Assembly (NCBI GenBank): GCA_009746045.1
Contig: RPFO01000002.1
Location: 1,953,006-2,017,005, forward strand
Source of the DNA: Mesostigma viride
Lineage: Eukaryota; Streptophyta; Mesostigmatophyceae; Mesostigmatales; Mesostigmataceae
Length of the DNA stretch: 64,000 nucleotides
Direction: 5' to 3'
In this document: piece by piece, positions 1 through 64,000 of the stretch
Position numbering within the stretch: the first letter of the stretch is position 1
Layout of the letters: each line of letters starts with the position of its first letter
Notes under the pieces: generated by a model
The model's database searches: none
What the model was told of the DNA's origin: nothing
What the model saw: only the letters and a program-made list of their open reading frames with translations
Made by a program: the position numbers and the translations under genes

Positions 1-369
1 TGGCTTTAAATACATCCTAGGCTACTTCATGCAAGGGTGGGAATGTAAGCAACACTTGCTCTAGGTGCCGCAAGGGCACCGGCACCACCATGCTGTCTCA
101 GGTTCAACCCAGCTAAGGGGATCCTGGCACGGGGGAGGAAGATCATCATGGCTATGCAAGGGCTAGGGCATGGCTTCTCGACAGAGAGCATCTCTCTGCA
201 TGGCATAGCATGGCTAAGTTCTTAATGCAACATCCATGGGGGTCCCATTATAGACAAAGCATGGCTAAATGTTGAAGGCATCATCCATGGGGGCCATTAT
301 GGGCGCACATGCGCGTGGGCCACATGCTAGGCTAAGCCTTACTAATCTACACTACTGGTATATATATTC
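1..369. other. No gene seen; probable LINE-internal sequence
   Basis: No convincing coding region. The stretch lies downstream (on the minus strand) of the ORF1-like protein at 370-1715. It shares loose motifs, such as the phrase around 146-165 with 'gcatggct' and 'caagggcta', with 53225-53250, which lies beside a second ORF1 remnant. It is therefore probably part of the same retroelement family rather than unique DNA. Nothing else could be recognised. Confidence 0.35.
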
Positions 370-1715
370 CTAGTCTGAGGTGGCAGGAGGGGGCTGCCAG
401 GGCTTGTGGTCAACGTGGATGACCGCCCCCCTCCAGTATACCGGCTTCCCCCTTGCGCTCTGCCGGAGCTGAAGGTAGGCCGGCCATAGCTCGCGTCGCC
501 GTTGTTGCTGGGCCAGGGTCAAGTCGTCGTCCAGCGTGAAGCGAGTCTCCGAGAGCTTCTTGCGGCATTTAAGGAACGCCAGCTTGTCCGCCATGTACTT
601 AAAGGTGAGGAGCACGGGGGCCGGGCCAGCCTTCCCCGCGCGCGGGGGAGGCGGACAGCCGACATGTCCAGCTCACCAGTGAGTAACATGGGGGCAAGAA
701 TGGCGCGCTTAAATGCCTCAAGAAGGCTCGTGGAGGTCTCACCTGCCTGCTGGTCGAAGTGCTTGACGATGACATTGTGGCTGCGCCGGGCGATGTCGGC
801 TTCCTCGCGAAGGTCGAGGGCTTGTTGCTTGAGTTGTGCCGAGATGGTGGAGGTGGTGGAGGTGGTGTGCTGCTTAAGCAAGTCCGCCCAGGTGGAGGGA
901 GCATCGCCGGCCGAGCCAGCAGGCGCCGGCTGGGCGGCGATGTCCTTCACCGCCTGGGCGGTGAGGCCGGCGGTGTCATGCAAGCTCTCAAGGGCGTTGG
1001 CGGTGGCTTGAAGGCGTTGGTCGAGGTCGAGGAGCTGGGCTTTGATGTCGGCAGTGGAGGCGGAAATGGCCGTGGAGGTGGAGGCGGCGGCGGTGGAAAT
1101 GTGAGGAAGTTCAGCAGTCAGCGTGCCGCCGATTGCTGCTATGTCGGCAGCAAGGGGGGTCACGTGCTGCTGAAAGGCTTCCGTGAGGATGGAGCGGAGG
1201 GTGGGGACGGAAAGGGGTGGAGCCCAGATCTCGCCGTCAGAGCGCTGGAGAAGGGAGTTGAGGATGGCGTGCTGGAGATGGGGGCGGACGCAGCCGGACA
1301 GCCCGTAGATGTTGGCCCAGCGGCTGCCGTCCGGGGCGAGGAGGCGATTGATGGAGTGGAAATGGAGGCACAGGTCGTAAAGCGAAGCGTAATCCCCGAA
1401 GAAGATGCAGCGCAGAGCATCGGTCGGAGAAATGGTGGCCCAGTCGTAATCTGCGACCTTGAAAGGCCGGGGCCGAAAGCTCGGTTCTGGGCGTGAAGAC
1501 CCTCCTGTGTCGTCGGCTGGGCGGGTGCGCTTGGGGTCAGGCGATGCAGATGGCGAGGCGTTAAGCCCGGGGGGTTGCTGGACGACCACCAGTGCACGAC
1601 TAGTGTCATCGCCGCCTGCCGGACCTGAAGGCGAAGCTGCAGCCTGAGCTGCAGAATTTTCATTGCCGAGCGCAGCCGCCAGGCTGCGTTGCGTCGAGGC
1701 GCGTTTGTGCGCCAT
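370..1715 (-). pseudogene. LINE ORF1-like protein (nucleic-acid-binding), frameshifted
   Basis: Reads from an ATG at 1713-1715 leftwards. The N-terminal ~100 residues are Ala/Ser/Pro-rich and disordered. A long Ala/Thr/Leu heptad-like stretch (about residues 190-290) looks like a coiled coil. A segment with RSHNVIVKHF resembles the RNP2 strand of the RRM in L1-type ORF1 proteins. The frame is then broken in the GC-rich stretch around 600-660. The neighbouring frame (370-615) continues the family's C-terminal domain: VLLTFKYMADKLAFLK, then TLDDDLT, QQQRRRELWPAY and the final VYWRGAVI. That order (coiled coil, RRM, C-terminal domain with LDDDLTPAQ and RRELWP-like motifs) is typical of non-LTR retrotransposon ORF1 products. 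The frameshift makes this copy defective. It runs opposite to the reverse transcriptase at 2044-3312, so the two belong to different insertions. Seen: motifs and frameshift. Inferred: function. Confidence 0.72.
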
Positions 1716-2043
1716 ATATTGCGTTTTAGATTCGGAAAATTATATCAGCATGTGCGTCTTAGAAAGACGAAGCGATAGTGATATTCACGGCTAAATTCGG
1801 TGCTCAAACGTGAAAGTTATGAGCTCCGACAGCCATGGCTACCTCGTGGCCGGAATTTTATATGGCCTCTACAAGGCCTTGACAACATCTATCTACAACA
1901 TCAAAAGCCAATTAACTAGTATATAAGCTCTGTACCCTAGGGGACCTGTCGGGCGTGCCTCCCGTATCAAGTAGACAACCATATTCTGATCAGGCACGCC
2001 GTATGTTTGCACACGCGGGCGCTTCCCCACGGGAGGGGGTCCG
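1716..2043. other. Gap between two opposed LINE fragments
   Basis: AT-richer spacer of 328 bp between the ORF1-like protein (minus) and the RT fragment (plus). It probably holds the 5' leader of the minus-strand element and the 5' truncation point of the plus-strand one. A CTCCCGT-type hairpin half occurs near 1956 and a CCCCACGGGAGG palindrome near 2025. Both resemble the hairpins at retroelement 3' ends elsewhere in the window. No ORF of note. Confidence 0.3.
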
Positions 2044-3449
2044 TTGTCCTATATAGACAGGAGTTATCAAGGAGACAGTTTGCCGCTGGTCTTCATTTTT
2101 GTTGACTATATCAAGGCCTTTGACACGGTTCTCTGGGAGGCTCTTTGGGCCATCCTAGCTCTGGATCGGGTACCACCTGCGTTTATTGCTGCCATTCGCC
2201 GACTGTATGAGGGCTCACAGGCAGTAGTGCGGACTGCGGAGGGCACCACTCCACCATTCCCCCTTCACCACGGGGTGTGGCAAGGTTGTGTCCTGTCCCC
2301 ATACCTGTTCATTATTGTCGTGGATCACGTCATGCGCCGGGCACGTGCGCGCTTTACTGCTCTTAAGGGGTTCGAGCCAGGCTTGGACATCCTTAACGTG
2401 AAAGAGCACGGCGGGGTTAGACCGGGGTACCGCCTTGCCGACCTGATTTATGCGGATGACACCACCCTCATCGAGCGCCCCGAGCACATTCAGACCTGGC
2501 TGGACTGCCTGGGCCTGGAGGCGCGGGCGGTGGGGTTGGAGATTAGTGTCAAGACTGAGGCGATGGTGATAGGGGCCTCCAGTAAACCACCGCTGCCGCG
2601 CCTGCTCGACGGGACGGAGGTCCCGTTCCGCGACCGCTTCAAGCTGTTGGGGAGCTGGCTTCCTGACACCGACGACGATGTGGACACCCGCATCGCCCTC
2701 GCCTGGGCCAAGCTCCGTTCGCTCACACCTTACTGGCGCTCGAAGGGCCTGGACGGGCACCGCAAACGCATGCTCTTCAAGGTCCTCGTCCTCACGGTGC
2801 TCACGTATGGCGCCGAGGCGTGGACCCTCCCACCCAAACTGGCAGCTCGGCTCGACGGCACAGTTTACAGGATGCTCCGGCAGGTCCTTAACGTAGGTTT
2901 TTCCGAGCGCCCGTCATCAGAGTCTTTGTATCATGGCATGCCTCGTGTTTCGGACGAGATTAGGCAGCGTAGGATAGCATTTGTAGGACACCTTGCCCGC
3001 ACTAGCCAGGTCGACACCACCCTTGGTCTGGCCGGCCCCCAGCGGCTTGGCCAGCCAGGGCGGCATATTCTGACCTGGCCTGGCCCCGCGGACATTCCCA
3101 AAAGGGTAGGGAAACCTGTCACCAACTACGTTCAGATGTTGCTGGACGACCTAGTGGTCCCAGCCCAGTTTGAGCACCGCATACACTCTCTCTCCCGTCT
3201 TTGGACTGTCATGCAGGACAAGACGCGGTGGAAGAAGATTGTCAAGGCGCACACGCCCGACCCTGTGGGCAAGCCACCTCCCCCCAAGCGGAGGAGGCGT
3301 TTTGATGAGTAGTGTAGTTAGGATTTTCTAGATAGCCTAGCGTTAGTATAGTTCGATCACGCGGCTTCCTCCACCCCATCCATCATGGAATATGTGCTAC
3401 ATGACCTCCCCACGGAGGCATGTTCTAATTTAATTTAATTTAATTTTTA
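2044..3449 (+). mobile_element. 5'-truncated LINE: reverse transcriptase C-terminal half, 3'UTR and TTTAA tail
   Basis: An open frame of 422 codons (2044-3312) encodes the palm and thumb of a non-LTR reverse transcriptase. Visible motifs are FVDYIKAFDTV (first catalytic Asp), WQGCVLSPYLF (family form RQGCPLSPLLF) and the catalytic YADD box at about residue 139. Downstream come LTYGAEAW and RRIAFVGHLAR, typical of the region after the RT in LINE ORF2. The endonuclease and N-terminal RT parts are missing, as expected for incomplete reverse transcription. A 3'UTR of about 140 bp ends in a hairpin (CCTCCCCACGGAGG around 3407-3420) followed by a TTTAA tail to about 3449. The RT frame is still open, so this copy is young or conserved, but it cannot be autonomous. 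Relatives: 51253-51837, 54605-54850 (minus) and tails at 49640 and 58631. Confidence 0.93.
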
Positions 3450-3730
3450 TCAAGGAGACAACCAGCGCCAGAGGTATGTTCCTAATTAATTCATTAGCAT
3501 GAACCTCAATTGTGTTAATGCAGCTAGCCGATTAAACAGCCTGGATTATGCCTCTGGGAATTTATTGAACTTAATCAATCAATTACACATGGTCCCGTAG
3601 GGGAGGGCACGCAGCATTTGACCCTCGGATTGATGAAAAGAAGCCGATACTAATCTAACTGCCCTATTAATTAATTAATTGAATTAATTAAACTCGTGCT
3701 CCCGTGGGGGAGTCACGGAGCCTTAACCCC
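3450..3730. repeat. Cluster of retroelement 3' ends (minus strand)
   Basis: Two short insertions are readable on the minus strand. One has a hairpin at 3591-3607 (CCCTCCCCTACGGGACC) with an AATTGATTGATT tail at 3571-3586. The other has a hairpin at 3699-3712 (CTCCCCCACGGGAG) with a TTAATTAATTCAATTAATT tail at 3665-3692. Position 3449-3469 carries TATCAAGGAGACAACCAGCG, a motif repeated at 6195-6217 (minus), 53817-53838 and, partly, 55819. No coding potential. Confidence 0.6.
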
Positions 3731-4219
3731 GATGGATGGATGGATGGATGGATGGATGGATGGATGGATGGATGGATGGATGGATGGATGGATGGATGGA
3801 TGGATGGATGGATGGATGGATGGATGGATGGATGGATGGATGGATGGGTGGGTGGGTGGGTGGGTGGGTGGGTGGGTGGGTGGGTGGGTGGGTGGGTGGG
3901 TGGGTGGGTGGGTGGGTGGGTGGGTGGGTGGGTGGGTGGGTGGGTGGGTGGGTGGGTGGGTGGGTGGGTGGGTGGGTGGGTGGGTGGGTGGGTGGGTGGG
4001 TGGGTGGGTGGGTGGGTGGGTGGGTGGGTGGGTGGGTGGGTGGGTGGGTGGGTGGGTGGGTGGGTGGGTGGGTGGGTGGGTGGGTGGGTGGGTGGGTGGG
4101 TGGGTGGGTGGGTGGGTGGGTGGGTGGGTGGGTGGGTGGGTGGGTGGGTGGATGGGTGGGTGGGTGGATGGATGGATGGATGGATGGATGGATGGATGGA
4201 TGGATGGATGGATGGATGG
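3731..4219. repeat. Tetranucleotide microsatellite (GATG)n-(GGGT)n-(GATG)n
   Basis: About 490 bp of perfect to near-perfect tetranucleotides. The flanks are GATG and the centre GGGT, so the centre looks like a later expansion of a mutated unit. It abuts a retroelement 3' hairpin at 3699-3712. Every long ORF across it (poly Met-Asp-Gly-Trp, poly His-Pro-Ser-Ile, and so on) is a repeat artefact. Confidence 0.97.
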
Positions 4220-6736
4220 GTACACACACTCTTATCGTTCTAAGCTATCTACAAAACAATCATACTCTATCTATGGTGCCCGCAACCCTAGGGGTCTTGT
4301 CTAGCATGCTTCCCAGGTGTGCAAACTGCCCTATTAACGCCCCTAATGATAGTCTAGTCTTGGGGGCTGGGGCCCGGGTGCACGAAGCTGCCGCCATGTA
4401 CTTAGGTGACACGCGCCTTCTTTACTGGAGGGGGCGTGTCGGCCTCCACGACCTGGTGCCATGCCATCTTGTCCTGCATCTCACAACCAGGAGAGTTGTC
4501 CCTTGTTGCAAAGCTGCACCATCCACAGGTTACCTATTCACAGGCAAGGCAAGTCAAGGCATCAACATGCTTGCAACCAGGTTGCCTATCCCTATGTTCA
4601 GGCAGCTCATGTTGGGGCATCAACAGGCCTACAACCTGGTCAAGCCTACTGCTAACAGGCAACTCATGTCGGGGCATCAACAGACTTACAACCAGGTTGC
4701 CTACTCACTGACAAGCCAACACGCCTTGTTGACGCACATGGCGCAAGTCCACCCATTCACTGGCTTGCGAGCACCGGCCATATGCCGCACGCACGTGCCG
4801 TATGGGAGTTTGCACACACCGGCGAGAGCCACGCGCCCATCGAGCAGGCAAGCACATGCATTGGTCCGCCATCATGCCATATGAATAATAGGCCATATGG
4901 ATGCCATGAGCAGTGGCGGGGCCCTGCCCCACATACACCACACGGTCGGCAAGTCCACAACGGAGGGGGAAGTGCTCATCTTTCATTGATCAGCGATGCT
5001 TGTGCGTGGGGTGGACCACCTATGACGTGGGACCGCTCAAGCTCACCTGGTGCTATCACATGTCAGCCTGTACCCTGCCACCTGGCAGGCCCACAGCAAG
5101 AGGAGGAGGAGGAGGAGGAGGAGGAGGAGGAGGAGGAGGAGGAGGAGGAGGAGGAGGAGAGGAGGAGGAGGAGGAGGAGGAGGAGGAGGAGGAGGAGGAG
5201 GAGGAGGAGGAGGAGGAGGAGGAGGAGGAGGAGGAGGAGGAGGAGGAGGAGGAGGAGGAGGAGGAGGAGGAGGAGGAGGAGGAGGAGGAGGAGGAGGGAA
5301 AAAGACGTTGAGCTATGCAGTGGGCGCATGCACACGCAGGGGTAGTGAGCCGATGGTGTCATGACGCAATTCATGGCATTGACATCCTCATTGAATAGGC
5401 CAAGCACATGACCTCTACCATACACACAAAAAGCTACTGCCAGCGCTCAATAGAAGCATCGGTGAAGGTCCGACAACAGTGGACACCAATGCACAGCAGT
5501 GGTGCCCGCCTCCATCAAACCGATGCCATCTTGGATTCTGAAGTTAAAGCCGCTGTGGTTGCGACAATGACGCGCCCTTCGCAAGCCATTGTTTGCAAAC
5601 TTGCGGACGCCATTCAAGTCTTTTAAAGCCAGCCATCCATCCCGGCGCGCACACGGTTCCCATAGGGATTGATGGTGGCAAGCAGTCGGTTCCTACTTCG
5701 CAGTCCCCGCGCGCTTACTTAGCGGCAAAGGAATCATTTGTGCACAAGCACATCAAACCGTTGGAGGACTAAGTTTTGAACGCAGGTCATATGGCGGAAT
5801 TTCGCGGCTACAGGGGAATCCTGATGCTAAGGCTGACAAAACTATTGTCCCCACTACCATTGACATTTAAAAGATCTCATTTGCAAGACTGCATCGAAGA
5901 GAGGAAGGCGGATAGTACGACTGCGCCGACCTATTTGTACGGTAGGTAGCCTCGTCGTTCCCGTGTCATGCGAACGGTTTGTGAAATTCTATTTTCATGT
6001 TAAAGCATGGAACTATCTCCAGGTACCGCTTTTTATATGGGTTACTTCTGCCGTAGATGATAGTGTAATTTCGATTGAATTCGTGAATCGCTGTCGGTTG
6101 ATATTTGTGTCGAGGTTTTGTCTCTTTGACATTGCGCATGGTTTTTTACTAAACAACAGTATGGGGTTGGTCCGGATTCTCCCGATTTCTGGCCTGCGCT
6201 GGTTGTCTCCTTGATATAGTAGGGGGGGGTTAATGTGTTAGAAATATTAGGGGGCAACAGTGTTGTTTAGGTCATGGTTTAGGTTATCCCTGAACTCTGA
6301 AGTCATCTTCCTGTTGAAGTCCCGGGCCCCCCGGCAGGCAGCAAGGTTCCGAAATTTGTGAGACGGAAATATTGCTTCTAAGCAATAAAGAGAGTACAGA
6401 GATTTACAAAATGTAAATTCCAGTTCTGTTGTCGCACTGGGTTTCGGCGTGCAAATCCAGCATCCAGAAGACAGGAACGCTGCAGGACTAGGAAGTCTGG
6501 AAGCGAAAAGCATCCAGAAGACTTGCATTATGACTATCTGAACCGTTGAATATTCTATGCCAGTATCCGATCCAACGGCAATGCTGAAATTCTTCTAGAC
6601 CGCGGGGGCGCGGAAGCCGTCCCCACGGTACTTGTGCTGGGCTGGTTAGAAAGAGCACGCGGAGACCTTCACACGGAGACGTTGTCGCTCACAAATCCAT
6701 CAATTTTTCTAGCCGGTTCCATCGTCGATTTACGCC
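4220..6736. other. No gene recognised; minor tandem repeats and GGA tract
   Basis: Contains an imperfect ~60-bp tandem repeat (about 4545-4710, three copies around 'aaccaggttgcctat'), the GGA microsatellite (listed separately) and unique-looking sequence with only short ORFs. At 6168-6217 the minus strand carries a 50-bp sequence identical to 53817-53866 on the plus strand, so at least part is dispersed repeat. I see no family-level protein match. Confidence 0.5.
5100..5297. repeat. (GGA)n trinucleotide microsatellite
   Basis: About 200 bp of almost uninterrupted GGA/GAG with one register slip near 5160. The poly-Glu, poly-Arg and poly-Gly ORFs that cross it are artefacts. Confidence 0.97.
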
Positions 6737-9700
6737 ATGTTTTCACCACGGTGCGTTCATTTATTATAAGAAGGTTGCGGACTACCAGAATCGACCTAGT
6801 CTAGTTTGGCGCACCCACTTTCCGATGCGATTGCGATCCCCCCCCCCTCAATTTAGCTTACGATGCGTTAAAGTGCCGACGGTTTCCTTGTTTTGCTTGT
6901 GCGCAGGGATTATTGTTGCCGGTATCACGCGCGCGGGCACTGCAAAAACGGACCCGACTGCCTATTCTCTCACGACTTGGACCTGCCAGTTTATAATGTG
7001 AGTATGAAGGCGTTGTTATCTCGTTAGGGCTGGCTATTGGGCTTTACTTCCCTGGAGATCAGGGACGAGCCAAGACGACCCAAAACGAGAAGCCCTTTTG
7101 TGGCAGCAGCAGGAGGCGATGCTCAAAAGCTTCGTAGCTGCTCTAGCACCTAATAGTTGTCGAGTCTAACTTGCTCTAGCTTGCCGTAGCTATAGCGTAG
7201 AGGGTAACCGTGTAGGGTTTCAGGGATGCACTCGATGGTAGGTCTTCCAGTGAAAATTTTTGGTACGATACTGGATGTTAGACATGCGAGAGTGGTTGTT
7301 GTACATGCGTGCTGGGTCAGCCATGCCTCGCTTCCCACGTTTCGACGGACCCGGAAACCAAAGATGTCGCGTGCACGGGAGACCATTTACCCTGCGTTAT
7401 TTTCCTGCACCGGTAATTTGGTATTCATTGAGAACCCACAGAAGCAAGGGTGGTGGTTGTTGGGGCACCTTCAATAGAGGCACGGTGGGCCTGACCAAAT
7501 CTCATCAGGCTAGTCACAGCGGCCGGTTTACGTGGGCTATGCCATGATGGGGTTCGGTGTTGGGGCTTGTTTAATCATGTCATGCTCTGTAAATCTGTGT
7601 TCGGTGGCTCACGCGTGCAGTTCTGCGGCCACTTCCTGCGAGGCCAGTGCACGTTTGGCGATCAGTGCCACCTCGTGCACAAGCGCCCGGATGGTGCGGA
7701 GCGGATCACAGGCCGCAGCCGCAGCAGCAACAGCAACAGCAACAACAACAATACCGACAGCGGCAGTGACAGTGGCAGTGACAGCGGCAGCCACAACAGC
7801 AGCCACAGCGGCAGCCGCACCAGCAGCGGCAGCGGCAGCGGCAGCCACAGCGGCTGGTGGAGGAAGCGGGCGGCCATCAATGTTGGAAGCGCCACAGCAG
7901 GGTCCCTGGCAGGCGTTGGCGCCCACGCGCGGGCAGGCAAGCCATCCCCCTGCCCGGTTCGCCATGTGCAGGGGCCGGTGCCGGTCGAGCGCAAAGCCAC
8001 GAACCTGTTCGAGCTCCTTGGTGAATGCGGGGAGGAGGGGGAAGGGGAGGAGGAGGGGAAGGCCCGCCCACCACCAAAGAGCAAGAAGAGCCTGGGTGCG
8101 GAGACGCAGCAGCAACAGCAGCAGGAGAAAGACGAGCAGCGGCGGCGGCAGCAGCAGCAACAGCAGCAAAAGACTGAAGAGGCGGAGGGGATGGACGGCC
8201 GCTCGGACAAGTCTGACAAGTTTTCCGGCAATGCTGGCGGCGATGGCAGCGATGCCGGGTGGGTGCTTGTTTCCATGATGTGCAGTGTCTTCAGCAAGAG
8301 CGTTTATGAGCGCAGTGAGGGAGCCCTGGCGTGCATGCGGGTGTTGTTGTTGGTTGTGCTGCGATGGACGCTTGGCTAGGGGCACCACTGTGACGTGGAA
8401 GGCTCAAGGCTTGAAGTGGGTGCTAGCTACAGAGGCTAGGCAATACCAAGACGATCAACGAACTTTTGGTGTGCTTGCCGAGGCGGCCCATCCACCCTTG
8501 GATTGCAAGCCTTGGGCTGTGAGATGTGGACCAAGTGGGCTCATTGACGCAGAGGTTGCTTGAGAGGCAAGCATGCTGCCTGGGTGCTATCGCCATTATC
8601 CCGCAGGGACCCTTGTTCGAGAGGGGGGTGGTTCCCCAGCCGTCAAATCCTTGACAGCTCGGACGAGCTTGGTTGCTGCGACATCTGTGACAGTACAATG
8701 TGCTGCCTCGTCAGCGGGCATCGTTGAGGCTGAGTGAGCCTTGCACCCCGTCGCACAGTCGGGTGGGGCCAGGGTTGGCTCAGGAAGATGCGCCTTGATG
8801 GACGAGCACTTGCTGGGTGTGCGGGTCCCTGCGAGGCTCCCTGTGCTTCTTGATGAGCCATGCCTTAGAAGACAGGCATGGTGGGCTTGGCTGTCTCTGC
8901 CAGCATGCCAGTACCAGGTAGTTTAGGCTGTGACATCATGGACAACAAACATTTTGTATCAATGTGCATGGTTCGTGGTATTTTGGAAACGTGGAGATGC
9001 TGACGGTACATGGACATAATTTCTGTGTTTTCACATTGTCTGCCTGTCGCAGACCGCCTCTCGGCTTTGTCTGGCCCGATGAACCTGGTTGGTGGGGAGG
9101 CAGCATCCCTCCGTTGTTTGCTCCAGCGTACCACTGCCAGGTAAGGGCCGAGCACCTGTCCCACGGCCCCTGCGCTCACACACCCCTGCAGCTTCAGTGA
9201 CAGGTGTCTCTACCTGCACGGCCTGGGAGAAGGGGATGTGGCGGCCTGTTGCTTGCTCTGTGTGGTGATTACTTGTTGCAGCATGCGCCAATGCGCTGGG
9301 GCTACTATGAAGGCTACTGTATAGGCTACAGTAGAAAGGCTATAGTAGAAAGGCTACAGTATAGTGACCGGATCCAGTTGTCTCGGGGATCCTGGCAACA
9401 AGCATAATCCAGGGTGGGAGGGGACGGATGGTTTCCGCGTGTGAATCCTTGGAAGACTGCTTCTGGTCACCTGTAACTTGTCGATAGTGGTGCCTGCTGC
9501 ATGTGGTTGCTTGGCATGTTGCACCTTCATGCCATGCCTGCTTGCGTTAGTTCATTGGGTCTGCATGGAAGGGTGTCATGAAAGGAATCTGCATCTTTTG
9601 TGGCGCTTGAGGTGTTTTGTTGATGCCCACTCCTCACGCTTGGTATTCTCATCTCCTGCAATCTGATATCTCCACCACGTAAGAATGTGCTGTATGGAAT

Positions 9701-9763
9701 CTTGGCACATGAGCTGACACCTCAAGCTGCTTTCCCATCTAGTGCTTAACGGTTGGGGGATGA

Positions 9764-9871
9764 TGCAGACGATATTTGTTTAAACTTTTGTGTAATTATT
9801 TTTCTAATGAGATTAGCATAGTACTCCGTGGCATGCCTTTGCGCATGACACGCAAGTACTTACTTACTTAC
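9764..9871 (+). mobile_element. SINE-like element, TTAC-tailed family, copy 1
   Basis: Starts TGCAGACGATATTTG. The core is TAATGAGATTAGCATAG, then a CGTGGCATGCC...GCGCATGACACGCAAGTAC segment able to fold back, and a (TTAC)n tail. Related copies lie at 51835-51954 (minus) and 54863-54957. It sits in the intron just before the Cys/His exon of the makorin pseudogene. Confidence 0.6.
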
Positions 9872-10200
9872 TGCTTTCCCCCCCGTGTGTACCTCATGGC
9901 CGCTGGCCTCGACCTGCCTCGTTGCCAGCTGTGCCCCTCCTGCAACCGCGAGCGGCTGCACCCGTAAAACCTTCAGCAGCAGGAGCAGCAGCTGGCCAAG
10001 TGCCAGGTGAGGGAGACCGTGCCCTGTATGCTACCCATTTGACCACGATAGGACCATGCTTGTATGCTATCGATTAGACCACCATAAGACCGTGCTCTAT
10101 TTGCTACCCATTTGACCACCATAGGACCGTGCTTGTAGGCCACCATAGTGAAGGGAGCCATGATCAAACAATTTGGGGAAGGCACTTACAAGCCAGGGTA

Positions 10201-10498
<298 letters not shown>

Positions 10499-11124
10499 TG
10501 GACCTGGGAACTTTTGCTTCTTATGACACGCAAACCGACTCTACTGTCTGCGCTATGTTGATGTGAACCTTGATACCCATGTACGGCCTGTCCCACGCGA
10601 CAGATCCATGAGTGCCCGCTGCCCTGCAATGACATCGACCGGCCCATCACCCCCAGCCTGGTGCCGCGACGCGAGAACAGGGCCGCCCTGGTGGCTGCGT
10701 TCCTCAACAAAAAGTCGTTCGCTACTTATTGCAAGTGTTCCAAGTTTGGCGAGACATATGGCGCATTTGACAAGGGCACGCGCATCAATCACCGTGCAGG
10801 CATGGCGCCAGGGAGAGAAGGCTTCAACGAGATGGCTCCGCCGCAGGCTGTGGGCCTCTCATTTCTGGGAAGGTATGTTTTGGCGGGTTCCCTTAACATG
10901 CATAGAGGAAGTTATCCTGCAGCTAGTCAGCCTTGAGCCATCAGGACGGCTCCTGATGTTGTTGTTACTTTGCAAGGGCCTTTGGAGACCACAGGGGCTT
11001 TGCGGCGTGTTTTGACAAACCTGTCTGGCTATTGTGCTCTTTAATTGTTCGTCATTGCTCTGCCTGTCACAGCCGTGCAGAAAACTTCTTCAATGAGATT
11101 TATAGAGTGCTTGGCGCCATGTAA

Positions 11125-13074
11125 AATCAAGATCCCCGGCCCGGCAGATGGCAGTAGCGGACTGTTGCATTAGCGGTGACTGGTCCGCCTCCGCGGGTAT
11201 GGAAATGGATGGAAGCCCATGGAAACCAGGAGTGCCCCCTGCACAGAAAGGAGAGCGACAAGCTGCAGTTGGACATAAGATGGCCAGTGTATATTGGCTG
11301 TCTTTCTGGGATTCTTTGAAGTAGTCCTTTTCGTGGCAATGTGTAGCGTGTCGATAGCATCTGGCCATTCTTTTCCCGCCGGCCGCCAGCCAGCCAGAAT
11401 TGAAAAAATCTTTTCATTACGGAACAGGCAACTGAGTTGTACTAGTGTGACAGGTCAGTCCTTGGAATATGTCTCTACCAGTTTGCGGGTGACCTACCGG
11501 GCTGGGACATGCTAGCCTCGCGTTTGTGCCCAAGGTGCTTCACGTACATCCAGATGTGATACTTTCCATTGAGGCTAAACACCATGGTACAAAATGAATA
11601 CTTTCGCCTACGTGGGCATTTGGCTGCCATGGGTTGCCCCCCCTATCAGCCTTACATTCTGTAGTACACTGAAGTGCTTTCACTAGCTGTTGTACGGGCA
11701 GCATTAGGGAGAGTAGGTCAAGAAGTCTGCTGGATATAAATTCAATCTGTTAATTATCAATCTGTATTATTCGAGTTAGAATCGTTGCGGGCCAACGGAC
11801 AGAAATGTGGAGCCCCAGGAGAACCAATGAGGCAGCTACCAAATAACATTAAGTACCAATGTGCAAATTAACTTTTAATGACACAACCAGAAACTGTATT
11901 TGTATATTAATGAATACTTCAGTAAGCTATATGAAAACAGTGCAGGGGAAACTAGAAGAGAAAGAGAAACATGGAAATTGGAGCCAGCTGTGGGGATCGC
12001 ATATATACAGCTAAAAGTACAAGTTAATGGACACATGTACTGCGTCACGTCAGCATAAATTTAAGTCCTCATTGGAAATTTAAATGGGGCGGGAGCACGA
12101 GTTAACGAATTGATTACTTAATCAATTAATTAATTACAGGCAGTCCCGTCAGGGAGCGTGCGGATCGAGCGGTAAACCCTTGAATTGAATGCATGAGAAT
12201 GCCTACGGTTCTAATGGGTAATTGCCCGACGCGAGTACTCAAGTAGGGGGCAGGGCCCTGGTTGACACGATTGCGCCCGTGGCGGGTGATTCGCGTCTTC
12301 CCTAACAGAGGACGCTTATTAGCCTCCACTATATACGTGATGCCATGCTAGCTTATTCTGCATCTTTTATTCGTCACGTACGCATAACCCCCACCGACAA
12401 TTGGGGTTTTCATCCTTCATAACTGTTTGCCACCTATCTTTACGAGTCACCTGCCTCCATATTACAGAACGACCTGAAGCCGGCCGCCCGGGCATGAGCC
12501 CGTTCCTCCTAGGGTAGCACATGTCTAATCCCACAGCCTATCACGAAAAGTCCAGTGGCGACCTTCCCGTGTGCGGCCAGCTGGGGCTCGCCATGCATGA
12601 GGACGAAGCGCCGGCCCTGGCTGGGCAGACGTGAAGGATACCCCATATCAAAAGATCGGCACGGCTCAGTGCCAGCCCCCTATTCAATGAGCTAGGAAGC
12701 AAGCTTTGGCGGCGAGAATTGATCTGTCAGCCCCGGTACAGTGGAAAGACAAATCCGCCGTTACAGATCTCACAAAAGCAAAGGACAGCTGCCGCCACCG
12801 AAAATATTGTCGAGGCACGCAACAAATTGTAAACTAAATGCCACCGAGAATATGTACATTCATTCATATTCATTCACACGCCCCCGTTGGGGCAGTCACG
12901 GCCGGGGCACAAAATCTTTGAGAGGTACCTTTCATCCCTGACAGGTGTGAAGGATTTATTGCAGTTCATGATATTACATTCCGTAAGAATGTGATTGATA
13001 TAGCAATAGGAATGCCTGGCAAGACCTTTGAAGAGTCTGCCTAATGACCAATCTAACGAGAAAAAAAAAGTGCT
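11125..13074. other. Spacer between the convergent makorin genes
   Basis: No protein family recognised. It contains two minus-strand retroelement 3' ends. One is at 12110-12170 (hairpin CTCCCTGACGGGACTG, then a TAATTAATTAATTGATT tail) and the other at 12857-12915 (hairpin TGCCCCAACGGGGGC, then a GAATGAAT tail). The remainder is AT-rich with short ORFs only. The 3' ends of both makorin transcripts should lie here. Confidence 0.5.
12974..12978 (-). terminator. Candidate polyadenylation signal TGTAA of makorin
   Basis: TGTAA on the minus strand about 100 nt past the makorin stop codon (13075-13077). TGTAA is the usual signal in chlorophyte green algae, so this depends on the inferred lineage. 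A five-base match is weak on its own. Confidence 0.3.
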
Positions 13075-24517
<11,443 letters not shown>

Positions 24518-25358
24518 GGGTTGATGAACTTCGACACTTCTTTAAGACGCGTAAAACATGACAGCTGACAGACAGCGTCGCCCGCGTGGATACTCTACCC
24601 TGCACAAGCTCACTTTTTTACAAACTTTGAACCAGCCATCTTCGCTACAGTGTTTGATGCTCTTGAGCTCTAAACCAGCAACGACGAATCACATGCATAA
24701 TTTCCCCGGGGAAGAAAACGATCCGAAGGCTCTAAGAAGCATGCCCAGCGCCTTCAGTCAACTTGGGTCATCGCCGGCTATCGCCGGAGGGTATCAACAG
24801 GGTTAAACTTCAGTATGACTCCACCATGCTATTCCGAGTCAAGCACATAGCAAATCAGGATCGGAATTCTCTTGGATAAGTGGTGTCTGATGAGGTAAGA
24901 ATGGTCTGGAAAATACACTGATAAGCTAGATCGCCAGTTTTTACAGCGCTCGAGCCCTAGTTCTTTATTCGTCATCGATGACATGCACTTCCCGCGCTAT
25001 TATCCTCTGCATTATTTTATTATCTTCAATATGTTTAGATAAATGCAGCCGGACGTATAACCAGCCAGTTAGGCGTCAGCCACGCTGACAATACTCACAA
25101 TACGACGGATTCCCGCCACGTTACTGGCTGCTAGACCCTGCTGACCTGGTTGGCGGCTTTTCACGGCCAGCAGGCATGCCCAACGGTAGCAGGCCGAGCT
25201 CGGCTTTCCGCAGGACCGCGAAGTGGGACGAGCGCAATAATTATATGTAGGCGGGCTATCATGGCGGGTTAAGGAACACGCAACAGTGCAAAAGCGCCGG
25301 TAAAGGCTGTGGATTAATCTGTGAAGTCATGGCGTTGCTATTTAGGGTTAGCTAGGCC
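24518..25358. promoter_or_regulatory. Shared intergenic region of two divergent E3-ligase genes
   Basis: These 841 bp separate the makorin ATG (24515-24517, minus) from the RKP-homolog ATG (25359, plus). No ORF in it resembles a known protein. The region must hold both 5'UTRs and both core promoters, whether bidirectional or overlapping. I could not point to specific elements with confidence. The role is inferred from position only. Confidence 0.45.
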
Positions 25359-28300
25359 ATGGCTATTATGGATCAAAGTAATTCAGGGCCTGAGCATGCG
25401 TTTGGGGCCCATCATGGCCTGGCTGTGCTGTTAGATGGTGCGGGTGCTTCTAGCACGCCCTCCGTGGTCACGCGGGCGGGGCGCCAAAAGGACATCAAAG
25501 AAAAGAGTTTGGATGATAAATTGCGGTGGATATTGGAAATACCGGAGTCCGGGAACAGACCGTGCCCGATGTTGTGTGGTGATTCCGCTGTTGACTTCGT
25601 CAAGGTGCAGCATGTCCTGCATGAGCGTCTAGCGTGCATTGCAACCGCTTGCGCAAGGGCGGACATTGAGAAGGGTAAAGATGGAGACCAAACGAGTAGG
25701 GTAGAGGAGGAAATATCCCAAGACCTGTTGGAAAATGCTGAAAGCGCTAAAACCGCGCCGGGACCGCACGCCCATACTGGCCAGGCGAATGCTGCGAAGG
25801 ATGGGGTGTCCGGCGGTAGCACGTCTGCCCGTGGACGGCTGGGTCCTGAGACCGTGCGCATGCACTGGGAGAGCTGGCCGGCGGAAAGCATTCGCTTTGA
25901 CAACACCGGGCTGAGATTGGAGAGCCATGGAAATTTCTCCAGCGCACGCGCCAACGTGTGCGTGATGGAAGGGCGGTGGATGTACGAGGTGATTCTTGGT
26001 AGCTCCGGCATTCTACAGATCGGCTGGGTGACCATCCACTGCCCCTACACGCACGAGGAAGGCGTGGGCGATGCGCCCGACTCGTACGCTTACGATGGCA
26101 AGCGCGTCGCCAAGTGGAGCGTCGAGTGCACGCCCTACGGTCAGCCCTGGGTGGCCGGTGACATCATCGGCTGCTGCATCGACCTGGACGAGGGCCAGGT
26201 GTCCTTCATGCGCAACGGCGTGCACTTGGGGGTGGCGTTCTCGAACATCCGCAGGTGCGCACGTGGGCTGATGACCCTAAACCCTAAACCCTAAAACCTG
26301 GCAGATGTGCAGGTTCCGCTATTAACCGTCTTCCCTCTTGTCGGGCGGGTCTGCATGAGGCAGGGAAGATGCTGTGTCGCATGTGGCACAGTTGTTTGAG
26401 GAGGGTGGAGTTGAGGGGGTGTATGGCAGAAGTGTGAGATGTGTGGCTGTGTTGTACGGATTGTTTGGCAGTGGCTCGCGCAGACGCACCCGCTGCAGGT
26501 GTGAGCAGTCTTATTGCGATAGGAAGTTATGTGAGAGGCGACAAATGAGCGTGGGGGGTGGGGGGGTGGGGTGGGGGGGTGGGGTGGGGGGTGGGGGTGG
26601 GGGGTGGGGGTGGGGGGTGGGGGGGTGGGGGGTGGGGGGGGGGGTGGGGGGGTGGGGTGGGGGGTGGGTGGGGGGTGGGGGTGGGGGGTGGGGGGTGGGG
26701 GGTCGGGGGGTCGGGGGTGGGGGGGGGGTGGGGGGTGGGGGGGCGAAGGGTGGGGGGGGGGGGTGGGGGTGGGGTGGGGTGGGGTGGGGGGTGGGGGGGT
26801 GAGGGGGGGGGGCTGGGTGGACATGAGTAACAACAGACTCATCTCTCCCACACCCCCCTTTCAACCAGGCCTTTTCATTTGCGCGTCGCCAAAGATATTT
26901 GCCGAAGAGGGGGGGTAGGGGTTATCATTGCTCTTCCCTTCAGCGCTATTTCCTTCATTGCCCATGCACTCCGCTCAAGAGCTCCCCCCCATGGCTCCCC
27001 TTGGCTGTTCCACGCACACTTACTTTCGCGGCTTTTGTTAAACTGCAGCTGTGAATGCAGGTGGGGCCAAGGGTACCTTATGTTAAGAAGAAATAGGAGT
27101 TATGCACTCTTTTGTTTCACCAGGATGTGTCTCCCGGTCCGCGTGTTTATGCATGTGCATGCGCCACAAGGCTCTCCTGTCGCCACGTGGCGTCACCACG
27201 TGGGTCGCATGTGGGTCGCATGGGTCTGTGGTCCTGATCGCCAGTCGAGTGGCTGGGTGCCCTCTTGTGGCTGGGTGCCCTCTTGTGGCTGGGTGCCCTC
27301 TTGTGGCTGGGTGCCCTCTTGTGGCTGGGTGCCCTCTTGTGGCTGGGTGCCCTCTTGTGGCTGGGTGTGTCGTGCACGTGATGACGCGCGCGCCCATCAT
27401 GGCATGCGCCCGCACGATGACGCGCACGCAGGAAGGAGAAAGGGCTGGCCTACTTCCCCGCAATCAGCCTATCCCACGGGGAGAGCTGCACGATCAATTT
27501 CGGCGCGCGGCCCCTGGCGCACCCCCTGCCAGGGTTCCTGCCGCTGCAGCCGCCGCCCCCCGCCACCGAGTGCGAGCATGCGCGCTACCTGCTGGGGTGC
27601 CTGGAGCGGCTGGCGTCCCTTGCGCCCGAGCCAGCGAGTCCCTGCGAGCATGGGGAGGACCGGGCCAAGGGCCGTGTGGACATCGCCGCAGATGCCACGT
27701 GCAACGCAGGAGCTGTGCTTTGCAGAGATGGCAAGGGGCAGGCGGACCAAGACGCACAGGTGGGGGCGACATGCGCTGACAAGCCGCGTGGGCACGAAAG
27801 CACCCACCCCGCCACGCCGCTGCTGGCCCCTGGCTCCCTGACCAGCGAGGACACGGTTCTGTTGGCGTCGGTGCTGAGTGAGCCACTGGCCCCGCTCCTG
27901 TGCAAGCCGTATACCGCCTGCGCCGCGTTAGTGCCCTTCCTACTCTCCCTCGACCGCGCTGGTCAGGCTGCCAGGGACGCGTCAGGGCGGCACCTGTTCG
28001 GCCCCGCGCCCGACGACAGCATGTTCACCCTGGACTACGTCCCTGGGAGGGTCCAGGGGGGAGGCGCCGTGCCCGGGTTCATCCCTCACGTGAGCCTGGA
28101 CAGGGCTGCGCTTGACTACGTGGACAAGGAGCGCGGCAAGGAGCGGGCAAACGCAGTGGCGCCCTCGGTGGAGGCTGCTGCGTCGCCGCCCGCGGTTCCC
28201 CGTCTGCTGGCGCGGGTGGTGGACCTGCTGGCGGTGTCCCTGGAGCCCTGGGAGCTGGGTGGCATGGCCCACCTGTTGATGGAGGAGCTGGGCCTGCGCA

Positions 28301-31300
28301 GCCGGTGCGCGTTCTACGAGCCAAGGGACTGGCCGCGTCATGCGGGTGCGTACCCCTTCCTGTCGCTGGCCTGCGCCCTACTGCGGTGCCAGGACGTGCT
28401 GACTGCGTGGGTCATCAGCCCCGACGCGGGCCGACAGCTGGAGGAGCTGTTCTGTGCAAAGCAGCCCAACCGGGAGGACCTTGCGGCGCTTCTGCCCTCC
28501 GTGTGGTGGCGCGAGGGAGCGGCGGAGGAGGTGCGTTGTGTGCCGGCCGTGTGTGGCTCTTTGCGGTCACTACAACATAGTGTAGTGTGTGTGTGTGTGT
28601 GTGGTCCCTTATGTGTAGTAATGTGAGTGTGGGCATTCGCGTATTTCTGTGTTTGTGAGTACGTGTGTGCATGTGTGCGTGTGTGTGGATGTGTGTGGAT
28701 ATGTGTGCGCGCCTGCAGACATGTCATGCCCCCCCACTGTGCCACCTACTGCATGGACAGGTGGCTATCGTACTATATCTTTTACAACAGCATTGTTGCA
28801 TCCCCCCATCCCGCTTGCGTCGCGGCCCTTTACCCTGCCTCTTTGCTAACATTCCCCCCACCCCCACCCCATGTCATCCCTCCCCTCCCCCCCCCCGCAA
28901 CCCTTGCGCCCCCCCCCAGGCGTGCCCCCCCAGCAACATGATGTCGGCGTGCAGCGCGCTCTCCCATGCGGTGGCAGCCAACGAGGGCAAGGTGGGTGGG
29001 GGCCTGGGGGGGCGCAATGAGAGCAAGGAAGGGGGGGGGGGGGCGGAGTTGCTACCATCTGGTGTGCTGCCAAACAAAGCAAGTGAGGGAGGGGGGGGGC
29101 GGAGAAGAGGCCGGTAGTGTTTTAGCCGGAAGATACATTTGCGGTTCGGGATTTTGGAAACTTTGCCGTAGAATGTGTTTTATTGATAGCCGAATGTCGG
29201 GTCCATGGCATCAAGGGGCGCTGCCATGGCAAGATGGGGTGTGATGAGGCTCGGGTTATGTTTATGCGTGCATCAGTGGAACTCTGCATTCCGCTTACAG
29301 TGGGGGATGTGCGAACTGCCGCTACCCCAAGTGTTTGCCTTTAACTGCACGCCTGGGTGGCATGTGGGTTGCAGTGTATGCCTGTTGGAGGTTTTACGTT
29401 TGAAGCTTCATGTCCATTCATTGTCTACCAGCATGCCGCACCTGTTGTACGTTTGAAGCTTCATGTCCTATTGTCCGTGCTGCCATTAATCATGAGGTGA
29501 CGTATTTTTTTAGGCGTTGTACTGCTGGCGTCTGCTGTGCCTAACACCTGTCACTTGTGGCACATTCTATTTTTGGCTCACTGCCCATGCTGGCATCCGC
29601 TGCCTGCTCCCTTGGGCGGCGCCAGCGGCTTGAGCTCTGCGGCATATTGCTGCGTCACGTGCCGCCACCGCGGCAACAGCTGCCCTGCTGGCACTGCCGC
29701 AGCTACCACCCGCGCCACCTCAGCCCGCTTCGCCTGCGGGAGGGCGCTGCCAGCGACGGTGACGCAGCGTTGACGTCAGCCCTCACCGACGCCCCCGCGG
29801 CGGTCTGGGGCGTTTCCGCAAGCGTGCTGGGGGTAAACCCCCTGGGGCCCCCAGTGGCACCAGCATCATCGACATGCGAGTGGCTGGTGGCTGACGTGGA
29901 CCCTGACCCTGGGGCTGGGAGCGGGCCGGGTGGCCCCCGCCGGCCCCAGGACCTCTTCTCGCGCTTCCTGGGCTACCTGCTGCGCCGCAACCGCAAGGCC
30001 AACAGCAACTTCCAGCCGCCCGGCCTGTCGGACCCCTCCACGTTGCTCTGCGTCTACCTATCCCTCCTGCGGCTGCTGCCCCCCGCGATCCAGGGGCTGC
30101 GGCCAGAGGCCTTCCCCGCGCGGGATCTGCTGGCGAGCCAGGAGGCCGTCTGGCTGGACGTGCCCTGCCTTGGGGGGACCCTGAGCCACCTGCTCAAGAC
30201 ACTCCCCCTCCCCGCCCCACCGGCCGAGAGGGGGCCCAGCGGGGCGCGAGCGGCGAGGGGTGAGTCGCAGCAAGACGCGGCGCCAAGGGACACGGGGGCC
30301 AGCCTGGAGGCGACCGATGTGGAGCCACCACAGACAGGGTCAGGGCCAGCGGCAGGGAACCGCCCAGATGCAGCGCGGGCACCCGACACGGCACAAGGCT
30401 CAGGGCAGGGTGCGGCGGTGCAAGAAGCGGCCGCGGCTCGCCAGGGAGGATCCGCAGAAGAGCAGGGGGCAGGTGCGGGTGGCCATGTGCCAAGCGGTGG
30501 GTCGCACCCGTCCTTGACGCCAGCAGCGTCCGTGTCCGTGTCAGCGTCGTCCATGACACTGACCGCGCTGTCCGCATCATCGGCAGCACCAGCGGCAGCG
30601 GCGGCAAGGGAGGAGGGGTCGACCGACTCCACCTGCCCCCAACGCAGGAGCCGATCAGCACTGGACGCCGGCCCGTCGGGGCTGCATGCTGGCGGCCGCA
30701 TGCCCGGGGAGGGGGGAACAGATGCCGGCGGTGCCGGGTTTGTCAGCATCACATCGGCACCGGGGCTGTGGCAGCTACCACCGGAGCCGAGTGGGTGGGA
30801 CGACCTGTTGCTGTCGGCCAGTGATGCCAGCAAGTTCCAGCTCTTCCACGCCATGCTGCTCCTCTTCCACTTTGGGGTGGCCTCTGTATTCAAGAAGGTA
30901 TGTGCGTGCTGGGGGGGGGGGCGGGGGGGGGTTGCTGCTGGAGGGGGGGGGGGCCAACCATGTTTTTACTTTGCGCAGTGTCCCGTTCCAGTCTTGTGCG
31001 AAAGTGTCCGGGATGTTTTCCACGCGGAAGGCATTTTGCCTCTGCTTGAACACGGGCGGCTCCTCTTGTGTGTTTCTGCTGTCGTCTGTTACTTTTGCAG
31101 TGCTGTTGAACGCTAGTTGTGGTTACTTTCACAGCTGTGTTTTCTTTTTTGTGCTCTATCCTATTCTCCCCAGCACCTATTTTTCACACCCAGCGTGTAT
31201 CGTTTGTGTATCTTATCTTCGTGCCTTGCTGCCTTATTGTACCCCTCCCCTATGCTGCCCCCCCCCTCCCTCCCCGGCCACCCCCGCACAGGCGTCGCAA

Positions 31301-34300
31301 CGTGAGGAGGTGCGTTCGCAGGCCATCAGCCAGCTGGCGGAGAAGGACGCGTCCCTGAGGGGCCGTGCCACCGAGGCCAGCGCCGTGGACAAGAAGGCGC
31401 GCGCGTCGCTGCGCAAGGCAGTGGTGGAGAGTGTGCGCGAGTGCGCGTGGTACGTTATAAATAGCTCGCCAGCGCGCGTGGTATACTATAAATAGGTTGT
31501 GAGCGCGTGGTATACTGTGAAGGCTCGCTGCGTGTGTGTGGATGGTTCGGTGCATGTCCCGTTGCAGTCGTACGTTCAAACATGGATGTGGGCCTGCATG
31601 CATCCTTGTGCGTGTGAGTACGGCTGCATGTGGCTTTGCTTTCTCATTCCATCTCAAGCTTGCCTTGTTTGTGTCATGGCGCGCCCTTGATGGTTAACGT
31701 CGCACTTTATTTTTTTTATTTATTCGCACTTGCTGTGAGCCCATGAGTCGCCGTGCCAGTGGTTCCCGCTCGACCGCATCTGGTGGGAGCAGGCAGCGTT
31801 TGGTATAGGGACAGATGCAGCCCTGGTGGGCTGCGGGAAGGCAGGAGGGGTGGGGGATGCGGCCGCTTCCCCTTGAGGGTTTCATCTCAGGACCAAGACC
31901 CAGGGTGGTGGTGGCAGGTGTGCACAGGGGTGGTGGTGGCAGGTGTGCACAGGGGTGGTGGTGGCAGGTGTGCACAGGGGTGGTAAGCTCGGCAAGCGAC
32001 GGCGGAACCGTTTCTCTTCTTCCCCGTGTGATGTTCCCTGCCCTTGTGTTGCTGCCCATGATGCCTCTAGTCGCATGTTTTGTCGTTACCCCCTGGTGCT
32101 GCCCCAACGGTGCCCGTCATGGATTTAGCACGGTATTGGTATTGGTGTTGGTCCCCCCTCCACCGGAACTTGCCCGTTGGGTCTGCCACCTAACGAGTGC
32201 CTCGTGCTGATGCCGTTGGCGTGTTGATCTCGTGGGCGTGCATTGCGCCGACAACCCTGCCCTGCCACCCCCCCACCGCGCCGCCCTGCCAGGGACCGCG
32301 TCTGCCTGTACCAGCCCTGGAAGCTGCATTCGCTGGCGGCCGTCACCCGCTTCTCGTGCAACCTGCTGAACGTGCTCAGCGAGATGGGCAAGGGGGCGGT
32401 TGGGAAGGCAGAGGCGGGCGCTGCCCAGGGGCAGGGGGGCACAGGCGCTGGGGGCGGCAAGGAGGGGGGTGAGGGCCAAGGTGACGGCATGCAGTCGGCG
32501 GGCAGTGCGGGCGCAAGCAGCGGCGAGAGTGGCGAGGAGGCCAGCCGGGCAGAGCGGGGCCGTGTGCTGCCGTACGTCCCAGAGCTCTACGTGGAGACGC
32601 TGGTGAGTGCGGGCGCGGCGTGCGTGGCCGGATGAGCGGCGTCCGTGCCCTGTGTGGGCGCGGCGTGAGTGGCCGGATGAGCGGGGTCGGCCCAGGGCAC
32701 GGGGATGCTGGTGAGGGTGGAGGATAAGGAGTGGCCGCGGTGAGGTATAGGGAACAGATGTTGGGCAACGTTGGGGGATCATGGGAAGGTGATCAGCGCC
32801 CAGCGCTTGCTCATACAGGGTTGTGTTGTCAAGCACCAAGTGCTGAAAAATATGCCTTGAGAGCCACAGAGATTATGGAGGGGTGAGAGGATGGACAGCA
32901 AGGAGTGCGGGAAAGAAGCTGCAGAGCAGTCGTTCAGGATGATGAACATGAATGGAGATGGGAATATGAAGCCTTGAGAGGAGCCCACTTGTGCGCTTGC
33001 TTACACCGTCCGCATTAGTAGTTTTATATAAATAATTAGCTTCTGTAAAATGTTCTGGCTGAAAACCAGGAAACAAACAAAAGAAAATTAATTAATTAAC
33101 TCCGGGGGCTGAGGACTGGACTAAACAAACAAACAAAATTAAATTAATTATCTCCTGTGGGCTCTGGGTATCACTGACCTCCACTGACTCTAGCCTATGG
33201 CCGGCGAAGGGGGGCCGCCGGGCCGGATTGCCGGCCGAATTTGGGACGGCGTGTACGATATCTACCAAACAAACAAAAGAAATTTATTAATTAAATAAGT
33301 ACCCATGTGCCTTGAACGGCTGCAGGACAAACAAACAAACAAAAGGTTTTGATTAAATAATATAGAACCCGGGACTCTAACTGGCTCCCAACAAACAATC
33401 CAGGGTTATTCATAATGCAAATACGGCAAAAATTGACCCCTAATAACAAACTACTAATGCGGACGGTGTATTCTGATTTGGCACGCCGCAAAGGTGAAAA
33501 CCATTTGCGTTCAGTGCCGGTCCGCGGAAAACTATGCTTATGTTTGGATGAATGATAGTCGTGTGCTTTCCCAGGTGATAGCGGCCAGGTGGCACCAATG
33601 TGACCACCCTCGCAGACCCGGGCCAGGGACCGCTCCCCGCCTGCTGTAGCTCTGGATGGCAAGCATTGTAGCCGTCATGCTCGTGTGGTGTGCCAGCATA
33701 GGATCGCATTCATGCAGCCACTTCGAGGTGGATGTACGTTCGGTGGTTAGTGCCATTTTGCATCAGCCCCGGCTTGATATCTGTGAGCGTGGCTGACGAG
33801 AGGTGCTGTGCCTATTCAGTCTGTGAGCGTTACTGACAAGAGGTGCTGTGCCTATTCAGCGGAACCATGGCACTACATCCTGGTTTACTTCTGCTTTAGT
33901 GCCTGGCTTTATGCCCACGTTGATCGGCATGCCGTCCTCTACAGCCTGCCCAAAATGGTGGCTCCGGTATGTTCTGACCATGCTCAAATGTTATGGGGGT
34001 TGCCCCCTTGGAGTGTTCCGCCATTTCACGACTGTCGCGGCCCGCCCCTTGCCACCTGGTGGGGCGGTGCCAGGTATGTGTGTGCACATCTTGTCGATCA
34101 TCGCGGTGACTCGTTGATTAACACCCTCGGCACCCACCCCTCGTGTGCACGCCCCTTGCCCCGTCGTGCGTGCGCCCCTTGCCCCCTCGTGTGCGCGCCC
34201 CTTGCCCCCTCGTGTGCGCGCCCCTTGCCCCCTCGTGTGCGCGCCCCTTGCCCCCTCGTGTGCGCGCCCCTTGCCCCATCGTGTGCGCGCCCTTTGCCCC

Positions 34301-37300
34301 CTCGTGCGTGCGGTCTGTCCTTGCACCTCCTTACGCACCTTGTTTCCGCCTTACGCCCCCTGTCCCCCCTTGCGCCCACTCCCCCCCCTTACGCCCACTG
34401 CCCCCCATTACCCCCCCTTGTCCCCCCTTGTCATGTCCCTCGTCCCCCTTCCCGCGTCGCGCCAGGTGGATGCTTTCCACATCTTGACGGAGGCCGGGGC
34501 CGCGCATGAGGCAGGCGTGGTGCCCGCGTCGCACGGGCCCACCGCGCACGGCTTTGTGAGTGGCCGCTTGTCCGCCGTAGAGTAGTAGGGTGCTTTCTTT
34601 GCCAGGGCGAGGCAGGGTGCTCGCTATGTTACTTTGATTTAGGCATTTCCATATTAAATGTTTAGGTCTCCACAACTCAGGTGGGTACTCCTTTGTGAGT
34701 AAGGTACCTGCCATCACGAGCTGCCAAGAGGGGCGACCCTGATGGGACGGCCCAGCTCGCCTGCCTGTTGCTCATTGTTGAAGTGTGATCGCGCATGTAA
34801 CTCCCCCACCCACCCTTCAATATTAGGGCACTGGCATGATTGGTGTGTGGGCATTAAATGTTGGGCATGTCATCAGTCTCGATGTCCCTACGGTGGATAC
34901 ATTGTTTGGATGTATTGGGAAATCATAAGCGGGCTAGGACTGGTGCTCTAGTTTCAGGCCTGTACGCCTGCTGCTTGCCGTGTGCTTGTGAGCGTGTCCC
35001 TGGATGAGCCCTCGTGGAGGAGCGCGTGGCCATGCTTGCGCACGCACATGTCTGCTTGCACACCGCTGTGCTGGCAAGGCTGCTGCTGGAGACGTCTGCA
35101 CAGCGCAAAGTGGCACTTGTTGGCAAGGCTGAGGTATTGCTGGCCACGATGTCCCCTGTACACACGTCTGCGATCGGCCCGGCCTTTTCCGCATGTCGTG
35201 TCCATTAAAAGGATGTTTAAGTTTTGCTGTCTTTGCGTGTGGGGCAGCACGACTATGCTCTTGGCGTGTTCCTGGTATATAAGGAATTATGCTGTCTGGG
35301 CGTGTTCGTGGTATAGGAGTTATGCTGTCTGGGCGTATTCGTGGTATAGGAGTTATGCTGTCTGGGCGTGTTCGTGGTATATATGGGGTTATGCTGTCTG
35401 GGCGTATTCGTGGTATAGGAGTTATGCTGTCTGGGTGTGTTCGTGGTATATATGGGGTTATGCTGTTTGGGCGTGTTCGTGGTATATATGGGGTTATGCT
35501 GTCTGGGCGTATTCGTGGTATATATGGGGTTATGCTGTCTGGGCGTGTTCGTGGTATATATGGGGTTATGCTGTCTGGGCGTGTTCGTGGTATATATGGG
35601 GTTATGCTGTCTGGGCGTGTTCGTGGTATATATGGGGTTATGCTGTCTGGGCGTGTTCGTGGTATATATGGGGCTATGCTGTCTGGGCGTGTTCGTGGTA
35701 TATATGGGGTTATGCTGTCTGGGCGTGTTCGTGGTATATATGGGGTTATGCTGTCTGGGCGTGTTCGTGGTATAGGAGTTATGCTGTCTGGGCGTGTTCG
35801 TGGTATATATGGGGTTATGCTGTCTGGGCGTGTTCGTGGTATATATGGGGTTATGCTGTCTGGGCGTGTTCGTGGTTTATATGGGGTTATGCTGTCTGGG
35901 CGTGTTCGTGGTATATATGGGGTTATGCTGTCTGGGCGTGTTCGTGGTATAGGAGTTATGCTGTCTGGGCGTGTTCGTGGTATATATGGGGTTATGCTGT
36001 CTGGGCGTGTTCGTGGTGTATATGGGGTTATGCTGTCTGGGCGTGTTCGTGGTATATATGGGGTTATGCTGTCTGGGCGTGTTCGTGGTTTATACGGGGT
36101 TATGCTGTCTGGGCGTGTTCGTGGTATATATGGGGTTATGCTGTCTGGGCGTGTTCGTGGTATATATGGGGCTATGCTGTCTGGGCGTGTTCGTGGTTTA
36201 TATGGGGTTATGCTGTCTGGGCGTGTTCGTGGTTTATATGGGGTTATGCTGTCTGGGCGTGTTCGTGGTATATATGGGGTTATGCTGTCTGGGCGTGTTC
36301 GTGGTTTATATGGGGTTATGCTGTCTGGGCGTGTTCGTGGTATATATGGGGTTATGCTGTCTGGGCGTGTTCGTGGTATATATGGGGTTATGCTGTCTGG
36401 GCGTGTTCGTGGTATATATGGGGTTATGCTGTCTGGGCGTGTTCGTGGTGTATATGGGGTTATGCTGTCTGGGCGTGTTCGTGGTTTATATGGGGTTATG
36501 CTGTCTGGGCGTGTTCGTGGTTTATATGGGGTTATGCTGTCTGGGCGTGTTCGTGGTTTATATGGGGTTATGCTGTCTGGGCGTGTTCGTGGTTTATATG
36601 GGGTTATGCTGTCTGGGCGTGTTCGTGGTATATATGGGGTTATGCTGTCTGGGCGTGTTCGTGGTGTATATGGGGTTATGCTGTCTGGGCGTGTTCGTGG
36701 TATATATGGGGTTATGCTGTCTGGGCGTGTTCGTGGTATATATGGGGTTATGCTGTCTGGGCGTGTTCGTGGTTTATATGGGGTTATGCTGTCTGGGCGT
36801 GTTCGTGGTATATATGGGGTTATGCTGTCTGGGCGTATTCGTGGTATAGGGTTATGCTGTCTGGGCGTGTTCGTGGTATATATGGGGTTATGCTGTCTGG
36901 GCGTGTTCGTGGTATATATGGGGTTATGCTGTCTGGGCGTGTTCGTGGTTTATATGGGGTTATGCTGTCTGGGCGTGTTTGTGGTTTATATGGGGTTATG
37001 CTGTCTGGGTGTGTTCGTGGTATATATGGGGTTATGCTGTCTGGGCGTGTTCGTGGTATATATGGGGTTATGCTGTCTGGGCGTGTTCGTGGTATATATG
37101 GGGTTATGCTGTCTGGGCGTGTTCGTGGTATATATGGGGTTATGCTGTCTGGGCGTGTTCGTGGTATATATGGGGTTATGCTGTCTGGGCGTGTTCGTGG
37201 TTTATATGGGGTTATGCTGTCTGGGCGTGTTCGTGGTGTATATGGGGTTATGCTGTCTGGGCGTGTTCGTGGTATATATGGGGTTATGCTGTCTGGGCGT

Positions 37301-40300
37301 GTTCGTGGTATATATGGGGTTATGCTGTCTGGGCGTGTTCGTGGTATATATGGGGTTATGCTGTCTGGGCGTGTTCGTGGTATGTATGGGGTTATGCTGT
37401 CTGGGCGTGTTCGTGGTATATATGGGGTTATGCTGTCTGGGCGTGTTCGTGGTATATATGGGGTTATGCTGTCTGGGCGTGTTCGTGGTTTATATGGGGT
37501 TATGCTGTCTGGGCGTGTTCGTGGTGTATATGGGGTTATGCTGTCTGGGCGTGTTCGTGGTATATATGGGGTTATGCTGTCTGGGCGTGTTCGTGGTATA
37601 TATGGGGTTATGCTGTCTGGGCGTGTTCGTGGTATATATGGGGTTATGCTGTCTGGGCGTGTTCGTGGTATATATGGGGTTATGCTGTCTGGGCGTGTTC
37701 GTGGTATATATGGGGTTATGCTGTCTGGGCGTGTTCGTGGTATGTATGGGGTTATGCTGTCTGGGCGTGTTCGTGGTATATATGGGGTTATGCTGTCTGG
37801 GCGTGTTCGTGGTATATATGGGGTTATGCTGTCTGGGCGTGTTCGTGGTATATATGGGGTTATGCTGTCTGGGCGTGTTCGTGGTGTATATGGGGTTATG
37901 CTGTCTGGGCGTGTTCGTGGTATATATGGGGTTATGGTGTCTGGGCGTGTTCGTGGTATATATGGGGTTATGCTGTCTGGGCGTGTTCGTGGTATGTATG
38001 GGGTTATGCTGTCTGGGCGTGTTCGTGGTATATATGGGGTTATGCTGTCTGGGCGTGTTCGTGGTTATATGGGGTTATGCTGTCTGGGCGTGTTCGTGGT
38101 ATATATGGGGTTATGCTGTCTGGGCGTGTTCGTGGTATATATGGGGTTATGCTGTCTGGGTGTGTTCGTGGTATATATGGGGTTATGCTGTCTGGGCGTG
38201 TTCGTGGTATGTATGGGGTTATGCTGTCTGGGCGTGTTCGTGGTATATATGGGGTTATGCTGTCTGGGCGTGTTCGTGGTATATATGGGGTTATGCTGTC
38301 TGGGCGTGTTCGTGGTATATATGGGGTTATGCTGTCTGGGCGTGTTCGTGGTATATATGGGGTTATGCTGTCTGGGCGTGTTCGTGGTATAGGGTTATGC
38401 TGTCTGGGCGTGTTCGTGGTATATATGGGGTTATGCTGTCTGGGCGTGTTCGTGGTATATATGGGGTTATGCTGTCTGGGCGTGTTCGTGGTTATATGGG
38501 GTTATGCTGTCTGGGCGTGTTCGTGGTATATATGGGGTTATGCTGTCTGGGCGTGTTCGTGGTGTATATGGGGTTATGCTGTCTGGGCGTGTTCGTGGTG
38601 TATATGGGGTTATGCTGTCTGGGCGTGTTCGTGGTATATATGGGGTTATGCTGTCTGGGCGTGTTCGTGGTTATATGGGGTTATGCTGTCTGGGCGTGTT
38701 CGTGGTGTATATGGGGTTATGCTGTCTGGGCGTGTTCGTGGTTATATGGGGTTATGCTGTCTGGGCGTGTTCGTGGTATATATGGGGTTATGCTGTCTGG
38801 GCGTGTTCGTGGTATATATGGGGTTATGCTGTCTGGGCGTGTTCGTGGTATATATGGGGTTATGCTGTCTGGGCGTGTTCGTGGTATATATGGGGTTATG
38901 CTGTCTGGGCGTGTTCGTGGTGTATATGGGGTTATGCTGTCTGGGCGTGTTCGTGGTTATATGGGTTATGCTGTCTGGGCGTGTTCGTGGTTTATATGGG
39001 GTTATGCTGTCTGGGCGTGTTCGTGGTATGTATGGGGTTATGCTGTCTGGGCGTGTTCGTGGTATATATGGGGTTATGCTGTCTGGGCGTGTTCGTGGTT
39101 TATATGGGGTTATGCTGTCTGGGCGTGTTCGTGGTATATATGGGGTTATGCTGTCTGGGCGTGTTCGTGGTATATATGGGGTTATGCTGTCTGGGCGTGT
39201 TCGTGGTATATATGGGGTTATGCTGTCTGGGCGTGTTCGTGGTATATATGGGGTTATGCTGTCTGGGCGTGTTCGTGGTATATATGGGGTTATGCTGTCT
39301 GGGCGTGTTCGTGGTATATATGGGGTTATGCTGTCTGGGCGTGTTCGTGGTATATATGGGGTTATGCTGTCTGGGCGTGTTCGTGGTGTATATGGGGTTA
39401 TGCTGTCTGGGCGTGTTCGTGGTGTATATGGGGTTATGCTGTCTGGGCGTGTTCGTGGTATATATGGGGTTATGCTGTCTGGGCGTGTTCGTGGTATATA
39501 TGGGGTTATGCTGTCTGGGCGTGTTCGTGGTGTATATGGGGTTATGCTGTCTGGGCGTGTTCGTGGTGTATATGGGGTTATGCTGTCTGGGCGTGTTCGT
39601 GGTATATATGGGGTTATGCTGTCTGGGCGTGTTCGTGGTATATATGGGGTTATGCTGTCTGGGTGTGTTCGTGGTTTATATGGGGTTATGCTGTCTGGGC
39701 GTGTTCGTGGTATATATGGGGTTATGCTGTCTGGGCGTGTTCGTGGTATATATGGGGTTATGCTGTCTGGGCGTGTTCGTGGTTTATATGGGGTTATGCT
39801 GTCTGGGCGTGTTCGTGGTATATATGGGGTTATGCTGTCTGGGCGTGTTCGTGGTATATATGGGGTTATGCTGTCTGGGCGTGTTCGTGGTATATATGGG
39901 GTTATGCTGTCTGGGCGTGTTCGTGGTATATATGGGGTTATGCTGTCTGGGCGTGTTCGTGGTTATATGGGGTTATGCTGTCTGGGCGTGTTCGTGGTAT
40001 GTATGGGGTTATGCTGTCTGGGCGTGTTCGTGGTATGTATGGGGTTATGCTGTCTGGGCGTGTTCGTGGTATATATGGGGTTATGCTGTCTGGGCGTGTT
40101 CGTGGTTTATATGGGGTTATGCTGTCTGGGTGTGTTCGTGGTATATATGGGGTTATGCTGTCTGGGCGTGTTCGTGGTATATATGGGGTTATGCTGTCTG
40201 GGCGTGTTCGTGGTATATATGGGGTTATGCTGTCTGGGCGTGTTCGTGGTATATATGGGGTTATGCTGTCTGGGCGTGTTCGTGGTATAGGGTTATGCTG

Positions 40301-43300
40301 TCTGGGCGTGTTCGTGGTATATATGGGGTTATGCTGTCTGGGCGTGTTCGTGGTATATATGGGGTTATGCTGTCTGGGCGTGTTCGTGGTATATATGGGG
40401 TTATGCTGTCTGGGCGTGTTCGTGGTTTATATGGGTTATGCTGTCTGGGCGTGTTCGTGGTATATATGGGGTTATGCTGTCTGGGCGTGTTCGTGGTATA
40501 TATGGGGTTATGCTGTCTGGGCGTGTTCGTGGTATATGGGGTTATGCTGTCTGGGCGTGTTCGTGGTATATATGGGGTTATGCTGTCTGGGCGTGTTCGT
40601 GGTATATATGGGGTTATGCTGTCTGGGCGTGTTCGTGGTATATATGGGGTTATGCTGTCTGGGCGTGTTCGTGGTTATATGGGGTTATGCTGTCTGGGCG
40701 TGTTCGTGGTATATATGGGGTTATGCTGTCTGGGCGTGTTCGTGGTATATATGGGGTTATGCTGTCTGGGCGTGTTCGTGGTATATATGGGGTTATGCTG
40801 TCTGGGCGTGTTCGTGGTATATATGGGGTTATGCTGTCTGGGCGTGTTCGTGGTATATATGGGGTTATGCTGTCTGGGCGTGTTCGTGGTATATATGGGG
40901 CTATGCTGTCTGGGCGTGTTCGTGGTATATATGGGGTTATGCTGTCTGGGCGTGTTCGTGGTATATATGGGGTTATGCTGTCTGGGCGTGTTCGTGGTTT
41001 ATATGGGGTTATGCTGTCTGGGCGTGTTCGTGGTATATATGGGGTTATGCTGTCTGGGCGTGTTCGTGGTATATATGGGGTTATGCTGTCTGGGCGTGTT
41101 CGTGGTATATATGGGGTTATGCTGTCTGGGCGTGTTCGTGGTATATATGGGGTTATGCTGTCTGGGCGTGTTCGTGGTATATATGGGGTTATGCTGTCTG
41201 GGCGTGTTCGTGGTATATATGGGGTTATGCTGTCTGGGTGTGTTCGTGGTATATATGGGGTTATGCTGTCTGGGCGTGTTCGTGGTTATATGGGGTTATG
41301 CTGTCTGGGCGTGTTCGTGGTTTATATGGGGTTATGCTGTCTGGGCGTGTTCGTGGTATATATGGGGTTATGCTGTCTGGGCGTGTTCGTGGTATATATG
41401 GGGTTATGCTGTCTGGGCGTGTTCGTGGTATATATGGGGCTATGCTGTCTGGGCGTGTTCGTGGTGTATATGGGGTTATGCTGTCTGGGCGTGTTCGTGG
41501 TATATATGGGGCTATGCTGTCTGGGCGTGTTCGTGGTATATATGGGGTTATGCTGTCTGGGCGTGTTCGTGGTGTATATGGGGTTATGCTGTCTGGGCGT
41601 GTTCGTGGTATATATGGGGTTATGCTGTCTGGGCGTGTTCGTGGTATATATGGGGTTATGCTGTCTGGGCGTGTTCGTGGTTTATATGGGGTTATGCTGT
41701 CTGGGCGTGTTCGTGGTATATATGGGGTTATGCTGTCTGGGCGTGTTCGTGGTATATATGGGGTTATGCTGTCTGGGCGTGTTCGTGGTATATATGGGGT
41801 TATGCTGTCTGGGCGTGTTCGTGGTATATATGGGGTTATGCTGTCTGGGCGTGTTCGTGGTTTATATGGGGTTATGCTGTCTGGGCGTGTTCGTGGTATA
41901 TATGGGGTTATGCTGTCTGGGCGTGTTCGTGGTATATATGGGGTTATGCTGTCTGGGCGTGTTCGTGGTATATATGGGGTTATGCTGTCTGGGCGTGTTC
42001 GTGGTATATATGGGGTTATGCTGTCTGGGCGTGTTCGTGGTATATATGGGGTTATGCTGTCTGGGCGTGTTCGTGGTATATATGGGGTTATGCTGTCTGG
42101 GCGTGTTCGTGGTATATATGGGGTTATGCTGTCTGGGCGTGTTCGTGGTATATATGGGGTTATGCTGTCTGGGCGTGTTCGTGGTATATATGGGGTTATG
42201 CTGTCTGGGCGTGTTCGTGGTATATATGGGGTTATGCTGTCTGGGCGTGTTCGTGGTATATATGGGGTTATGCTGTCTGGGCGTGTTCGTGGTATATATG
42301 GGGTTATGCTGTCTGGGCGTATTCGTGGTATAGGAGTTATGCTGTCTGGGCGTGTTCGTGGTATATATGGGGTTATGCTGTCTGGGCGTGTTCGTGGTAT
42401 ATATGGGGTTATGCTGTCTGGGCGTGTTCGTGGTTTATATGGGGTTATGCTGTCTGGGCGTGTTCGTGGTATATATGGGGTTATGCTGTCTGGGCGTGTT
42501 CGTGGTATATATGGGGTTATGCTGTCTGGGCGTGTTCGTGGTATATATGGGGTTATGCTGTCTGGGCGTGTTCGTGGTATATATGGGGTTATGCTGTCTG
42601 GGCGTGTTCGTGGTATATATGGGGTTATGCTGTCTGGGCGTGTTCGTGGTTTATATGGAGTTATGCTGTCTGGGCGTGTTCGTGGTATATATGGGGTTAT
42701 GCTGTCTGGGCGTGTTCGTGGTGTATATGGGGTTATGCTGTCTGGGCGTGTTCGTGGTATATATGGGGTTATGCTGTCTGGGTGTGTTCGTGGTATATAT
42801 GGGGTTATGCTGTCTGGGCGTGTTCGTGGTTTATATGGGGTTATGCTGTCTGGGCGTGTTCGTGGTATATATGGGGTTATGCTGTCTGGGCGTGTTCGTG
42901 GTATATATGGGGTTATGCTGTCTGGGCGTATTCGTGGTATAGGAGTTATGCTGTCTGGGTGTGTTCGTGGTATATATGGGGTTATGCTGTCTGGGCGTGT
43001 TGGTGTTATGGTATCCTCCACACCACGGCCTTACTTGATGACGGCAGTTGCACGAGATGACGGTCCAGTGTACATGGGCTACCCTTGGCCCTGCCTCGGG
43101 CCACTCCCCACCCCCGCCCCCCTTGCCTGGCCGTTAGCCCCTCGATGGACCCACGCGCCATGTGCCACGCACCACCCCTGCCCTTGGCCCGCCTCTTGTG
43201 CCCGCTTGCCACGCCTCATGCGTGCGCCTGGCTTCTTCCCCACGCCCACTTGTGCAACGCGCCTGTCGCCAGATCATCTTCCTCGTGCTTCATGCGGACG

Positions 43301-46300
43301 ACGCGCGCATCGTCAACCCGGACATGCACGACCTGCTGCTGCAGTCAATCACCTTTCTGCTGCGCTATGCGGTGAGCACTCGCGTTTGCTAGAAGTGTGG
43401 CCCTGTACCTTGCTGCGGCACTAGCGGGTGCGTGCCTCAGGTTGCGCTAGTCGGTAGAGTGCGATCCTTTGCCTTTTGCCGCGCTACCCAGGGAGTGCCA
43501 TGCCTTTGAGTATTTGGCAGCGCGACGTCCCTCCGTCCCTTGAGCCGGATGAGCCAGCTCCCCATCGGCCCACCATGGCTCGCAGGGTGCTTGTTCCTTG
43601 CCTTGACCTGCGGTCAACATTGATTGAAACACAAGCAATACAACACAGGCGTCTGCCCCTGTCCGCGCATAGGCATGCGCGCACATGCTGACCTCGTGCG
43701 CGCCACCTCCCCTGTCGGGTGCCGGTGTCTTGCTGCCCTTCCTACACCAACGGCGCGACGGCACGTGTCCTCAGGACTACCTGGCGGCGCTGGAGGCCAA
43801 CGAGGTTGCGCGCACGCAGCTCGTGCCCATGCTACTGCGCGTGTTCGACTCCAACTTCTGGATCCCGGCCTCCAACATCCTGCTGCGGCTGACCTGCGGT
43901 GCGGGCCTGGAGAAGCGCTGGAAGGGCGTCAACCAGAGCCCGTCCACCGTCTTCCAGCGCCGCATACGGTGAGCCCGCGCGGAGTGGGGCCAGGGCAAGG
44001 GTGATGCGTGCCTGCCTGGGTGCCCCTGATACATGCCTCGCCATCAGAGGCTCACGTGATGATGATGATGGTTAGCAGTAAAGTATTCCTGTGAAAAGAT
44101 GGTCTTATGATTCAGGTCTTGTGTCAACACGGGCAGAAGGTTGTCTCCAATATGCCGCCGCAGCAACGCCGCGCATGTTGCCATCCAGCCAAAGGGCCAG
44201 GGGCCTTATGCGTGGTGATATTGCGTGGTGGTGACAGGGCACGTTTCCCGCAATGAGGGGAAGCGGGGGCGCCCCTGCTATGTGTCTCTCATCTCTCACG
44301 AAAGCGGGCGAGGGGTGCACTTGCTCGTTGCATCTCGAATCACCGGGGTGGGGGTGGGGTGGGGGGCATGCCATGTGGTGGGAGATGGGGCATGTTGATA
44401 TTGGCGGGGGCATTCTCTGTGTGTTCATGCCCATGGCACACCCACCTCTGCTTCGAGGTACTGCCCCACCACATGGTTGCAGCAATGGCCGATGTCTGGT
44501 CAGGGCAATGTTTTCCTATATACTTGTGGTTGGGAGGAAATTCCTGACCGCTGCCTGCCTGGACGCCACCGCGCCACCTGCAGGGAGGCGTGGCGGGGCG
44601 ACCCGGCGCTGGTGGCCTCCTTCCTCAACCGCATGTTCAACACGCTCAACTGGACGATATCGGAGCTGAGCGTCGCCGCCGAGGGGCTCGCGGGGGGGGG
44701 AGCGCCAGCCGTTGCAGGTGGCGGCGCGCTGGCGTCCGCATCCCAACGCCGACAGGTGCCGCAATGGCTGTCTTGTTGCTTTTGTTCTTCTTCCTTTGCT
44801 TTCTTCTCATTTTGTTGCCTCCCTGTGCCTTGTCTCAGCAAGTTTGTGTGACCGGGGATGCAGCCATCAAATGGCGTTGCCGTTTGGTTCTTTGGCCTCG
44901 GTTGCCATCCGGTGAATGGGCAAGATGAGTGCTTCAAGCCTCAGGTGTGGTCGCCATTTTGCACTTGCCCCACTGCCTTGGCCTGATACTTCTTCATGGT
45001 ACTCGATATCCTGGTAAAATATGTCCCGGTAAAAGATATCCCGGTTGTAGATGTCCTGGTAATCGATATCCTGGTGATAGACATCCTGGAACTAGATATC
45101 CTGGTGATAGACATCCTGGAACTAGATATCCTGGTGATAGACATCCTGGAACTAGATATCCTGGTGATAGACATCCTGGAACTAGATATCCTGGTGATAG
45201 ACATCCTGGAACTAGATATCCTGGTGATAGACATCCTGGAACTAGATATCCTGGTAGGACGCGGCGTCTGTCCTTGTGTGCTATGGAGGGGTTTAGAGCC
45301 CTTTCCTTCCATCCTCTTTTGTTTTCTGCCTTCATCCCCAGGGCTGACGTTGGAATGGGGGGCAAAGGGAATCGTTTCTTTCAATTCATCCCCCTTCGTC
45401 GTCGCCGCCCGCCGGCACGCGCAGCAAAGGCCGTGGGTCATCGTGGGGAGAAGTGATGTTGTAAATGTGTTAGCCCAAAGGATAACCGTCCTCAGGGCCA
45501 TGTTGTCGGCAAGGCAGTTACCAGTAGCGTCCCACGTCCCTGCCATCACTAGGCTCTTGTCAGCATGGCCGTGCAGACCATCGGTTTCGCTGGTCTCTCG
45601 ACCCGCTTTGTGACTGTGCTTGGCTCATGCTCGGCCCAGAGTTCCTCTATTTAGACCGCTCCTGAATCTGGCCGCCTTGCTAGTCGGCACGCCTGTTTGG
45701 TGCCCGCACGCAATCGCCGTCCGTGCGCTTGGTGCATGATTTTGGTTGCTTGCTTTTGATCCCATGCGCTTGGTTGCATGTTTTGGGTGCACGTTTGGCT
45801 GCATGTGTTGGGTACCCGCAGGCACAGGAGCGGCAGCAAACACAGCGCAAGGCGACGGCCATGCTGGACCTGAGCTCCAGCCTGGAGCGGTTGCTCGAGT
45901 TCTTCACGCGGGCGATGGCGGACGCGTTCCTGGTGGGGCCGGAGGTCAGCATCACGCGGCTGTGCGAGATCGTCATGTTCGTGCTCAGCCAGAGCGCCAC
46001 GCGCGAGGCCGCCGCCCGGTACGTGCGCGCGCTGCCATCCGTATGCCCTATCTATCGACCTATCGACCTATGGACCCATCGACCTATAGACCTATCGACC
46101 TATCGACCTATCGACCTATCGACCTATCGACCTATCGACCTATCGACCTATCGACCTATCAACCTATCGACCTATCGACCTATCGACCTATCGACCTATC
46201 GACCTATCGACCTATCGACCTATCGACCTATCGACCTATCGACCTATCGACCTAGTGACCTATCGACCTATCGACCTATCGACCTATCGACCTATCGACC

Positions 46301-48314
46301 TGTCTACCTATCGACCAATCGACCTATCGACCTATCGACCTATCGACCTATCGACCTATCGACCTATCGACCTATCGACCTATCGACCTATCGACCTATC
46401 AACCTATCGACCTATCTATCTCTCCCGGTACGTGTGCGCGCTGCCATCGGTACGCCCTGCTCTATCTTGAATATGTACTACTATCTGTTTCTTTGTTTCC
46501 GATGTTGCCATCATGTCGGTTTACCTCGCAGACTGGTACTAGTGCCTGGTACAACATGGTTGCGTTGCGGGCTGAACATTCTCTGTATGGGTACTCGTTT
46601 TGATTTTGGTGGCGTGCACGTCTTCTGATCCGTGTGCAGGGCGGGCGCAGGCAAGCAGGCGGCGCGGTTGGACGGGATGGACCTTGCGCACGTGCTCAAC
46701 CCCCTGGTGGGCATCCTGGTCAATCTGAAGCAGGCCGAGGACGAGCTCAGGGGGCGCGCCGACAGGCAGCCAGGGGCATCAGGGGGTGACGAGGCGCCGC
46801 CCCCTGTCCGCTTCCACTCCATCGTCCACAGCCTGGCCCAGTCCTGCCCCAACGCGGACAGCCTGGAGTACCTGCTCAAGTTTCCGTGGGTAAGGGAGGA
46901 GGAGCGATCACAGCCCTGTGTTCTGCTTTTTTCTTTCTTGTTTTTTTAGCAGTGTAGTTTTGAAGTCAGAGCTTGGGTGTGTGGTGTGTAGTTATATACG
47001 TTCATTGAAAATGATAAATTTCGGAAATGAGATAGGCAATGCAATTAGAGCGCAAGACAGGAACAAGCGAATGACAATCATTAGCCAACACAACAATTAA
47101 CCACAGGGAGGCATCACCGCTGCCGGCCCGCCGGCTCCCCCTGAGTACATCTAAATCGCCTGGGCTGTCAAAAAGTCCCGGATGTGGCAAAGCATCTCGT
47201 TCGCCACCATACGGGGGAGCACAAGAGACAGGTGCTGCCGCCACGATGAGGACCATGTCCGGGCAGACCACGGGGCACTCTGACCCTTGAGGCTGAGCCG
47301 GTCTTGACACCGCTGGCAGCACTCTTTGAAGAGCACCGCCATTCTTCCAGTTATCTAGATGCGTTGCAGTGGCAGCAGCGCCTGTGCGTCGCTCTGCAGA
47401 CGCAGGCCAATGCCTAACCATGGCAGCCCTGCAACAGGAATTTCCCTCCCTTGTAAATGTGGCCGTGATTACACAGCTGGTGCACGTCATGTGCCGTCCC
47501 CTGACCCTGATTGTATCATCCAGTTGTGCTCTGTGATTCCCTCAACTGCCCCCATGGAAGGATGAAGAATTTCTGCATGTGCTTTACGAATGCGTTAATG
47601 CGGAGCAACAGCAACCAAGTTTTGCGCGAGTATGGCAGGGCGGCATGCATGGACCAGCAACCCACACGGCTCTAAGGGTGAACCTGGTCACCCTTCCTGT
47701 GATGCTGGCGGCAGGCTTCCTTCTAACGCTGCTTTGCCACTAGACTGTTTTTAATCCTCGGTGTTAAGACTCCACTCCTCCTGTCTCCTGTAGCTACTCG
47801 TATTCCGCCATCTTAGCTCGCTGCACCCGTTTTTTCTTCCCCATCTGCAAGCTAGGGCTTGCGACATCTTATCTGTCTTGTTGCTACTTGTTTGCCAGCT
47901 ATGCGCCCGCCTTGCCCACGCCTGTGCATGACATTTTGTTCTCCTTGTGGCGTTTCTTTTCCTTGTTGTTGCCTTGTCTCGCTGCGCCATCCTCCCCAGG
48001 ACGAGACTAAGTGTGAGGCTCCCTCACCAGAGCTCCTCCACAAGCTGGGGGAGCTGGTGGTGGCCCTCAGGGAGGAGATTGAGCACCTGAAGCACCACAC
48101 GGCGCAGCTGGCGGCAGACAAAGGCAAGGGCGCAGCAGCGGCGGAGCTGTGCAGCATCTGCTACGCGATGGAAGTGGACACCACATTCCGGCCTTGTGGC
48201 CATGCGTCATGCCACCGCTGCATCTCGCGCCACCTGCTCAACAACAAGCGCTGCTTCTTCTGCAACGCCGACGTAGAAGAGCTCACCACGGGGGCGCCAG
48301 CTGCCAGTTCGTGA
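25359..48314 (+). CDS. RKP: RKP/KPC1 (RNF123-type) SPRY-RING E3 ubiquitin ligase, 13 exons, about 1,707 aa
   Basis: KPC1 with KPC2 ubiquitinates the CDK inhibitor p27Kip1 in animals; RKP is the plant homolog acting on KRP-type CDK inhibitors. Exons: 25359-26254, 27432-28530, 28920-28991, 29626-30897, 31292-31449, 32293-32602, 34466-34555, 43273-43371, 43775-43968, 44584-44755, 45822-46018, 46640-46889, 48000-48314. All introns are GT-AG with agreeing phases, total 5,124 nt. The start sits in good context (gccATGG). The SPRY domain spans about residues 190-325 (SSARANVCVMEGRWMYEV, then GQPWVAGDIIGCCIDLDEGQ and AYFPAISLSHGE across intron 1). The conserved middle includes YVPELYVETLVDAFHIL, DLLLQSITFLLRYA and FLNRMFNTLNWTISELSV. 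The C-terminal C3HC4 RING is C1654/C1657, C1669/H1671, C1674/C1677, C1688/C1691 (LCSICYAMEV, FRPCGHASCHRC, RCFFCNADV). The protein is about 400 aa longer than RKP or RNF123, mostly from Ala/Gly/Ser-rich inserts in exons 2, 4 and 6. Intron 7 (34556-43272) is 8.7 kb and mostly one minisatellite. Family assignment is secure; the start of exon 4 is the least certain boundary. Confidence 0.95.
26276..26296. repeat. Interstitial telomere-like CCCTAAA tract
   Basis: Three consecutive CCCTAAA units (the third as CCCTAAAA) 22 bp inside RKP intron 1. CCCTAAA is the Arabidopsis-type telomere repeat, also used by many green algae. Three units can arise by chance or by end-joining repair. Confidence 0.7.
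26551..26815. repeat. Poly-G/T tract (GGGGTGGGGGG type)
   Basis: About 265 bp of G runs separated by single T (rarely C or A) on the RKP coding strand, in intron 1. Runs of 4-8 G at this density would favour G-quadruplex structure in the nascent RNA and the non-template strand. Poly Gly-Trp-Val and poly Pro-His ORFs are artefacts. Confidence 0.93.
27241..27366. repeat. 18-bp minisatellite, seven copies
   Basis: Unit GTGGCTGGGTGCCCTCTT repeated perfectly, in RKP intron 1 about 65 bp before exon 2. The period is a multiple of three, so frames stay open through it. Confidence 0.95.
31911..31983. repeat. 25-bp repeat, three copies
   Basis: Unit containing GGTGGTGGCAGGTGTGCACA, three tandem copies in RKP intron 5. 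Perfect copies suggest recent duplication. Confidence 0.9.
33060..33360. repeat. Cluster of (CAAA)n plus TTAAT-type tails
   Basis: Four times in 300 bp, a CAAACAAACAAA tract is followed by an AT tail (33071, 33121, 33265 and 33328: ATTAATTAATTAA, ATTAAATTAATTA, TTATTAATTAAATA, GATTAAATAATA). Read on the minus strand, each AT tail and TTTG tract would follow a short GC-rich body. This looks like repeated insertion of short retroelement ends. It lies in RKP intron 6. Confidence 0.55.
33472..33531. repeat. 60-bp dispersed repeat, copy 1
   Basis: Matches 54955-55014 with two differences over 60 bp (core GCACGCCGCAANGGTGAANA, then CATTTGCGTTCAGTGCCGGT). It lies in RKP intron 6 beside the CAAA/TTAAT cluster. 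Nature unknown; copy 2 directly follows a SINE-like element. Confidence 0.75.
34140..34310. repeat. 23-bp C-rich minisatellite
   Basis: About seven copies of a unit with CGCGCCCCTTGCCCCCTCGT, in RKP intron 6 about 155 bp before exon 7. The C-rich run continues less regularly to 34445 and may serve as an extended pyrimidine tract. Confidence 0.9.
35280..43004. repeat. Giant 36-bp minisatellite (about 7.7 kb, over 200 copies) in RKP intron 7
   Basis: The unit core GCTGTCTGGGCGTGTTCGTG is nearly invariant. It is followed by GGT, a variable six-base box (mostly ATATAT; also TTATAT, GTATAT, ATGTAT) and GGGGTTAT. Shortened units of 32-35 bp occur (for example at 35315, 36845, 38065, 38390, 38955, 40290, 40430, 40535 and 42330). 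The unit length is a multiple of three and contains no stop on the plus strand, so all three plus frames and one minus frame stay open. The resulting ORFs, up to 2,711 codons, are artefacts. The array lies between RKP exon 7 (34466-34555) and exon 8 (43273-43371), whose sequences join in phase and are contiguous in the protein family. The array must therefore be removed by splicing. Confidence 0.97.
45060..45256. repeat. 30-bp minisatellite, about 6.5 copies
   Basis: Perfect copies of a unit holding GATATCCTGGTGATAGACAT then CCTGGAACTA, in RKP intron 10. It is preceded by degenerate versions from about 45000, so the array seems to have grown from one end. Confidence 0.95.
46058..46416. repeat. 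8-bp microsatellite (CTATCGAC)n
   Basis: About 45 copies with scattered substitutions, starting 40 bp after RKP exon 11. The 8-bp period gives an eight-residue protein repeat in all frames; these ORFs are artefacts. Confidence 0.96.
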
Positions 48315-49329
48315 GAAGCTGGTTGACCTCTCGACTTTCCATCCATCCTAGTACCGCCCTTGAGGCCGAGCCCAAACCTCGGCAGGGCTGTAGACAGCCC
48401 CGCCGACAATTTCTGTGGCTCGCGCAACTTTTCTTGGTATATCATGACAATTTTGATCAGGTCAGTAAGCATGTACATGAGTGTTGTTGTTTATGTGGGA
48501 TAAGATGGGTTTGGGTTTTATGGTGGTCTGCAGCTGCCAACTGGGACCCCCATTTACAATGTGAAATGGTGCCCGAGATTTCGCGCGTATGCGACCTTGC
48601 CATGACACGTCCGGGGTTCTATCCTCACTGTAAATTATAGTTCATGTGATTTTCACCCTTTTGTTTGAACCAGCTGCTCGCATGCAGGAGCCAGCATTGA
48701 CCAGCTGCGTTTGGAGATGCTTACGTTCAAGTGCAGTTGTCCTGTTGGAGTACTGTCAATGACAGCATATGATTAAACAAGTAAGCAACTATGGGCATAA
48801 AGCCATGCACTTTCCCAAGTGTTATGAAGTACGTAACTGGTCTACGGAATTCTCTTTAGAATTTGAGAATGCTTGCCTGTGTATCGTTGTAACAGTGAAA
48901 AGTGACTGTTACATCCAGATGTGGCATACCTGCAGTGCGTGTTCACACACTTACTTACATCCAGATTGAGTGGTACTTCGAGTTCTGGAGATCCAGATGG
49001 CTTGAGGAATCTGCAAGTCTGCGATGAGACGCGGCCACGTGACTGAGAGATTGACTGAGGGATCGGGAGGAGCAGATCGACACCAGGTAAGCGCGTGAAG
49101 GTGCGCCTGCTCTAGAATGGCACCTTTGGAGCATTCTTTGACGGTGTTGAGATTAACACCACGGTTGCAGAGTCTCGTGTGGAGTCTCGTAAGCAGCGTG
49201 CTGCCCCTGGTGGTTCCAGTAGGTAGACAACCCTAATCGTCGGCTCGCGGCTAACAGGCTCCGGGGACAGCCTCTCATGAAAATTCCCACCCACCCGTTC
49301 CTCCCCCATGCCTCGCCCTAGCTAGTCGA
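48315..49329. other. RKP 3' flank, no gene seen
   Basis: Contains the RKP 3'UTR and unique-looking sequence with short ORFs only. A TGTAA at 48629-48633 is a possible but weak polyadenylation signal. Confidence 0.4.
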
Positions 49330-49698
49330 GTGATACTCATGGTGGCGCCGGTATTTCGGGCCAGAACGGCAGCTCTCAGCAGTCAGATTCACAGTACACA
49401 ACGCATGCTAGATTATCTACGCCTCTGCGTTGCGCAATCATCCCCGAATACCCAGAGCAGGCGGCAGGCTCGCATCCTTCGCCTGCAGGACAAGCTCCAT
49501 GCGATGAAAAGCACTATTCCATCCATCTCCCTCCCCTCTGTTCCATCCCCACCCCCATCTTCCGTTGCATCCACCCGCATCACCCATCCTCGTTGTTCGA
49601 TTCCACGGCTTCGCCCACCTCCACCCATCCAGCAAGGAATATGTGCTACATGATCTCCCAACGGAATCATGTTTTAATTTAATTTAATTTAATTTTAG
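49330..49698 (+). mobile_element. LINE 3' end with TTTAA tail
   Basis: The last ~55 bp (49640-49698) match the LINE at 3390-3449: GGAATATGTGCTACATGA, a degenerate hairpin CTCCCAACGGAA, then a TTTAATTTAATTTAATTT tail. Upstream, a 107-codon frame (49330-49653; RMLDYLRLCVAQ, RRQARILRLQDKLH, then a Ser/Pro-rich stretch) shows no RT motifs. It may be element-derived or host sequence. Confidence 0.65.
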
Positions 49699-51252
49699 GA
49701 GTTCAATGTTTGAGCGCCTATAAGGAAGGAAGGAAGGAAACGATTGGCATTCCTATGGGGACAAGTTGCGTCGGGCTATTAGCCAACGACATGACGAGTG
49801 ACGAAATAGTTCATGTGATATTGATCGTAGCTATGAATGCTCCATAGACGCATAATTTAATTATTTTGCCACCACCATGTCGGCAACGTCTTCAGCTCGT
49901 GAAGCTCTTTCGCTGGATACCATTCTTGACCGCGAAAACAAGCAGCAAAACAGCGTCGTAATCAACGAGAAGTTGACAATGACTCTAACAAATGACCGAG
50001 AAATACGAAAGCTGTTTCCATGGCGACTGACGAAACTCCGCTAGATCTAACACGTGCACCGCCAGCTACTTTGGATGCTTTTTACAACTATACCGGCACT
50101 CGCCTGCAGCCGGCCGACATCTCTGTCTTTTAATTCAGCATGACGGACGCCCAAGCGAAAAGTATTCTCCAGGTCCGTTTCGACGATGGCCGGGCCAGAT
50201 CCGCGCCACCCCAGCACCGGCCGGCGAGGTTATGACAGAAGACGACTCCGAATCGCACCACTGGGATCGTAACCAGCTCAGAACTATAGGCGCTGCCTCT
50301 GTACCTGCTGCCCTGAACTCTGCGAGCCGCTGACGGCCAATGCTGCACCGGCCCCAGCAGACGCTATACTGCTCTGCTGCACGACTTGATGAAGTCTCTC
50401 ACCTCCGTGCAAGGCGAGATGAAGGCACTGGCAGCGTCCTCTGCTGCCACGTCAGCACTCTGTTGGAGCTGAAGGCTGCAATGGCGCCCCCCTCCCCGCC
50501 AAGTAGTAGAAATGGGTCGGGTACCGTGGGCCACGGTACCCGACCTCGGGTACCGGTTGTACCGATACCGGTACCGAGAGGGAGCCCCAGGTACCCGTAC
50601 CGGTACCGAAGTCATTTCGTTGGTACCCGAGGCACTCGGGTACTGATCGGGTACCGGTCGGGTACTAGTGCGGCGCCTACAAGGCCGAGACCTTTGCGAG
50701 TCCAAGCCTCAGGTGCCGGCCCGGCAAGGCATGCCAAGTGGCAGCCCGAGGAAGCCCCTCATATCAATTGGCATCGTCAGATATTAGCCGGCTCTTAAGT
50801 AGTAGGCACTAATGAGCACGTGCACTGTCTGTTGTTGTTGTTGTTGTTGTGCATGGCCCACGCCACACATGGGCAGCACCGCAGCAGAGATTTGAGAAGG
50901 CCGAGGGCCAGGACACTGAACAGCACGCCATCACAAACAGACAAGAACCGAAGATACTCAGCGGGGACATGTACGGGTGCACTGTCTATTGCCGGGTCAG
51001 TTATTACCATTTGCCAATAATATTCGTATCTGGTGCTAGTATATACTTGTAGCGATTAGTTGTGAGTAGTACGTACACCTACTACTACGGTGCAAAGTAC
51101 CCGATACCTGTACCCAAGGGTACCCGGTACCGATACCGAGAAGCGTTGGCCAGTACCCGGTATACCGGTACCGATACCCGAGGTCAGTACCGATACCGAT
51201 ACCGGTAGGGCTTGACCTGGTACCCGACCCAACCCTACCAAGCACACTTCCT
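49699..51252. other. Decayed retroelement-like sequence with two GGTACC-rich blocks
   Basis: Three short consecutive frames (from ATG at 49877, about 50022 and about 50141) are gag- or ORF1-like in length but not recognisable. A stretch around 50385-50480 reads MKSLTSVQGEMKALAASS, a short coiled-coil-like piece. Two blocks, 50516-50671 and 51090-51240, consist almost entirely of permuted GGTACC/CGGGTACC/ACCGATACCGG motifs and are strongly self-complementary, separated by about 420 bp. Confidence 0.45.
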
Positions 51253-51837
51253 TTGCAGACCGGCGTATTTCGGATGAGACTGATAAGGCAGCGTAGCCGG
51301 ATAGCATTTGTAGGACATCTTGCCCAGTCAGGTAGACACCGCCCTTGGTCTGGCCGGACCCCAGCTGCAGCAGCTTGGCCAGCCAGGGCGGCATATCCCG
51401 ACCTGGCCTGGCCCCCGCCAAGGACAAGCCCCGGCAGCCGGCAGAGCGGGTAGACCTGCCATGATGAACTGTATACAGATCAGTTGCTGGCCGACCTAGT
51501 GGTCCCAGCCCAGTTTGAACACCGCATCGGCCTCCCTCTCTCTTCAATGCTTGGGCTGCTATGCAGGACAAGACGGAGGTGGCAGACCATTGTCCAGGCC
51601 CACACGCCAGCCTACACGCCAGCCCCTGTGGGCAAGCCCCCCCCCCCCCAGGAGGAACGGGGGCGCTTTGCTGAGTAGAGTAGCTAGGATTTTTGTAGGT
51701 TATAGCTTAGACGGTCAGCTTAGTTAGTTTTTGCGGCTCTGCTGTCCCCCACCCATCAGCAATTGCTGGAATACGTGCTACATGATCTCCTAATGGAGCA
51801 GTCATGTTATGATTTAATTTAATGTAATTTAATGTAA
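51253..51837 (+). mobile_element. LINE copy 2, ORF2 C-terminus and tail, frameshifted
   Basis: Aligns with 2950-3449. RQRSRIAFVGHLA is followed by a frameshift; DLVVPAQFEHRI resumes in another frame, and the end VGKPPPPQEERGRFAE then stop parallels VGKPPPPKRRRRFDE of the first copy. The 3'UTR, CTACATGATCTCC hairpin region and TTTAATTTAATGTAATTTAATG tail are conserved. Degenerate, non-functional. Confidence 0.88.
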
Positions 51838-51954
51838 GTAAGTACTTGAGTGTCATGTGCACGGGGATGCCACAAAGTACTACTACATATGCTATAATCT
51901 CATTAGAAAATAATTACCGCTATAGCTTTATAAAGCTACAAATATCGTCTGCAG
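51835..51954 (-). mobile_element. SINE-like element, TTAC-tailed family, copy 2
   Basis: On the minus strand it reads TGCAGACGATATTTG, an insert, GTAATTATTTTCTAATGAGA, TTGTGGCATCCC, GACACTCAAGTAC and a TTAC tail that runs straight into the LINE tail at 51837. It matches 9764-9871 and 54863-54957. Confidence 0.6.
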
Positions 51955-52056
51955 CATGCACCTGATACAGTATGCCGGTTGGCAACCATATATGTAGTCA
52001 CTAGTTAGAGGGGGACTGATAATCCTCATCTGAGCTGTCCTCTACTGTAAGAGTTG

Positions 52057-53022
52057 ATTCATTCATTCATTCATTCATTCATTCATTCATTCATTCATTC
52101 ATTCATTCATTCATTCATTCATTCATTCATTCATTCATTCATTCATTCATTCATTCATTCATTCATTCATTCATTCATTCATTCATTCATTCATTCATTC
52201 ATTCATTCATTCATTCATTCATTCATTCATTCATTCATTCATTCATTCATTCATTCATTCATTCATTCATTCATTCATTCATTCATTCATTCATTCATTC
52301 ATTCATTCATTCATTCATTCATTCATTCATTCATTCATTCATTCATTCATTCATTCATTCATTCATTCATTCATTCATTCATTCATTCATTCATTCATTC
52401 ATTCATTCATTCATTCATTCATTCATTCATTCGTTCATTCGTTCATTCATTCATTCATTCGTTCATTCGTTCATTCATTCATTCATTCATTCATTCATTC
52501 ATTCATTCATTCATTCATTCATTCATTCATTCATTCATTCATTCATTCATTCATTCATTCATTCATTCATTCATTCATTCATTCATTCATTCATTCATTC
52601 ATTCATTCATTCATTCATTCATTCATTCATTCATTCATTCATTCATTCATTCATTCATTCATTCATTCATTCATTCATTCATTCATTCATTCATTCATTC
52701 ATTCATTCATTCATTCATTCATTCATTCATTCATTCATTCATTCATTCATTCATTCATTCATTCATTCATTCATTCATTCATTCATTCATTCATTCATTC
52801 ATTCATTCATTCATTCATTCATTCATTCATTCATTCATTCATTCATTCATTCATTCATTCATTCATTCATTCATTCATTCATTCATTCATTCATTCATTC
52901 ATTCATTCATTCATTCATTCATTCATTCATTCATTCATTCATTCATTCATTCATTCATTCATTCATTCATTCATTCATTCATTCATTAAACTCGTGCTCC
53001 CGTTGGGGAGTCACGGAGCACC
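52057..53022 (-). repeat. 930-bp (GAAT)n array as the tail of a retroelement 3' end
   Basis: 52057-52987 is ATTC/GAAT, about 230 units, with only a few GTTC variants clustered at 52432-52470. On the minus strand it directly follows a 3'-end hairpin (GACTCCCCAACGGGAGCACG at about 52993-53012, then AGTTTAAT). The same hairpin precedes a TTAAT tail at 3665-3724 and, in related form, a GAAT tail at 12857-12896. The microsatellite is therefore most simply read as an expanded retroelement tail. Serine/Ile/His/Phe-rich ORFs are artefacts. Confidence 0.85.
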
Positions 53023-53449
53023 GAAGTGCTTTTAATCCCTGTATGTGCACATTGCACAACAGGAAGAAAGCCGCAGAGACCCCCTTTCTCCTTCATGCCA
53101 GAGGCATGCCACAGCTGCAATCGGACACGGTAGACGATCCGGCGGCAAGTTCTGCTGTGGGTGCAATAAGATCCATGTGAGCATATCATAGCAAGGAGCG
53201 TGGGCAAGTGATCTGATCATATCCAGGACGTAGCATGGCTGTACAAGGGCTAAGCTAAGGCTAGGGCTGGTTGTGTACCGTGTGTTAGCGGTGCACGTGA
53301 CTAGGTAATAATGGTGTATGGCACAGCGTGGAAATCATTCTAAGCATGGCTGCCATGGCGGCAGTGACTACCAATGGGTACAAGCTAGGGCTATTATACA
53401 AGCTACTCTAGCCCACAGGGGGCGTCCACATCTTGTGCATGGTTGATCA

Positions 53450-53866
53450 TCAGGTCCCCACCCCTCCAGTACACCTCATGGGCTTCTGGGGGTCCTGCTT
53501 GTGGCGGAGGTATTCCGGCCATAGAGGTCGCGTCGCTGCTGCTGCTGAGCGGGGGTCAGGTCGTCGTCCAGCGTCCAGGTGAGGTTGTGCAACCTCTGGA
53601 AACGAGAAAGGAGCCGCTGCTTGTCCTCGGGGGAGGGGAAGGTGAGCAGGACTGGTGTGGGAGCAGCCTTGACGTCCCGTACGGTAAGAGTTGAGCGCCT
53701 ATTGTACTCCAGCGCCGGGATCCCCTATATCCAATGTTCAGGGTCTTCTTTGTGAAAGCCTCGTGTCCAGCTCACTCCAATGTCGCCATGGGCTCACTCC
53801 AGGGCAGCCCCCTGGCATATCAAGGAGACAACCAGCGCAGGCCAGAAATCGGGAGAATCCGGACCA
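53450..53866 (-). pseudogene. LINE ORF1-like remnant, copy 2
   Basis: On the minus strand the frame reads LTVRDVKAAPTPVLLTFPSP, then LDDDLTPAQQQQRRDL, then after a one-base shift LWPEYLRHKQDPQKP. This parallels the C-terminal domain of the ORF1-like protein at 370-660 (VLLTF, LDDDLT, RRELWPAYL). Upstream, weaker similarity to the AFKRAIL region is visible near 53750-53830. It is broken by at least one frameshift. The 50 bp at 53817-53866 are identical to the reverse complement of 6168-6217. Confidence 0.72.
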
Positions 53867-54604
53867 TGGTAGCTCGAGCCTGCCGTTATCTTGTCCGCAT
53901 GTTCGAGTCGTTCAGGATGATGAAGATGAATGGTGATGGAAATGTGTAGCCTTGTGCATTGAAATTATGGCTGGCTTACATGTAGAGCGGCTAGATGACC
54001 TAGACGGTGGGGCCGGAAACAGCATGCTTGATCAGGGCGTGTGTTTCGAGCCTAGCTGGCCGGGAGTGTCTAGTGGTGAGCACCATGGCTGCGATCGCTC
54101 TCCCAGCATTTACGAGGAAATACCCACAAATGGAAAACCACTGAAAAGGTCTAGCTAGTCAGTCATTACGTTAGCCATGCCATGATTCCAAACGTCCAAG
54201 AACTGCACACGGTGCAAAGGCAAAAAGCCGGAGGACAGCACTTTCAAATGTGCGGCGGGAACCAACAGCCTGCGCCGCCAGAAAACATCGTGTTGCTGCA
54301 GCGACGCGACGATGCGGACAACGAATCCAGTGCCAAGCTTGGAACGGCCGCAAAGGAGATCCCCCTGGCATATATCTGTCATCTGGAGGCAGATGGCCCG
54401 CAAGTAGAGGTGGCAGGTAGTCATGAAGGAGACCACCCCCAAGTCAGTGGGGGCTCCGCGTGTGCCCAAGTATGGCATTCACAGTGATTCGGGCTGTGGT
54501 GCCCACAACGTACCCGTATTAAACTAGGTCTTAGATGGCTGGAGCTCCCTCCATCCCATCCCACTCTCGACTGTACTGAGGACTTATGCTCACGTAACGC
54601 TGTT
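53867..54604. other. No recognisable gene
   Basis: Short ORFs on both strands (longest about 107 codons, 54155-54478 minus) without family features. Given its flanks it is probably retroelement-derived, but nothing proves it. Confidence 0.35.
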
Positions 54605-54850
54605 ACTTAATCTTGGTGACCGCGCCGTCCAGCTTTTTCTCGAGGTCGACTGTGAGGGTCGGCCACGTCTCGGCGCCATACGTGAGAAACGGGGGGACCA
54701 GGACCTTTGTACAGGTCCTGCTTCTCGCGCTTGCGCCAGAGGGCTTTTATTGGCGGAGCGGGTGCCAGGCGAGGGAGATACGGTGGTCAACTGACATGTC
54801 GGCCTCGCATTTGGGGAGCAGGCTGCCGAGCAGCCGAACGCGGAACCGGT
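54605..54850 (-). mobile_element. LINE RT fragment, copy 3, heavily decayed
   Basis: Minus-strand frames read LLGSLLPKCEADMSVDHRIS and LAWHPLRQ then stop, and, shifted, FLTYGAETWPTLTVDLEKKL and DGAVTKI. These match KLLGSWLPDTDDDVDTRIAL, LTYGAEAWTLPPKLAARLDG and TVYRM of the element at 2044-3312. Several frameshifts and stops. No tail on this piece. Confidence 0.78.
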
Positions 54851-54862
54851 AGGGGACACGTA

Positions 54863-54957
54863 GTACTTATACTTTCGCGTAATTATTTTCCTAATGAGAT
54901 TAGCACAGTTCTCCGTACCAAGCCTGTGCGCATGGCACGCAAGTACATACATACTCT
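54863..54957 (+). mobile_element. SINE-like element, copy 3 (ATAC tail)
   Basis: CGTAATTATTTTCCTAATGA, GATTAGCACAGT, CTCCGTACC, GCGCATGGCACGCAAGTAC and an (ATAC)n tail; the same family as 9764-9871 and 51835-51954. It is followed without gap by the 60-bp repeat at 54955-55014. Confidence 0.6.
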
Positions 54958-55014
54958 GATTTGGCACGCCGCAATGGTGAAGACCATTTGCGTTCAGTGC
55001 CGGTCCGCGGAAAA
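54955..55014. repeat. 60-bp dispersed repeat, copy 2
   Basis: 58 of 60 positions identical to 33472-33531. Directly downstream of the SINE-like copy 3. Confidence 0.75.
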
Positions 55015-56280
55015 CGCGGAAAACGCGATCTGCAAACGAATCCGACCGGAATCGAACTGGGGACCTCTCGCACCAACTTTCGCTGACTATAGGACGGACG
55101 TCTCCGGATCCTAGGGCATCGCCAACTTACACCTACAGTCATCCGCAAAAGTTCTCCTGTCCGAGGAGTGATGCAAGCCTTTCGGATTTGGTACTAGATA
55201 AATCATTCGAGATCTGTGTGTGTAGGAGTACTACACACGTGACATACATACGTACGCACGTGCCTACGTACGTACATACGTACTGATTGGCTTTTGCACC
55301 TCCTGCAAGCACATTTTTAAGAATAAAGCATTAAACCACCCTGGATCACATAACCATAAAGCGTTTTCAAAATTTTATGTAACAGTCCCTGTCAGTATGG
55401 ACAGGCAGTGCTGCTGCTGGGGTGCTCACTGGCAGCGTGCTGCTGTGGTGTGCTCACTGGCAGCACAAATGCGTGCAAGCTCACATAATTTCCATACTTG
55501 GACCATAGCCTGTTCAAGGATGCCAGTGTCACACCACAACATGTAAACTACTCTATCAACCACACTTGTCAGTTCTTGTATTGGATGGATCCAATGCTTT
55601 CAATTTGTAACAAAAGCCCGCCATAAAAAAATTAGCCCCTAGAAAATCAGGCTCCAGAAGAGCCAATGGTGTAAAAAATTATTTATCTCTCCATTTCAGC
55701 ATCTCAGTGAGTTGGGCTGCTACCTTTACTCTTGCCTTGATAGCGGACAGCGTCCGCCCATCAGCTCTTTTGAGATTTTATGCTGCGCAGGGACAAAGCA
55801 AACAGCGCCGGCCAAGATCAAGGAGACAACCAGAGATGCATGTTCAGCAAGAGGAGAACTGAGGGAGCCCGGGCCAGCATTCCCATTCTGAACAAACAGA
55901 AATTGATGAGATAAGCAGGCATGAGGGACCAAACCTGCTCGGTAAGGCCAAGAACCACCTACTGGCGCGAGTAAGGCAGAGCAGCTGCCACAGCAGGTTG
56001 CCATGCAGTGTGCACTGCTCTGACCACGATGTCAGCTTGTAAAAGTCCGGCTTTGCTTGTAAAAGCCCAGACCCAAAATCCATTCAAAAAAAAAAAGAAG
56101 GCCAGTGACAGCATAGCAGACTGAGTTAATACCCAACCTCGCATCACCACGGTACAGACGCAAGTGCAAGCATGGTCGCCCCATACACCGTGTGGATGCC
56201 AGTGGGCGCGGGCAGGAGACGCAGAGGCAGCTTGGCGTGCACGTTACCGGAAGCAGTGCATGCACAGGCCCGTGGCCATC
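55015..56280. other. No gene recognised; 3' flank of the phosphotransferase gene
   Basis: Mostly AT-rich, with short alternating purine-pyrimidine stretches (TACGTACG type near 55240-55285) and a small direct repeat around 'gtgctcactggcagc' (55417 and 55459). If the phosphotransferase has a further C-terminal exon or a 3'UTR it lies here. I could not identify one. Confidence 0.4.
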
Positions 56281-56319
56281 TCACCTGAAGCAGTGGATGC
56301 GCAGGCCCGTGGTGATCTC
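56246..56319 (-). repeat. 37-bp tandem duplication over the end of the AAPT coding region
   Basis: 56283-56319 and 56246-56282 are tandem copies (minus strand GAGATCACCACGGGCCTGCG versus GAGATGGCCACGGGCCTGTG, each ending TGCTTCAGGT or TGCTTCCGGT). The in-frame TGA lies on the junction. Confidence 0.9.
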
Positions 56320-59300
56320 CCCGATAACACCCAGGCAGTAGTGTGCGTGCAGCGCCGCTGAGGGGGCCAGGGTGTGGCAGGGGTGGAGAACGCGGCGAAA
56401 CAGACCAAGTCGTGTGATCCAAACCGCAGGGCATGCGGAAATATTGTGAGCAGATGCCACGCAGGCTGGTGCAGTACTTGGAATTTGGGATGCACCTTTG
56501 CTCTGGCCCCGGTCACGCGCGCGGGACTTGCCGTAGTCGCAGGACATGAAGAGCCACGTAAGCAAGCATGAGAGGGCACGGGGCGTCGCATTGCACGGTA
56601 CCGCCAACTTGGTGGAACGTGAGCACAAGCGGGCTGGATTTTCAGGCCATGCTAAAACATACCCCGGAGTATCCCCGCGGGGTGCGACCGTGCCCTATTA
56701 GCCAGCAGCAGCACATGCGGTGCGCCACGGCATGCTTTTGTCCATGGGGGTGCCCGAAGAGAGAGGTCAAGCATGCCACGTGCTGGAGGTCAAGGGGACG
56801 AAGGCACTGAGCACGCAACGCCAGCGCCACAAGGTGTGGATGGGAACGTGCGAACAGCCAAGGAAACAAGCCCCCCGAGACCCCGAATATACATCCGCAT
56901 ATCCTCAAGCATTTACTTCAGCATATGCATACACGAGTGCATCGCTCACCGGAGTAGCACGCATCCAGGACCAGCATCCATATCTCTTGCTCACCGGAGT
57001 AGCACGCATACAGGACCAGCATCCATATCTCTTGCTTACCGGAGTAGCACGCATACAGGACCAGCATCCATATCTCTGGGATCAGGGGGCGGCTGCAAGC
57101 ACCCACCACAAAAGCAGCAGCAGGGACGCAGCAAGCCGGATGAGGCGGAGAAAGCATGCAGGTGCCGTAGGAGATGACAGAGATGCGTGATAATGGCTTG
57201 CCAGCAGAATGGCACCAGCGTAGCTACTAAGGCCACCAGTACCAGGGAAGGAGGGGAATGGCACAAACTATTCGATGGCTCAGGAATATCTCCATTAGCT
57301 GCTATGTTAACACTAGCGCAAGTGTGTTTCTGCTATAACTTTCCAATCCGACAGCCTTGCAACAAGGACTGCGTGCATAACGCCTTGAAGCTGTGCGCCC
57401 TGGGCAGGTCCCCGCCCCCCCCCCCCTGAGGCGGCACTCTGGCAACCCCTGCATGTCGGCATCCTCTTCCACCACAGACTGCCAGCTGTCGCGATGACAC
57501 AACGCATGCAGCGCAGAGGTGTCGAACAGCTACTTACATCCTACCGTTCCCTGTGAGGCATGCTCCATCCGAGCACATGGCTGGCACTGGACGCCAGCCA
57601 TTCCCCTGGGCACGGCCAGGCAGGTGCATACTGCATGCGGTGCCCTGTGGGCCCCTGCCCTAGTACAGCAGTGACGATGCTGCAGATACCACAATGCGGC
57701 CAGCAGGATGCCATCGCATGCGGTTGGCGCAGCCACTCCACACAACAACGTCCTGTCACACGCACAACCCCCCCTAAAAGGACAACGCCGGTTTCAGGCA
57801 AGGGCTGTGGGGCGTCCCGAGTATACAGGCAAGAAATCTACCGAGAAGGGCATGTGCTGCCCAGGCAGCGCTACGGGATGGTGCGAGCCACAGGCATGCA
57901 GGCACCACCCAGGAGAAGGCACACAGGGGAAAAACAGGGGGAGAACAATGAGGGGCACGGCTTGTAGAGGAAGGGCAATTTCTCAAGCGTCAACTGCGCA
58001 TGCTTGGCACTCACTTGTCGGCGAACAGCTTGGCGGAGAGTGCGTTGGAGATGGCCAGCGGCAGCACGAAGAGGGCCTGCGGCGGCCGCAAGGCACGGGG
58101 CCAGGGAAAAGGGGGCATTGTGAGGGTTCTGGGAGGGGAAGAGAGGGAAGGTAAGATGGGGTTGTTTGACCTGCGGACAACACATGGCCCAATGGCATGA
58201 CACGTACCCAACACGGCCGCAGCCTGACCCATGCTCATGCAAGGTGATAGGAGCAAGGTGATCGGCAAACACCATAAGCCATGCTGGACGACGAAACAGG
58301 GACTATGTCTGAGCATGATCCAAGTGAGCATCAGCAGCAGGCATCACAGGCGGCAGCACAGCGTGTCCCTGCACTACCCAGGTGGATGCAGGCATGCAGC
58401 ACGACACGACGCAGCTCAAAGCCTCAGTATGCCATCTATATGGCCCCCGGAAACAAGTAAGTGCTGCCATTGGCCAGAATACGCAGCAACCGGTTTCCTT
58501 GTTCATTACCCCCTCCTGACATATTTCACCCCCTCCCCACCATTCCCATCCTCTGCACGCCCCCTTCCTATTCCTTCTGCACGCCCCCTTCCTATTCCTT
58601 CTGCATGCCGCCTTCCTATTCCTTCTGCATTAAATTAAATTAAATTAAATTATAACATGCCTCCGTGGGGAGGTCATGTAGCACATATTCCATGATGGAT
58701 GGAGTGGAGGAAGCCGCGTGATCGAACTAGCCTAACTCTAAGCTATCTAGAAAATCCTTCTGCATGCCGCCTTCCTATTCCTTCTGCACGCCCCCTTCCT
58801 ATTCCTTCTGCACGCCCCCTTCCTATTCCTTCTGCACGCCCCCTTCCTATTCCTTCTGCACGCCCCCTTCCTATTCCTTCTGCACGCCCCCTTCCTATTC
58901 CTTCTGCACGCCTGCAATGCACTCAAGCAAATGCCACCGGCTGGTAACAAAAGCTTTCCAGCCCTCTGCCACCACCGGCTGGTAACATGTGCTGGTGTCG
59001 CCACCCAAGCTTACTTAACCGTCATTCTGTTGGCCCCTGGCTAGAATGCTCCCCACCACCAAGGTGCTGCCAACCAGCAGATAGCCAGGGTGGCCAGGAT
59101 CCCCTGGGTAAGCTAGCCACCTACCAGCGTCATGCCGGTCTTCATCCCCAGCGGCTCGTCGCACAGGTTAGCGAGGATCATGCGGCCCTGGGGGGCGGGG
59201 GGGGGAAGAGGGGGGAAAGGGGGGAAGCCATACATGCCAATGGACAGAGCGGAAGAGGCAAGCACATAAGACTTGGGTGGCAGTGGCGCACAGCACAGCG

Positions 59301-62300
59301 TGACAAGAACGGCGCGACCCTGGGTACTACAAGGCCCTGGATGCGCTGCACCAGGGGGGGGCATGGGAGGAATGGCGAGGATAGGGGGTTATTCGCGACA
59401 TGGAACACGGGGCATGCGCTTGTCTAGAAAACTAGATGACGTAAGGAATGTTCCTCAAGCCTGGGAGCTCAACTAACTGCAACATTATCACCTAGCATTG
59501 GGATGGTGATTCTTCAATCGACCGTGTGGTTGTTTGGATATGACACAAGACGTGGTCAAGCGCGGCAAGGCACGCCACCTCAGATGCTGGTGTAATGAGG
59601 ACAGTTTAAGGAGACAGCATCACAGTAAGCAACAGAATGGGCTGCCGGATGCCGACGAGAGTGAGGGACCCAGAGGCACGCGTGCCACCACGGTGCCCAA
59701 GATCACGCGTGCCAGCTCACCACCATGGTGCCGAATGAGATCCCTGCCGCCATGAAGAGGAGGAAGGGGTGCTTGCGCATGATGTCGGTGGGGGAGACGA
59801 GCCCCCTGGCAGCGCGCAGGTACCCCAGCGGGCGCATGCGGATCAACAGGGCACCGCGCAGCGCTAGTGGGTGCATGGGCGTTAGCATGATGGAAGAGCG
59901 TACTGTGGAAGAGCATACCTTCCTGAGAGCCAGCCAACAACTTCTAGCCGTAGGGACAGGCAGAGAGCGTTGGGGAAGCCCGGTACAAAACGTACATTGG
60001 GCTGTTCAACCTCAAGAAACTACACTCAGGAGATATGAACTATCCAGCAACCAGACTCTTGGGCCACATCAATGGAGCTCCCGTAAGTAGGCCATGATGG
60101 GCAGTTCCAAACAACGAAACTGGAACGCTACTACAATGTACATGCAGATGATGGACCACAATTACTCCCTAAGATCCGTTGCTTGCGGCAGCCTCGCTCT
60201 GGAAGCAGCATAATCCTTGCCTGCACACTTACGCCCTCACAGCCCAGCACAGACGGACATGCTGGCCACTTGGGGTGTGGGATCCAGCACAAGAGGCGCC
60301 AGCCGGTGGCTACAATCCAGAAGTGAGAGCACACAGCCAACCGCTCCCTTCAGAAATGAACGCCATTCCAGCCTTAATGTAGCCACCAACGCATTGCTTA
60401 CCTGAAAACTGTTTTCATTGGCTGATTCCTGAAACTGTGTGCACTGTGAGCTTCATCCTTCCAGGCAGATCTGTCAGACCCGTCTGGTACCCCGACACCA
60501 AGATCTGGAATAAAATATTCCTCTTGTGCGGTGCATCTGTCGCAGCTAGAGACTGGACATCCTGACAGGTGGACCCTGCTAGAAGTTGCAGTAAGGACTA
60601 CGTAGACTGCTATTCCTTGGCTGCTAAAGACGTATCAAGCTAGTCGCCCAAGGGTGCTCAGCAAGCAGTAACGCCGTGGCACTTGCAACACGGATGGTTC
60701 CTGGGCACCCACCAGATGAAGACCATGGAGATGAGGAGGAAGAAAGGGATGGTCTGGAGGAATGCGGATGTCAGTGAGCGCTTGTCCTTCTGGATCTTGT
60801 GGCGCACGTTCGCGTAGCTGTCGACGCAGCAGGGTAGGGGGGCGGGGGGGGCGCCACCGAGTGCCGGATAAACCGCATGAGCAGGCAGCAGGGAGCACAG
60901 GGAGCAGGGAGTAGGGAGCAGGGAGCAGGGAGCAGGGAGCAGGGGGCAGGGGGCAGGGGGCAGGGAGCAGGGAGCAGGGAGCAAGGGGCAGGGGGCAGGG
61001 GGCAGGGGGCAGGGGGCAGGGGGCAGGGGGCAGGGGGCAGGGGGCAGGGGGCAGGGGGCAGGGGGCAGGGGGCAGGGGGCAGGGGGCAGGGGGCAGGGGG
61101 CAGGGAGCAAGGAGCAGGAGCAGGGAGCAGGGAGCAGGGAGCAGGGAGCAGGGAGCAGGGAGCAGGGAGCAGGGAGCAAGGAGCAGGGAGCAGGGAGCAG
61201 GGAGCAAGGAGCAGGGAGCAGGGAGCAGGAATACAAAAGCTTGACACAATCATGACCACCTGCACACCATACAGTGCTAAAATGCAGATTTGTCAGGTTG
61301 GAACGGGTCATTAAACATCGAATTCGGCCCAAATTCGCCTCTCAGCATTACATAAATAACAATATAGCAGGCTTTAAGCATTGCCTGTAGAATCGCCGTG
61401 GATCCCTGCTAGCAAATATGGTCATGGATGCGCCTTGCAGGGCATGGCCGTGAGTCTTGCCTACCAAAAGTGCCTGCAAGTTTTTTCCTACAGTTTCCAT
61501 GCCTGCCAACACATGCTAGCAACCAGCTGTCAACATGACCGACTGGCGAGTGCGGTGGACACCTCACTGCCTGAACCAGGGGTAGTGCTGAGAGCACAGC
61601 CACTGACAGGGACAAACTCAGAGTTGAGCCTGGCTTGTGGGTAACACTAAGAGAGCCACAAATGGACCGTTGCCTGTGACTGATACTGGGAAAGAGTAGC
61701 AAGGCTGCTACCGATGCTTATGCAAAGTCCCAGTAGCTTCTGGCCAAGTCTAGGATGGTTGCCTCAACCACCCCCATCCCCTCTTTCCCCCATTCCCCTG
61801 CCCCTGCCCCATCACCGCAGCCAGCACGGTGCGACCTACTTGGCGTAAACGGTCGGGATGAGTGCGACGGTGGTCATGATCATCAGCACCACGTCCATCG
61901 TGATCACGTGCTCTGGACCAGGGGTGTGTAGGGGGGACAAGTGGCGCGCCCAGGGTTGTCAAGGCGGCAACAGCAGGAGGGCAGATGCCAAATGCGTCAT
62001 GGGGATGCAGAAGCAGGGCCGTTCGCGGGGCGACAGCAAGACGCGACGGGTGGCACAAAGCGAACACGGTTGACGATTAGAGTGCAAAAGGGTGGTTACC
62101 TTTTACCCCACCACACGCTTGATGTGTAATATTGCCCCCTAGCAAGGGAATGATGGGCTGACTCAGTACAGTAGTGTGCATTTCCAACCAGCTCCATCAC
62201 AAGTGTTCCCATGGCTCACCCGTCCGCATGACTGCCGGGAATGTGTTGTCCTTCCCATCAGCACACAGAGAAGCCGGCAGTGTAATGGGAGTGGCATTAC

Positions 62301-63669
62301 AACCCCAGCCACCTCAACACATAGCATGTGTTTACAATACAAGTGGGTATAATGGCCATCACGTTTATCTTCTTCCTCGTATCACGTAGATCAGGTCATG
62401 CACCGAGAAAGATAGGGACCTCTGAAGGATGTACGTGCACAGGGATGGGGAAACATGCCGTCCGCACGTCCTCATCCGTCCTCATCCATCAAGGGGAAAC
62501 GCGTCGGCAAGAGACCGGTAGTAAGCTATGGAAGCGCCACCTCGGCGAACAGCAGACCACCGGCACATGGGACTTCCAGACCTACACCCTTGCAACCCCG
62601 CGCACCAGGCCAATAGGAAGCAGGTAGACCCTCTCTGAGCGACCGCAGGCATGACCATCGCGCTGCAGCGATGCCCTTGCGTGATGAGATGCCAGGCCGA
62701 CACACCTGCAACCAGTCCCACGCCCACCTGGTTCTCCACTGCAACAATGCTGGCGCCGTCTACACTGGCATATCTCCGGGCCGGCAGCATGCCAAAATGT
62801 TGGCATGGCAACATGATGTGATCGTGCCATTTGCGACGGTCATGCCAGATATTGGGACCTTGCTGCCTGGGGGTACCTCCTACCTGGGATGAATGGCATG
62901 AGCGCGCCGAGCACAGGGATGTCCCTGAAGGGGGCCCACCAGAACAAAGGGCCTGCACGGCACCACAGCAAGGGGGAGGCAGCCAATAAACACATAGTGT
63001 GGTGAATGCTGGGCAGTCCGTACGCCAGGGCTGCAGCAGGTCCGAGAAGCTCTGGGTCGCATGACATCCCAGATTAGCTGCGAATTAAACCAGGAAGTTC
63101 CTGCATGAAGCAGCAGCAGACTTGCAGGAGACTTGCAGCAGACTTGCACAGATGCACAGGCAGCTCACACCGTCCCAGAACAGGCCCAATCTGCCCACGG
63201 CATGAAGCAAAAAAAGATTTCTTCAGGCACCACCATTCCGTTCACCAGCCTTCCCGGCCCTGTTGCTCATCAACGCCAGCGCACAAGCACTGACAGCTCA
63301 ACCTTGCGGTGGGAGCCGATACAGAGGGAGCGCCGCAAGAATTAAACGCTCAAAAGAGAATTCTAGAATTGATGTTTACAAGCCCCGGTTTGCCCCCACC
63401 AAAGGACGCCATGGCGAAGTGGACAAGGCTCAAATGTAGCATGGCTAAACGGGTCACGCACTGGGATGCCTCTGTGTGGCACAGTAGACTAGAGAAATAT
63501 GTACACCAACGCACCAACGCAGCCGGGGGCAGCCCCCAACCCCAGTCCCTGGCAAGAGCGAGCGCTCTACGTACCCGTGAAGTAGGTGATGAAGTGGAGG
63601 GTATAAATAATGAAGAGGCCCTCGTTGGGCCCATTGATGATCCCCAGATGGAGGGAGCCAGTGTGATAA
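56281..63669 (-). CDS. AAPT: Aminoalcoholphosphotransferase (choline/ethanolamine), C-terminal half, partial
   Basis: This integral ER-membrane enzyme transfers phosphocholine or phosphoethanolamine from the CDP-alcohol to diacylglycerol (Kennedy pathway, last step). Exons (minus strand): 63575-63669, 62884-62952, 61840-61912, 60710-60817, 59721-59805, 59125-59187, 58015-58076, 57040-57092, 56281-56357. All introns are GT-AG, phases agree, about 227 residues. Landmarks in family order: NGPNEGLFIIYTLHFITYFT, WWAPFRDIPVLGALMPF, VVLMIMTTVALIPTVYAK, FLLISMVFIWGLVSPTDIMR, GRMILANLCDEPLGMKTGM, ALFVLPLAISNALSAKL, RPLIPEIWMLVLYACYS and GEITTGLRIHCFR. Spacing from GRMIL to CFR agrees with plant AAPT residue for residue. 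Several segments are clearly transmembrane. The CDP-alcohol phosphotransferase signature (DGxxARxxxxxxxxGxxxDxxxD) is not in the window and should lie upstream, beyond 64000. The stop (56281-56283) overlaps a possible donor site, so a small extra C-terminal exon cannot be excluded. Two exons carry odd tandem duplications (see findings). Confidence 0.9.
56950..57084 (-). repeat. 45-bp tandem triplication spanning an exon end and its donor site
   Basis: Three 45-bp copies end on the minus strand at 57040, 56995 and 56950. Each contains AGATATGGATGCTGGTCCTG, then TGCGTGCTACTCCG, followed by a donor (GTAAGC, GTGAGC, GTGAGC). The first copy is the 3' part of AAPT exon 57040-57092. Confidence 0.93.
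58549..58910. repeat. 24-bp minisatellite interrupted by a retroelement tail
   Basis: Unit CTTCTGCACGCCCCCTTCCT plus ATTC, about ten copies in two blocks, 58549-58630 and 58755-58910, in the AAPT intron between exons 59125-59187 and 58015-58076. The interruption is listed separately. Confidence 0.93.
58631..58754 (-). mobile_element. Severely 5'-truncated LINE insertion (3'UTR and tail only)
   Basis: The reverse complement of this stretch matches 3330-3449: GATAGCTTAGAGTTAGGCTA, ATCACGCGGCTTCCTCCA, CCATGGAATATGTGCTACAT-like sequence, hairpin CCTCCCCACGGAGG, then (TTTAA)n. It is flanked by TCCTTCTGCAT on both sides (58620-58630 and 58755-58765). Because the target is itself a tandem repeat, the duplication is suggestive rather than proven. 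Confidence 0.88.
60885..61229. repeat. 7-bp microsatellite (GGGAGCA / GGGGGCA)n
   Basis: About 49 units in blocks: GGGAGCA flanks, GGGGGCA centre, occasional GGAGCAA. It lies in the AAPT intron between exons 61840-61912 and 60710-60817. Pro/Ala/Cys/Leu ORFs are artefacts. Confidence 0.96.
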
Positions 63670-63736
63670 CTGTTGTCCAGCGTGTGCCGATGACACCGGT
63701 GTGCCGACAAGCAGCCGGGGGCACACCCGCACAGAC

Positions 63737-63963
63737 CACCCACCCACCCACCCACCCACCCACCCACCCACCCACCCACCCACCCACCCACCCACCCACC
63801 CACCCACCCACCCACCCACCCACCCACCCACCCACCCACCCACCCACCCACCCACCCACCCACCCACCCACCCACCCACCCACCCACCCACCCACCCACC
63901 CACCCACCCACCCACCCACCCACCCACCCACCCACCCACCCACCCACCCACCCACCCACCCAC
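63737..63963. repeat. (CCCA)n microsatellite
   Basis: About 57 perfect CCCA units in the AAPT intron upstream of exon 63575-63669, beginning some 70 bp before its acceptor. Gly-Trp-Val-Gly ORFs are artefacts. Confidence 0.97.
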
Positions 63964-64000
63964 AGCCACCCAGCAAGAAACAGCAGGCACAGCAGGCACA

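Follow-up and report, generated by a model that had tools for sequence, protein, structure and literature searches.

A small hairpin standing just before a short AT-rich repeat probably serves as the template tag at the 3' end of one family of non-LTR retroelements in the 440-Mb genome of Mesostigma viride, its binding by an enzyme being putative. We followed it in the window (the whole stretch of 64,000 nucleotides that was analyzed, C1591:1953006-2017005, from a genome of 439.9 Mb in 2243 contigs), which resembles eukaryotic nuclear DNA as judged from its gene layout, and in further fetched loci (numbered L). The original prediction, made from nine sites in the window, held that differing bodies keep one hairpin, and this is what we found: it terminates two LINE types, LINE-A and LINE-B, as well as an element of 1.95 kb that has a single protein frame (ORF1) and lacks a reverse transcriptase (RT). 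A hairpin family like that of stringent LINE/SINE pairs is thus largely supported, as far as sequence comparison goes.

Detection of the Hairpin

Seven of the nine sites share one structure: TGCT leads into a stem of 10 bp that has one bulged base and is capped by a loop of four bases, and the short AT-rich repeat comes next. These sites (3407+, 3591-, 3699-, 49655+, 51785+, 52993- and 58660-) were picked by both a structural descriptor and a covariance model, and the predicted positions and strands proved correct to within about a dozen bases. The other two, 12140- and 12880-, are GC hairpins before AT tails that neither method picked, and we did not count them as members. Furthermore, 3407, 49655, 51785 and 58660 are copies of a single family, LINE-A, alike at the 3' end, so the nine sites are not independent; at these four, the predicted TTTAA tails stood.

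Could the hairpin be no commoner near AT tails than elsewhere, the outcome that the original prediction had named as adverse to it? The hairpin word CTCCCNACGGGAG is not enriched in itself (52 window matches at up to 3 mismatches, whereas 20 Markov sequences average 59.6), yet 6 of the 52 precede an AT-rich stretch, versus 0.05 expected (first-order Markov, n = 20). The descriptor (YNAY loop, two closing C-G pairs, at least 8 bp) was composed after the sites had been inspected and hence is not blind on the window; it picks nine sites there, seven with an AT-rich tail and two without (2027+ and 30678-), compared with means of 3.12 for all sites and 0.02 for sites with an AT tail in 100 first-order Markov sequences. 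Contig C1 was then sampled as 2 kb plus twenty 10-kb pieces (202 kb), with five pieces added later. The unchanged descriptor picked 16 sites in the 202 kb, 10 of them with an AT tail, the Markov control being for the window only. An additional family, G, came to light there.

The covariance model was built from 23 aligned rows. In the window, with filters off and E up to 5, it returned exactly seven sites (36.4-61.5 bits), all of them training rows. In 316 kb (the window plus fetched loci), it gave 29 matches at E up to 1, of which 26 were below 1e-4. Among these 26 strong matches, 23 are training rows, and the others are L025 2553, L028 8946 and L019 1-29, the last being cut short and previously found by BLAST. 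Table 1 collects the features in the window.

Table 1. Retroelement features mapped in the window (model match, covariance-model match).
Feature	Position	Strand	Evidence
Family G element (1952 bp) with ORF1 and without RT, frame broken, final ~71 bp beyond the left edge of the window	1..1880	-	12-bp direct repeat ATAGATGTTGTC, window copy 1881-1892, other left of the window
LINE-A copy, 5'-truncated inside the RT, 3' hairpin, (TTTAA)n tail	2078..3446	+	RVT_1 E=8.7e-14; 14-bp direct repeat TTATCAAGGAGACA at 2064-2077 and 3447-3460, touching both ends
LINE-A 3' hairpin, bulged A, loop CCAC	3399..3423	+	Model match 3393-3433, 61.2 bits, training row
Family C hairpin, GATT-type tail	3579..3618	-	Model match, 36.4 bits, training row
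LINE-B-type 3' end comprising a 3' UTR that contains a CATC microsatellite, a hairpin and a TTAA-type tail	3671..4323	-	Model match 3684-3724, 53.9 bits, training row; 14-bp direct repeat at 3657-3670 and 4324-4337 (0 of 60 controls); body likened by eye to LINE-B of L020
Body-less TTAA array	20954..21020	.	12-bp direct repeats ATGGTGGATACA at 20942-20953 and 21024-21035
LINE-A-type 3' hairpin, bulge moved, (TTTAA)n tail	49648..49695	+	Model match 49642-49682, 55.7 bits, training row; region 90% identical to 3368-3447
Diverged LINE-A copy, RT fragments, hairpin loop TAAT, tail	51264..51830	+	Model match 51774-51817, 43.1 bits, training row; blastn 74.8% to 2944-3446; RT fragments by tblastn
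Copy with ORF1 C-terminal fragment, no RT, B-type hairpin, ~930-bp (GAAT)n tail	52058..53683	-	Model match 52982-53022, 54.4 bits, training row
LINE-A 3' end, strongly 5'-truncated, within 24-bp tandem array	58630..58754	-	95% identical to 3320-3446; flanked by TGCAGAAGGA, ambiguous, target itself repeated

Two LINE Types End in the Hairpin

We inspected the bodies of the 26 strong matches on the same strand over 1.1 kb upstream. In eight, an RT precedes the hairpin, its nearest piece at 79-181 nt, and four have an ORF1 at 392-505 nt; one has a distant RT piece alone and 13 have neither, a look-back of 1.1 kb being too short to reveal an ORF1 upstream of an RT. The claim that the sites are retroelement 3' ends is supported. 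The RT pieces match RVT_1 in Pfam and R2, L1 and other RT proteins in PDB; RVT_1 and SPRY are the search-backed protein names in this work, and all others were assigned by eye. One LINE-A copy, in L005, breaks off before a complete 5' end, inside a putative endonuclease (by eye), and Pfam gave no match for that stretch.

The RT pieces before the B-type hairpins at L025 2553 and L020 8434 are 39-64% identical to the LINE-A RT, a range to be read beside that of the RT pieces found by BLAST in decayed LINE-A copies (41-60% at 51774 and 44-82% at L020 2389). From the RT divergence, together with the different 3' UTRs and hairpins, LINE-A and LINE-B appear to be two RT lineages. One RT for all sites, as had been proposed, is not supported by these data. 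The 3' flank of family C shows a weak likeness to the LINE-A 3' UTR, the local alignment beating 100 of 100 shuffles, and this is the sole such case among 21 pairs of segments.

An ORF1 Element without Reverse Transcriptase

The family G element that runs off the left end of the window carries a G-type hairpin 20 nt outside it (L029 946-986, 51.9 bits, not a training row). We had expected a hairpin ~30 nt beyond the edge because the element resembles the one at 52993, although this expectation was unrecorded beforehand. A second element of the kind, in L005, is 1998 bp long and consists of ORF1, a 3' UTR and a G hairpin between 12-bp repeats AAAGTGTATCCT. The 1952- and 1998-bp elements can be aligned over almost their whole length (1487 identities, 319 mismatches and 249 gap positions) and represent a repeated full-length unit with ORF1 and without RT.

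The ORF1 frame is broken in both elements, and the copy in L004 has longer frames. Six ORF1 comparisons over 50-126 C-terminal codons gave dN/dS values of 0.25-0.55, the synonymous sites being much changed in the two lowest and in one more. The ORF1 protein, which by eye may resemble L1 ORF1p, had no Pfam match and no PDB match, and a fold prediction (mean pLDDT 43.6) gave nothing usable.

Which LINE do these elements resemble at the 3' end? The ORF1 elements share a LINE 3' end while their bodies differ: four (window, L005, L004 and L020) have an A-like hairpin and a fifth, at 52993, has a B-type hairpin. A profile was made from four G-type ORF1 3' ends. Two LINE-A ends of 460 nt match it solely over its final 44-47 nt (E 6e-7 and 3e-6), and four B-type LINE ends gave no match at E up to 10. 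Families A and G also share flanking sequence. Of the element at 52993, ORF1 matches this profile at E 7.5e-19, the 3' UTR does so weakly (E 0.018), and the 3' end has no match; its hairpin end instead agrees exactly with three B-type ends (two in L005 and one in L007) over 31-33 nt and is 96.8% identical over 31 nt to that of the RT-bearing LINE in L020. Beyond its ~930-bp tail lies an 11-bp direct repeat of the 5' flank, which the automatic repeat run did not return. Because the 52993 element, with its B-type end, shares ORF1 with the A-like G elements, one ORF1 lineage bears either hairpin type, and we read this as a probable change of helper.

Could the ORF1 elements simply be internally deleted copies of a two-ORF LINE that inherited the hairpin from their parent? 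We regard this as a serious contender, though on balance somewhat doubtful. Mammalian HAL1, an L1 derivative (named in PMC4859970 and PMC4161310), offers an example of such an origin, and none of the LINE-A or LINE-B copies examined was complete at its 5' end, which leaves room for a two-ORF parent. On the other hand, the 1952- and 1998-bp copies, aligning nearly end to end and each with its 12-bp repeat, indicate that a defined unit moves as such, and the LINE-A ends tested match the ORF1 profile nowhere but in its last 44-47 nt, a result with which an old deletion would still be compatible.

On a bolder reading, which we consider rather unlikely, the system would be split. LINE-A and LINE-B would give the RT, and the ORF1 element, its frame under purifying selection, would give an RNA-binding protein in trans. 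The common hairpin class would be the ticket to copying, and the helper would have been changed by swapping the A-like hairpin for a B hairpin.

It is also conceivable, if unlikely, that the hairpin serves RNA stability or 3'-end processing and not the choice of template by the RT. A stem before an AT repeat could shield the RNA; against such a role, one ORF1 copy has the hairpin end of the other LINE type, as a choice of partner predicts.

Covariation of the Stems

The stems covary around parts that hardly change: the TGCT preceding them, the loop and the closing pairs. The alignment comprised 23 hairpins (7 from the window and 16 from contig C1) in 20 distinct rows, and the model alignments A3 and A5 were excluded from the pair counts. 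The loop is CNAC in 22 of the 23 rows and the TGCT is exact in 20, while the position of the bulge shifts in some copies. Compensatory changes, put forward as a check along with the original prediction, were present among the 20 distinct rows. Standard pairs form in 91.5% of the pair cells compared with 77.4% after shuffling, 31 cells carry double changes compared with 11.0, and the covariation score is 0.418 compared with 0.185; by each of these measures, none of 500 shuffles was as high. When the partners were slid, the pairing was 25-54.3% and the score at most 0.162. One stem pair appears as CG, AU, GC and UA. Two further counts show no excess over shuffles: stem pairs in which double changes occur (5 of 10; 328 of 500 shuffles as high) and pair types (11; 359 of 500 as high).

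Descent from one LINE alone, with the structure unselected, might also have made the hairpins alike. Common descent is real, as seen in the flanks and last 44-47 nt shared by A and G and in the weak similarity of C to LINE-A, and many of the double changes fall between families and so represent few events. Descent by itself is nevertheless a very improbable explanation: the double-change cells beat all 500 shuffles, pairing is 25-54% when slid versus 91.5% in register, and part of the double changes occur inside a single family (for example, T-A in a row of LINE-A and G-C in a row of G).

AT Tails and Insertion Sites

The coupling to AT tails persisted over more DNA than had been shown for the original sites, from 10 of 16 in 202 kb to 24 of 26 in 316 kb and 33 of 39 at genome-wide pattern sites. 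Among the strong matches, the AT tail was scored at 0.8 or above, and the two exceptions, L005 2816 and L004 1894, have short or mixed tails. The genome-wide search used a tail-free pattern with one N extra on its 3' side, its hits thus being a length variant; it found at least 39 places, versus 0 for the reversed control. These 39 were all fetched as 179-base pieces. Every one has a model match, the weakest at 16.9 bits, in loci that were selected by a model-like pattern, and in L046 the match lies beside and not at the pattern site. Two of the six tail-less sites, L034 and L040, share identical flanks and may be one event.

Seen from the side of the repeats, 19 of 27 TTAA/TTTAA arrays in 317 kb adjoin a strong hairpin match (the 26 matches plus L029). 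Of the remaining eight, two are body-less between direct repeats of 12 and 13 bp, one has an 11-bp low-complexity match that was not counted, and five have nothing. We read the body-less arrays between direct repeats as likely insertions that copied the tail alone.

Different tails had been thought to mark different families, and they do so in part. TTTAA goes with LINE-A, and TTAA mostly with LINE-B and the ORF1 elements; the exceptions are AATTC in L004, GAAT at 52993 and GATT at 3591.

Roughly 12 of the 27 ends carry candidate target-site duplications of 9-14 bp, including an ambiguous one, and the remainder have none or are at chance level. Where a direct repeat is present, the short repeats stand between it and the hairpin, an order shared with stringent LINE/partner pairs. 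Several of the direct repeats were equalled by 1-5 of 60 random controls; for TTATCAAGGAGACA, 4 of 60 random upstream stretches match equally well. We place less weight on this repeat, at 3407, because part of it is the dispersed motif ATCAAGGAGACAAC, which overlaps two apparent direct repeats. In L007, an apparent direct repeat carrying the motif was rejected: an uninterrupted copy in L019 points to the 11-bp ATTGACATTAT instead.

That the coupling arises because elements land in pre-existing AT microsatellites is hardly credible: some do lie within repeats or tail to tail (58660; 12100, by eye), but wherever there is a direct repeat the array sits between it and the hairpin, and the array begins at a nearly fixed distance from the hairpin.

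Other Repeats and Features

The motif ATCAAGGAGACAAC occurs at 29 places in the window and loci at up to 2 mismatches (in the window at 3449, 6215 (-), 53819 and 55817), and it often opens a longer repeat, CAGCGCAGGCCAGAAATCGGGAGAATCC. A family R repeat has a different hairpin, and an ACTT-type repeat ends some of its copies (9780-9872 (+), 54867-54955 (+) and 51830-51917 (-) in the window; 410-493 and 3255-3327 in L011); one copy abuts the LINE-A tail at 51830. At 12060-12160, two elements stand tail to tail (by eye), and in the plus-strand one no more than ~14 nt of a B-type end is left in front of the tail.

The window also holds a 7.75-kb array at 35259-43009 (36-bp unit, about 217 copies, 97% matching), a CTATCGAC array at 46015-46466 with a flanking direct repeat of ~43 bp (88% identical), an inverted repeat of ~172 bp at 17618-17789 and 18154-18324 (95% identical) and a frame with a SPRY domain at 25359-26294 (Pfam E=6.5e-24). 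It contains no intact tRNA and no Rfam match at gathering level, a scan, made on the window only, that decayed Pol III-type SINE heads could escape. In viral contigs, a protein scan for relatives gave none that was confirmed, a first DNA pattern gave no match, and a second gave two matches without an AT tail that we judged unrelated.

Discussion

How might such a hairpin be used? The RT would hold the hairpin on the RNA, a step that we infer from stringent LINEs. The AT tail would meet the nicked target, and copying would start in the short repeats. Slippage there would produce the ~930-bp GAAT tail and the tail-only insertions, and many copies would stop early, leaving 5'-truncated copies. 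The RT-less ORF1 elements would be moved in trans by the LINE of matching hairpin type, which would be A-like for four of the five and B for one; the ORF1 elements assigned to LINE-A have other tail units than LINE-A itself.

In stringent L2-clade LINEs (ZfL2-1, ZfL2-2 and UnaL2), as in the elements studied here, a stem-loop near the 3' end precedes short repeats. Each ZfL2 protein of zebrafish is reported to bind its own stem-loop; movement of ZfL2-1 drops sharply with a foreign loop and stays at about half with a foreign stem, and in UnaL2 the bulged stem base matters (PMC4176376). Unlike in these LINEs, the hairpin class in M. viride is common to two LINE types and an RT-less coding element, and its binding is putative. 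Among green plants, the described pairs are the monocot L1 with ZmSINE2 and the Chlamydomonas SINEX with RandI or L1-1_CR, which share ~50-80 nt at the 3' end; in the monocot pair, the shared end forms a hairpin that shows compensatory changes, and bases of its loop and stem flank are conserved (PMC3747384). The M. viride partner differs from those described in being a 1.95-kb element with a protein frame, and its hairpin and loop sequences are different.

HAL1, the half-L1 of mammals, has a poly(A) tail. In M. viride, the common 3' end is instead a hairpin plus an AT tail, two hairpin types occur on one ORF1 lineage, and the putative likeness to ORF1p was judged by eye. The elements are alike in having ORF1 without RT, and HAL1 is described as likely moved by L1 (PMC4859970, PMC4161310). 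The best literature matches listed, judged by title and the opening of the abstract, included no account of an algal ORF1 element that lacks RT and carries a LINE hairpin.

Microsatellites made from 3' partial copies have a parallel in the RTE elements of Lepidoptera, for which 3' partial copies ending in short repeats within target-site duplications were described and slippage was proposed; the words 'hairpin', 'stem-loop' and 'secondary structure' are all absent from the main text of that paper (PMC2887409). Unlike in the Lepidoptera account, the arrays in M. viride include body-less ones with direct repeats.

Few elements are understood well enough to say which part of the template their LINE enzyme reads. 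The genome of M. viride offers several natural variants: two LINE types, stems that differ and still pair, a loop that is nearly fixed, and an RT-less coding element with either hairpin. Consequently, how specific an enzyme is for its hairpin, and whether TTAA/TTTAA microsatellites arise from the tails of retroelements, can be tested directly in one organism.
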